Source of the DNA: Spongilla lacustris
Taxonomy: Eukaryota; Porifera; Demospongiae; Spongillida; Spongillidae
Length of the DNA stretch: 64,000 nt
NCBI GenBank assembly: GCA_949361645.1
Contig: OX442436.1
Location: 1,649,179-1,713,178 of the forward strand
Reading direction: 5' to 3'
The notes below the pieces were generated by a model. That model saw nothing but the letters and a program-made list of their open reading frames with translations. It ran no database searches and was not told where the DNA came from. This document shows, one piece after another, positions 1-64,000 of this stretch; position 1 is the stretch's first letter, and each line of letters opens with the position of its first letter. Both the position numbers and the translations under genes were made by a program.

Positions 1-3000
1 CAGCCCTCACACTGGAAATGGAGTCAGTAGCCCCAACAATTTCAGGGGACATGTGCATGTACGCACATGTACCAATGGAATAACACATGTCCCACCAATG
101 GAACCATGCAGTGGAACTTTTAGCCCTCACAATAAGTGGACTTATTACTTAGCAGCCCCCACAACCTGTCTTTCACTGAAAGAGGGGGCTAATGGGACCA
201 TCACCACACAGTACAACTACCAGCCTTCCTCATTGCAAGCCAATGGAACCTCTGCTCAAACATTGGAGCTACCAGTCTTCTCACAAATAGAGCTATCATA
301 CCCCCACACTGCTAGCAGAAATGTGGCCCGCACAATAATGCCAATGGAGATGCCAGCCCTCAGGCTGCAAATGGAATCAGCATCCCCAACAATTTCAGGG
401 GAGCAATGAACTACATGTACCAACAACACGTGATGACCTCACTACCAGATCAATCATTAACCCTCACTCCACAAGTGGCCTTAAAAGGCTCCACACATTG
501 GGACCAACCCCCCCCCCCCCCCCCACTATCTTTCTTTCAATACAAGTTGAGTCAACTGGGATCCCCCACACAGTAGAACCACCAGCCCCCTCACCGCAAG
601 CTCATGAACAATACCAGTGGAACCTGTAAAGTCTACACTGCAACTGAACTTAATAAATAAAGCCTCACACTGCAGCCAACAGCCCATGGAACCATTCTTA
701 CAAAACACCCTCAGCTACCCAGGGCCAATGGGGTAGCCTCCACAAAGTCAGTGAAGATGCCACCCCAAGTTGAGTCAGCAGCCCCCACACAAACAAGGGC
801 CAATAGGGCCAGCCCCACACAGTACAATCACCAGCCCCTCTCTGCTCACTTCAAATAGAGCCACTAGACCCTCTACCAGTACACACACTGCAAGTCCAGA
901 CAGCAAGCCACACCAGTTGAGTCCTCTCACCGATGGAGCCCAGCAAGGAAGTACCAGCTGCCACACAACCAGTGGTTAATCGAGCCCCCAGAATAATGCC
1001 AGTGGAGAAACCAGCCCTCGCACTGCAAGTGGATTCAGCAACCCCAAAAATTTCAGGGGTACATGTAAATGTACTTGAGGGGGAAAAGAAAACTACACAT
1101 GCCCTCTTCAAACACTACAACAGAACAAGTGGAACTTTAAGCCCTCATAGTTAATATGTAGCAGTCCCCACAGCCCTCCCCCCTACTAACAATGAAAGAG
1201 GGGCCAATCAGCCAATGGGACAGTACAACCACCAACCCTCTTCATTGGTCAGGGGACATATACCATGAACACATGCCGTCACAACCAGTTGAACCTCAAT
1301 GCAAGTGGACTTAACAGACCCACCACACACTGGTGCCAGCCCTCCCCCCCCCCTCAGCCCCCCTCTGCTCACTACGTGTCCTTCACTGCAAGTTGCGTCA
1401 GCTGTCCATGAGCCAATGGGGGCCATAGATCTACCACTCCGCCTCACTGTAATCACACACTACCTTTGGAACCAACCATTAACCCCCATACTGCAAGTGA
1501 ACTCAATACTGCAAAACCTGACCCCCACACTGCCAGCAAGGGAGCACCAGCTGTCATACAACCAGAGTGTCAATGTGGCCCCCACTTAATGCCAGTGGAG
1601 AAGGCAGCCCTCACACTGTAAATGGAGTCAGTAGCCCCATGCAACAATTTCAGTGGACATGTGCATGTACCAATGGAATCACACATGTCTCCTTCAAACA
1701 CTACCAGTGGAATGTTTAGCCCTCACAGCAAGTGGACTTATTCCTTAGCAGCCTCCACAGCGCCCACCCCCCCCCCCCCCCCCCACTACCTGTCCTTTAC
1801 TGAAAGAGGGGGTTAATGGGACCATCCCCACACAGTACAACTACCAGCCTTCCTCATTGCAAGCCAATGGAACCTCTGCTCAAACATTGGAGCTACCAGC
1901 CTTCTCACAAATAGAGTTATCATACCCCCACACTGCTAGCAGAAATGTGGCCCCCACAATAATGCCAGTGGAGATGCCAGCCATCACACAGCAAATGGAG
2001 TCGGCATCCCCACCAATTTTAGGGGAGCCACTAACTACATGTATCGATAACACATGCCCTCACTACCAGATGAGCCATTAATCCTCACTCCACAAGTGGA
2101 CCTAGCAGGTACCACGTACTGAGGCCAGCCCACGCCCCCGCTACCTTTCTATTGCTGCATATAAGTTGAGTCAGCATTTGAGGGGCCACCACCAGCCCCC
2201 TCACCTCAAGCTCGTGAACAATACCAGTGGAACCTGTAAAGTGTTCCCTACAACTGAACTTAATAGCCTCACATGTCCATGCCCATGCACAACTTATGGA
2301 ACCATTCCAGAGCCGATGGGGTAGCCTCCACAAAGCCAGTACCCAAGTTGAGTCAGCAGCCTCCACACAAACAGGAGCCTGTAGGGCCAGCTCCGCACAG
2401 TACAACAACCAGCCCCTCTCTGCTCACTTCAAATGGAGCCACTAGGCACACTGCAAGTCCAGTCAGCCATCAGCTGCCACATAACCAGGCGTCACCCCAC
2501 AATAATGCCAGCCCTCTGAACTACATGTACCAATGGACCCACACATTCCCTGCTCCTAACACAACACATGGAACCAGTGGAACCATTAGCCCTCACTGCA
2601 ATTGGACTTATATTAGCACTGGGGCCAGCTCCTGTCCTTTACAATCAACGGTCCAGAGCCCCCCCAAACTGCATATGGACTTGGCACCCTGACAGTTTTA
2701 GACAAGCCATCATCTACCAGTGGAGCTACTAGCCCCCACACTATGTGTAAATTACCAGTCCCTATTGGAGCCACTGTATACCTGTTTTCTGTGCACACAA
2801 TTTTATCTGAGGTGAAGTGAAGCCTTGTTATTGGTGGGTGAATATCATTACCTGCCCTATCAGTACTGATTTAGGGTGGTAGTTGGTTTATATAGGCAAG
2901 CAAGGCATACAAGAAGGTTTGAGTTGTACATCTAAAATGTACATGTACCCTCTTGCTGGAAACTAGTGCTTTATGTACATGGAGCAATAAGTACCATTTT

Positions 3001-4589
3001 AAATGTCATAAAAGTAACATGTGGAATATACAACTGCATGTAAATTGCACACGTAGGCACAGTCCATAAAGGCAACAATATTATGCATCACACCTTCCCA
3101 AGTGAAGTTAGCAGACCCCACACTGTCAGCAAAGTCACCAGCCTCCTCACTACCAGTGTAACCCACACATGAAGGGGAACCATTTGTAGAGTATGGGCAT
3201 TATTATGGGGGCTCCATTGACGGCTGGCAGTGAACGGTTTGATAACACTACATGTGGAAGGGCTGGTGGCTCCACTGGTTGTGCAGCGCTTTTGACTGGA
3301 CTTGCAGTGTGAGGTTACTAAGTTCAATTGCAGCTTGGGAGTTAATGGTTCCATTGACTTGCAATGAGGAAGGCTGGTAGTTGTACTGTGTGGTGATGGT
3401 CCCATTAGCCCCCTCTTTCAGTGAAGGACAGGTAGTGGGGGGGTGAGGGTGGGCGCTGTGGAGGCTGCTAAGGAATAAGTCCACTTGCTGTGAGGGCTAA
3501 ACGTTCCACTGGTTCCATTGGTAGTGTTTGAAGGGGGCATGTGTGATTCCATTGGTACATGTGTATACGTGCACATGTCGCCTGAAATTGCTGCATGGGG
3601 CTACTGACTCAATTTACAGTGTGAGGGCTGCCTTCTCCACTGGCATTAAGTGGGGGCCACATTGACACTCTGGTTGTATGACAGCTGGTGCTCCCTTGCT
3701 GGCAGTGTGGGGGTCAGGTTTTGCAGTATTGAGTTCACTTGCAGTATGGGGGTTAATGGTTGGTTCCAAAGGTAGTGTGTGATTGCAGTGAGGCGGAGTG
3801 GTAGTTCTATGGCCCCCATTGGCTCATGGACAGCTGACGCAACTTGCAGTGAAGGACACGTAGTGAGCAGAGGGGGGCTGAGGGGGGGGGGAGGGCTGGC
3901 ACCAGTGTGTGGTGGGCCTGTTAAGTCCACTTGCATTGAGGTTCAACTTGTAGTGACGGCATGTGTTCTTGGTACATGTTCCCTGACTAATGAAGAGGGT
4001 TGGTGGTTGTACTGTCCCATTGGCTGATTGGCCCCTCTTTCATTGTACATGTAGGACAGGTAGTAGCGGGGGTGGGGGGGGGGTGGGGGGGGCTGTGGGG
4101 ACTGCTATGTATTAACTATGAGGGCTTAAAGTTCCACTTGCTCTGTTGTAGTGTTTGAAGAGGGCATGTGTGGTTTTCTTTTCCCACTCAAGTACATTTA
4201 CATGTACCCCTGAAATTTTTGGGGTTGCTGAATCCACTTGCAGTGCGAGGGCTGGTTTCTCCACTGGCATTATTCTGGGGGCTCGATTAACCACTGGTTG
4301 TGTGGCAGCTGGTACTTCCTTGCTGGGCTCCATCGGTGAGAGGGCTCCACTCATGTGGCCTGCCGTCTGGACTTGCAGTGTGTACTGGTAGAGGGTCTAG
4401 TGGCTCTATTTGAAGTGAGCAGAGAGGGGCTGGTGATTGTACTGTGTGGGGCTGGCCCTATTGGCCCTTGTTTGTGTGGGGGCTGCTGACTCAACTTGGG
4501 GTGGCATCTTCACTGACTTTGTGGAGGCTACCCCATTGGCCCTGGGTAGCTGAGGGTGTTCTGTAAGAATGGTTCCATGGGCTGCTGGC
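1..4589. repeat. Foldback minisatellite block identical to 33414-38002
   Basis: Low-complexity DNA built from diverged words such as CCAGTGGA, CCCTCACACTGCAAGTGGA and CCACACAGTACAACTACCAG up to about 3150. From about 3190 the same words run as reverse complements. It corresponds to 33414-38002 at a constant offset of 33413: every open frame I compared matches residue for residue, and the long C runs have equal length. It therefore holds the inner left stem (1-1871), the loop (1872-3351) and the inner right stem (3352-4589) of the giant foldback at 30998-41078. It stops at a scaffold gap. The open frames inside (up to 139 codons) are by-products of a stop-poor repeat, with no codon structure or domain, and I do not call genes here. 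Confidence 0.9.
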
Positions 4590-4789
4590 NNNNNNNNNNN
4601 NNNNNNNNNNNNNNNNNNNNNNNNNNNNNNNNNNNNNNNNNNNNNNNNNNNNNNNNNNNNNNNNNNNNNNNNNNNNNNNNNNNNNNNNNNNNNNNNNNNN
4701 NNNNNNNNNNNNNNNNNNNNNNNNNNNNNNNNNNNNNNNNNNNNNNNNNNNNNNNNNNNNNNNNNNNNNNNNNNNNNNNNNNNNNNNNN
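4590..4789. other. Scaffold gap (200 N)
   Basis: Exactly 200 consecutive N. The round length suggests a placeholder gap between contigs. The left contig ends inside the foldback repeat, which is a likely reason for the break. Confidence 0.99.
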
Positions 4790-4901
4790 AATAATAATAA
4801 TTATATATAATTTATATAATTATATAGTGTATGTTTAGCGCCCATTACATACATATCATGTAATTAATACTGCGGCAAAAGACTGCTACACAGGTACACA
4901 G

Positions 4902-5250
4902 TGGCGTAGCGAGGGGGGGGGGGGGGGGGGGGCAGGGGGGGACATATGTCCCCGGGGCGCAGGGGTTTTGGGGCGCCAAAATAGACAATTTGCACAGATA
5001 ATTATCGCGTTAACGCGAACGGGCCCGCGGGCACCCCTTCAAACTTTTAAATTTATTTCTAATCACCAACATTGAAGATACGGTATCAAATCGTCACCTC
5101 CATAATCTGTTGAATAAACCCACGACACATTGCAGTTCCAACTTCAGGGTTATCGCTCGCTGCCATTGTAAGCCTGTTATGCACAGGCTCATAATGGCAG
5201 CGAGCGGTTAGCCATTATCGTACAGACAGGTACACATAGCGCCAGTCATA
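4902..5250. mobile_element. Degenerate repeat with CAGTGGCG-type end and a hairpin
   Basis: A CAGTGGCGTAGCGAGG word followed by a long G run opens the segment. This resembles terminal inverted repeats of non-autonomous DNA transposons, and the reverse-complement end CGCCACTG closes the insertion at 62588. At 5151-5207 two 24-base arms (CGCTCGCTGCCATT... and its near-perfect reverse complement) flank a short loop. No coding potential is visible. The element type is an inference and its other end was not found. Confidence 0.4.
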
Positions 5251-5739
5251 GCGAGAGGATAGTTTTGCGGGGGCGGATACTTCCCCAAACTAAATTTCAC
5301 GATTGAATGTACGTGCGAAGGCATAGTTGCTTGCGGAAGCAAATGCTGTGTATTAAATTATTGTCTATACGAAAGTATCATGTTTTGTGGCTTAAAAAGT
5401 GCAAAGCGGCTGGGGCTCCGCCCCAGACCCCTTTGGGTGAGCTTAAGGTAGGAAATCCTCATGTTTGGAAATAAATTAAAAATATATGGTTGGAATCTCC
5501 TGAGTTTGCTGATTTGAAATATGCTTTTCTTTTGGCGAAAATGTTAACTGTCAATGAGTTGCGATAGATCAAAAATTTGGGACGCCATATTCCGAATAGT
5601 TAGGTACCGCTTTTTCGCATTAAAGTTACGGTCGCCATTGGTAAATTTTCTACGGTATGTCTAAATATCTGTACAAAATGTTTATTAAAAATACTTGAAG
5701 GTTAGGCGGAACTACTCACAGCCAACCATCAATGAATCC

Positions 5740-6355
5740 AGGATGGCATAATATAGAATGCCAACATATTCTTGTTGGCATTCCCAGCCTGATAGCTGCC
5801 GGTCGGGGCTCCTGCGTGAGTCCCTGTGTTAGGCCGCGAAGGTATGTCTAAATATGTGTTTGTGGGAAGTGGCTTATTACAAACTCTTCGTTGCGCGCTA
5901 TGCAGGACCCATCTAGCTGTGGTGGGCTCTATGTAGGACCCATCTGTGGTGAGTCATCGGAGCTTGAGATGGAGATCAGAGGTCTCAACCTGAGACCACC
6001 GCAAGAACAGGCCAAGTACAGGATACAAATTCAGTTACGCGTTGGCGCTTCATGACCTGTGTACCAGAAATATTATACAGCTATCACGAGCTCCCCCAGC
6101 GCCATCCTCCAATGGGGCCTGTGGTCCCAACATCACGGCCACCGAGAGTTCGTTGTCTGGAGAGGCAGGAGGGCCGAACTTGACTGTGCATGTCTAGTGT
6201 GAATAGCCAATAGGTCTATTGGATTTTTTTTTTATTATCCAGGATGGCATATACATGTATACCGGTAAGGCTGGGAATGCCAACATATTGGCATTCCCAG
6301 CCCCTGCATATATAGCTGCCAGTCGGGGCTCCTGTGTTAGGCCGCGAAGGTTTGT
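5740..6355 (+). repeat. Two direct copies of a hairpin-bearing repeat
   Basis: Two related stretches, about 5745-5850 and 6238-6352, share ATCCAGGATGGCAT, then GCCAACATATT..GGCATTCCCAGCC, then AGCTGCC-GTCGGGGCTCCTG and TTAGGCCGCGAAGGT. In the second copy 6269-6302 is a perfect 15-bp stem (GGCTGGGAATGCCAA) with a CATA loop. The spacing between the blocks differs, so these are diverged copies of one dispersed repeat. No gene is seen from 4.8 to 7.4 kb; the short open frames overlap the hairpins and look accidental. Confidence 0.55.
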
Positions 6356-7399
6356 TTTATTATACATGTACGTTAGGTCGCGGAGTCGGTCCGAACACGT
6401 GCTTGAGTTGGCTCTCAAACAAAAACTCCAGAGGCTTATTCTTTGGAAACAAACTCACCCAGCAAAAGATGAGTCAGGCTACTAGCAGAGATAATACAGG
6501 GACTAGGATCATCGGCCTCTACAACTAACCGCTCATAGCTCCAACCATCGCGGCCCATCTACACAGTGACTCACCAGCCCCCGACAGTTACATGCCTGAT
6601 CAAATGTAGCAGTTTATTGGTAAATGGCCATATGAACAATGTGATCTCACTATAAACATTTGAACATATATTTAATTGTGTGTGCATGAGCACATGAGGT
6701 CACTGTACACTGCATGTACCGCAGTCACCAGTGGATGATGGAGTGCAGGGAAAGACTTGCACTGAGCTCTGAACTCTGGAGAGGAGAAGTGGCAACATAC
6801 ACCCTCCCCTCATGCTAGCAGCTATGTTGCAATGGCAACAGTACATGTACCATTATCACATCATGATATCACACATTCACAGCTTACCAAGAGGCCAGAG
6901 GTATGGTTCAGTCATTTTGTTTTTTCTATCTGTTTGCCCAGAAGAATGATTAGTGCTGTAGGGAAGGAAACAGTTGCTTGCTATGGCAATTGGGTTCATC
7001 ACTTTCAACCTGAGCATTGTAATTATTCATATTACACCACTGGAGGGGAAATACCTTTTCAAGTACTGAATCTGACACTAAAAGTATTATGTGCATTTGA
7101 TTTGCGCAAATAATTAAATTCCTTGACAGATGCTGGGCCTACATACTGGACAAAACAAACAGATCCTTCTTGTAATAACAGCAGATTGAATGTAATGACT
7201 GTGAACTGCCCAGGTGTCCCCAGGCACGGATAGGACCAATGATAAAGAGAGGGGGTTTGCTGCAGGTTGTACTTCAGTTTATTGGCCCCCCCTTCTTAAT
7301 ATTAATCCAAATCAATTAACAAGCTGCACATTAGATACCACCTTTTCATATAGGCTTATCTTAGCTATGGCAACCCGTTTTAAAACCATAAGTAGACAT

Positions 7400-7722
7400 T
7401 TGCATATGTCCTTTCCACTGCCACCAGAACTGAAGCTAGTGGAGTAGTTTGGGCAGTAGCCTTTGCAGCTCAGCTGAGGAAACATGCTGCTAATGATTCC
7501 AAGTGCCATGAGTTGGGATCGTCTTGTGTCCCACTTGCCATGAAAACATACGGTAACTGGGGTAAAGAGGCACAGTGTGTATGTTCCCGACTAGCCTCTC
7601 TGCTTGCCATAGGCCAGGCCAACTGTAAAGCAAAAATGGCTGCAGAGATCTACGGCCATCTCAACTTATCTCTTGTGAGATAGGTAGCCAGGGCCATATG
7701 CATTTTAGGAAGGGAATTGGCA
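7400..7722 (+). pseudogene. Retroelement ORF remnant: RT-associated C-terminal domain
   Basis: Conceptual translation gives SFPLPPELKLVE, a frame break, then an uninterrupted segment from about 7444 with LRKHAANDSKCHELGSSCVP, KTYGNWGKEA, SRLASLLAI and EIYGHLNLSLVR before a stop. The order TSPL..(A)RKH.AND.KC.ELG..C.P...ETYG.WG.EA...SRLA matches the extreme C-terminus of reverse-transcriptase polyproteins that are abundant in sponge and cnidarian genomes. Related fragments lie at 9481-9775, 50935-51412 and 57448-58585. Only the last ~110 residues survive, with a stop and a frameshift, so it is a dead 3' end, as expected for a 5'-truncated retroelement. A PD-(D/E)XK nuclease fold for this domain is my guess, not established here. 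Confidence 0.6.
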
Positions 7723-8159
7723 TGCAGGTGCACTGTAGAACTGTACTGTGTAGTGTGTATACATTTTATTATTGTAATATGGATATTATAATAATATACT
7801 TACGTGTAAGTAGACTAAGAATGATTTGTCCTCGGAGGCTTGTACAAACACCAACGTCAGTCCAAATACTAAGTACGAGGTCTATTCGGTTAATAATCTT
7901 TTTAATCACATGCATGTACACATACATACACCCATGCCCACAACTATAACATACACACATGTATAACACATACACCCATACACCCTCATGCACTAAGTGG
8001 TGGTGTTAAAGGTCCGACACGCACACACATACACACATTGATACATATACTGTACATGTACATGAATGCTTAGTAACTCATAGCTATAGCAACCAATAAA
8101 TTTAACAAGTACATTACCCCCTCACGATTAAATGTGCTTCAAGATATCCCCAAATGCAA

Positions 8160-8625
8160 TGGGCCCTCCAAATCGTTTCCTCTACCTAAATGCAGGAAGA
8201 TAGGTCTGAAATACAGCGGAGCTCATCCCTCTCCTGCACAAGCATGTCGTCCTGTTAGAGGACAGAAGCATTAAAGCCTGGCACCAACAAACCGTTGCAG
8301 ATGAATCAGCAAGATCCCGACACAGATCGCCATACGAAATGACTTCAGTCAAATGATACATAACAGGAATCACAGGTGAAAAAGGCAAACATGTAGTGTA
8401 GGTGTCTGTTGTCCCTCCCTCCACTCCCATCCTCTCTCTCCATTGCCCTCCAGACATACCCAGACATACCCTGAGCTGATCCCATATGTTGACTCCATAA
8501 TGCAGATGGCAACAGCTCCTGGCAGCCTTCCTGAGTCCCTTGTCTCCGCCAAGATGACACAACTGCTGCAAGCTGATAAGTTGGTGTATGAAAGAAAACC
8601 AATGACATGTCACAACACATCATCG
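8160..8625. pseudogene. Unrecognised degenerate coding-like fragment
   Basis: The plus strand reads as broken peptide pieces (for example ELIPLLHKHVVLLEDR, AWHQQTVADESARSRHR, PELIPYVDSIMQMA, SLVSAKMTQLLQADKLVYER). The part around 8530-8575 recurs inverted near 14532-14580, so it belongs to a dispersed repeat. I do not recognise the family. The 143-codon minus-strand frame here shows no domain and is probably a shadow. No function is proposed. Confidence 0.3.
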
Positions 8626-8864
8626 GGGCATTGCATATCAGTGTGAAGTGACTCCATTACTGTTTTACAGTATCATAAGCAGATACATGTGAATTGCCCA
8701 ATGCTCCTGTAATGGTAGACAGGATGGGTATCACAATCCTGTAGCTTAAATACGTAGAAATGTATATATGTATTTAGATTAGATACCCAGACATTTCTAC
8801 CACCAAACCAGCTCCATCTCACGCCTGACTACTCATTAAATATCCATCTCAGCTGGGGTTTGAA

Positions 8865-9025
8865 TGAGCCCCCCCCCCCCCCCCCCCCCAAAGGGTCAAG
8901 GTCCACTTATGGCTTATGGGAGTACGATCCCTCCCCGTGGCGACTCCATCCGGTAGGCCTACTGGACCGGTGAACCCCCCCCCCCCCCCCAAGAGGGTCA
9001 AGGTCCGCTTATGGGAGTACAGTGC
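8865..9025. repeat. Duplicated poly-C plus AAGGTCC-CTTATGG unit
   Basis: A C run of about 20 bases at 8869-8889 is followed by AAAGGGTCAAGGTCCACTTATGG. A second, 15-16 base C run near 8976-8991 is followed by AGAGGGTCAAGGTCCGCTTATGGGAG. These are two diverged direct copies about 110 bp apart. No coding content. Confidence 0.6.
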
Positions 9026-9221
9026 GGGTCCCGGCCGCTCCCCAAGGCCCGGTACAGGAGAGATTTTGGGATTTTTACAATACCATACCACCACAGGTTA
9101 AGGAATACAGTTGCATTGCAACTTGCAGCATAATATTAAGCCATTGTTCTTTGTTGTGAACACTTGCAGCGAATTAAATTATCATGTTTAAATATGTGTG
9201 GATTCTGTTGTTTTGTACTCA

Positions 9222-9405
9222 CAGGCAAATGGCTTAGATGAAAGATACAATCAGACAATTCAGAACATGTTGATGAAGTTTGCGAATGATAAAAAGGAAC
9301 TTTGGTATGAATATTTCGACACCTGTGTATATGCCTACAACACATCAGTTCATGAGTCAAAATCCTACTCTCCATTTGAGGTAATGTATGGACACAGAGC
9401 AGTTT
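9222..9405 (+). pseudogene. Ty3/gypsy-like integrase core fragment
   Basis: An open segment reads ANGLDERYNQTIQNML, then KFANDKKELWYEYFD, then AYNTSVHESKSYSPFEVMYG. In retroviral and Ty3/gypsy integrases the catalytic Glu of the D,D-35-E triad sits in the GLxERxN motif and is followed by the SPFEVMYG stretch, so this is the C-terminal third of the catalytic core. The two catalytic Asp residues and the zinc-binding head are absent upstream, where an AG acceptor-like CACAG directly precedes the coding sequence. The frame decays after HRA at about 9400. It could be a truncated retrotransposon or an exon of a domesticated integrase gene; truncation is more likely. Confidence 0.65.
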
Positions 9406-9480
9406 TTATTTATTCATATACGTATGTAATTCTATTTATTACAAGAAAGACAATAAACACATTATATGTGAAAGTTAGGT

Positions 9481-9775
9481 CTATGGCGGAGGAGCTATCC
9501 TAGAAAGGACAGCTGTGGCATTGGCACAGACCAGGTTGAGATTCAGCCGACCATAGATCTCGTTGAGTATGATGGATTTTGGCCGGCATGTGGAGGTAGC
9601 AAGTCTGGAGGCTACTGAGGAGATGATGGTAGTGGCTTCCTTTCCCCAAGCCCCATAGGTTTCCACTACCATAGGGACACAAACCCACCCTAGTTCTGAA
9701 CATTTAGGGTCATTTGCTTTGTGCTTTCTAGCCTCGGTGGCCTGGGCAGCAGCTGTGGCCGACACTCCCGCTGAG
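9481..9775 (-). pseudogene. Retroelement RT C-terminal domain remnant
   Basis: On the minus strand an open frame reads ATAAAQATEARKHKANDPKC, SELGWVCVPMVVETYGAWGK and EIYGRLNLNLVCANATAVLS, ending with a stop near 9481. It is the best preserved copy of the C-terminal domain also seen at 7400-7722 and 57448-58585: the ETYG.WGKEA core, the Leu-rich helix and the terminal A.A.LSR motif are intact. Everything upstream of this domain is missing, so it is a 5'-truncated retroelement copy. It lies back to back with the integrase fragment at 9222-9405. Confidence 0.65.
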
Positions 9776-10104
9776 CAGTATTACCAATAGATATTGAAAT
9801 GGGCAATGGATGGCTCGATTGTAAGCTCGGGCAAACTAGCTGTGCTCATGTGCATGCAGAGAGGCGTGTGTACATTAGCTTTGCTAATATATTTTTAAGG
9901 TAGGCTAACCAAGGACTTTTACCCAATCCGTGTAACTAAAGCGGTCACACGAGGTGATACTGCTGTCTTTGAAGGAGACATTCATAAGACCCGTCATACT
10001 TAGGTTGTTTCCCCGCCCTCACAAAAGCGCTTTCCTGGTTCTGGGCTGCAGCTCCAGCTAAGCCTGAAAAATTATAAATGCAACAAATGAATGAAACCTA
10101 GTAT

Positions 10105-10590
10105 GGCCCCCCTATAGGCTTAATTATTAACATCTTGCTGACACATCAGTGTACAAGAGGGTAGACAGAGATATATCAATGCCTATCAGATCCTCTATAA
10201 TTCGCAAACTGAAAATCCTGTACCAAACAGGAAAACTCAGTGAGGAGCAATATAAATATTGCCTCCCTCTAGCCCAAGTAAAAACGGCTAGGCTGTATTT
10301 TCTCAAGAAAATAAAATAAAAAACCGCCAGGAAAAAGACCCATTGTCTCATCCTGTGCCAGTGCTACAGAGAATATCTCACAATTTGTTGATATATGTTT
10401 ACAGCCAATGGCTACAACATTACCTTCATATGTGAGAGACTCAACGGACTTTATAGATAAAATAAAATCTATTAAATGTCCACCCAATGTAATACTGTCC
10501 TCATGGGACATTGTACATATCTCACAAAGAGGGGTTAGAAGCTGTAAATAAAGCAGCAATGAGACAACCCCAGTGGGACGTGTGGGCCCC
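10105..10590 (+). pseudogene. Penelope-like element reverse transcriptase fragment
   Basis: Two reading frames join across one frameshift near 10315. The first gives SIIRKLKILYQTGKLSEEQY, CLPLAQVKTARLYFLKKIK. The second gives PPGKRPIVSSCASATENISQ, FVDICLQPMATTLPSYVRDS, TDFIDKI, then a piece aligning with the LDVxxLYTNIP region where the catalytic Asp would lie (here SSWDIVHIS). The order (K.ISE..Y..L.P..P.TARFY.LPKIHK, PGRPIVS..GS.TE.IS.FVD..L.P.....PSY..DT.DFL.K) is characteristic of Penelope-like RTs. The YxDD palm and the GIY-YIG endonuclease are absent. The frameshift and a later stop make it a relic. Confidence 0.7.
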
Positions 10591-10849
10591 TCCTCTAAAG
10601 GTTAAGCCAGCAGGGCATAAAGGTTAGCCAGTGCTCAGGGCATATGTGTGACCTTTCTGTCCTCCCTCGAGGCTCCATTAACCTCATTGCCAGTATGTCA
10701 TGCACACACATCCTTAATGTTTATGAAAATACCGCTGCCTGCACAGTATATTCCTAAATTATTTGCACTATTGTTAAAGTGGCTGTGCTGTACTGGTGCA
10801 ATGTTCCCATTGCTAGCTCTTGTCTCCCTACCCTCCCTCCCAGTACTCA

Positions 10850-11256
10850 CGTGAGGCTAAAATGCTCTTTGCAACTATGGATACACCATCCATGTCACTT
10901 TTGCCTTGAGTGGTAAGAATAAAGTGTGCTGTCCTCAAGCTACTGCCCAGTCCAGTCCCAGGTGAAAGGCAGGCTTTATAAGTTAAAACATGTTTAGAAA
11001 TTGGACCTATTAGAAATGCCTCGATGTGAAGATATGTACAGTCTGAAGAATGCTGTTTTCTTTCACTCAAATTCAGAAATACCAAAGGATTCACAAACTT
11101 AACTACTTTCTGTGTCTGTGTGCCTGCACTATCCGTCGCCACCTTCAAAACCAAAGAATTTCCGCTCAAGCATTGAGAATTGCATGTCCACCCTGTCTCT
11201 CTAAACAGAGGGGTGTTATTCACTTGGTTGAAGTCAAGCTTGAACAAGTAATATAA
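10850..11256 (-). CDS. Possible internal exon of an unrecognised gene
   Basis: This minus-strand frame is the longest one in non-repetitive DNA of this stretch (169 codons in full). It contains MATLYYLFKLDFNQVNNTPL, LFRETGWTCNSQCLSGNSL and GKSDMDGVSIVAKSILAS, and ends at a near-consensus splice donor (C|GTGAGTAC) at about 10851. It has no low-complexity composition until the minisatellite just upstream (11270-11420). A short stretch encoding KVVKFVNP-like sequence is duplicated at 11433-11470. I recognise no domain. It could be one exon of a host gene, but no convincing acceptor or neighbouring exon was found, so confidence is limited. Confidence 0.3.
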
Positions 11257-11264
11257 TGTTGCCA

Positions 11265-11425
11265 TATCATTCAGAGGGTGATGATGGGGGATGGGGTATT
11301 CAGAGGGTGATGATGGGGGTTCTGATGGGGTATTCACAGGGTGATGATGGGTATGCAGAGAGTGATGATGGGGGGTTCTGCTGGGGTATTCAGAGGGTGC
11401 TGGGGTTCTGATGGGGTATTGTGAT
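11265..11425 (+). repeat. GGGTGATGATGGGG minisatellite
   Basis: Imperfect tandem copies of TTCAGAGGGTGATGATGGGGGTTCTGATGGGGTA-like units, about four to five of them, with units missing internal pieces. It abuts the possible exon at 10850-11256 and is followed by a partial duplication of that exon's sequence (11433-11470). Confidence 0.8.
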
Positions 11426-11499
11426 TGTGATATACCGAAGGATTCACAAACTTAACTACTTTCTGTGGACGTACAATGGCTCCAAGGTAGAACAATACC

Positions 11500-13040
11500 G
11501 GCATTGCAGTCACAAAGCTGATGTACGGTAACTCATACAGCCTTACTATTTTACTGTTACAACATTAATAAATCAAAGAAAAGTTGCATGGCCTTTGTGC
11601 CGTGATACTATACTCCACTTCAGGAGAAGCTCAGAGCTTCTTCTGTGACCACAGTGTCACCAAGCCCCTCTGCCCTGGCACTACTGTGCAGTGCACATGC
11701 ACATGCAGTCTCAGGCACAAGCTCTGTGACCGGATGGCTGTGCAATACACCAACTCAAACATGCATGATTCAATTATCGCAAGTACATCATGGAGGTCAG
11801 TTGTGTATATTTGATCAGACCATACTTGCATGCTAATATACGACTTTCTGATTGCTCAGACATGTACATGTACCATACATGATTTTGTGTCCTGCTTAAG
11901 TTTATCAAATCAGTTATTTTCAACTACATGTACATGTCATGTATTTTCAACTACATGCATTAAAAAATACGCAGCCCATTCACCATTTCACCCAACAACA
12001 AAACCAGCTATTTGAAGCAAATATCTTAATGAATACTTGATCATCTACACATGTATTTAAAATTGCTATTCTGACTCACGTTATGCACACTAGGACAACT
12101 GTATACATGTACCTACATGTATGTTAATTATCGTTGTGTTGATGGAATAGTCCACACTGTATCAGCAACCAAATAAATTATCTCTTGTGCCACAGGAAAG
12201 ATATTCCCAGCCTGGGTTTTTTTTTGTTTTTGTTCTATGATCCCTGGCTGATAATGACTAAATCAACCATTGAGGGTGAGAAAGTCAACTGTGAATTTTG
12301 TTAAAAACTCCTCAACAAAACCCAGGGTAAACCCAGGGCATCACTTTAATGAATACATGTAACATTACAAAAGTTTGAAATTCTCAGCAGGTATAACCAA
12401 TGTTGGTTAGCAACTTTTGTATGAGTAAGAAAATAGCGAGTGATTATTTCGACTATACCAGTGAAGGCATCAGTTGTGAGGCAGGAGTTCTTCAGGCTAG
12501 GCTTGACCCCAATGAGGGATAATGTCCCTTTATTACAGCAAGTGGCAATAATAAAGTTGGCACAATGTATTGCGCCATGATTGTACATACGTTTGCATAC
12601 ATTCATCATTAAGTTATCACTGTAGTGCGTTTTGTTATACTGTTATAGTGTTTAGGGCATGTACTGTAAGATATTGTAAACTCCCGCATATTCCGGTTAT
12701 GCAATTAAGTATACGTAATGTGATATAATCGTAATGTAATGCGATTGTATCGTACATGGCAATTGTAGCGTAATGCACTGCATTTTATTACAAATACTGT
12801 AGATAGTCGTTAAGCCTGCAAATGCCTTTTAGAAATAACTTACTATATAAAATCAGTTACATCTACATGTATACTGTTAATTAATATTAACTGAAATGGT
12901 AATTATGTATTATTGATTAGTGTAAACACCAGAAAATTGGTTACTCACCCTGGTGCTTTATTACTATATGTATATATTTACACACTCTGCATGTTGTCAT
13001 ATCTTAAACCCTTAGTGCAATAATATGTTGGTACATGTAA
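11500..13040. other. Intergenic, no supported gene
   Basis: AT-rich DNA with many ACATGTAC-type words. Frames of 60-87 codons occur on both strands (for example minus 12346-12609) but lack domains or convincing splice context. Nothing else is supported. Confidence 0.5.
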
Positions 13041-13047
13041 TTCACAG

Positions 13048-13630
13048 GGTTTTGTGAACAATGAAGTCGTTGGCTTGATGTTTAGTGCACAAGCTAATTT
13101 TACTGTTAATGGGACAGTCATTGAAAAATGGTAAGCTTATCTATGTGTGTCTGTATGTGTTAGTGTGATGAGGCCTATGATGCTCTTGTTTTTTGTGGGT
13201 TTCAAACTAAATATGATTTTGTTATGCCTTGTGTATTGGTAGCACCTTTGGTCATCAGTTCAAACTTAAGGATGCATACATCTCATAGTGTATTTGCATG
13301 TACAGTGCATTTGAATGGATGTCAAATGTACCTGCATTTCTATTTATGATACATGTACATTTTCAAATATAATGGTCCTATGCATACAGTGGAGATTAAA
13401 GATTAAATTACGTACTGATTACTTGCACAGTGTATGGCTTATCAAGTTGAATTTTCCCCTTCTCTTCACGCACATACAACCCTTGCACTGTTAATGGTAC
13501 TGAGCAGATTATGAGTCTTGGGTGGCAAGTTGGATGGCTATGGTATGACGTGCTGGCTCTCATCATATTTGCAATCATTTAGCCTTGCCTATGTCATTCT
13601 GCTGTGCATCAAGAGGGAAAAATAGACATG
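13048..13630 (+). pseudogene. ABCG-like transporter C-terminal exons (tentative)
   Basis: Two coding-like pieces. At 13048-13130, between a TTCACAG acceptor and a GTAAGC donor, the frame reads GFVNNEVVGLMFSAQANFTV, NGTVIEKW. At about 13475-13585 a frame reads PCTVNGTEQIMSLGWQVGWL, WYDVLALIIFAII, and after a one-base frame change SLAYVILLCIKREK and a stop. ABCG (White/ABCG2) half transporters end with a GF...NE..GL extracellular re-entry segment, a Cys-containing loop, a short W..-led final transmembrane helix (A....FL..AYL.L) and a basic tail, which fits this order. I found no acceptor giving a clean join between the pieces. With the frame change this suggests either a decayed 3' end or wrong exon borders. 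Confidence 0.4.
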
Positions 13631-13659
13631 GCATCATTGCCACTTAATAAAGGAACTAT

Positions 13660-14030
13660 TGCTGCATAAACGATTGTAATTTGTACGTTTAATAACTTCA
13701 TCCTGATATGCATTCTGTTCGTGTGTGCCATATATATGGACAGAACATGTATGTATCATTGATTTTCACTCTGATCAACATGTTCTATACTTCATTTTGA
13801 AGGGATTACGGAAATTATGCGATATGTATGTATTGATATATTCTACAGCAAATTTATTAAACAAAACGCATGCCATGGCTTTGCTGCATAACTGATTGTA
13901 TTTTGTACCTGTAATAATTTATTAAATCCTTCATGTGTGTGCCATACATATGGACACAACATGTACCCTCTGATCAGCATGCTCTATACATCATTTTGAA
14001 GGGATTACGGAAATTATGCGATATGAATTT
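13660..14030 (+). repeat. Direct duplication of ~150 bp downstream of the ABCG-like end
   Basis: Segments about 13665-13828 and 13887-14027 share GATTGTA-TTTGTAC-TTAATAA, GTGTGTGCCATA-ATATGGACA, CTCTGATCA-CATG and a long shared stretch TTTTGAAGGGATTACGGAAA running into TTATGCGATATG. The tail is identical and the rest diverged, so this is an older local duplication of 3' flanking DNA. Confidence 0.7.
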
Positions 14031-14771
14031 CATGTATTAGGCCACACCTAATCAATCTTAGTTTCTGGTCCCCGCCCGCATCCATCTACATGTATCGGAA
14101 AACCAGTTTACTATAATCATATTCATATACATAATCATATTCAATAGCTTCTCACAGATCTAGATATGACCCGAGCTCGACGTCGACTGAACTGTAGTCT
14201 TATTTTTTTAACAAGCCTGAAGGTGATCTTTTCATACTAAACATCAGCCAGGCCACAAATGTTAACCAGTACAAGGATCGGAGCATTCTACGTCAATCAC
14301 ATGCATCGAACCCTGTTTGAACACAAATTAGAACTGCGTGAAAGGTGCTCTAATGATAGCGTACTATGATAAGTAGTAGTATGAAGACAGCTGAACTTAG
14401 AAAATAAATTCAATGCTGCATGTCAAGTTAACAAGTATAGCTATGCACTGCTGTCCCATTGATGTTTGGAGCCCTGCAGCACCCAACGCCATAGTAACAG
14501 TTTCAAGAAGGACAAATAAACAAGCTGTATATGTGTCATCTTGGCAGAGACAAGGGACCTAGGAAGGCTGCCAGGATCATTGAAGGACATGACTGACAGG
14601 TCGGGTATCACAGTCCAGAACAAACTTCAGCTCAAAATTAATGTGATAAATGGTTGGCTTATATGCACGTCGAACAGCTGGGATTCCAGTGTTTCCCACA
14701 ATGGATCGCCCACTGACAAGGAAGACACACAGAACCTACAACATCACCCCCCAAACATGTCCACTGACAGA
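14030..14771. other. Spacer with a repeat relic, no supported gene
   Basis: Contains the inverted relative (about 14532-14580) of the fragment at 8530-8575. Otherwise AT-rich with no gene that I can support. Confidence 0.4.
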
Positions 14772-14982
14772 CGAGAGAGTACAGGGGGAAACAGGGAGAG
14801 ACTGGGAGGAGCCTCAACAGAGGAGACGGATGGACCCCAGGTCCTTCTCAAGAGACTACAGCTTTAGGCAGAAGATTTGTTCACAATTTGAGTATAAAAT
14901 CTGAATAGGAAGCTGATACCATCTAGTCTAAGTTAAACAGATAGGCTAAACATGCGCACCTATGTTCATCAATCAGCACTAA

Positions 14983-15640
14983 TTATTTTACAGCTGATAT
15001 GTTTATGATAATTGAATGGTTTTTACGTGCAGGCGGAGCACGAATACTATCCATTGCTGATGGTGGAAATGCATGGAGAGAGATCATTGCTTGTTTAATG
15101 ATCTGACAACATTTTAGACATAAATGGCAATTAACGACAATTACATTAGGATATTTATCCTTGTGGGCTTGCAGAACACTTTTTTGACTTCTGGAAATTT
15201 TAAAGACATTTTTGTTGAGCACTGTTGCAATGATCTCCACACATTATGACAGATGTCTTTGATTAATGAGGAAAATGTTCTCTCAGAGATAAGAGGGGTT
15301 AGATCTATTCCACGGAACGGAACCAAGGACTAAAATACGGAACATACGCACGGAATGATCAAAGCTCTATAAATATCACTGTGTGCGCAACACACGTGTC
15401 TTCACATGTTTGGATCAATTTGTCAATGGCTTTAATCGTGTTCCATGTATCGCGTTCCCCTCTTCTTACGTCAGAAGTTTCATTTATATATTGCAGATGC
15501 CTCCTTCAGATTCGGTGCCGGATAATGCCCTATTTACGGACACCTAGAATCTGTATCTAGGCAAATTAATTAACATCCTATTTACACTCACTGTTACAAC
15601 CTAAAATTGCAAGTCTTCCCCCTGCACTCCATCATCCACT
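14983..15640. other. 5' flank of array copy 1, no recognised gene
   Basis: Repeated at 18651-19308. Overlapping minus-strand frames of 85 and 61 codons are preserved, but only because the duplication is recent. They show no domain or splice pattern I recognise. The stretch includes CGGAACGGAACC and CACACGTG-like words. Confidence 0.4.
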
Positions 15641-15641
15641 G

Positions 15642-16076
15642 GTGTCTGCAGTCCATACATACAAGCAGCAGGCTATGTGCACTACCTCGTGTGGGAAACC
15701 CCTCCATCCCCCTCACCCTATCTCCAAGACAACCTTGGAAAAGCCGAAAAAAGGTTTGGTCATAGGGTGTGGTGTCGAAACGAGTACCCATGTGGGAAAG
15801 TCGAGCCCAGCGACGTCACTTCGGTTGAACCCTCTCCTGGGTTCTGCTAAAGACGAAGTGGTCGTAGTTGATGGTAAGAAACCTTTTGCTCATAACACAA
15901 ACTCAGTTTCTCATTCTGCAGAGACCCCTCCAGAGAGGAAGGAGGTCCCTCTTGCAGAGAGATCGAGCCCAAAAGCCGATCTCCCCCCAGCGGTTATTGG
16001 GGCACACACCAGCTACACCATCAGACTCACCAACACCACCTCTGGGACCACACTGGGTACATGGAGTCTGACCTAA
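15642..16076 (+). CDS. Unrecognised 144-codon frame upstream of RAG1-N-like copy 1
   Basis: The frame has a Lys/Pro/Ser-rich low-structure composition with SLRLNPLLGSAKDEVVVVD followed by ETPPERKEVPLAERSSPKAD. A GTAAGA donor at 15874 and a TTCTGCAG acceptor ending at 15921 define a possible 48-base intron, which matches the intron size in this array and leaves the frame unchanged. A further overlapping frame (16061-16261) encodes a charged helical piece, MESDLKSNWEQEQLSTQTKV, with a consensus GTAAGTAT donor at about 16164. I recognise no domain. It may be the 5' part of the downstream gene, but the available splices do not join in frame. An identical copy lies at 19310-19744. Confidence 0.35.
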   Translation: MSAVHTYKQQAMCTTSCGKPLHPPHPISKTTLEKPKKGLVIGCGVETSTHVGKSSPATSLRLNPLLGSAKDEVVVVDGKKPFAHNTNSVSHSAETPPERKEVPLAERSSPKADLPPAVIGAHTSYTIRLTNTTSGTTLGTWSLT

Positions 16077-16254
16077 AGTCGAATTGGGAGCAAGAACAAC
16101 TTAGCACCCAGACAAAGGTCGAGATGCTCCTACTGAGAGCCCACACAGAAAAAGAATTGAGTAAGTATCAACTTACTGATTTCAATCCTTGTTCATCCCT
16201 TGCCTCCCCTTCCAGAGACGAGGAAAGGCTCAGACGCAAAGGGAGAGGAATGAA

Positions 16255-17244
16255 CTTATAGTCGAGTGTTGGGACATGTCCCGTGGACCGGGAGATACGA
16301 TCGGAAACATCTCTTTGCACATATTAGGTAGGCCTATCTGTTGATCTTGCATTGTGTGAATCACATGTCTGGTACAACGTCATTTCCTCTTCTACCTGAG
16401 CAATGTCACTCCATGGACCGTAATTGACTTTAACCAATAGGCCGACATACCACAATTATTCTATCAGCTATCAGTGAATGCAGAATGTCCATTATGCCTT
16501 ATGCTTCTTAATAGTCCAATAGAACTAATTAACTGTGGTGCAGTTGTATGCTTCCAGTGTGTTTGCTCATGGTTGAAAACCTCTGTAACACTTTCATGTC
16601 CTTGCTGTTATGAGCAAAGGCCAGCAAGCAACTGTGTACAGGATGTTGTAAGAAAAATAAGTGTGATTTGTCCAAATTGTGCAGGAGCTTGGTCATTATG
16701 AACACCATTTGAACAGCAGCTGTAGTTATTTGCCCATTGAAAGTGTTATTGAAGGAATTCTTCTCCAGCCAGAAAGTGCACCACTTTCAAGTATAGAGTC
16801 TGCTTTGCAAGCAAATTTGGTTAGACGATCCCTTTCTATGAGCCCCGATAAGGATGTAATGGTTGTTAAATCCACAGGAAAGGTATGTAAATTTTGTGTA
16901 TTTTGTTCTACACATACAAATACATTTAATTCCTAATTCTCCGCTTATATGTACATAGCCACTTGTACTTACAAAGCTGACCACCCCATCTGTTCAGTCA
17001 AGTGTTGCATCTACCAAAACTGTGAAAAGAAGAGTTGAATACTTAGCCAAAGTACGAAGATATGTCAGTGGATGTGATGCCACTGCTCAATTATCACAAG
17101 ATCTTCTACTGTTGAGGAGCGCTCCAGGATTTTAGATGAACTGACATCTCACACTCTACATACTGCTCCATCAAACACACTCTACATACTGCTCCATCAA
17201 ACGTTGCTGCAAGGCCACAGATAAAGCGACGCAAACAGAATTAA
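16255..17244 (+). pseudogene. RAG1-N-like RING gene, copy 1 (internally deleted)
   Basis: Exon end at 16327 (LIVECWDMSRGPGDTIGN then SLHIL), RING exon 16475-16882, third exon from 16959. The RING exon encodes NAECPLC, INCGAVVCFQC, SWLKTS, SCPCCYEQ, then SVICPNC and GHYEHHLNSSC. This is the RING plus C2H2-type zinc pair order found at the N-terminus of RAG1 and RAG1-N-like transposons. The frame shifts at about 16684 between ICPNC and LGHYEHH. The third exon (KRRVEYLAKVRRYVSGCDAT) carries a 7-base deletion near 17100. After ELTS the sequence jumps to a twice-repeated ACTCTACATACTGCTCC unit and the basic tail. All exons of the catalytic core are missing. Two frame breaks make a functional protein unlikely. 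Confidence 0.7.
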
Positions 17245-17840
17245 CATATGTATCGTAGCAGCACGTTCGTATCAACCGCGCTACATGTACCTGGTGTTAC
17301 GATAATGTATGATAATATAATACGAAGAAAAAAAACCCTCTGAACACATGAATCCTGCCATAAGTATCCAAACTGATTGTACTTTTTAAATCCGTAGTCG
17401 TCTTATTCGACAAAACTGCACGTTTCATAATACACGATGATTGGTGTTTAGGGTATTAGCAAAAAAAAACTCTGGAATGCATTGGCAAAAATAAAAATAA
17501 ACAGGATATCGCTATGGACTGAGATAGTGTGTATGTTTCGAACTTTTAAAAACTTGGTTTTCTCTTCAAAAGGCTGCAATAGGTTGAAGACTTGTCGGTA
17601 ACTAGATCTGTTGTCAAGGGGCATTTCAAAATTTCTTATAACGCGGCGCGCGCGTAGTAAATGTCCAATGTTTCTATGGAGCCTAACAGCCGTGTGCACC
17701 GAACGGTCTTTTTAGTAGCTGCACTGTAAAAGGGACTACCTCATCCACTCGATGGGTTTTCCAGGGCAGAGATTTCCTTTGCCCTGGTAATATTATACAG
17801 CTAGCCCAGGCTCCCCCATGTCTGGTGGATGGAGGTGGAG
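17245..17840. repeat. Duplicated 3' flank of the array gene (first copy)
   Basis: Starts just after the basic-tail stop codon and runs to CTGGTGGATGGAGGTGGAGC. Near-identical copies lie at 20958-21555 and 24834-25431. It includes a CGCGGCGCGCGCG island and an 83-codon minus-strand frame (17448-17699) that is preserved in all copies but shows no domain, so it may be a shadow. It is probably the 3' UTR or element end plus flank. Confidence 0.6.
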
Positions 17841-18440
17841 CAATTCTCTCTTCAGAATGGATGCCGGCAGTCTTAGTGGTGATGGTGGTACCACTGGTAG
17901 TGTTGCTGTGGATGATTTGGCAGCACGAACTCAATAAGAAGGCATCAGGTATATTTCAACCCATGCATATCTGCATCTTTGCCTCACCAATCCAGCTTCA
18001 CAACAATGTCATCCCATTTCCTCTCTCCACGTGTGCTATCCCACCTTCTCCTAATGACATGCCTTTGTCCCGTTGGATTTACAGCATGTTTTCCTTTATG
18101 TAGCCACACAGCCCTAAGAGCCATCTCAACATGCGGAGGAGACTTCCTAGCCAGCCTAGTATCCAAGGCAACACTGCTTTTATATATCATCCCTGCTATT
18201 TCAATTATATATTCAGCATAATCAATAATTTTATGGCATCACATCTAAAATGTTAATGTGGGCAATAAACAACCAAACAAATTTCTATATTACTTGCTTC
18301 AAAATGAAACACAAAAACATTAGATTTTTATTGTAGCCACATGGGTTTGCAGATGAAGGTAACAAGATGAACTTCCTACTGATACGGCAGAAAAAAAACA
18401 TAGGAGGGATTAGTTCAGTTTTACTGTTTAACATCTTGTC
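17841..18440. other. Unique spacer between array copies
   Basis: Unique DNA between the end of copy 1 and the start of copy 2. A minus-strand frame at 17984-18190 (RKSPPHVEMALRAVWLHKGK...) has coding-like composition but no family I can name. Nothing else is supported. Confidence 0.3.
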
Positions 18441-19309
18441 AAGAGAGTACAGGGGGAAACAGGGAGAGACTGGGAGGAGCCTCAGCAGAGGAGACGGATG
18501 GACCCCAGGTCCTTCTCAAGAGACTACAGCTTTAGGCAGAAGATTTGTTCACAATTTGAGTATAAAATCTGAATAGGAAGCTGATACCATCTAGTCTAAG
18601 TTAAACAGATAGGCTAAACATGCGCACCTATGTTCATCAATCAGCACTAATTATTTTACAGCTGATATGTTTATGATAATTGAATGGTTTTTACGTGCAG
18701 GCGGAGCACGAATACTATCCATTGCTGATGGTGGAAATGCATGGAGAGAGATCATTGCTTGTTTAATGATCTGACAACATTTTAGACATAAATGGCAATT
18801 AACGACAATTACATTAGGATATTTATCCTTGTGGGCTTGCAGAACACTTTTTTGACTTCTGGAAATTTTAAAGACATTTTTGTTGAGCACTGTTGCAATG
18901 ATCTCCACACATTATGACAGATGTCTTTGATTAATGAGGAAAATGTTCTCTCAGAGATAAGAGGGGTTAGATCTATTCCACGGAACGGAACCAAGGACTA
19001 AAATACGGAACATACGCACGGAATGATCAAAGCTCTATAAATATCACTGTGTGCGCAACACACGTGTCTTCACATGTTTGGATCAATTTGTCAATGGCTT
19101 TAATCGTGTTCCATGTATCGCGTTCCCCTCTTCTTACGTCAGAAGTTTCATTTATATATTGCAGATGCCTCCTTCAGATTCGGTGCCGGATAATGCCCTA
19201 TTTACGGACACCTAGAATCTGTATCTAGGCAAATTAATTAACATCCTATTTACACTCACTGTTACAACCTAAAATTGCAAGTCTTCCCCCTGCACTCCAT
19301 CATCCACTG

Positions 19310-19744
19310 GTGTCTGCAGTCCATACATACAAGCAGCAGGCTATGTGCACTACCTCGTGTGGGAAACCCCTCCATCCCCCTCACCCTATCTCCAAGACAA
19401 CCTTGGAAAAGCCGAAAAAAGGTTTGGTCATAGGGTGTGGTGTCGAAACGAGTACCCATGTGGGAAAGTCGAGCCCAGCGACGTCACTTCGGTTGAACCC
19501 TCTCCTGGGTTCTGCTAAAGACGAAGTGGTCGTAGTTGATGGTAAGAAACCTTTTGCTCATAACACAAACTCAGTTTCTCATTCTGCAGAGACCCCTCCA
19601 GAGAGGAAGGAGGTCCCTCTTGCAGAGAGATCGAGCCCAAAAGCCGATCTCCCCCCAGCGGTTATTGGGGCACACACCAGCTACACCATCAGACTCACCA
19701 ACACCACCTCTGGGACCACACTGGGTACATGGAGTCTGACCTAA
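19310..19744 (+). CDS. Unrecognised 144-codon frame, array copy 2
   Basis: Identical in translation to the frame at 15642-16076, at offset 3668, including the possible 48-base intron and the downstream charged helical frame (19729-19929, one Asp-to-Asn change). It adds no independent evidence for function because the duplication is recent. Confidence 0.35.
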   Translation: MSAVHTYKQQAMCTTSCGKPLHPPHPISKTTLEKPKKGLVIGCGVETSTHVGKSSPATSLRLNPLLGSAKDEVVVVDGKKPFAHNTNSVSHSAETPPERKEVPLAERSSPKADLPPAVIGAHTSYTIRLTNTTSGTTLGTWSLT

Positions 19745-19922
19745 AGTCGAATTGGGAGCAAGAACAACTTAGCACCCAGACAAAGGTCGAGATGCTCCTA
19801 CTGAGAGCCCACACAGAAAAAGAATTGAGTAAGTATCAACTTACTGATTTCAATCCTTGTTCATCCCTTGCCTCCCCTTCCAGAAACGAGGAAAGGCTCA
19901 GACGCAAAGGGAGAGGAATGAA

Positions 19923-20957
19923 CTTATAGTCGAGTGTTGGGACATGTCCCGTGGACCGGGAGATACGATCGGAAACATCTCTTTGCACATATTAGGTAGG
20001 CCTATCTGTTGATACTTAGATATAAATATGCAGAGGATTAGCACTGTTGTCCTTGCATTGTGTGAATCACATGTCTGGTACAACGTCATTTCCTCTTCTA
20101 CCTAAGCAATGTCACTCCATGGACCGTAATTGACTTTAACCAATAGGCCGACATACCACAATTATTCTATCAGCTATCAGTGAATGCAGAATGTCCATTA
20201 TGCCTTATGCTTCTTAATAGTCCAATAGAACTAATTAACTGTGGTGCAGTTGTATGCTTCCAGTGTGTTTGCTCATGGTTGAAAACCTCTGTAACACTTT
20301 CATGTCCTTGCTGTTATGAGCAAAGGCCAGCAAGCAACTGTGTACAGGATGTTGTAAGAAAAATAAGTGTGATTTGTCCAAATTGTGCAGGAGCTTGGTC
20401 ATTATGAACACCATTTGAACAGCAGCTGTAGTTATTTGCCCATTGAAAGTGTTATTGAAGGAATTCTTCTCCAGCCAGAAAGTGCACCACTTTCAAGTAT
20501 AGAGTCTGCTTTGCAAGCAAATTTGGTTAGACGATCCCTTTCTATGAGCCCCGATAAGGATGTAATGGTTGTTAAATCCACAGGAAAGGTATGTAAATTT
20601 TGTGTATTTTGTTCTACACATACAAATACATTTAATTCCTAATTCTCCGCTTATATGTACATAGCCACTTGTACTTACAAAGCTGACCACCCCATCTGTT
20701 CAGTCAAGTGTTGCATCTACCAAAACTGTGAAAAGAAGAGTTGAATACTTAGCCAAAGTACGAAGATATGTCAGTGGATGTGATGCCACTGCTCAATTAT
20801 CACAAGAAATAAGATCTTCTACTGTTGAGGAGCGCTCCAGGATTTTAGATGAACTGACATCTCACACTCTACATACTGCTCCATCAAACACACTCTACAT
20901 ACTGCTCCATCAAACGTTGCTGCAAGGCCACAGATAAAGCGACGCAAACAGAATTAA
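19923..20957 (+). pseudogene. RAG1-N-like RING gene, copy 2 (internally deleted, third exon intact)
   Basis: Exon end at 19995, RING exon about 20181-20588, third exon 20665 to about 20860, then a direct jump to the 3' tail. The RING exon is identical to copy 1, including the frame change between ICPNC and LGHYEHH. The third exon is open here, since LSQEIRSSTVEE keeps the 7 bases lost in copy 1, and runs through ELTS into HTLHTAPSNTLYILLHQTLL and a stop. The deletion junction carries two tandem copies of a ~26-base ACACTCTACATACTGCTCC unit. If the frame change were tolerated, the product would be a short RING/zinc protein without a transposase core. The 41 bases at 20014-20054 missing from copy 1 are present. 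Confidence 0.65.
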
Positions 20958-21537
20958 CATATGTATCGTAGCAGCACGTTCGTATCAACCGCGCTACATG
21001 TACCTGGTGTTACGATAATGTATGATAATATAATACGAAGAAAAAAAACCCTCTGAACACATGAATCCTGCCATAAGTGTCCAAACTGATTGTACTTTTT
21101 AAATCCGTAGTCGTCTTATTCGACAAAACTGCACGTTTCATAATACACGATGATTGGTGTTTAGGGTATTAGCAAAAAAAAACTCTGGAATGCATTGGCA
21201 AAAATAAAAATAAACAGGATATCGCTATGGACTGAGATAGTGTGTATGTTTCGAACTTTTAAAAACTTGGTTTTCTCTTCAAAAGGCTGCAATAGGTTGA
21301 AGACTTGTCGGTAACTAGATCTGTTGTCAAGGGGCATTTCAAAATTTCTTATAACGCGGCGCGCGCGTAGTAAATGTCCAATGTTTCTATGGAGCCTAAC
21401 AGCCGTGTGCACCGAACGGTCTTTTTAGTAGCTGCACTGTAAAAGGGACTACCTCATCCACTCGATGGGTTTTCCAGGGCAGAGATTTCCTTTGCCCTGG
21501 TAACATTATACAGCTAGCCCAGGCTCCCCCATGTCTG
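20958..21537. repeat. Duplicated 3' flank, second copy
   Basis: Same block as 17245-17840 with rare substitutions (for example TAAGTGTCC for TAAGTATCC). It leads directly into the first exon of copy 3. Confidence 0.8.
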
Positions 21538-24500
21538 GTGGATGGAGGTGGAGCATGTGGGCCATACCTCAGAGCGGGCTATGAGGTCATGGGTGTGGGT
21601 GTGGCTTCGTGCTCCACCTCAACAAGTGTGCTGCACATTGTAGCACACGATCAATTGAATGAACTTATAGTCGAGTGTTGGGACATGTCCCGTGGACCGG
21701 GAGATACGATCGGAAACATCTCTTTGCACATATTAGGTAGGCCTATCTGTTGATACTTAGATATAAATATGCAGAGGATTAGCACTGTTGTCCTTGCATT
21801 GTGTGAATCACATGTCTGGTACAACGTCATTTCCTCTTCTACCTGAGCAATGTCACTCCATGGACCGTAATTGACTTTAACCAATAGGCCGACATACCAC
21901 AATTATTCTATCAGCTATCAGTGAATGCAGAATGTCCATTATGCCTTATGCTTCTTAATAGTCCAATAGAACTAATTAACTGTGGTGCAGTTGTATGCTT
22001 CCAGTGTGTTTGCTCATGGTTGAAAACCTCTGTAACACTTTCATGTCCTTGCTGTTATGAGCAACCTCTAAGTGTGTCTATGGTAAGGCCAGCAAGCAAC
22101 TGTGTACAGGATGTTGTAAGAAAAATAAGTGTGATTTGTCCAAATTGTGCAGGAGCTTGGTCATTATGAACACCATTTGAACAGCAGCTGTAGTTATTTG
22201 CCCATTGAAAGTGTTATTGAAGGAATTCTTCTCCAGCCAGAAAGTGCACCACTTTCAAGTATAGAGTCTGCTTTGCAAGCAAATTTGGTTAGACAATCCC
22301 TTTCTATGAGCCCCGATAAGGATGTAATGGTTGTTAAATCCACAGGAAAGGTATGTAAATTTTGTGTATTTTGTTCTACACATACAAATACATTTAATTC
22401 CTAATTCTCCGCTTATATGTACATAGCCACTTGTACTTACAAAGCTGACCACCCCATCTGTTCAGTCAAGTGTTGCATCTACCAAAACTGTGAAAAGAAG
22501 AGTTGAATACTTAGCCAAAGTACGAAGATATGTCAGTGGATGTGATGCCACTGCTCAATTATCACAAGAAATAAGATCTTCTACTGTTGAGGAGCGCTCC
22601 AGGATTTTAGATGAACTGACATCACAGAGTGGATGCCAGGTCATTGTTTCAACAGAGGACTCACTGGCAATGAAGGCTAACCTTATTTTTCCTTGGAACA
22701 AGATTAGAGTGATGAGAAGGTACATGATTACATGTATGTGTATTGAGTTGAATAACATCCTTTGATTTTTTATAGATGGTTAAAAGCATGGGGTGTTCAA
22801 CTAGCTAGTGAGCAGAAAATGCGACAAAGAACAAATACTCTTATTGGAACAAACATGAGTGCTGAGATGATACCATTATTATTCAAACACAAGGGTGGAG
22901 CTGATGAAATTAAACCAGCCCCTTTAGCATATATACCTCACTTGTGGGCTAGAATACAGACTTTATTAGAACAGAATGATGTCACAGGGTTAGTAAAATG
23001 AACATTGCTGCATTGTAATACCATACCACGCTGCCTCAACTTAGGGTGGATCGTCTAACTTGGCACAATGGTGTAATACCTGCTGATGAACTCTGGGTCA
23101 AAATAGGTGGAGATAAAGGTGGCAATACCTTTAAGTTTTGTTTTCAGCTTCTGAATGTTGCTACACCTAATTCTGTCGAGAATACATGTGTTGTAGCAAT
23201 ATATTCTGGTCAGGACTCTTTTGTGAATTTGAAGATCTGTTTAGAACGATACGCTCAGCAAATAGCAGACATTGAAGCAACAGGTTGGAGGTGAGACTAT
23301 TGGGAATATTATACACTTTGTTTTTCACATGATATTAATCATTTCAGAGGGAAGAAAATTCGGTTTTTTCTGTGTGGTGATTATAAATTTCTTAGTGAGA
23401 TAGAAGGAATATCTGGTGCAAGTGGTAGGAAAATGTTTTATTCAATGTATTGGTATGTTGAATACATTTTAATACACAGGCCGTCATTTTTGCTTGTGGT
23501 GTTTTATGACACATGAAGAGATCATTTTACCACCCAATGTTGAATGTAGAGTACAACTACGCACAATCGCATCACTGTGCTATGATCACAGCAGATTTAT
23601 GAATGCTGGGGGAAATTTGAAGACAGCTAAGAGATTCAATAACGCTATTCGGCAACCACTTTTTCTTTCCATACCTCTGTCTCAGGTACGCCAATTCAAG
23701 AGTACATACTTGCATGGTGATACACTATCATAATGTTTATAGGTATGTCCCCCTGGACTTCATATAACAATGGGTATTTTTTTGAGATTGTTTGTTCTGC
23801 TGGAAGAGGATTGTCATAAGCTGGATTGCAGAGCTGTTGTATTGGATGGGGTGTCTGCTATCTCCTATGATAACTACTGTGCAGCATTAGTTTCCAAACG
23901 GGAACTAATGGATGAGATGGTATCACTGAAGGATACTATCCAATGTTTTGAACAGCATGTGATATACATGCTGTCATATGGTGAAGAAGAAATGGATGCA
24001 GCTGTAGAGCTTCTAAAGCTTGAAATTGAAGAGAATAAAGATAGGCTTAATGTTGTAGTAAGATTTTAGTTATTGATGCAGAATGTTTGATTGTGATACA
24101 TTGTATGTTATAAACCTAGTGTGAAGAGATTGACAAGCTTGAAGCTTCTTTGAAAGACGATTTCAAAAAGGAAGATGGACCCTTTGTGAAGGCTCTAGAC
24201 AATGCTCTAGCCTCTTTTCATGTAAAGAGGCAGGCATACTACAGTGGAACATTTGTGGGTAGTCATGTTCACAGAGCATTAAAGGTAACAACTGCATTTT
24301 GTGCACAATAGATCAAACATGATTATACATTCTAGGCCAACAACATTGCAATACTTTGCAATTGTATCGTATCAACTGCAGAAAACTACACACCCTTGTG
24401 TAGTGAAGCAAGAGCTATTAGCCAGAAGTACTTGTCACTTTTTAACTTATTTCAGAAGTGCCATAACATATATGACAAGAACACTGTCTCTGATGAAGAA

Positions 24501-24833
24501 ATACAGCAATTAGGTTAGTGCAAATTATTAGTCAGTATTGTGAGTGAAACAGTACACTTTCATATTTGTTTTTGTAGAAGAAAGCATTGGAGCATTTATG
24601 GCCTTTTATCGCGAAAACTTTGCTATTCATTCAGTACTACCAAAAATGCACTTCTTAGAAGTCCATGTTGTACCTTATCTGAAACAATGGCACATGGGCT
24701 TTGGATTTTTGGGTGAGCAGGGAGTTGAAAGCATCCACCATTACTTCAATGACCTTGAAAGGACGTACTGCTACATACTGCTCCATCAAACGTTGCTGCA
24801 AGGCCACAGATAAAGCGACGCAAACAGAATTAA
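21538..24833 (+). pseudogene. RAG1-N-like RING + DDE-type transposase gene, longest copy
   Basis: Exons by GT-AG and phase: ?-21736, 21922-22350, 22427-22719, 22776-22988, 23045-23290, 23348-23424, 23480-23685, 23743-24057, 24120-24284, 24336-24513, 24578-about 24768. Every join keeps frame, with introns of 51-76 bp after the first. Order: RING-like CPLC..CGAVVCFQC..CPCC (no His at the usual fourth ligand), zinc pair, coiled KRRVEYLAKVRRYV, then a core with KIGGDKGG (Asp 23112), FLCGDYKFL (Asp 23379), ASGRHFCLWC (23480-23502) and GEQGVESIHHYFN (Glu 24715 or 24727). This fits an RNase H-fold D-D-(C2-H)-E transposase of the class encoding RAG1-N-like proteins in invertebrates; the family name is from memory. 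Defects: a frame change near 22152 shared with the other copies, and loss between LERTY and the basic KRRKQN tail (stop 24831). The start codon was not determined. Confidence 0.7.
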
Positions 24834-25413
24834 CATATGTATCGTAGCAGCACGTTCGTATCAACCGCGCTACATGTACCTGGTGTTACGATAATGTATG
24901 ATAATATAATACGAAGAAAAAAAACCCTCTGAACACATGAATCCTGCCATAAGTATCCAAACTGATTGTACTTTTTAAATCCGTAGTCGTCTTATTCGAC
25001 AAAACTGCACGTTTCATAATACACGATGATTGGTGTTTAGGGTATTAGCAAAAAAAAACTCTGGAATGCATTGGCAAAAATAAAAATAAACAGGATATCG
25101 CTATGGACTGAGATAGTGTGTATGTTTCGAACTTTTAAAAACTTGGTTTTCTCTTCAAAAGGCTGCAATAGGTTGAAGACTTGTCGGTAACTAGATCTGT
25201 TGTCAAGGGGCATTTCAAAATTTCTTATAACGCGGCGCGCGCGTAGTAAATGTCCAATGTTTCTATGGAGCCTAACAGCCGTGTGCACCGAACGGTCTTT
25301 TTAGTAGCTGCACTGTAAAAGGGACTACCTCATCCACTCGATGGGTTTTCCAGGGCAGAGATTTCCTTTGCCCTGGTAACATTATACAGCTAGCCCAGGC
25401 TCCCCCATGTCTG
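24834..25413. repeat. Duplicated 3' flank, third copy
   Basis: Same block as 17245-17840 and 20958-21537, at offset 3876 from the second copy. No recognised gene. Confidence 0.8.
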
Positions 25414-25785
25414 GTGGATGGAGGTGGAGCATGTGGGCCATACCTCAGAGCGGGCTATGAGGTCATGGGTGTGGGTGTGGCTTCGTGCTCCACCTCAACA
25501 AGTGTGCTGCACATTGTAGCACACGATCAATTGAATGAACTTATAGTCGAGTGTTGGGACATGTCCCGTGGACCGGGAGATACGATCGGAAACATCTCTT
25601 TGCACATATTAGGTAGGCCTATCTGTTGATACTTAGATATAAATATGCAGAGGATTAGCACTGTTGTCCTTGCATTGTGTGAATCACATGTCTGGTACAA
25701 CGTCATTTCCTCTTCTACCTGAGCAATGTCACTCCATGGACCGTAATTGACTTTAACCAATAGGCCGACATACCACAATTATTCT
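25414..25785 (+). pseudogene. RAG1-N-like gene copy 4: first exon and intron only
   Basis: Repeats 21538-21909 (offset 3876): first coding exon through DMSRGPGDTIGNISLHIL, its GTAGGC donor at 25613 and most of the first intron. Identity stops at AATTATTCTA, directly before the acceptor of the RING exon, and unrelated sequence follows. This marks the right edge of the array. Confidence 0.75.
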
Positions 25786-25879
25786 AGCACTATGGTTACC
25801 TTGGCAGGTGTGCATTTGTGGCATCTATAACAACAAGGTCGAGGCGAGAAACACTACTCTAATCTAATGAATGGGTCAT

Positions 25880-26097
25880 CTGTAAAAAAGCATATTATAT
25901 GAGTAGGATTGTATGTGTTCTGTGTTGGTCCAAAGTGTATGAGTTCATGGCAGGGCTTTGATGGGGAGTACACTGCAACAGGTTTGCCACATGTAACAAA
26001 GATACCACGCAAGCCTGAGGGTGTAGGGGCCGAACAAAAGTCTCTTGTTGCTGATGGCATGTCAGGAGTAATTTTGAACCTTCACATAATGGTCTGA
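25880..26097 (+). pseudogene. PiggyBac-like transposase (DDE_Tnp_1_7) fragment
   Basis: The frame reads MSSWQGFDGEYTATGLPHVT, KIPRKPEGVGAEQKSLVADG, MSGVILNLHIM, then stops. PiggyBac-type transposases have a DES.S.W.....GLP....I.RKP.P.G.E.K....GIM..LEI segment around the first catalytic Asp, and this matches in order and spacing. The Asp of the DES motif appears lost (preceding residues GPKC). The remainder of the transposase is not nearby. A remote family resemblance read by eye. Confidence 0.45.
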
Positions 26098-26859
26098 GTA
26101 ATTAAGTGTGCATAATGAAAGCTTTCCCCTTTAGATCCTCCAAAAAGCCCTATGGCTATTTGAACATCACTAGGATGACATGTTATGGTAAATGTTACTG
26201 TTCTATTCTTTATCACAATTATCAACTTGAGTGTTGCAACTTTAAAAATATGGATCTGATACATTCATAGTGTTGTTCAAAAGTACAATACATGTAAAGT
26301 ATGCTAGTTATGAATTGGGCACATGGAAATGATCACATTGAATAGCAACAGAGATTGGTACAGAACATGTAGTTGCAATTGCCTTAGGATATCATTGCCA
26401 TTTTAGTTCATCAATGGATTGACGAACTAAAATATTTGCTTTAAAGGTTGGAAGCCTTTTATCCCCTGCCACTGCTCGAAGAACTTATTAACGATTGATT
26501 GCATAATTATGTATGTTTGATTTCAAATCCAATCACCTGATCATTTATGTGTCACATTGAATTCAATTGTGTAAGAGATTTTGATCCAATCAGTGTTACC
26601 ACAACAGGTTTGACATCCTACTTCCCAATTGGTTCTTAGGCAGAATAGCAGCAATAGATGTATCTATCACCTCACCACTAAATTCTGTCACTTTGTTGGA
26701 AGCAGGAGTGTAGGGCACAGCCGGTACAGGAAGCACCAAGCCAATGATCATAAGTGCTTCATAATGCCTATGGCAGTTGGGGGGTAATGAGGCTCAGAAC
26801 ACCATCTCCAGGCTAGCATCCCATGCACCTGGCCTACCAATAGATTTCCAGTTGCATGT

Positions 26860-27170
26860 AAACATAGCAGAGAAAGATGAGGAACATTTTAACCCAAATG
26901 CTTCTTACTTTGAACGAATTATTGATGAAAGAATAAAGGTCTGAAACAAGCTAAAGCAAATAGTCAATTGGCACAAAAAAAGCAGACGCAAGAATATGAC
27001 CAGAAACATGCTAACCCAAAAGCCTATAAATTAGGTGCAAAAGTCCTCAAAAAGGATTTCAAAAAAGAAAAAAAAAGGAAAGGAGGAAAATTGGAATACA
27101 AGTAAGTGGGCCCATTTACTATAACAAAGTGTCTTAGAAAAGGTTTGTAGACCAAAGGAACCTATTAAGG
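26860..27170 (+). pseudogene. Ty3/gypsy integrase C-terminus with GPY/F-like module
   Basis: Broken frames read NPNASYFERIIDERIKV, then QAKANSQLAQKKQTQEYDQK, YKLGAKVLKKDFKKE, KKRKGGKLEYK, a stop, and VGPFTITKCLRKGL. The order (R...AQ..YD.KH.....F..G..VL.K...K..R.GGKL...W.GP[YF].I) is the integrase C-terminal domain with the GPY/F module of Ty3/gypsy elements. The usual Trp before VGPF is replaced by a stop codon, and there is at least one frameshift upstream. It is not contiguous with the core piece at 9222-9405. The element is dead. Confidence 0.65.
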
Positions 27171-27499
27171 AACAACCAACTTCCCTTGACTGATGCAGAC
27201 AAACTATGCAGGCTAGAGAGATAATCTAAACACTGTTGGATAGAAAATTTATCGTAGATTACAACTATACTAACCATAGGAAAAGTTTTATGAATCCTGG
27301 TGCCGAAAACTCACCTTTCGGCAAACATACCTCAATGTATGGGAAAGGTACCAAATAAGGAACAACCACATGAATGGGTTGTTATATAAACACTCAACTG
27401 CATGGGGTTTGCTTTGGGGAGGGGGCAGGTGCTACTTGCTAAAAAATGAAACGTCTATCCTCTGGTTGACTAATTATGACCAATAAACGACAGGCCTGT

Positions 27500-28070
27500 C
27501 TCCACTACATGGGGTAGATGCTCTTCCTGAAGACACCATTGTAAGCTTTATTGAGGATGCTGTGGAACAAGAGGTGAAGAGGCAGGTTGATATCGAGGCT
27601 GCTGCAATGACAACAGATAAAGACGCCAAAAATTGTCAATTCAGTACTACTCCACTGATCTGTGCAGTACGTCCTGAGCAGGTGCAACATGCTGAACCGA
27701 CCTCTCCTCAAAGTTCAGAAAGTACCACTGATAATTCAGATGGAGAAAGCTTAGATCCACAGGACAACGCTATCCCTACTACAAGTACTCAATTAAAGCA
27801 TATGAAAGGTTCAGCTCAGTGCATGACTTCAGTACAATGGATCAATAAATTTAAGGCTGCTGAGGATATGAAGCCATAGAGGAGAGATAGCTGAGAAAGA
27901 AGAGCGACGCAGAAAAAGAAAAGCAGCTCTAGAAGAAAAGGCTGCATTAAGAGCACATGAAAGCTATAATGAAATCAGGAGGTCGCAAAGGAGCACAATG
28001 CTGCACTCCTAGCTTGCCAAATGCTCGTGGAGGATATTTATCCAGCAACTAGTGGGTCTATCAGATTCAT
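27500..28070 (+). pseudogene. Unrecognised coding-like fragment
   Basis: The frame 27562-27879 (MEQEVKRQVDIEAAAMTTDK..., Ser/Thr/Gln-rich middle, then SVQWINKFKAAEDMKP) extends upstream in the same frame through LHGVDALPEDTIVSFIEDAV. Downstream, after stops and shifts, it continues as a basic KKKKSSSRRKG-like stretch and AALLACQMLVEDIYPATSGS. Composition suggests a decayed host-like or transposon ORF. I cannot name a family. Confidence 0.3.
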
Positions 28071-28657
28071 TGATTAGCATATGAGCCATTATTGCAAACC
28101 CATAACTTTGATTAAATTTTTAATGAGATTTAGTGTTCCTTAATAGGGGTGTGTTCCACATTTGGTCCCTTTGCTCTACTCACTTCAGTCAATTGAAAAC
28201 CCATGCAAATCGTGTTCATATCCAGAACAGCAGCTACTTAATTAAAGGCAGGTTCTTTTAGCATACACTATCCTAGAAAAATTGCAGGTCATCAAGAAAG
28301 GTAAAGAGCAAATTGAAGATGAGTTTACTTAACTCAACCAACCACCCAAATATGAGTGGCACAGTCATATGCTACGGGGCTATTTAGTGGTCTATCTGAG
28401 ATTGCATTAGGTTAGAAGCAGGAAATATATATTAGGCTCAATCGGGGGGGGGGCAAGAAAAAAAGTGGAAGACACCATCGTCCAATGTTGTAAAGCTTAA
28501 AGAAAGAATTATGAATCTGCTTTCAAAATAAAAATCGGACGTAAAAGAAAAAAGGTATGAGCGATTTAAAAAGGGGCATAGGGGGGTATCCCCCTATGCC
28601 CATTACCATTTTCGCATCTTTTCTGTTTCGCGGCGGATTTACACGGGAGTAGCATTA

Positions 28658-28872
28658 ATCTATTCCTCCCAGCCAAAGAACTTCACTGAGATTCCACACA
28701 TAATCGTTAGACACTAGTAAAACTGGCAGGGGTGAATTTATCGTTTAACCCCCTTGTAGTGTTGAGAACAACCACAAGCAGGTTAAACTTAAATCCGTCA
28801 CTGCCGGTTTTACTAGTGTCTAACGATTATGTGTGGAATCTCAGTGAAGTTCTGTGGCTGGGAGGAATAGAT
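28658..28872. repeat. Short foldback, ~75-bp arms
   Basis: ATCTATTCCTCCCAGCC, then the arm through CACATAATCGTTAGACACTAGTAAAAC, is repeated as its reverse complement ending GGCTGGGAGGAATAGAT. The loop of about 55-60 bases spans roughly 28742-28797. Arms match apart from one or two bases. Typical of a small foldback or MITE. No coding content. Confidence 0.85.
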
Positions 28873-30155
28873 CCCATCTATCTATGATGACTCGCATGCA
28901 ATGCACAATTATTTACTCGTGTTGTGTAAAGTTTATTTGCCAAAAGCAACACATGAGCAAGACATTGTATTGTTGTATAAGATGCTTAAACATCGGAGAG
29001 AGCAACCTTTATGAACGCTGTGAACCAAGCACACTAGATGTTCAAAATTTCATTTAGGCAGATATGGACTGTAGTTTATTAACCTATAATCTACTCTAAA
29101 CTAAATAAATTGATATGTATTCGTCAGTTGATTGTTTTTTGGGAATAGCTAAATAAGAAGTGCTGTATCACCACAGATTGCTTCTTTAAAGTACATCGGA
29201 GCTCATTTTGACATCTCTGAAATATCAACTGAAAGTGATATGACACTGAAATCAGGGACCTTATCCAATGATCATGAATACACTAGCCAAAAAGAATGAT
29301 GGTGTTAATTATCAGGATAAAATACTGGTGCCGTTATAACCAGTTACTGTGGGCTTGAACTTTCAATGGGTCCAATTATGAGCAGTCCTACTTGTACATA
29401 TTATCAAATTTAGTACATATTATTAATTCAAGCCAATACAGGGATAACAGTAACCAAACGTACACATGCACCAAACACAAAAAAATACCAGGGCTACCCA
29501 TTAAATATGAGCCATTAACCATCTAAAGTTGCTTCCAACTTTTGTTTTGGTTACGTAGTACCATTCATTTTTTGTATTTGAAAAATTGCAATTTAATAAT
29601 TGATGAATCTTATGTACAAATCCATGACTATAGCTTAAATTATAAATGACCACAAACAAATACCGGAAAGTTTGCAGTGTACCAACTAATTAAAAAAATT
29701 AAAATGGGCCTCAACTTACATGAAATCCAATTTCATGGACCCAGTGTTAAAAATGTATAACTTTACATCCTTTTGAGATCTTATATCCCTTTTTCTGTGT
29801 TACAGCACTTCGGAAACATCCTGTAACTCACTTGTACCCGCAACACATTTTAACTCATTCCACACTTCCGCGCAGAGTATCGTCACTGCAGAACCCAAGA
29901 CCACCACTGCAAATTTACCTGCGGGGCCGGCGGTATATACCACTGCTAATAGATGCATATAGTTTGTGTAATCAATCAATCAACCAATCAATCAGTCACA
30001 ATTTTCATTTTAATGCGTACAGTAATTGAGTAATGCAACATAAATGTACAAGACCAAGTATGACCTATTTATTTTAGTGCTAAATGTAGTTCTCATGCAA
30101 CACTTTGATGTGAGTCCATTTGCAGAACTCAAGTACCTAGAAGATATATATATAT
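28873..30155. other. Intergenic, no supported gene
   Basis: AT-rich DNA without domains or splice-flanked frames that I can support. Frames of 65-67 codons are probably accidental. It ends in a short TA run next to the mini-foldback. Confidence 0.5.
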
Positions 30156-30975
30156 GGGAAAGTTTACGAGAAAAGGGACCTAGCGTGTTATAAAAAAGTA
30201 AAATAAAAATGCATTACGTTTGATTTGCTATAACTTCCGAACAGTTAACGCTATCAACTTTGTATTTTCAACACTTCATACTGCACCATTTCTCTATGGT
30301 AAAATACATTTTGAAGTCTTGCACTTGCTCCATGTCAGTATTGCAACGTTCGATACCCCACTGGGTTCAAACCCGCCATAACTTTCGGTACGAGTAATCA
30401 ATTCGCTTCAAATTCGGTTTGTAGGTAGAGAGGTCCTATACCTATCGATTTGTTCTGTTCGTTAATTTTTATGCCATCCGTTACGGAGATACAGTTGAAC
30501 AAACTACGTGCACATTTTCCCGCTTGATTAGCGCCAATGTTATAATCCCCGCCTCCCCATACATTGAGCGGAACGCAATTTGCCCAAATCATTGGCGCGA
30601 ATCGAGCGCGAAAATGGGCACGTAGTTTGTTCAACTGTATCTCCGTAATGGATGGCATAAAAATTAACGAACAGAACAAATCGATAGGTATAGGACCTCT
30701 CTACCTACAAACTGAATTTGAAGCGAATTGATTACTCCTACCGAAAGTTATGGCGGGTTTGAACCCAGTGGGGTATCGAACGTTGCAATACTGACACGGA
30801 GCAAGTGCAAGACTCCAAAATGTATTTTACCATAGAGAAATGGTGCAGTATGAAGTGTTGAAAATAGGAAGTTGATAGCGTTAACTGTTCGGAAGTTATA
30901 GCAAATCAAACGTAATGCATTTTTATTATACTTTTTTATAATACACGCTAGGTCCCTTTTCTCGTAAACTTTCCC
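30156..30975. mobile_element. Mini-foldback element A1 (0.82 kb palindrome)
   Basis: Starts GGGAAAGTTTACGAGAAAAG and ends with its reverse complement. The arms pair almost perfectly over about 385 bases around a loop of about 50 bases (roughly 30540-30592). TA runs flank both ends. Subterminal sequence (CTTCATACTGCACCATTTCT, ATTGCAACGTTCGATACC, TTTGTAGGTAGAGAGGTCCT) is clearly homologous to the ends of the giant foldbacks but diverged. The 93-codon frame inside is a by-product. Probably a non-autonomous relative of the giant elements. Confidence 0.9.
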
Positions 30976-31520
30976 ATATATATATATATATATATATGGA
31001 ACGTTCTATGAGATTTTGATGCTTGTGAATTTTATATATATAGCATCCAATTCAAAGCGCTATATCTTCAAAAGGGTTTGCACTATTGACTTCCTATTTT
31101 CAGCACTTCATACTACACCATTTCTCTATGCTAAAATATATTTTGGGGTCTTGCACTTACTCCGTGCCAGGATTGCAACGTCCGATACCACACCGGGTTC
31201 AAACCCGACATAACTTTAGGTAGGAGTAATCAAATCGCTTCAAATTCGGTTTGTAGGTAGAGAGGTCCTATACCTATTGATTTGTTCTGTTCGTTAATTT
31301 TCATACAAACCGTTACGGAGAAACAGCTGTGCAAAGTAAGTACACGTTTCCCGCTCGAATCGCGCCTTTATATGTACACGGAACAGTTTCCATTCTCCGG
31401 AGCGCATGAATATTCAACTATTCCTATAGGGCGTGATAACCACACCTATAAGGTCACCAAACAAACGGGCGGCTGAATTGTAGTGCTTGTTACGGTTGTT
31501 TTTCGGTGTAGATAAACGAT

Positions 31521-31707
31521 ATGGTGACGTATAACACGAGTGAAGGCGAGCTCGTCGAGTCACTGAATCAGTCGGCGGATGAGTTCGAACTGTACGAATA
31601 CGACGATCGATATTCAAGCTCGATACATTGGACGAGGATGGAGAGATTGAGAAAAGTAGCGATGGCGGTCGTACCACTGACGTTGGTGGTTGTATTAGTG
31701 ATAGGGA
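31521..31707 (+). CDS. Membrane-anchor first exon, left stem of B1
   Basis: ATG-initiated frame: acidic Ser/Glu-rich head (SEGELVESLNQSADEFELYE), basic RMERLRK, then a hydrophobic segment KVAMAVVPLTLVVVLVIGS of about 18 residues. This is a signal-anchor (type II) layout, with positive charge on the cytoplasmic side. A GTGAGC donor follows at 31708, exactly where the minisatellite begins. I read it as a 5' exon captured from a host gene and cut off inside its first intron. Nearly identical copies: minus 40565-40379, plus 41622-41808, minus 49127-48910 (disrupted). The parent gene is not recognised, and expression from the element is unproven. Confidence 0.5.
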
Positions 31708-31769
31708 GTGAGCAGCCCCTGAATTACCAAAAGAGCCACCAGCCCCACCCCCACATAGCCAGGGGCTAA

Positions 31770-34700
31770 TGGGGCTAGGCCCTTCACTACAAGTTCGCTC
31801 AGCAGCCCTGGGGCCAAAGAGGCCATCCCCACACAGCAGAACCACAAGCCCCCTCACTGCAAGTGCACACTATATACCTTTGGAACCATTATGCCTCATG
31901 CTGCAATTTAAATTAATGGCCTCACATTCCAAATAATGGAGCCATCAAGTGGAATTAACAGGCCCCATAATTCCAGCAAGGGAGCCACCAGCTAACCTGG
32001 CCAATGGAGCTAACATCCACAATGCCAGTGGAGACACCAGCCCTCTCGCAGATAGATCATCAGACACCCACACTGCCAGCAGGGATGTGGCCCCCACAAT
32101 AATGCCAGTGGAGATGCCAGCCCTCAGGCTGCAAATGGAATCAGCATCCCCAACAATTTCAGGGGAGCAATGAACTACATGTACCAACAACACGTGATGA
32201 CCTCACTACTAGATCAATCATTAACCCTCACTCCGCAAGTGGTCTTAACAGGCTCCACACATTGGGACCAACCCCCCCCCCCCCCCCCACTATCTTTCTT
32301 TCAATACAAGTTGAGTCAACTGGGATCCCCCACACAGTAGAACCACCAGCCCCCTCACCGCAAGCTCATGAACAATACCAGTGGAACCTGTAAAGTCTAC
32401 ACTGCAACTGAACTTAATAAATAAAGCCTCACACTGCAGCCAGCAGCCCATGGAACCATTCTTACAGAACACCCTCAGCTACCCAGGGCCAATGGGGTAG
32501 CCTCCACAAAGTCAGTGAAGATGCCACCCCAAGTTGAGTCAGCAGCCCCCACACAAACTAGGGCCAATAGGGCCAGCCCCACACAGTACAACCACCAGCC
32601 CCTCTCTGCTCACTTCAAATAGAGCCACTAGACCCTCTACCAGTACACACTGCAAGTCCAGACGGCAGGCCACATGAGTGGAGCCCTCTCACCGATGGAG
32701 CCCAGCAAGGAAGTACCAGCTGCCACACAACCAGTGGTTAATCGAGCCCCCAGAATAATGCCAGTGGAGAAACCAGCCCTCGCACTGCAAGTGGATTCAG
32801 CAACCCCAAAAATTTCAGGGGTACATGTAAATGTACTTGAGGGGGAAAAGAAAACCACACATGCCCTCTTCAAACACTACAACAGAACAAGTGGAACTTT
32901 AAGCCCTCATAGTTAATACATAGCAGTCCCCACAGCCCCCCTACCCCCCCCCCCCCCCCCCCCCCCCGCTACTACCTGTCCTACATGTACAATGAAAGAG
33001 GGGCCAATCAGCCAATGGGACAGTACAACCACCAACCCTCTTCATTAGTCAGGGAACATGTACCAAGAACACATGCCGTCACTACAAGTTGAACCTCAAT
33101 GCAAGTGGACTTAACAGGCCCACCACACACTGGTGCCAGCCCTCGCCCCTCCTCCCCCCCCCTCAGCCCCCCTCTGCTCACTACGTGTCCTTCACTGCAA
33201 GTTGCATCAGCTGTCCATGAGCCAATGGGGGCCATAGAACTACCACTCCGCCTCACTGCAATCACACACTACCTTTGGAACCAACCATTAACCCCCATAC
33301 TGCAAGTGAACTCAATACTGCAAAACCTGACCCCCACACTGCCAGCAAGGGAGCACCAGCTGTCACACAACCAGAGTGTCAATGTGGCCCCCACTTAATG
33401 CCAGTGGAGAAGGCAGCCCTCACACTGGAAATGGAGTCAGTAGCCCCAACAATTTCAGGGGACATGTGCATGTACGCACATGTACCAATGGAATAACACA
33501 TGTCCCACCAATGGAACCATGCAGTGGAACTTTTAGCCCTCACAATAAGTGGACTTATTACTTAGCAGCCCCCACAACCTGTCTTTCACTGAAAGAGGGG
33601 GCTAATGGGACCATCACCACACAGTACAACTACCAGCCTTCCTCATTGCAAGCCAATGGAACCTCTGCTCAAACATTGGAGCTACCAGTCTTCTCACAAA
33701 TAGAGCTATCATACCCCCACACTGCTAGCAGAAATGTGGCCCGCACAATAATGCCAATGGAGATGCCAGCCCTCAGGCTGCAAATGGAATCAGCATCCCC
33801 AACAATTTCAGGGGAGCAATGAACTACATGTACCAACAACACGTGATGACCTCACTACCAGATCAATCATTAACCCTCACTCCACAAGTGGCCTTAAAAG
33901 GCTCCACACATTGGGACCAACCCCCCCCCCCCCCCCCACTATCTTTCTTTCAATACAAGTTGAGTCAACTGGGATCCCCCACACAGTAGAACCACCAGCC
34001 CCCTCACCGCAAGCTCATGAACAATACCAGTGGAACCTGTAAAGTCTACACTGCAACTGAACTTAATAAATAAAGCCTCACACTGCAGCCAACAGCCCAT
34101 GGAACCATTCTTACAAAACACCCTCAGCTACCCAGGGCCAATGGGGTAGCCTCCACAAAGTCAGTGAAGATGCCACCCCAAGTTGAGTCAGCAGCCCCCA
34201 CACAAACAAGGGCCAATAGGGCCAGCCCCACACAGTACAATCACCAGCCCCTCTCTGCTCACTTCAAATAGAGCCACTAGACCCTCTACCAGTACACACA
34301 CTGCAAGTCCAGACAGCAAGCCACACCAGTTGAGTCCTCTCACCGATGGAGCCCAGCAAGGAAGTACCAGCTGCCACACAACCAGTGGTTAATCGAGCCC
34401 CCAGAATAATGCCAGTGGAGAAACCAGCCCTCGCACTGCAAGTGGATTCAGCAACCCCAAAAATTTCAGGGGTACATGTAAATGTACTTGAGGGGGAAAA
34501 GAAAACTACACATGCCCTCTTCAAACACTACAACAGAACAAGTGGAACTTTAAGCCCTCATAGTTAATATGTAGCAGTCCCCACAGCCCTCCCCCCTACT
34601 AACAATGAAAGAGGGGCCAATCAGCCAATGGGACAGTACAACCACCAACCCTCTTCATTGGTCAGGGGACATATACCATGAACACATGCCGTCACAACCA

Positions 34701-35284
34701 GTTGAACCTCAATGCAAGTGGACTTAACAGACCCACCACACACTGGTGCCAGCCCTCCCCCCCCCCTCAGCCCCCCTCTGCTCACTACGTGTCCTTCACT
34801 GCAAGTTGCGTCAGCTGTCCATGAGCCAATGGGGGCCATAGATCTACCACTCCGCCTCACTGTAATCACACACTACCTTTGGAACCAACCATTAACCCCC
34901 ATACTGCAAGTGAACTCAATACTGCAAAACCTGACCCCCACACTGCCAGCAAGGGAGCACCAGCTGTCATACAACCAGAGTGTCAATGTGGCCCCCACTT
35001 AATGCCAGTGGAGAAGGCAGCCCTCACACTGTAAATGGAGTCAGTAGCCCCATGCAACAATTTCAGTGGACATGTGCATGTACCAATGGAATCACACATG
35101 TCTCCTTCAAACACTACCAGTGGAATGTTTAGCCCTCACAGCAAGTGGACTTATTCCTTAGCAGCCTCCACAGCGCCCACCCCCCCCCCCCCCCCCCACT
35201 ACCTGTCCTTTACTGAAAGAGGGGGTTAATGGGACCATCCCCACACAGTACAACTACCAGCCTTCCTCATTGCAAGCCAATGGA
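31770..35284. repeat. Minisatellite higher-order array, left stem of B1
   Basis: Repeats of CCAGTGGA, CCCTCACACTGCAAGTGGA, CCACACAGTACAACCACCAG and related words. A higher-order period of 1649 bases is seen by aligning 32173 with 33822 (both AATTTCAGGGGAGCAATGAA). C runs up to 24 bases occur at 32274-32288, 32947-32967 and elsewhere. Open frames (74-148 codons) arise from the stop-poor repeat and are not called as genes. Confidence 0.85.
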
Positions 35285-36764
35285 ACCTCTGCTCAAACAT
35301 TGGAGCTACCAGCCTTCTCACAAATAGAGTTATCATACCCCCACACTGCTAGCAGAAATGTGGCCCCCACAATAATGCCAGTGGAGATGCCAGCCATCAC
35401 ACAGCAAATGGAGTCGGCATCCCCACCAATTTTAGGGGAGCCACTAACTACATGTATCGATAACACATGCCCTCACTACCAGATGAGCCATTAATCCTCA
35501 CTCCACAAGTGGACCTAGCAGGTACCACGTACTGAGGCCAGCCCACGCCCCCGCTACCTTTCTATTGCTGCATATAAGTTGAGTCAGCATTTGAGGGGCC
35601 ACCACCAGCCCCCTCACCTCAAGCTCGTGAACAATACCAGTGGAACCTGTAAAGTGTTCCCTACAACTGAACTTAATAGCCTCACATGTCCATGCCCATG
35701 CACAACTTATGGAACCATTCCAGAGCCGATGGGGTAGCCTCCACAAAGCCAGTACCCAAGTTGAGTCAGCAGCCTCCACACAAACAGGAGCCTGTAGGGC
35801 CAGCTCCGCACAGTACAACAACCAGCCCCTCTCTGCTCACTTCAAATGGAGCCACTAGGCACACTGCAAGTCCAGTCAGCCATCAGCTGCCACATAACCA
35901 GGCGTCACCCCACAATAATGCCAGCCCTCTGAACTACATGTACCAATGGACCCACACATTCCCTGCTCCTAACACAACACATGGAACCAGTGGAACCATT
36001 AGCCCTCACTGCAATTGGACTTATATTAGCACTGGGGCCAGCTCCTGTCCTTTACAATCAACGGTCCAGAGCCCCCCCAAACTGCATATGGACTTGGCAC
36101 CCTGACAGTTTTAGACAAGCCATCATCTACCAGTGGAGCTACTAGCCCCCACACTATGTGTAAATTACCAGTCCCTATTGGAGCCACTGTATACCTGTTT
36201 TCTGTGCACACAATTTTATCTGAGGTGAAGTGAAGCCTTGTTATTGGTGGGTGAATATCATTACCTGCCCTATCAGTACTGATTTAGGGTGGTAGTTGGT
36301 TTATATAGGCAAGCAAGGCATACAAGAAGGTTTGAGTTGTACATCTAAAATGTACATGTACCCTCTTGCTGGAAACTAGTGCTTTATGTACATGGAGCAA
36401 TAAGTACCATTTTAAATGTCATAAAAGTAACATGTGGAATATACAACTGCATGTAAATTGCACACGTAGGCACAGTCCATAAAGGCAACAATATTATGCA
36501 TCACACCTTCCCAAGTGAAGTTAGCAGACCCCACACTGTCAGCAAAGTCACCAGCCTCCTCACTACCAGTGTAACCCACACATGAAGGGGAACCATTTGT
36601 AGAGTATGGGCATTATTATGGGGGCTCCATTGACGGCTGGCAGTGAACGGTTTGATAACACTACATGTGGAAGGGCTGGTGGCTCCACTGGTTGTGCAGC
36701 GCTTTTGACTGGACTTGCAGTGTGAGGTTACTAAGTTCAATTGCAGCTTGGGAGTTAATGGTTC
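35285..36764. other. Loop of giant foldback B1
   Basis: Mostly the same repeat words in plus orientation up to about 36190, then about 300 bases of unique AT-richer DNA (36220-36510, containing ATGTACATGTACC), a short further plus-oriented piece, and a switch to reverse orientation near 36590. The same loop in the same orientation occurs at 1872-3351 and 43755-45264, so B1 and B2 are direct copies rather than mirror images. Confidence 0.75.
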
Positions 36765-39700
36765 CATTGACTTGCAATGAGGAAGGCTGGTAGTTGTACT
36801 GTGTGGTGATGGTCCCATTAGCCCCCTCTTTCAGTGAAGGACAGGTAGTGGGGGGGTGAGGGTGGGCGCTGTGGAGGCTGCTAAGGAATAAGTCCACTTG
36901 CTGTGAGGGCTAAACGTTCCACTGGTTCCATTGGTAGTGTTTGAAGGGGGCATGTGTGATTCCATTGGTACATGTGTATACGTGCACATGTCGCCTGAAA
37001 TTGCTGCATGGGGCTACTGACTCAATTTACAGTGTGAGGGCTGCCTTCTCCACTGGCATTAAGTGGGGGCCACATTGACACTCTGGTTGTATGACAGCTG
37101 GTGCTCCCTTGCTGGCAGTGTGGGGGTCAGGTTTTGCAGTATTGAGTTCACTTGCAGTATGGGGGTTAATGGTTGGTTCCAAAGGTAGTGTGTGATTGCA
37201 GTGAGGCGGAGTGGTAGTTCTATGGCCCCCATTGGCTCATGGACAGCTGACGCAACTTGCAGTGAAGGACACGTAGTGAGCAGAGGGGGGCTGAGGGGGG
37301 GGGGAGGGCTGGCACCAGTGTGTGGTGGGCCTGTTAAGTCCACTTGCATTGAGGTTCAACTTGTAGTGACGGCATGTGTTCTTGGTACATGTTCCCTGAC
37401 TAATGAAGAGGGTTGGTGGTTGTACTGTCCCATTGGCTGATTGGCCCCTCTTTCATTGTACATGTAGGACAGGTAGTAGCGGGGGTGGGGGGGGGGTGGG
37501 GGGGGCTGTGGGGACTGCTATGTATTAACTATGAGGGCTTAAAGTTCCACTTGCTCTGTTGTAGTGTTTGAAGAGGGCATGTGTGGTTTTCTTTTCCCAC
37601 TCAAGTACATTTACATGTACCCCTGAAATTTTTGGGGTTGCTGAATCCACTTGCAGTGCGAGGGCTGGTTTCTCCACTGGCATTATTCTGGGGGCTCGAT
37701 TAACCACTGGTTGTGTGGCAGCTGGTACTTCCTTGCTGGGCTCCATCGGTGAGAGGGCTCCACTCATGTGGCCTGCCGTCTGGACTTGCAGTGTGTACTG
37801 GTAGAGGGTCTAGTGGCTCTATTTGAAGTGAGCAGAGAGGGGCTGGTGATTGTACTGTGTGGGGCTGGCCCTATTGGCCCTTGTTTGTGTGGGGGCTGCT
37901 GACTCAACTTGGGGTGGCATCTTCACTGACTTTGTGGAGGCTACCCCATTGGCCCTGGGTAGCTGAGGGTGTTCTGTAAGAATGGTTCCATGGGCTGCTG
38001 GCTGCAGTGTGAGGCTTTATTTATTAAGTTCAGTTGCAGTGTAGACTTTACAGGTTCCACTGGTATTGTTCATGAGCTTGCGGTGAGGGGGCTGGTGGTT
38101 CTACTGTGTGGGGGATCCCAGTTGACTCAACTTGTATTGAAAGAAAGATAGTGAAGATAGTGGGGGGGGGGGGGGGGGGTTGGTCCCAATGTGTGGAGCC
38201 TGTTAAGACCACTTGCGGAGTGAGGGTTAATGATTGATCTGGTAGTGAGGTCATCACGTGTTGTTGGTACATGTAGTTCATTGCTCCCCTGAAATTGTTG
38301 GGGATGCTGATTCCATTTGCAGCCTGAGGGCTGGCATCTCCATTGGCATTATTGTGCGGGCCACATTTCTGCTAGCAGTGTGGGGGTATGATAGCTCTAT
38401 TTGTGAGAAGACTGGTAGCTCCAATGTTTGAGCAGAGGTTCCATTGGCTTGCAATGAGGAAGGCTGGTAGTTGTACTGTGTGGTGATGGTCCCATTAGCC
38501 CCCTCTTTCAGTGAAAGACAGGTTGTGGGGGCTGCTAAGTAATAAGTCCACTTATTGTGAGGGCTAAAAGTTCCACTGCATGGTTCCATTGGTGGGACAT
38601 GTGTTATTCCATTGGTACATGTGCGTACATGCACATGTCCCCTGAAATTGTTGGGGCTACTGACTCCATTTCCAGTGTGAGGGCTGCCTTCTCCACTGGC
38701 ATTAAGTGGGGGCCACATTGACACTCTGGTTGTGTGACAGCTGGTGCTCCCTTGCTGGCAGTGTGGGGGTCAGGTTTTGCAGTATTGAGTTCACTTGCAG
38801 TATGGGGGTTAATGGTTGGTTCCAAAGGTAGTGTGTGATTGCAGTGAGGCGGAGTGGTAGTTCTATGGCCCCCATTGGCTCATGGACAGCTGACGCAACT
38901 TGCAGTGAAGGACACGTAGTGAGCAGAGGGGGGCTGAGGGGGGGGGGAGGAGGGGCGAGGGCTGGCACCAGTGTGTGGTGGGCCTGTTAAGTCCACTTGC
39001 ATTGAGGTTCAACTTGTAGTGACGGCATGTGTTCTTGGTACATGTTCCCTGACTAATGAAGAGGGTTGGTGGTTGTACTGTCCCATTGGCTGATTGGCCC
39101 CTCTTTCATTGTACATGTAGGACAGGTAGTAGCGGGGGGGGGGGGGGGGGGGGCTGTGGGGACTGCTGCGTATTAACTATGAGGGCTTAAAGTTCCACTT
39201 GTTCTGTTGTAGTGTTTGAAGAGGGCATGTGTGGTTTTCTTTTCCCCCTCAAGTACATTTACATGTACCCCTGAAATTTTTGGGGTTGCTGAATCCACTT
39301 GCAGTGCGAGGGCTGGTTTCTCCACTGGCATTATTCTGGGGGCTCGATTAACCACTGGTTGTGTGGCAGCTGGTACGTCCTTGCTGGGCTCCATCAGTGA
39401 GAGGGCTCCACTCATGTGGCCTGCCGTCTGGACTTGCAGTGTGTACTGGTAGAGGGTCTAGTGGCTCTATTTGAAGTGAGCAGAGAGGGGCTGGTGGTTG
39501 TACTGTGTGGGGCTGGCCCTTGTTTGTGTGGGGGCTGCTGACTCAACTTGGGGTGGCATCTTCACTGACTTTGTGGAGGCTACCCCATTGGCCCTGGGTA
39601 GCTGAGGGTGTTCTGTAAGAATGGTTCCATGGGCTGCTGGCTGCAGTGTGAGGCTTTATTTATTAAGTTCAGTTGCAGTGTAGACTTTACAGGTTCCACT

Positions 39701-40390
39701 GGTATTGTTCATGAGCTTGGGGTGAGGGGGCTGGCGGTTCTACTGTGTGGGGATCCCAGCTGAATCAACTTGCAATGAAAGAAAGGTAGTGGGGGGGGGG
39801 GGGGGGGGGGGGGTTTGGTCCCAGTGTGTGGAGCCTGTTAAGACCACTTGCAGAGTGAGGGTTAATGATTGATCTGGTAGTGAGGTCATCACGTGTTGTT
39901 GGTACCTGTAGTTCATAGCTCCCCTGAAATTGTTTGGGATGCTGATTCCATTTGCAGCCTGAGGGCTGGCATCTCTACTGGCATTATTGTGGGGGCCACA
40001 TCCCTGCTGGCAGTGTGGGTGTCTGATGATCTATCTGCGAGAGGGCTGGTGTCTCCACTGGCATTGTGGATGTTAGCTCCATTGGCCAGGTTAGCTGGTG
40101 GCTCCCTTGCTGGAATTATGGGGCCTGTTAATTCCACTTGATGGCTCCACTATTTGGAATGTGAGGCCCTTAATTTAAATTGCAGCATGAGGCATAATGG
40201 TTCCAAAGGTATATAGTGTGCACTTGCAGTGAGGGGGCTTGTGGTTCTGCTGTGTGGGGATGGCCTCTTTGGCCCCGGGGCTGCTGAGCGAACTTGTAGT
40301 GAAGGGCCTAGCCCCATTAGCCCCTGGCTATGTGGGGGTGGGGCTGGTGGCTCTTTTGGTAATTCAGGGGCTGCTCACTCCCTATCACTA
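36765..40390. repeat. Minisatellite higher-order array, right stem of B1
   Basis: Reverse complement of 31770-35284 with a period of about 1635 (38278 to 39913). Long G runs replace the C runs (39136-39152, 39791-39813) and their lengths differ from the left stem, as expected of homopolymer slippage. A 148-codon frame at minus 38278-38724 has the same translation as plus 33376-33822, showing near-identity of the stems. Confidence 0.85.
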
Positions 40391-40565
40391 ATACAACCAC
40401 CAACGTCAGTGGTACGACCGCCATCGCTACTTTTCTCAATCTCTCCATCCTCGTCCAATGTATCGAGCTTGAATATCGATCGTCGTATTCGTACAGTTCG
40501 AACTCATCCGCCGACTGATTCAGTGACTCGACGAGCTCGCCTTCACTCGTGTTATACGTCACCAT
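40379..40565 (-). CDS. Membrane-anchor first exon, right stem of B1
   Basis: Mirror copy of 31521-31707 with the same translation and the same GTGAGC donor. Upstream, a 10-base deletion (relative to the other stems) lies near 40593, in the AACCGTACAATTCAG junction, outside the coding part. Confidence 0.5.
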
Positions 40566-41621
40566 ATCGTTTATCTACACCGAAAAACAACCGTACAATT
40601 CAGCCGCCCGTTTGTTTGGTGACCTTATAGGTGTGGTTATCACGCCCTATAGGAATAGTTGAATATTCATGCGCTCCGGAGAATGGAAACTGTTCCGTGT
40701 ACATATAAAGGCGCGATTCGAGCGGGAAACGTGTACTTACTTTGCACAGCTGTTTCTCCGTAACGGTTTGTATGAAAATTAACGAACAGAACAAATCAAT
40801 AGGTATAGGACCTCTCTACCTACAAACCGAATTTGAAGCGATTTGATTACTCCTACCTAAAGTTATGTCGGGTTTGAACCCGGTGTGGTATCGGACGTTG
40901 CAATCCTGGCACGGAGTAAGTGCAAGACCCCAAAATATATTTTAGCATAGAGAAATGGTGTAGTATGAAGTGCTGAAAATAGGAAGTCAATAGTGCAAAC
41001 CCTTTTGAAGATATAGCGCTTTGAATTGGATGCTATATATATAAAATTCACAAGCATCAAAATCTCATAGAACGTTCCATATATATATATATATAATTGG
41101 AACGTTCTATGAGATTTTGATGCTTGTGAATTTTATATATATAGCATCCAATTCAAAGCGCTATATCTTCAAAATGGTTTGCACTATTGACTTCCTATTT
41201 TCAGCACTTCATACTACACCATTTCTCTATGCCAAAATATATTTTGGGGTCTTGCACTTACTCCGTGCCAGGATTGCAACGTCCGATACCACACCGGGTT
41301 CAAACCCGACATAACTTTAGGTAGGAGTAATCAAATCGCTTCAAAATCGGTTTGTAGGTAGAGAGGTCCTATACCTATTGATTTGTTCTGTTCGTTAATT
41401 TTCATACAAACCGTTACGGAGAAACAGCTGTGCAAAGTAAGTACACGTTTCCCGCTCGAATCGCGCCTTTATATGTACACGGAACAGCTTCCATTCTCCG
41501 GAGCGCATGAATATTCAACTATTCCTATAGGGCGTGATAACCACACCTATAAGGTCACCAAACAAACGGGCGGCTGAATTGTAGTGCTTGTTACGGTTGT
41601 TTTTCGGTGTAGATAAACGAT

Positions 41622-41808
41622 ATGGTGACGTATAACACGAGTGAAGGCGAGCTCGTCGAGTCACTGAATCAGTCGGCGGATGAGTTCGAACTGTACGAAT
41701 ACGACGATCGATATTCAAGCTCGATACATTGGACGAGGATGGAGAGATTGAGAAAAGTAGCGATGGCGGTCGTACCACTGACGTTGGTGGTTGTATTAGT
41801 GATAGGGA
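41622..41808 (+). CDS. Membrane-anchor first exon, left stem of B2
   Basis: Same translation as 31521-31707, followed by the same GTGAGC donor at the start of the minisatellite. Conservation among stems may reflect gene conversion between hairpin arms rather than selection. Confidence 0.5.
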
Positions 41809-41874
41809 GTGAGCAGCCCCTGAATTACCAAAAGAGCCACCAGCCCCACCCCCACATAGCCAGGGGCTAATGGG

Positions 41875-43754
41875 GCTAGGCCCTTCACTACAAGTTCGCT
41901 CAGCAGCCCTGGGGCCAAAGAGGCCATCCCCACACAGCAGAACCACAAGCCCCCTCACTGCAAGTGCACACTATATACCTTTGGAATCATTATGCCTCAT
42001 GCTGCAATTTAAATTAATGGCCTCACATTCCAAATAGTGGAGCCATCAAGTGGAATTAACAGGCCCCATAATTCCAGCAAGGGAGCCACCAGCTAACCTG
42101 GCCAATGGAGCTAACATCCACAATGCCAGTGGAGACACCAGCCCTCTCGCAGATAGATCATCAGACACCCACACTGCCAGCAGGGATGTGGCCCCCACAA
42201 TAATGCCAGTGGAGATGCCAGCCCTCAGGCTGCAAATGGAATCAGCATCCGCAACAATTTCAGGGGAGCAATGAACTACATGTACCAACAACACGTGATG
42301 ACCTCACTACCAGATCAATCATTAACCCTCACTCCGCAAGTGGTCTTAACAGGCTCCACACATTGGGACCAACCCCCCCCCCCCCCCCCCCCACTATCTT
42401 CACTATATTTCTTTCAATACAAGTTGAGTCAACTGGGATCCCCCACACAGTAGAACCACCAGCCCGCTCACCGCAAGCTCATGAACAATACCAGTGGAAC
42501 CTGTAAAGTCTACACTGCAACTGAACTTCATAAATAAAGCCTCACACTGCAGCCAACAGCCCATGGAACCATTCTTACAGAACACCCTCAGCTACCCAGG
42601 GCCAATGGGGTAGCCTCCACAAAGTCAGTGAAGATGCCACCCCAAGTTGAGTCAGCAGCCCCCACACAAACAAGGGCCAATAGGGCCAGCCCCACACAGT
42701 ACAATCACCAGCCCCTCTCTGCTAACTTCAAATAGAGCCACTACACCCTCTAACAGTACACACACTGCAAGTCCAGACAGCAAGCCACACCAGTTGAGTC
42801 CTCTCACCGATGGAGTCCAGCAAGGAAGTACCAGCTGCCACACAACCAGTGGTTAATCGAGCCCCCAGAATAATGCCAGTGGAGAAACCAGCCCTCGCAC
42901 TGCAAGTGGATTCAGCAACCCCAAAAATTTCAGGGGTACATGTAAATGTACTTGAGGGGGAAAAGAAAACTACACATGCCCTCTTCAAACACTACAACAG
43001 AACAAGTGGAACTTTAAGCCCTTATAGTTAATATGTAGCAGTCCCCACAGCCCTCCCCCCTACTAACAATGAAAGAGGGGCCAATCAGCCAATGGGACAG
43101 TACAACCACCAACCCTCTTCATTGGTCAGGGGACATATACCATGAACACATGCCGTCACTACCAGTTGAACCTCAATGCAAGTGGACTTAACAGACCCAC
43201 CACACACTGGTGCCAGCCCTCGCCCCTCCTCCCCCCCCCCTCAGCCCCCCTCTGCTCACTACGTGTCCTTCACTGCAAGTTGCGTCAGCTGTCCATGAGC
43301 CAATGGGGGCCATAGAACTACCACTCCGCCTCACTGCAATCACACACTACCTTTGGAACCAACCATTAACCCCCATACTGCAAGTGAACTCAATACTGCA
43401 AAACCTGACCCCCACACTGCCAGCAAGGGAGCACCAGCTGTCATACAACCAGAGTGTCAATGTGGCCCCCACTTAATGCCAGTGGAGAAGGCAGCCCTCA
43501 CACTGTAAATTGAGTCAGTAGCCCCATGCAACAATTTCAGTGGACATGTGCATGTACCAATGGAATCACACATGCCTCCTTCAAACACTACCAGTGGAAC
43601 ATTTAGCCCTCACAGCAAGTGGACTTATTCCTTAGCAGCCTCCACAGCGCCCACCCCCCCCCCCCCACTACCTGTCCTTTACTGAAAGAGGGGGTTAATG
43701 GGACCATCCCCACACAGTACAACTACCAGCCTTCCTCATTGCAAGCCAATGGAA
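41875..43754. repeat. Minisatellite array, left stem of B2 (one unit fewer)
   Basis: Plus-orientation array as in B1 but with a single copy of the unit that contains the CAAGTGGACTTAACAGACCC and GAAAAGAAAACTACACATGC landmarks. A C run of about 22 bases occurs near 42375-42392. Confidence 0.8.
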
Positions 43755-44540
43755 CCTCTGCTCAAACATTGGAGCTACCAGCCTTCTCACAAATAGAGTT
43801 ATCATACCCCCACACTGCTAGCAGAAATGTGGCCCCCACAATAATGCCAGTGGAGATGCCAGCCATCACACAGCAAATGGAGTCGGCATCCCCACCAATT
43901 TTAGGGGAGCCACTAACTACATGTATCGATAACACATGCCCTCACTACCAGATGAGCCATTAATCCTCACTCCACAAGTGGACCTAGCAGGTACCACGCA
44001 CTGAGGCCAGCCCACGCCCCCGCTACCTTTCTATTGCTGCATATAAGTTGAGTCAGCATTTGAGGGGCCAACCACCAGCCCCCTCACCTCAAGCTCGTGA
44101 ACAATACCAGTGGAACCTGTAAAGTGTTCCCTACAACTGAACTTAATAGCCTCACATGTCCATGCCCATGCACAACTTATGGAACCATTCCAGAGCCGAT
44201 GGGGTAGCCTCCACAAAGGCCAGTGCCCAAGTTGAGTCAGCAGCCTCCACACAAACAGGAGCCTGTAGGGCCAGCTCCGCACAGTACAACCACCAGCCCC
44301 TCTCTGCTGACTTCAAATGGAGCCACTAGGCACACTGCAAGTCCAGTCAGCCATCAGCTGCCACATAACCAGGCGTCACCCCACAATAATGCCAGCCCTC
44401 TGAACTACATGTACCAATGGACCCACACATTCCCTGCTCCTAACACAACACATGGAACCAGTGGAACCATTAGCCCTCACTGCAATTGGACTTATATTAG
44501 CACTGGGGCCAGCTCCTGTCCTTTACAATCACGTCCAGAG

Positions 44541-44583
<43 letters not shown>

Positions 44584-45264
44584 ACTGCATATGGACTTGG
44601 CACCCCGACAGTTTTAGGCAAGCCATCATCTACCAGTGGAGCTACTAGCCCCCACACTATGTGTAAATTACCAGTCCCTATTGGAGCCACTGTATACCTG
44701 TTTTCTGTGCACACAATTTTATCTGAGGTGAAGTGAAGCCTTGTTATTGGAGGGTGAATATCATTACCTGCCCTATCAGTACTAATTTAGGGTGGTAGTT
44801 GGTTTATATAGGCAAGCAAGGCATACAAGGTTTGAGTTGTACATCTAAAATGTACATGTACCCTCTTGCTGGAAACTAGTGCTTTATGTACATGGAGCAA
44901 TAAGTACCATTTTAAATGTCATAAAAGTAACATGTGGAATATACAACTGCATGTAAATTGCACACGTAGGCACAGTCCATAAAGGCAACAATATTATGCA
45001 TCACACCTTCCCAAGTGAAGTTAGCAGACCCCACACTGTCAGCAAAGTCACCAGCCTCCTCACTACCAGTGTAATCCACACATGAAGGGGAACCATTTGT
45101 AGAGTATGGGCATTATTATGGGGGCTCCATTGACGGCTGGCAGTGAACGGTTTGATAACACCACATGTGGAAGGGCTGGTGGCTCCACTGGTTGTGCAGC
45201 GCTTTTGACTGGACTTGCAGTGTGAGGTTACTAAGTTCAATTGCAGCTTGGGAGTTAATGGTTC
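43755..45264. other. Loop of giant foldback B2
   Basis: Same organisation as the B1 loop. It contains an expanded pure C run of about 41 bases at 44541-44581, where B1 (36069-36075) and the first contig have seven C. The unique central part is at about 44720-45010. Confidence 0.8.
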
Positions 45265-48200
45265 CATTGACTTGCAATGAGGAAGGCTGGTAGTTGTACT
45301 GTGTGGTGATGGTTCCATTAGCCCCCTCTTTCAGTGAAGGACAGGTAGTGGGGGGGTGAGGGTGGGCGCTGTGGAGGCTGCTAAGGAATAAGTCCACTTG
45401 CTGTGAGGGCTAAACGTTCCACTGGTTCCATTGGTAGTGTTTGAAGGGGGCATGTGTGATTCCATTGGTACATGTGTATACGTGCACATGTCGCCTGAAA
45501 TTGCTGCATGGGGCTACTGACTCAATTTACAGTGTGAGGGCTGCCTTCTCCACTGGCATTAAGTGGGGGCCACATTGACACTCTGGTTGTGTGACAGCTG
45601 GTGCTCCCTTGCTGGCAGTGTGGGGGTCAGGTTTTGCAGTATTGAGTTCACTTGCAGTATGGGGGTTAATGGTTGGTTCCAAAGGTAGTGTGTGATTGCA
45701 GTGAGGCGGAGTGGTAGTTCTATGGCCCCCATTGGCTCATGGACAGCTGACGCAACTTGCAGTGAAGGACACGTAGTGAGCAGAGGGGGGCTAAGGGGGG
45801 GGGGGGCGGGAGGAGGGGCGAGGGCTGGCACCAGTGTGTGGTGGGCCTGTTAAGTCCACTTGCATTGAGGTTCAACTTGTAGTGACAGCATGTGTTCTTG
45901 GTACATGTTCCCTGACTAATGAAGAGGGTTGGTGGTTGTACTGTCCCATTGGCTGATTGGCCCCTCTTTCATTGTACATGTAGGACAGGTAGTAGCAGGG
46001 GGGGGGGGGGGGGGGCTGTGGGACTGCTAAGTATTAACTATGAGGGCTTAAAGTTCCACTTGTTCTGTTGTAGTGTTTGAAGAGGGCATGTGTGGTTTTC
46101 TTTTCCCCCTCAAGTACATTTACATGTACCCCTGAAATTTTTGGGGTTGCTGAATCCACTTGCAGTGCGAGGGCTGGTTTCTCCACTGGCATTATTCTGG
46201 GGGCTCGATTAACCACTGGTTGTGTGGCAGCTGGTACTTCCTTGCTGGGCTCCATCGGTGAGAGGGCTCCACTCATGTGGCCTGCCGTCTGGACTTGCAG
46301 TGTGTACTGGTAGAGGGTCTAGTGGCTCTATTTGAAGTGAGCAGAGAGGGGCTGGTGGTTGTACTGTGTGGGGCTGGCCCTATTGGCCCTTGTTTGTGTG
46401 GGGGCTGCTGACTCAACTTGGGGTGGCATCTTCACTGACTTTGTGGAGGCTACCCCATTGGCCCTGGGTAGCTGAGGGTGTTCTGTAAGAATGGTTCCAT
46501 GGGCTGCTGGCTGCAGTGTGAGGCTTTATTTATTAAGTTCAGTTGCAGTGTAGACTTTACAGGTTCCACTGGTATTGTTCATGAGCTTGCGGTGAGGGGG
46601 CTGGTGGTTCTACTGTGTGGGGGATCCCAGTTGACTCAACTTGTATTGAAAGAAAGATAGTGAAGATAGTGGGGGGGGGGGGGGGGGGGGGGGGGTTGGT
46701 CCCAATGTGTGGAGCCTGTTAAGACCACTTGCAGAGTGAGGGTTAATGATTGATCTGGTAGTGAGGTCATCACGTGTTGTTGGTACATGTAGTTCATTGC
46801 TCCCCTGAAATTGTTGGGGATGCTGATTCCATTTGCAGCCTGAGGGCTGGCATCTCCATTGGCATTATTGTGCGGGCCACATTTCTGCTAGCAGTGTGGG
46901 GGTATGATAGCTCTATTTGTGAGAAGACTGGTAGCTCCAATGTTTGAGCAGAGGTTCCATTGGCTTGCAATGAGGAAGGCTGGTAGTTGTACTGTGTGGT
47001 GATGGTCCCATTAGCCCCCTCTTTCAGTGAAAGACAGGTTGTGGGGGCTGCTAAGTAATAAGTCCACTTATTGTGAGGGCTAAAAGTTCCACTGCATGGT
47101 TCCATTGGTGGGACATGTGTTATTCCATTGGTACATGTGCGTACATGCACATGTCCCCTGAAATTGTTGGGGCTACTGACTCCATTTCCAGTGTGAGGGC
47201 TGCCTTCTCCACTGGCATTAAGTGGGGGCCACATTGACACTCTGGTTGTGTGACAGCTGGTGCTCCCTTGCTGGCAGTGTGGGGGTCAGGTTTTGCAGTA
47301 TTGAGTTCACTTGCAGTATGGGGGTTAATGGTTGGTTCCAAAGGTAGTGTGTGATTGCAGTGAGGCGGAGTGGTAGTTCTATGGGCCCCATTGGCTCATG
47401 GACAGCTGACGCAACTTGCAGTGAAGGACACGTAGTGAGCAGAGGGGGGCTGAGGGGGGGGGAGGAGGGGCGAGGGCTGGCACCAGTGTGTGGTGGGCCT
47501 GTTAAGTCCACTTGCATTGAGGTTCAACTTGTAGTGACGGCATGTGTTCTTGGTACATGTTCCCTGACTAATGAAGAGGGTTGGTGGTTGTACTGTCCCA
47601 TTGGCTGATTGGCCCCTCTTTCATTGTACATGTAGGACAGGTAGTAGCGGGGGTGGGCGGGGGTGGGGGGGTGGGGGGGGCTGTGGGGACTGCTACGTAT
47701 TAACTATGAGGGCTTAAAGTTCCACTTGTTCTGTTGTAGTGTTTGAAGAGGGCATGTGTGGTTTTCTTTTCCCCCTCAAGTACATTTACATGTACCCCTG
47801 AAATTTTTGGGGTTGCTGAATCCACTTGCAGTGCGAGGGCTGGTTTCTCCACTGGCATTATTCTGGGGGCTCGATTAACCACTGGTTGTGTGGCAGCTGG
47901 TACTTCCTTGCTGGGCTCCATCGGTGAGAGGGCTCCACTCATGTGGCCTGCCGTCTGGACTTGCAGTGTGTACTGGTAGAGGGTCTAGTGGCTCTATTTG
48001 AAGTGAGCAGAGAGGGGCTGGTGATTGTACTGTGTGGGGCTGGCCCTATTGGCCCTTGTTTGTGTGGGGGCTGCTGACTCAACTTGGGGTGGCATCTTCA
48101 CTGACTTTGTGGAGGCTACCCCATTGGCCCTGGGTAGCTGAGGGTGTTCTGTAAGAATGGCTCCATGGGCTGCTGGCTGCAGTGTGAGGCTTTATTTATT

Positions 48201-48910
48201 AAGTTCAGTTGCAGTGTAGACTTTACAGGTTCCACTGGTATTGTTCATGAGCTTGGGGTGAGGGGGCTGGCGGTTCTACTGTGTGGGGATCCCAGCTGAC
48301 TCAACTTGCATTGAAAGAAAGGTAGTGGGGGGGGGAGGGGGGGGGGTTTGGTCCCAGTGTGTGGAGCCTGTTAAGACCACTTGCGGAGTGAGGGTTAATG
48401 ATTGATCTGGTAGTGTGGTCATCACGTGTTGTTGGTACCTGTAGTTCATAGCTCCCCTGAAATTGTTGGGGATGCTGATTCCATTTGCAGCCTGAGGGCT
48501 GGCATCTCCACTGGCATTATTGTGGGGGCCACATCCCTGCTGGCAGTGTGGGTGTCTGATGATCTATCTGCGAGAGGGCTGGTGTCTCCACTGGCATTGT
48601 GGATGTTAGCTCCATAGGCCAGGTTAGCTGGTGGCTCCCTTGCTGGAATTATGGGGCCTGTTAATTCCACTTGATGGCTCCACTATTTGGAATGTGAGGC
48701 CATTAATTTAAATTGCAGCATGAGGCATAATGGTTCCAAAGGTATATAGTGTGCACTTGCAGTTAGGGGGCTTGTGGTTCTGCTGTGTGGGGATGGCCTC
48801 TTTGGCCCCAGGGCTGCTGAGCGAACTTGTAGTGAAGGGCCTAGCCCCATTAGCCCCTGGCTATGTGGGGGTGGGGCTGGTGGCTCTTTTGGTAATTCAG
48901 GGGCTGCTCA
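45265..48910. repeat. Minisatellite array, right stem of B2
   Basis: Reverse-orientation array with two higher-order units (46794 to 48446, period 1652). Many landmark frames have translations identical to the B1 right stem. G runs occur near 46671-46695 and 48326-48345. Confidence 0.85.
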
Positions 48911-49127
48911 CTCCCTATCACTAATACAACCACCAACGTCAGTGGTACGACCGCCATCGCTACTTTTCTCAATCTCTCCATCCTCGTCCAATGTATCGAG
49001 CTTGAATATCGATCGTCGTATTCGTACAGTCAGAGATAATATATTATCTCTGGTACAGTTCGAACTCATCCGCCGACTGATTCAGTGACTCGACGAGCTC
49101 GCCTTCACTCGTGTTATACGTCACCAT
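48910..49127 (-). pseudogene. Membrane-anchor exon, right stem of B2, disrupted
   Basis: Fourth copy of the anchor exon. A 29-base insertion (49031-49059) after GTACAGT shifts the frame in the acidic head. The rest of the exon, including the hydrophobic segment and donor, is preserved. Confidence 0.6.
49024..49059. mobile_element. 22-bp perfect palindrome insertion with 7-bp target duplication
   Basis: GTACAGT, then the 22-base perfect palindrome at 49031-49052 (CAGAGATAAT inverted on itself), then GTACAGT again. The three other stems have a single GTACAGT and no palindrome, so the insertion is dated to after stem duplication. It looks like two 11-base transposon ends fused with nothing between, i.e. 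an extreme internal deletion or a repair product. Confidence 0.8.
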
Positions 49128-49666
49128 ATCGTTTATCTACACCGAAAAACAACCGTAACAAGCACTACAATTCAGCCGCCCGTTTGTTTGGTGACCTTAT
49201 AGGTGTAGTTATCACGCCCTATAGGAATAGTTGAATATTCATGCGCTCCGGAGAATGGAAACTGTTCCGTGTACATATAAAGGCGCGATTCGAGCGGGAA
49301 ACGTGTACTTACTTTGCACAGCTGTTTCTCCGTAACGGTTTGTATGAAAATTAACGAACAGAACAGATCGATAGGTATAGGACCTCTCTACCTACAAACC
49401 GATTTTGAAGCGATTTGATTACTCCTACCTAAAGTTATGTCGGGTTTGAACCCGGTGTGGTATCGGACGTTGCAATCCTGGCACGGAGTAAGTGCAAGAC
49501 CCCAAAATATATTTTGGCATAGAGAAATGGTGTAGTATGAAGTGCTGAAAATAGAAAGTCAATAGTGCAAACCCTTTTGAAGATATAGCGCTTTGAATTG
49601 GATGCTATATATATAAAATTCACAAGCATCAAAATCTCATAGAACGTTCCAATTATATATATAATT

Positions 49667-50488
49667 GGGAAAGTTTACGAGAAAAGGGACCTAGCGTGTA
49701 TTATAAAAAAGTATAATAAAAATGCATTACGTTTGATTTGCTATAACTTCCGAACAGTTAACGCTATCAACTTCCTATTTCCAATACTTCATACTGCACC
49801 ATTTCTCTATGGTAAAATACATTTTGGAGTCTTGCACTTGCTCCGTGTCAGTATTGCAACGTTCGATACCCCACTGGGTTCAAACCCGCCATAACTTTCG
49901 GTAGGAGTAATCAATTCGCTTCAAATTCGGTTTGTAGGTAGAGAGGTCCTATACCTATCGATTTGTTCTGTTCGTTGATTTTTATGCCATCCATTACGGA
50001 GATACAGTTGAACAAACTACTTGCCCATTTTCGCGCTCGATTCGCGCCAATGATTTGGGCAAATTGCGTTCCGCTCAATGTATGGGGAGGCGGGGATTAT
50101 AACATTGGCGCGAATCAAGCGGGAAAACGTGCACGTAGTTCGTTCAACTGTATCTCCGTAATGGATGGCATAAAAATCAACGAACAGAACAAATCGATAG
50201 GTATAGGACCTCTCTACCTACAAACCGAATTTGAAGCGAATTGATTACTCCTACCGACAGTTATGGCGGGTTTGAACCCAGTGGGGTATCGAACGTTGCA
50301 ATACTGACACGGAGCAAGTGCAAGACTCCAAAATGTATTTTACCATAGAGAAATGGTGCAGTATGAAGTATTGGAAATAGGAAGTTGATAGCGTTAACTG
50401 TTCGGAAGTTATAGCAAATCAAACGTAATGCATTTTTATTATACTTTTTTATAATACACGCTAGGTCCCTTTTCTCGTAAACTTTCCC
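49667..50488. mobile_element. Mini-foldback element A2 (0.82 kb palindrome)
   Basis: Same family and size as A1. The asymmetric loop (GGGAGGCGGGGATTATAACA) is in the opposite orientation to that of A1, so A1 and A2 mirror each other around the B1-B2 pair. Flanked by AATTATATATATAATT on the left and a TA run on the right. Confidence 0.9.
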
Positions 50489-50934
50489 ATATATATATAT
50501 ATACTTAGTTGATTTTCCTGACCTGTGAAATACCTTTATCATTGATTGGTGAAATTCTATGTATGATATGTATACTTTTTCTGCTATCCACATACATCAC
50601 TACTGTGAGTAGCCTGCATATTTGGCATGATTGTATGCATAAAACCTGTTGTAGAAATGATTTAAACATACAGTGGTGCGTGGCTTATATGTTAATTTTG
50701 GTTGCAGTTGCATGCTTAGTAAGATCTGTATAGTTCAGCAATCACAGATAGTGCAGTCATTCAATTCCATTCATTCAAAAGTACCGTTTTATGCTGCCGT
50801 ATTGACCGAATAAAAATATCATAAGTAATATAGTGTTGGAATACACATTTTTTCTCTTTCTAGAACAATTAAAATGACCACTTCAAAGTTCCATTTGGCC
50901 ACCAATACCAGCCTGCCTACAAGACTCAAAAAAT
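50489..50934. other. Intergenic, no supported gene
   Basis: TA run followed by AT-rich DNA. Two frames of about 75-110 codons cross the foldback border and are by-products. Confidence 0.5.
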
Positions 50935-51412
50935 CCCGAACCCTGTTGTGGCAAGAGACCACATCGCCATTATATCAACAAGTTAGTGCATGATGACCCA
51001 AGGGTCTAATGACAAGGTACGACAACAAGGGCCTTTCTCCCCACTGAATAGGTCAATCCCAAGCCACCATTTTATTTGCAGTTTGGAACTCTGCAGATTC
51101 CAGATGCAGGTTGAGTCCAGGAGATGGCACAACTGAAAGCTACAAAGCAGCATGAGTGGATGCAACTGATAATAGCCGTGCCCTATTTGGCAGTGAAGAG
51201 GACTCACAGAGTGCACGAAACTGACTATTTTCAATCCTGCTAGAAAGCTCCTTCTGATTCTTGGGTGAAGTCAATAATTCATCAGTAGAAATAACATCAG
51301 CTGGAGAAACCAGGCTATTAAAGCAATCTATTGATTGGAGAAGATGGTGGCTTGTGTTGGTTGCAGAGCCTGACACTGCAAAGGAAGCTAAATATGCTGC
51401 TGCTGAATGCTG
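50935..51412 (-). pseudogene. Retroelement RT polyprotein remnant (post-RT region)
   Basis: Minus-strand pieces read FAVSGSATNTSHHLLQSIDC, VISTDELLTSPKNQKELSSR, SSLPNRARLLSVASTHAALW, then after frame changes LQIKWWLGIDLFSGEKGPC and SLDPWVIMH. The order (FN..VS..D.....LL.SP..Q..LS......FR.L......ARLLS...PHA..WL.V.PS......L....Q...KWWLG.D......C..C....LDP.G.H...C) matches the region just after RT in the retroelement family whose C-terminus lies at 57448-58585. Several frameshifts; a relic. Confidence 0.6.
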
Positions 51413-51463
51413 AGCTAAATGCGTAGTCCAAGACCACCTCTACTCAAGCACAACTGGGCTTGT

Positions 51464-53200
51464 TCAGTTGTTGCCATGCTGTATTGGGTGGGTTAATAGA
51501 CAAGCAGTCATAATCATTATAATATTATTTCCTCTGCATGGAATCATTAGAGGGTTTAATTCAAACCCAAGAAACGCATCACATGCAGAATTGTCACCAT
51601 TTAGTGACAATAAAAAATTAGTGTCACCAAATTGGGATACTAATTGCAACTAAGTATAACTTGATTTCAATGGTACCCACAAACCCACCATGGCATCATA
51701 AAGGCTACTTGTTTGTCAGACTGGCAATAATTCATATTGCAACAATAAGGTGCAAGATGATACCAGAAGTGAGAAACAACCAGGGCTTAAGTTAATAATT
51801 ATGTGGGTATAATAGTCATTATGAATATTTTACATATGTAACCAATCAACTTGTCTTGAATATGTTTGAATTCTCGTAATAAGTAGACAAATAATAATAA
51901 CTTCTCAAGTTGTCTTCAATATTGAAATTCACATAGCTATTTCCTTATCAGTTTTATATAATGGTATGACAGTGTAAAGAAGGATTATAAAAACAAGGGA
52001 TTGGAGATACTATAAACACAACACTCTTAGTGGAAGTCAACAATTATTTTCCTCCCTTGGGCCTGTTAGTGCTATGGTGTTGTGGCAAATGAAGGGTTAT
52101 CTTCAGTCTGAATAATTCCCATCTTGAATTCCATGCCTGTTATATCATGATGATGTAGTGCTGGCTGTTCCAATGTCTGCATTGCATAGGGAACTGATGT
52201 TGAGCAAAGACATTGGTCCATAAGTTGGTAGCCTCTTTGTGAATGCATCTGAATGTGAGCTGTTCAGCCGCAGTGACCTGCCCTTGTTCCCATCTGACAT
52301 TGAAGCAGTCACACAATCCTATAATTGAAATCTTGTAGATTGCCTTGGATGATGTAGATTTTTGTTCAGATTTTTTCTCCAGTAAGTGAACACATCACAC
52401 TCTCGCCTGGAAACAATCTTTGCACCATTACGGCATTCCACTGTTACAGGAAACTTGTTGAAGTGTTTTTTTCCCCTCTGGACACTGCAGCAGATGCTTT
52501 TTTGCATATGGCTATAACTGCCAAGTTGTTTATCATAACAGTTGCATATGCCTAAGAAAATACACCACTATCATTGCGTCCTTTTTTGTCCATGTACACC
52601 CACAAATTCTACAGTGATTCTTTGTTGTGTGCATACAACCTGCTGATGCACACTTGCATTCCATGAGGAGTAGATACTGTCATAATGTCCATCCGTTTCC
52701 GTGTTTTTTTAATTATTGTAAGGTAATGACCATTTTGGTCATGAAGGATCAATATGGACAAATTGCAGTGTAATCTGATTTTTTTTTCAACTGGTCTCTC
52801 TATAAACAGATGTTTTTTTTCCGTATACATAAAATACACACATGAATAGCACACATAAACATACATAAAGTATCAGCCTGTCATAATTATGATAACCCAG
52901 CTTGAACAACCTAAGATAGAGTAGAGCATAGCCCCATCATCAAACTCAAGTCGACTTCCCCACTTTACCCATGAGCCCCTGAAGCACAAACTGGATGCTC
53001 TTATGATGGCAAAGACTAGTCATAGTCTAATGTAGTCAAATGTTTTTTTATCATTTGTGTGCATGCCAGGTTTGCTGCTAGACTCTTCAAAAAATGTTTG
53101 GCCTATCTGATCAATAGAGAGCACTTCAATGAGCACTGAAAGGAAGGACATCAACTTAATTGGCTCACCATACTTCTATTTCACTTTGATTTGTCTGGAG
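51464..53200. other. Mostly non-coding or unrecognised
   Basis: Weak coding-like frames on the minus strand (52319-52507, 52609-52866) lack domains I recognise. The stretch between two retroelement fragments may be remains of one larger insertion. Nothing else supported. Confidence 0.3.
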
Positions 53201-53605
53201 TTAAAGAGTCGAAGAGGATCTATGAGCATGCAGGCCATATCTGAGAGGAAGGGAAACTTTGGCTAAAGGTAAGTATGATACTTTCAAATTGTAGCATTCT
53301 AGTTTCTTAGTCTTAGGACTCAACTTTCTGGTGGTAATCATCAGTGCCTCAAAATGCTGTTCGTGGTGGAAGTTAATCACACCCTTAATTGTTTCAGTCA
53401 CTGTGTCTATTTGGATGCTAGCAGTGCAGTTGCATTTGGATCATAAATTCCAAGACCAGCAATGGATGTTGGCAACTGAAAAAGAAGCTTTTCATTATCA
53501 GTGATTGCTCCTCCTAGTAAAAGAAGGATAGAACTGTGTTGTGATTGCATGCTGCAGGGGTAAGAATGATTCTGTACAATCTGGAACCACTCTCTGAACA
53601 AAATA
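53201..53605 (-). pseudogene. Second retroelement RT-polyprotein fragment
   Basis: Minus-strand frames MFREWFQIVQNHSYPCS, EKLLFQLPTSIAGLGIYDPN, ATALLASK continue, with one shift, into TETIKGVINFHHEQHFEALM and RKLSPKTKKL. The LFQLP...GGLGI.DP...A...A..S segment marks the RT thumb/connection region of reverse-transcriptase polyproteins common in sponges and cnidarians. It is distinct from the piece at 50935-51412, so at least two retroelement types have decayed here. Stops and shifts present. Confidence 0.45.
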
Positions 53606-56038
53606 CCATTTGCACTGCAGTGATTTAATCATAGTGCCAATTACAGTACTTCATCAGGATACTGATATATAAAAAGTGGCCAAATTAGTTTATTCAAAAT
53701 GCAATGTGCAGCCACATGCATGCATATGAGTCATTTACAAGCACGATATAACTCCAAAGTGTTATTGAAGATGGTAGCTCTGAATATGCAATGTATTCAT
53801 TCTAATTTTAGTGTAGGGTCTATATTGCTTGCACACTTAAACCATATTATCATTCTAGATGCACTGGTTTCGAAAACATACTGCTTGAAATAAGTTAGCA
53901 ATTTTAAATTTACACATGGAGCATTGGGAGGATTTATCATTAATACCATCTATAAGCCTTCAAGAACCAAATATCTGAACATCACAATTTCAAGTAAGCA
54001 GTGTAGAGTAAATACACGTAACAAGTTTGCCATCTCACAATGGTGAAACAAGTTTTTGGGTCAGCTGCACAGAACTGGGGAACCGCCATTAATGTATGGC
54101 AAACGACCCAACATTTTCTAGTTGACTGGGAAATTCAAGGCTAAACAATTTCGAGTACCTTGAATCCACTTCTTTAAACAACTATAGTGTTATATACTAA
54201 CAGTTTATACTGAAGGGATTTAGTATAAACCATTGGGGTAAAAACTATAATTATAATATATATAATGAACTAGTTAAATATCTCTATGAGAAAGTGGACT
54301 TCAGGAGTGCAGATCTAAAAGGGAAGGAAACAACTTGATGGTGATAATGAATTTGACGGTAATGATATACGTGTACTTCATAGCTTGAAACAATAATGCC
54401 TAACTAAAAAAAATTTGCATGACACGTACAGCTTTTGAGTCCTTTGTACACCTGCACTCCTCAATCCAGCTCACTTTTATTTGTCCAAGGTGTTACAACA
54501 GTGACAGGCGAAAGCAACCTCCTATAGTACGAGTGTTATGTAAACTCAGAATGGTGTGGAAACAGTAACTATTGTTCTATCCGACATGTACGCACGTAGG
54601 CATAATTCGATGAAAAATATAAGGGTCGTTTATCTACATTGCGAGCAGTAGCCAATACAGTAAATATTGCTCGGGAGTGATGGCGCGGGGGTTACAAACT
54701 AACATATATGGCTAACAACAACACAACCTAACATATACTGGCACACTAACGCACTCTATCACTCACACACAGAACTAATTTAAGGTCATCTAAACCATCA
54801 AAGGAACTTAAATGTTCCCAAGACGGAGGTGGAATTTCCCCTCTGGATTGCCACAGAAAGGCGCTGCATGGAGTAAGAACTGGTAGGATTGTGAGTCTCC
54901 AGTGGTTTGGTGCAGACGATGGCCACTTATTATTATTGAAATAATACATTACATTCACCACTCACAAAGAACAAAGAACTAACTACACTACGCTATACAC
55001 CGCTACACACAAATGTCCTAAAGAACTACTACCCTGCCCATGATGGCACTGGATAGTAATCTATTATTATATTTTCATTTCTGCATAACACGTATGAAGC
55101 ATCGGTAGATGTACATGCATGCAGATCTTGGACGGCTGCACATAATACCGCCGCGGGCCCACGGTATAAAAATTTTTATTACAACATATTTAAAGTGCGT
55201 ATCAGTCTTCTTGGGTCATAGGCCAATAGTGAATAGATTCTGCTTGTTCCAAGGTTGGATGAGTTTCTGTTCTAAGTTTGTTTAGAAATTTGCACGTAAT
55301 GAGAACAACTTGTTAATTGTTCAAATGCATATGTTAAATTAAATTGTACTGTTCGTTACATTCATTTATGCTAAATTTAATATACGTATTACTCTATCAT
55401 ACTGCATCATATTATTAAAATAGCATCACTTTACCATCAACTTGTTCAGTTCCATGCTTTTGTTTATTTTTACACGCTGCTGCACTATACTCTACGGAGC
55501 TTATACTTTAAGAAAAACAGACAGCTACGCAGCGTGTAGAAATACATGCACGTTTTAAAGCTGATGGAAAGTTGGTGCATGCATGCACTTGGTCGTACCC
55601 AGCTTTGTACAAATTCTTCACGCGAATTCAGTCTATAGTAATCATTTTGTTTTATGAACTGAATACATGAGTCATACATGATGAGTGTTATTCCCCGGTA
55701 TACATTCATGCATGATTGTAATTATAAGCAGTTATATGCTGATATGCCTTATGTATGCATTATATTGACTATCGCTGTGGCCTCACTTCATATAGAAAAA
55801 GCAATTTGATGCAAGCATGCACTGGTGCAGCATGCAAGGTGTGATGACATGTAATGAACCCGGAACTTACAGTGAATCGAGTTATTTTTCAACAGCATAA
55901 TAGATTTGAATCTCGAGGGGAACTGCATGGAAAGGGAGAATTTTAAAGCTTCCTGTTTAGGATTTGAGATGGGATTTATAAGGCTTTCAAGCATACAGAT
56001 ACAGTCGCAAATTAAGCTGAAAGCGCATAATATACAAG
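53606..56038. other. Intergenic, upstream of secreted gene 1
   Basis: AT-rich with no supported gene. Frames of 64-74 codons on either strand lack domains. The last few hundred bases should contain the promoter of the gene at 56039; I see no convincing TATA element at a fixed distance. Confidence 0.45.
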
Positions 56039-56842
56039 ATGAAACCGCTTGGTTTAGCTGCTACGGGATTTTTTATCGTTGAGGTATTACATACATTTCT
56101 GGCTAGTGGTCAACCACTGCGAACTAGAAGTGCACCTTGTGTTAGAGAAGCAAGCACGTGCACAGAGGGCCCCGGAGTTACGGAGAGGAGGGCGTTGATT
56201 AATGGGCTTAATGCCATTAAAAAAGTTTTGGTAAGGAGACTGCACCAATTCAAACTCCATGCGTGTAAGAGCGACTGCAGTATGATATGATTAAGTTTAG
56301 GATTCAATTAACTATACTGATATGAGCGCGCACGAGCGAAGAATTGTTCATTTAATTACCGCAGACCGCGACTCTTCCCTCTTAGCAAAGACAAGTGTTC
56401 CTGTCAAACTACGATACTCTAAGCGTCTTAGGTACAATGGACCAGTACAAATATCTCATTCGCCAATTGCAAACTAGTGACGAAGCCTTTTCTAACGACA
56501 CTAAGCTGTCCATCTACTCTGCAGTTCTTGATGGCGTCGTTACGGCCGCTTGCCACTACGTGAGTCGTGCACGTCCACTGCATGCTTTGCTGTATAACAT
56601 TTATATTGTTTTTGCTCCAACAGATAAACACACTCGTTGGTGCAAACTCCAGAATCAACTGCTATGATCCCACTGAAGTCAGCCTTACAGCTCTAGCGCT
56701 AGGGTTGATGCAGGGAATCAATAATACCGTGAATTCTCTTCCAAGTGTAGATTGTCTGGACACCTGCCAGTGGATTAGGCAGAATATTCCACAAGAACTG
56801 AGCTCGATGGCTTCTAACCTTACGTATTGCAGTCAAACATGA
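56039..56842 (+). CDS. Small secreted helical protein, gene 1 (3 exons)
   Basis: Exons 56039-56230, 56386-56559 and 56624-56842; both introns phase 0 with GTAAGG/CTTAG and GTGAGT/CAACAG borders. Product about 194 residues. Residues 1-24 form a signal peptide (MKPLGLAATGFFIVEVLHTF). The mature part has an N-terminal Cys pair (APCVREASTC), an amphipathic helix ERRALINGLNAIKKVL, then TSDEAFSNDTKLSIYSAVLD, RINCYDPTEVSLTALALGLM and a C-terminal VDCLDTCQWI. Several N-glycosylation sequons (NDT, NNT, NLT). The paralog on the other strand (58851-59811) has the same exon plan, an exon 2 of equal length (174 bases) and shared SDEA..N.TKLS.YS..L and C...CQWI motifs. I recognise no known family. A helical-bundle, cytokine-like fold is conceivable from the helices and Cys pairs but is speculation. 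Confidence 0.75.
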
Positions 56843-57447
56843 ACCAAGCAAAATGATTACGGGCATGTATAAATGCTGCATACATGTACGACGTCGTGTG
56901 TATAGATAATTGTGCATAATTATATAAATAAGTTCAAGTTTTAAACACTCATGAATGGGGACGACCTCAGCAGAATGGCTCTTACACTTAGCAAGCAGTA
57001 TATCTATATATTTGACTCAGTGCTTCAGTTTCACATAACCCCACAATTATAATTAATTTCATACCAATTTAAATAATTATAATTATATTATAAAGGGAAA
57101 GGGGTGCCTGCTGCTAGTTTTTTCAAGTTTCAAATTCTGGACCTACATGAATTTCTACTCGCAGAAAATGCATGTATATGTAAGACCAATATTATTTTTC
57201 GTCCCAATTCTGAATCAATGGTTTTTTGCTTCGAATCACCCTCAGTTAGCCTTTTGACCTCCACATTTTTATTTCTACCTCTTTGTTCATGCACAGTGCA
57301 AAAAAAAGTACGGTGGATTGGCAAAAAAAGAATACATCATGTAACGTTTTACAAATATACATGTTCAACTTTTAAAAAAACTTCTATTTATATAGATAGT
57401 ATCATTATACTAACTAAATGAAATACATATACAATACATAGGAATGT

Positions 57448-58585
57448 TCAAAGGATGTCCAAGTGGCCAAGGGAGGGTGCACACCTTGCCAGTAAGGCCC
57501 TAGCCACAGCCCTGACCAGGGTGAAGTTCAGCCTGCTGTACATTTCCGTGAGTACCCTACCTTTGTAGGAGGAAGTGGTGATGGCCAAGTGAGAGGCCAG
57601 GCGGGAGAAGGTGGTTTGGGCTTCCCTTCCCCAGTTTCCATACGTCTCCACCACAATAGGGATACACACCCAGCTCTGAACACTTGGGGCCGTTCGCTCT
57701 GTGCTTCCTGGCCTCTGCCTCCTCAGCTGCAGCCCCTTCAGACAAGCTTGCTGCTGTTAGGATGGAAGGGATTAAGGGAGAGGTCACAGTGATGTCAAGG
57801 GCAGCATATCTCCCTCTCTCCCAATTGAGGACAAGTACATCTGCTGGCCGGGTATGGCTTAGGTCTGGTGTAAGGCCACTGCCCGATTCAACTCTCACTC
57901 CTAGATGGGCACGATGGCAGAATTCTACAAGAACATTTCACAGGTGGTTGTGGCGGGATACGACATCACCACCCCGTTTACAGGTAGAAGCGTGGTTGCC
58001 TAGGCGGTCAAGAGCTATGCCTGGGCACAAAGAACATGAAGAACCTCTAGCCGTGTCCATCCCTAGCCACCATTGGATCGAGATTTGCAGCTCATTAGGG
58101 TCAAGGTGCAAGTCTAGACCAGGAGAAGGTGTGACTAGTAGCCAGGATGCAGCATGAGGTGCTGACTCAGAGAGCAGCCGAGCCTTGTTGGCAGGTGATG
58201 ATGTTTCCAACAACATTGAGAACTGGTGGTCCTCTATTTTCTTTGACAGTACCCTTTGGTGGATTGGTGAGGCTGTGATAGCTTCCACAGAGATTACCTC
58301 AGACGGAGACTAAAGTGTTGAAGAAATCAACCGCGTGAGATAGGTGTGGATTCTGGGCATCACCAAAGCCGGAAGCACAAAGGCAGGCAATACAGGCAGC
58401 AGATGAGGAATGGTGGGAAACTGAGCGGAGCCCAAGACCTCTGTGACTTAGATTCAGTTGGGCCTGCTGCCATGCACGATCAGTAACTTCTACAGCTATA
58501 CTCTGTGCGAAGCATTGCCTAACCTCAACATCAAACAGCTCAAGTGCCTCTGAGACTAAACTAGGTGGAGTAGCTCTAGCCAAAT
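57448..58585 (-). pseudogene. Retroelement 3' half: post-RT region and C-terminal domain
   Basis: Minus-strand order: LVSEALELFDVEVRQCFAQS, LSHRGLGLRSVSHHSSSAAC, a shift, VLSKKIEDHQFSMLLETSS, ARLLSESAPHAASWLLVTPS, IQWWLGMDTARGSSCSLCPG, TCKRGGDVVSRHNHL, a break, SHTRPADVLVLNWERGRYAA, LDITVTSPLIPSILTAASL, ARKHRANGPKCSELG, a shift, PIVVETYGNWGREA and LNFTLVRAVARALLARCAP. It is the longest representative here of the retroelement type at 7400, 9481 and 50935. The RT palm is absent, so it is 5'-truncated. It sits exactly between the two convergent secreted-protein genes. Confidence 0.7.
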
Positions 58586-58850
58586 GGATTTAATTTCATA
58601 TACACTCCCTAACTTCAGTGAGTTATTTATGGTAACTGAAATATAAAAGATATGGCCAGCCCGGACCGTTGCTGGCCGCCATGTGCATAATCCAACACCC
58701 ACACGTGTAGCCGAATGTGACCCATGCATGCAGCTAGTGATGTATGAGGAAAATAGTACCATTTATAAACAAGTACCATTTATAAACAAAAAAGTACTTA
58801 GAAAATCAATTTAACGTTCTTGAAAACGCTATCATGTATGTGTCCTGCGT

Positions 58851-59811
58851 CTAATTGCAACTCGAATTGAAAGTGCTGTTGTTGCAGCGGAGGGATCTAT
58901 ACGCCAACAACCGTGCGGGCTCTGGAACGTTACACCATATCCACTGACAAGGATTGACGCATTCGATGGAGCCAACAGCTTTCTCCAATGTTTTGGCCTT
59001 TTGTCCCATGTCTAGTAATATTGTAGCCATGGTGATGCTTGCGGGATCAGTCCAGTTGATTTTGGGGTTAGTAGAGGGCAGCTGGGTATTGATCTATTGC
59101 ATGAGGATTAATAGACAAGCGAAATTATTTGAATCAATTCTACTTCGAAAAGCAAATTATCAAAGCAAAAACCGCGTGAAATCCACTGACGTGTTATGTA
59201 ACATCATAACAGATACAAATGTTATTATGAATATAGGAAGTTGTAAAAATGACTTGCGAAACCAATAATATTATTGTTATACTTACTGCGCTGATCACTG
59301 ATCAGTGCATGTGTAACTTTCAAACATGCATGTTAAATGTTGAATGAGAAAAAAAAAATCTTACGTAACGCCAGGAGTCACGAATGACAAGGTTGAGGAT
59401 GGTCGAATACACGGACAACTTCGTGTTGTTAAAGAGTGCTTCATCACTGGCTCTAACTTGGTCAATCATGTGTGCATAAAAGTTCATTGTTGAAACGGCA
59501 CTGAAGTTTTGGGCCAAGCTATCTGGAATTGCCGGTGGCTGATTGAAAGCGAAATGAATTTTTTAAAGGCAACAATACAATTGTGCAACTTATGATTATA
59601 AATGGTTATACGTATATGTTAATTAACGTTGTGTAACGTTACATGAATTAACATTTACCAGTAGTCTTCTTAATGCTAGAATAGCATTTATCAGAGTCCG
59701 TTTCTCTACCACAGGCATGCATGTTGACCGTAATTGTTTGTGTTGGATACTACTCGTAAGAAGCAATGATGTTCCGAGAAAGATGAAACAAATGATGAAG
59801 GTTCTTTTCAT
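58851..59811 (-). CDS. Small secreted helical protein, gene 2 (3 exons, paralog)
   Basis: Read on the minus strand: exon 1 59811-59659, exon 2 59538-59365, exon 3 59081-58851; both introns phase 0 (GTAAAT donor, CAATCAG acceptor; GTAAGA donor, ACCCAG acceptor). About 185 residues. I start at the Met giving the signal peptide MKRTFIICFIFLGTSLLLTS; an in-frame ATG 33 codons upstream would bury it. Mature part: STCMPVVEKRTLINAILALR, SDEALFNNTKLSVYSTILN, NPKINWTDPASITMATILLD, then IECVNPCQWIWCNVPE and a Cys-rich tail ending SSCN. Matches gene 1 in exon count, phases, exon 2 length and core motifs, but overall identity is low, so the duplication is old or the protein evolves fast. The Cys of INCYDP in gene 1 is Trp here. 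Function unknown. Confidence 0.75.
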
Positions 59812-59911
59812 TGTCCCGGTAATAATGAAATATATATATTGGGTATACGTTGTTGAATGCTCTGTGGAATTGGGGTCTGGCAAATTGCTTATATATACAC
59901 GACCTCTCAAA

Positions 59912-61280
59912 CGCGGTAAGAAGGAATGAACAACAGGATAGACGCCGGCGTTGCTAACTAATAGTTTGTTTTATATTTGTTTTGGACACTGATCGAGATG
60001 AAAATAAATGCCACCATCGGTGTGCGTATACTGTATATACTTGACCATTTATTTGCTTTTTCACGCACGCCTTTGCACACAATGAGTTTGGGAATACCCT
60101 GAACAGTGAGTGACAAATCAAACGTACTCATGTGACAGCGCACAGTACATGCATGGGGACAAAACACAATGAGGGGACGTTTAAGTTACAGGGCTCCTTC
60201 CCGTCATTAGTTTATCCCGCCCTTAAGACTACCATACACTTAGGCAAATTGTTGTGTGATCAAATGATGGATAAAAGTGCAGTAAGCCATCACATTAAAT
60301 TATAATTTCAGTTGCACGCAACATGATGTTGTCTAGTGTGTGTTGCCTTTAGTTAGTGCCGTAAATGTATACGACGCATATATATGCATGTACATGTATA
60401 CAATGACTGATCAATTACAGATAATTTTTATCCAGTGCAGTATACACCCTAACTACCATTTACAACTTTGCCCATGACTTGCATGTACATCCGTTTGAAA
60501 CATATGATGTTGTTAAAACGATTGTTCGCTATGAAATATTACGTAATATATCTACATCCCCAAGTGTGCAGACTGGATATGAGGCAAGCAAGCCAGTCCC
60601 TTGTTTATTGAGTGAGAATGATAAATAGTTGTGCATTGCAAAATAGCATTGTATTCCTAAGCAATATCTATTCCAGTCCATTTTAAAACAGCAGGCTAGC
60701 TTATAGAGTAGGTCGGATCTGATAGGGATGTGAGTCAGAATGGCATGGCTATTTTTGAACTTTTATAGTTTCCAGTATTGTATCAGGAATCAAAATCTTA
60801 GCCGGCAGCACTGTGCCCTATATATAAAACCCAATAAAATTAAATGTTATTCAGTCAGTATATATAAGGCAAGCCCATGCAGGAAAGATGTTTATACATA
60901 CGTAGCATGCATGCACCTGCCACATATAAAGTACAAAATTTACAGCATACAGTGTACAAGGAGACAGACAGAACATGGAGCAAGAGGACAAACGGAATTC
61001 TGAAGTGCGTTTTCAACATGCAGGGAGTGTTGCTCCATCATCGATGGCCTAGACCACCTCGCCATATCACTCTTGATCCTCATTGGCAAAGGCTAGCAAA
61101 TTCAAGGATTTGTAATATATGTACTGATGAAAAAAAAACTCCAAGTTTAGCCAATTGAATTATTTATAGTACTAAATTCTTGGCCGATCACTTTTTTGCC
61201 ATGCAGCTGTACTTTTTATAACCATAATGACCATCACTAAGTGTGACCAAACTACTATTTTCTTCAAAATCCAATGTGCC
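59912..61280. other. Intergenic, no supported gene
   Basis: AT-rich DNA upstream of secreted gene 2. Frames of 69-93 codons (for example plus 60740-61158) lack domains or splice support. Contains ATGCATGTACATGTATAC-like palindromic words near 60385. Confidence 0.45.
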
Positions 61281-61294
61281 TGTAAACAGAAAGG

Positions 61295-61576
<282 letters not shown>

Positions 61577-61577
61577 T

Positions 61578-63100
61578 ACCCCGTTTACACGACACAATTT
61601 TTCCGTGCCAGCACGATACGGTGCGGCTCGGCATGGTACGGTTCGGTTAAAATTTGACGTGTAAGCCCTGTCAAAACCGTGCCGTACCGTGCCAAGCCCA
61701 GGCGCGTACCCAGAAAATGAAGGAGGGGGGTGCCGAACGGATAGCGCGCGAAATTTTTTGCAACCACGCCCACTCAGCAGTATAGTTTAACAGAAATACA
61801 ACGGCTCAATTGGTAAGAATATCTGCAATCGCCATGCAAGGATGGCGCCGAGCGCATACACTAATAGGGTGCATGCATATATCCATGTGTATTCAGAAGC
61901 CGCCGAAGAGTGCATTAGTACACTAAATGATCCGCTGAGGTGAATACCGATAAGCGCTCTGGCATTTGCCAGCAATGCAGCTTTAATACTGTGAATACAA
62001 TCTACTGATGGAAGATCTGCAAACTTCTGAAACTGTATCCATGCGAAGGATAAATTTAGAGCCATTTATATTGTAAAAGTGCATGTAATCAGCACCTGGC
62101 TTCATATGGTTGACGAAGTAGTAACTAAAATGCGCTGTTCAGCTGGAGGACGACTAACAGTCAACGGAATCCAACTACGTATATACATGTCCCAACGAAA
62201 AAATGTCTCGTGTTTTAAACTAGAGCATCGTTAACGCTTCCGACATCCTGTTTAGCATTTCAGGAAAGAGCTGGTACTCCAGGCAACAGGATTTTAAACA
62301 ACGGCACGCATGCAGCTGCGTTCATGATTACGAAGATACGCTCGTTTAAACACGAGACATTTTTTTTCGGTGGGGGCAGAGTGGACTTTACGGTAATCTT
62401 ATATAGTGATGTTAATAATAGAAGTGAATTGAATTAAATTACCACGCTAGAGCGTACGTACATGTATATGCCTGCGAAGGGAAATTATGAGCGTAATCAC
62501 TATTTGATTATTTTAATTATATTCATTCTTGGGTCGGAGGGGGGTGCCTTAGCCCCCTGAGGCCCCCCCCCCCCTAAATGCGCCACTGAAGCCAGCACGG
62601 TTGCAATAACCGGCACGGCACGGCTCGATTGTGGTAGATCGGGATATGATAGCAATTGAGCATGCGTAGAACTGGTTTCCATGGTATTAAAATGGTGGAT
62701 TGGACGAAACAAACGGGTAATAAAGAGGAGTCGATACAAGTGCAACTGGAAAGCTGTAAAAAAAATCAATTGGTGTACAACAAGATAGGTACTGAGGCCA
62801 TTTGAGGTGTATTGGATGGCCATTGCCATAATATTGTGTATGTTACGAGAAAAACGAGAAAATATAATCGCTCTCTTTCTTTTGTGCATCTGATGCCTCC
62901 TTTTCTCGATTGCACGGAACGTTGTAAACAAGGCATCCATTTTGATTTCTGGCAATGATTGTAGTTAATTACGGAATTGCTTTTTTAAAACCATTCTATA
63001 CCATATAGCCACAAACGCGTATAAACGTTACTCGATAACCGTGCCGTACCGTGCCATGCTGAGCCGTTCCGTACCGTGCCATCGTCGTGTAAACGCGGTA
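61578..63100. mobile_element. CGTTTACACGAC-ended element, copy 1 (interrupted)
   Basis: Begins ACCCCGTTTACACGAC and ends GTCGTGTAAACGCGGT, an inverted terminal repeat, with TA on both outer sides. Subterminal regions are rich in GTACGG/CCGTAC and GGCACGG words that pair with each other. Without the 890-bp insertion at 61699-62588 it is about 630 bases. The inner part carries no catalytic domain; a frame on minus 62500-62955 overlaps it but looks accidental. Probably a MITE of a TIR transposon family. Confidence 0.8.
61699..62588. mobile_element. Nested 890-bp insertion with 5-bp target duplication
   Basis: Left end CAGGCGCGTACCCAG, right end TAAATGCGCCACTG, flanked by AAGCC on each side (61694-61698 and 62589-62593). 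The inverted copy 2 of the host element shows the empty site (GAGCCAGCACGG without the insert), fixing the borders. Ends of CAG...CTG type recur at 4902. The minus-strand frame 61787-62065 (two hydrophobic stretches) is inside; I do not recognise it. Confidence 0.75.
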
Positions 63101-63321
63101 TAAGACACAAAGAGTTCAGTTCTGATATTACGCACAGGAAACTTGAAACACGCGCCCGGCGAATCAATCCCTACTGTTTCTACGTGATTGATATACCGGT
63201 AACTTCATATTTGAAATGTTCAGAAATGTACACTTATCACTTGCAGATTCGATATATGCTTATAGATCTCGGCTGTTTAATTTCCGCCATTCAATTTATG
63301 AATATTAATGATAATCTTATA

Positions 63322-63479
63322 CCGCGTTTACACGACGATGGTACGGTACGGAACGGCACAGCATGGCACGGTACGGAACGGTTATCGAGCAACGTTTATA
63401 CCGCGTTTACACGACGATGGTACGGTACGGAACGGCTCAGCATGGCACGGTACGGAACGGTTATCGTGTAACGTTTACA
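63322..63479 (+). repeat. 79-bp terminal duplication in copy 2
   Basis: CCGCGTTTACACGACGATGG starts at 63322 and at 63401. The intervening sequence (TACGGTACGGAACGGC-CAGCATGGCACGG, ending TTATCG-G--AACGTTTA) is repeated with few changes. The element thus has a doubled end. Confidence 0.85.
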
Positions 63480-64000
63480 CGCGTTTGCGGCTGTGGTATA
63501 GAATGGTTTTTAAAAAGCAATTCCGTAATTAACTACAATCATTGCCAGAAATCAAAATGGATGCCTTGTTTACAACCTTCCGTGCAATCGAGAAAAGGAG
63601 GCATCAGATGCACAAAAGAAGGAGAGCGATTAGTTTCTCGTAACATACGCAATATTACGGCAATAGCCATCTAATACACCTCAAATGGCCTCAGTACCGA
63701 TCTTGTTGTACACCAATTGATAGTTTTCCAGTTGCACTTGCATCGATTCCTCTCCCCAAATCTTTATCACCCGTTTGTTTCGTCCAATCCACCATTTTAA
63801 TACTATGGAAACCAGTTCTACGCATGCTCAATTGCTATCATATCCCGATCGACCACAATCGAGTCGTGCCGTGCCGGGTAGCCCGGTTATTGCAACCGTG
63901 CTGGCTCGGCACGGTACGGCACGGTTTTGACAGGGTTTACACGTCAAATTTTAACCGAACCGTACCGTGCCGAGCCGTAGCGTATCGTGCTGGCACGGAA
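63322..64000. mobile_element. CGTTTACACGAC-ended element, copy 2, inverted, runs off the window
   Basis: Begins CCGCGTTTACACGACGATGG and proceeds as the reverse complement of copy 1 through the GCAACCGTGCTGGCTCGGCA region, reaching the window end at a GCTGGCACGGAA that pairs with 61609. About 20-30 more bases are expected beyond the window. Its first 79 bases are tandemly duplicated (63322-63400 and 63401-63479). It lacks the nested insertion of copy 1. Confidence 0.8.

Follow-up and report, generated by a model that had tools for sequence, protein, structure and literature searches.

The giant palindromes B1 and B2, which lie next to each other in a 64,000-nucleotide window of the Spongilla lacustris genome, are best explained as members of a non-autonomous foldback family that derives from a DUF7869 transposon, is moved in trans and forms chains at TA tracts, a joint reading to which we give a probability of about 0.8. 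The B elements seem to descend from an ordinary cut-and-paste transposon and to have lost its transposase. Their ancestor would have encoded a DUF7869 transposase; the core of the transposase would have been lost in the lineage, the 5' end of its gene being kept in each arm, the interior would now consist of degenerate repeat DNA, and the arms would have grown into very long inverted repeats. Copies are probably moved in trans by the transposase of intact relatives. Their targets would be TA tracts, which in this window lie mostly where family members end, and insertion there would have joined elements and relatives into end-to-end chains such as P-B1-B2-P. The palindromes, the family with its termini and TA targets, the end-to-end junctions, the transposase remnant and the relatives that carry parts of the transposase gene beside some copies are observed; that copies move in trans and by cut and paste, that insertion made the chains, and in which order loss and expansion took place, we infer.

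B1 is a complete palindromic element of 10,081 bp (30,998 to 41,078, plus strand), made of a left arm of 4290 bp (30,998 to 35,287, plus strand), an asymmetric middle (35,288 to 36,759, plus strand) and a right arm of 4319 bp (36,760 to 41,078, minus strand). It has the layout of a foldback, with arms of 4.29 and 4.32 kb out of 10.08 kb that pair at 96.1% identity over 4358 alignment columns, including 107 gap columns. B2, likewise complete (8,552 bp; 41,099 to 49,650, plus strand), is reached across a TA-rich spacer of 20 bp (41,079 to 41,098), and the two elements have identical termini at start and end (GGAACGTTCTAT). The B2 arms (41,090 to 44,329 against 46,319 to 49,659; 3387 columns, 193 of them gaps) extend over about 3.3 kb at 90.3% identity because most of one 1.65 kb period is absent from the left arm, as self-comparison of the window reveals, and the inner period of the right arm (45,260 to 46,939, minus strand) has no partner there. 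In the left arm of B1, two periods follow each other (32,029 to 33,663 and 33,674 to 35,287, both on the plus strand), with a best lag of 1649 bases. A third copy, B0, has its beginning at C24:1646772, upstream of the window, enters it with its inner part (1 to 4,589, plus strand) and stops at a 200-N gap (4,590 to 4,789).

The first-pass annotation had described two adjacent foldback elements with multi-kilobase stems, common termini, an asymmetric loop in the same orientation in both and a higher-order period of 1.65 kb; self-comparison found the palindromes where it had placed them, and the other three traits are borne out as well. Its description of the arms as near-identical holds for B1 and fits B2 less well. 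The long double-stranded RNA that it expected of transcribed stems, and small RNAs made from it, would be predictions of this structure. The inner 'minisatellite' stem does not stand in the strict sense: Tandem Repeats Finder reported only poly-C runs or homopolymers and short units in the stems, and the smaller motifs found by repeat search are irregularly spaced and mostly 60 to 85% similar.

Both elements belong to a large family. In the assembly (248.6 Mb, 51 contigs), the 32-base B terminus was found at 306 places with at most three mismatches and its reversed pattern at none, which excludes chance. A variant terminus that marks an older subfamily occurs at 113 exact places, with none for the control; it differs from the 32-base terminus by one base, so that the two counts overlap. 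The B family has about 300 element ends in the genome. Merging of the listed ends left at least 185 distinct ends and at least 46 closed plus/minus pairs, and among these 185 ends there are at least seven end-to-end junctions of 4 to 22 bp, that between B1 and B2 included. Ten of the 46 listed pairs measure 8.27 to 8.56 kb and 12 measure 10.05 to 10.21 kb; the lengths of another 23 scatter between 7.4 and 15.3 kb, and the last pair is a miniature of 586 bp. The first-pass annotation had proposed such a genome-wide count and would have given up its view if no other copies carried these termini; copies do exist, closing at recurring lengths at different sites. The middle of B1 (36,100 to 36,720) gave 41 match rows, B1, B2 and B0 among them, with 40 of 592 candidates scored. 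Twelve complete copies were read, namely B1, B2 and ten others, and the miniature besides. In the outer 1 kb of the arms, seven young copies show a mean between-copy difference of 0.8 to 1.2%, and the divergence between the young subfamily and the old one is 4.8%. That young copies are about 1% apart is an indirect sign of transposition. Autonomous copies were sought among the longer members, but C2:18844163 (15.3 kb) and C3:1035744 (13.8 kb) carry inserts instead, the latter with a reverse transcriptase ORF (PF00078, E 1.3e-8) that we took for a nested insertion.

The arms were compared in seven of the twelve copies, all young and with complete outer arms. Left and right arms of an element differed less from each other than from the opposite arms of other elements in six of seven cases for bases 1 to 430, and again in six of seven for bases 430 to 1030, C4:10000621 going in the opposite direction; further inward, the proportions were 4/7, 5/7 and 3/7. 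Over bases 1 to 430, the mean difference was 0.81% within elements, versus 0.87% for left-left, 1.20% for right-right and 1.06% for left-right comparisons. Among the informative sites of bases 1 to 1030, seven were common to both arms of an element, five were confined to one side and one was otherwise distributed, and for bases 1030 to 2600 the corresponding numbers were 5, 42 and 16. In four copies of the old subfamily, arms differ by 1.2 to 2.3% within an element and by 2.6 to 3.0% between copies. These differences within and between elements, together with the split of informative sites, indicate that inner arms evolve mostly separately, the element being copied whole, and give a hint of arm-to-arm conversion in the outer arms, where both the numbers and the effect are small and where an assembler might tend to make the two arms alike.

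The pair B1-B2 is itself enclosed, across TA tracts, by two short palindromes: P-left (820 bp; 30,156 to 30,975; 92.9% self-complementary; termini GGGAAAGTTTAC) on the left of B1, and P-right (822 bp; 49,667 to 50,488; 94.6% self-complementary) on the right of B2. Their P-type terminus, TATGGGAMAGTTYMC, has 2515 exact places in the genome, against six for the reversed control, and among the matches of P-left (40 of 3375 candidates scored) the full-length ones are 97 to 100% identical. P palindromes resemble the B outer arm at about 85% over some 300 bases. When 49 distinct flanks of B copies were read outward, 19 began with a P-type terminus (L064, a false call, being left out of this count), four with another B (from three junctions) and 23 with a TA tract backed by other DNA; three were unclassified. 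The window contains ten TA tracts of at least 10 bases, of which five are located at junctions of B or P elements, four within B arms and one elsewhere. Since the tracts lie mainly at family ends, insertion beside a resident copy seems likely, as judged from this one window. For the 19 copies with both flanks, a target duplication of 4 bp fits 16 (14 with ATAT, two with AATT), one of 2 bp fits 15, 6 bp 13, 8 bp 11 and 9 bp none, TA tracts being compatible with any even number. Of these lengths, 2 bp would be that of Tc1/mariner and 8 to 9 bp that of Mutator. None of them fits C2:2049624 or the miniature, and C2:2666319 accepts 2 bp only; where a copy is flanked by AATT left and right, as two are, 4 bp alone will do.

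Could the palindromes and their chains have arisen without transposition of separate elements? Hairpin reads or mis-joined haplotypes might create false palindromes in sequencing or assembly, and two copies would suit such an origin: B0, cut short at its gap and equal to B1 over 6,996 bp (0 substitutions, two gaps of 10 and 1 columns), and C21:6517852, which has zero arm substitutions from base 430 to base 2600. B0 is possibly a very recent duplication or an assembly fault, and may itself be partly an artefact; it was excluded from the evidence, and its dating was abandoned, the differences being the two gaps only. As an account of the whole family, an artefact is nevertheless extremely improbable, given that 22 of the closed pairs fall into two narrow length classes at differing sites and with differing flanks, that arms carry differences of their own, and that two subfamilies have diverged. 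We also consider it unlikely that P-B1-B2-P is one composite unit moving or being duplicated as a whole, or a product of unequal recombination, formed without separate insertions. The recurrence of end-to-end junctions (seven among the 185 listed ends) and the P-type end adjoining 19 of 49 flanks are what a composite would produce, but the neighbours vary by copy, being another B, one of several P-type variants or a plain TA tract, and the left flank together with P-left was found again at C9 and C7 without B1. The latter finding is one-sided evidence for an empty site; a clean two-sided one was not found, the right flank (50,489 to 53,500) having no second full-length copy.

Descent of the foldback family from a DUF7869 transposon appears to be written in the arms. 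By tblastn, residues 1-30 and 33-57 of the Ephydatia muelleri protein P0052 match all four arms in the window, revealing a 5' remnant of the transposase gene. It is located at 31,512 to 31,687 in the left arm of B1 (plus strand, with a frame change between 31,607 and 31,622), at 40,399 to 40,574 in the right arm of B1 (minus strand) and at 41,613 to 41,788 in the left arm of B2 (plus strand), with 29.6 and 25.8 bits for the two parts in each case. In the right arm of B2 (48,932 to 49,136, minus strand; 24.6 and 25.8 bits), about 29 bp have been inserted in addition, so that this arm has 219 bp where the others have 190. The best score among 300 shuffles of P0052 and its reversal was 24.6 bits, which is equalled by the match of residues 1-30 in this last arm; the next best place for P0052 within the window reached 20.4 bits. 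Copies of the older subfamily match P0052 in a single frame with stops, at up to 41.6 bits. B retains about 57 transposase codons with a frame change, without an intact transposase, and is therefore non-autonomous.

Parts of the transposase gene are also found beside some copies, in P-type-ended relatives that flank B and hold open frames. That of L006 has 310 codons, including MATTNDELVVYHSADEFEW; L019 and L045 have starts similar to it, and L016, L020 and L026 hold a different stretch, which is the C-terminal part of the DUF7869 protein. Full-length relatives attain 891 residues (P0040), and the DUF7869 (PF25273) lineage is one of transposases with a DDE/RNase H core. The L006 frame has 38 protein matches, of which the two named by organism are both from Ephydatia muelleri and six further ones are eukprot entries with Em names. 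A longer relative, P0004, matches 287 proteins; about 104 (by eye) of the 120 listed contain Pfam DUF7869, and among the matches listed the nearest named ones are from the freshwater sponge Ephydatia muelleri and a distant one is filed under a Desulfobacterales bin. Together with the matches of L006, this makes a spongillid host likely from the proteins themselves. Pfam gave a single weak HTH match (E 0.2) for three neighbour ORFs, and the best E in a search of solved structures by sequence was 0.056, for the L006 ORF. The DUF7869 transposase fold is similar to that of Mos1; in the Pfam scan of 10 relatives, several of them fragments, no mariner, THAP or P-element model was listed, and no MULE model at E <= 1, though a distant kinship with Mutator may exist.

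The remnant bears on two other readings. What is now recognised as the 5' end of the element lineage's own DUF7869 transposase gene had been described in the first-pass annotation as a captured exon, and it is conceivable that the arms acquired, in Pack-type fashion, the start of a host gene for a membrane protein, with its promoter and first exon, which then spread with the element. A 63-aa frame is indeed open in the young subfamily, where 150 scored of 690 candidates match it, 55 of them at 100%, and its peptide, MVTYN...VIGS, has a hydrophobic end followed by what looks by eye like a donor, GTGAGC. However, across one frame change this DNA corresponds to the N-terminus of the DUF7869 transposase, at the place where the transposase-bearing neighbours begin theirs, and the frame is broken in nine arms of five copies of the older subfamily, which nonetheless has its 113 exact terminus places. 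The host exon with a membrane anchor was dropped after these observations, and we consider capture very improbable. Alternatively, an unrelated transposase, for example a Mutator-like one, may move B, with the DUF7869 piece as a passenger. Most foldbacks are assigned to Mutator in the available portion of one report (PMC4079207), and the outermost 85 or so bases of B are unlike the DUF7869-bearing neighbour, the terminal bases being GGAACGTTC in B versus GGGACAGTTC in transposase-bearing copies, with BLAST homology starting from base 86 of B. Yet B is collinear with DUF7869 elements in its sub-terminal TIR (86.6%) and in the place where the transposase begins, and the AATT-flanked copies fit a 4-bp duplication only, which makes an unrelated transposase quite unlikely. 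The 4-bp pattern also suggested the Sola superfamily as a conceivable affiliation, an idea that we set aside.

Beyond descent from a DUF7869 transposon, one may go further and suppose that DUF7869 is a little-described animal cut-and-paste superfamily and the separate origin of some of the longest-armed foldbacks, that mutual targeting of TA ends builds palindrome chains, and that arm copying keeps outer arms alike; taken jointly, this seems doubtful to us. Our literature search found no paper on DUF7869, none on QNKN with transposase and, in the portions of text that it covered, no foldback family of B type in a sponge.

Inverted-repeat arms built of repeats are a property of Drosophila FB and sea urchin TU elements, to which B is likened by description, not by sequence. 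As the available part of its report has it, Tetris of Drosophila virilis is a non-autonomous foldback with three structurally complete copies, TIRs up to 1,735 bp, repeats of about 220 bp, 8-10 bp TSDs and no transposase found, an example of the orphans that foldbacks can be (PMC4079207). Like B, Tetris has long TIRs with flanking and internal tandem-repeat domains, and it shares TIR ends with the shorter MITE-like DAIBAM as B shares a sub-terminal TIR with P palindromes (PMC4079207). Unlike Tetris, B has 4.3 kb arms, a 1.65 kb period, about 300 ends, TA-rich targets and, in the window's copies, a transposase remnant in each arm. Galileo of Drosophila (P superfamily, TIRs to about 1.26 kb) is described as having foldback-like TIRs, TIR-only copies, signs of sequence exchange among copies and direct repeats within TIRs that alter arm length independently (PMC3573991); its transposase is of P type, whereas the relatives of B carry DUF7869. 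Tm1 of Meloidogyne (Mutator/Phantom) is also presented as a family that has foldback, MITE-like and transposase-encoding members, but with 9 bp TSDs, motifs of about 14 bp and a Phantom-like transposase (PMC3169594). In the account of inversion breakpoints in Atlantic cod, inverted-repeat elements likewise stand in tandem, but these are hAT-derived MITEs, and giant palindromes do not figure in the part available (PMC12368964). As far as these accounts extend, the B arms are more than twice as long as the longest TIRs given for Tetris and Galileo, and B shares with Tetris, Galileo and Tm1 a layout in which foldbacks are accompanied by miniature relatives and by coding ones; it differs in the type of transposase and in a descent from a coding transposon that is visible in the arms.

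A single genome contains the giant foldback together with short palindromes related to it and neighbours that carry portions of the transposase gene, so that the steps from coding transposon to giant palindrome can be read. The B family also constitutes a large natural set of 8-10 kb palindromes in a freshwater sponge, and its many similar copies would allow tests of how stable palindromes are, of conversion between arms and of whether the arms give rise to double-stranded RNA. Rfam returned 24 matches, all under gathering scores (22 to miRNA families, two to rox2) and 20 of them over the B1/B2 junction; we rejected them as artefacts because the DNA is an inverted repeat.

Opposite arms of two giant foldback elements of the B family carry the same small deletion. 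The 63-aa reading frame, situated at the 5' remnant of a DUF7869 transposase gene, lies 513 bases from the end both in the left arm of B0, a third copy starting at C24:1646772, and in the right arm of B1 (right end at C24:1690256), whereas 523 bases separate it from the end in the left arm of B1. A 10-base deletion is thus common to the B0 left and B1 right arms.

The left flank of B1, from 25500 to 30997 of the window, is found again at C9:6829295-6834770, with 100% identity, and at C7:1104856-1110339, with 99.6 to 100% identity, and both matches extend up to the TA tract preceding B1. This flank is a recent duplication or a large repeat, which stops at the start of B1.

Elsewhere in the genome, a 13.8 kb B copy at C3:1035744 contains a nested PF00078 reverse transcriptase ORF (3743-5705 of locus L049), and in the element adjoining the B copy at C2:7906530 (bases 1-1500 of locus L017) a tandem repeat of a very different kind takes up the whole interval. 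As for the short P palindromes related to B, BLAST coordinates place three consecutive ones, with single-base gaps between them, at C13:5414066-5416533. On C1, among the matches listed (100 of 2515), P-type ends face each other 8 to 14 kb apart, for instance at 5373188 and 5381849, and may correspond to giant or autonomous relatives.

The window also holds other repeats. Near-identical direct repeats of 1.0 to 1.6 kb (99.2 to 99.8%) at 14774-25793 represent a local duplication. Two dispersed repeats, of about 1.03 kb (27146-28179) and 0.63 kb (50877-51510), show 85 to 91% identity at 35 of 40 scored places and at most 94% at other places, respectively. An inverted repeat of about 0.5 kb (62590-63906; 89%) contains a 79-bp tandem unit.
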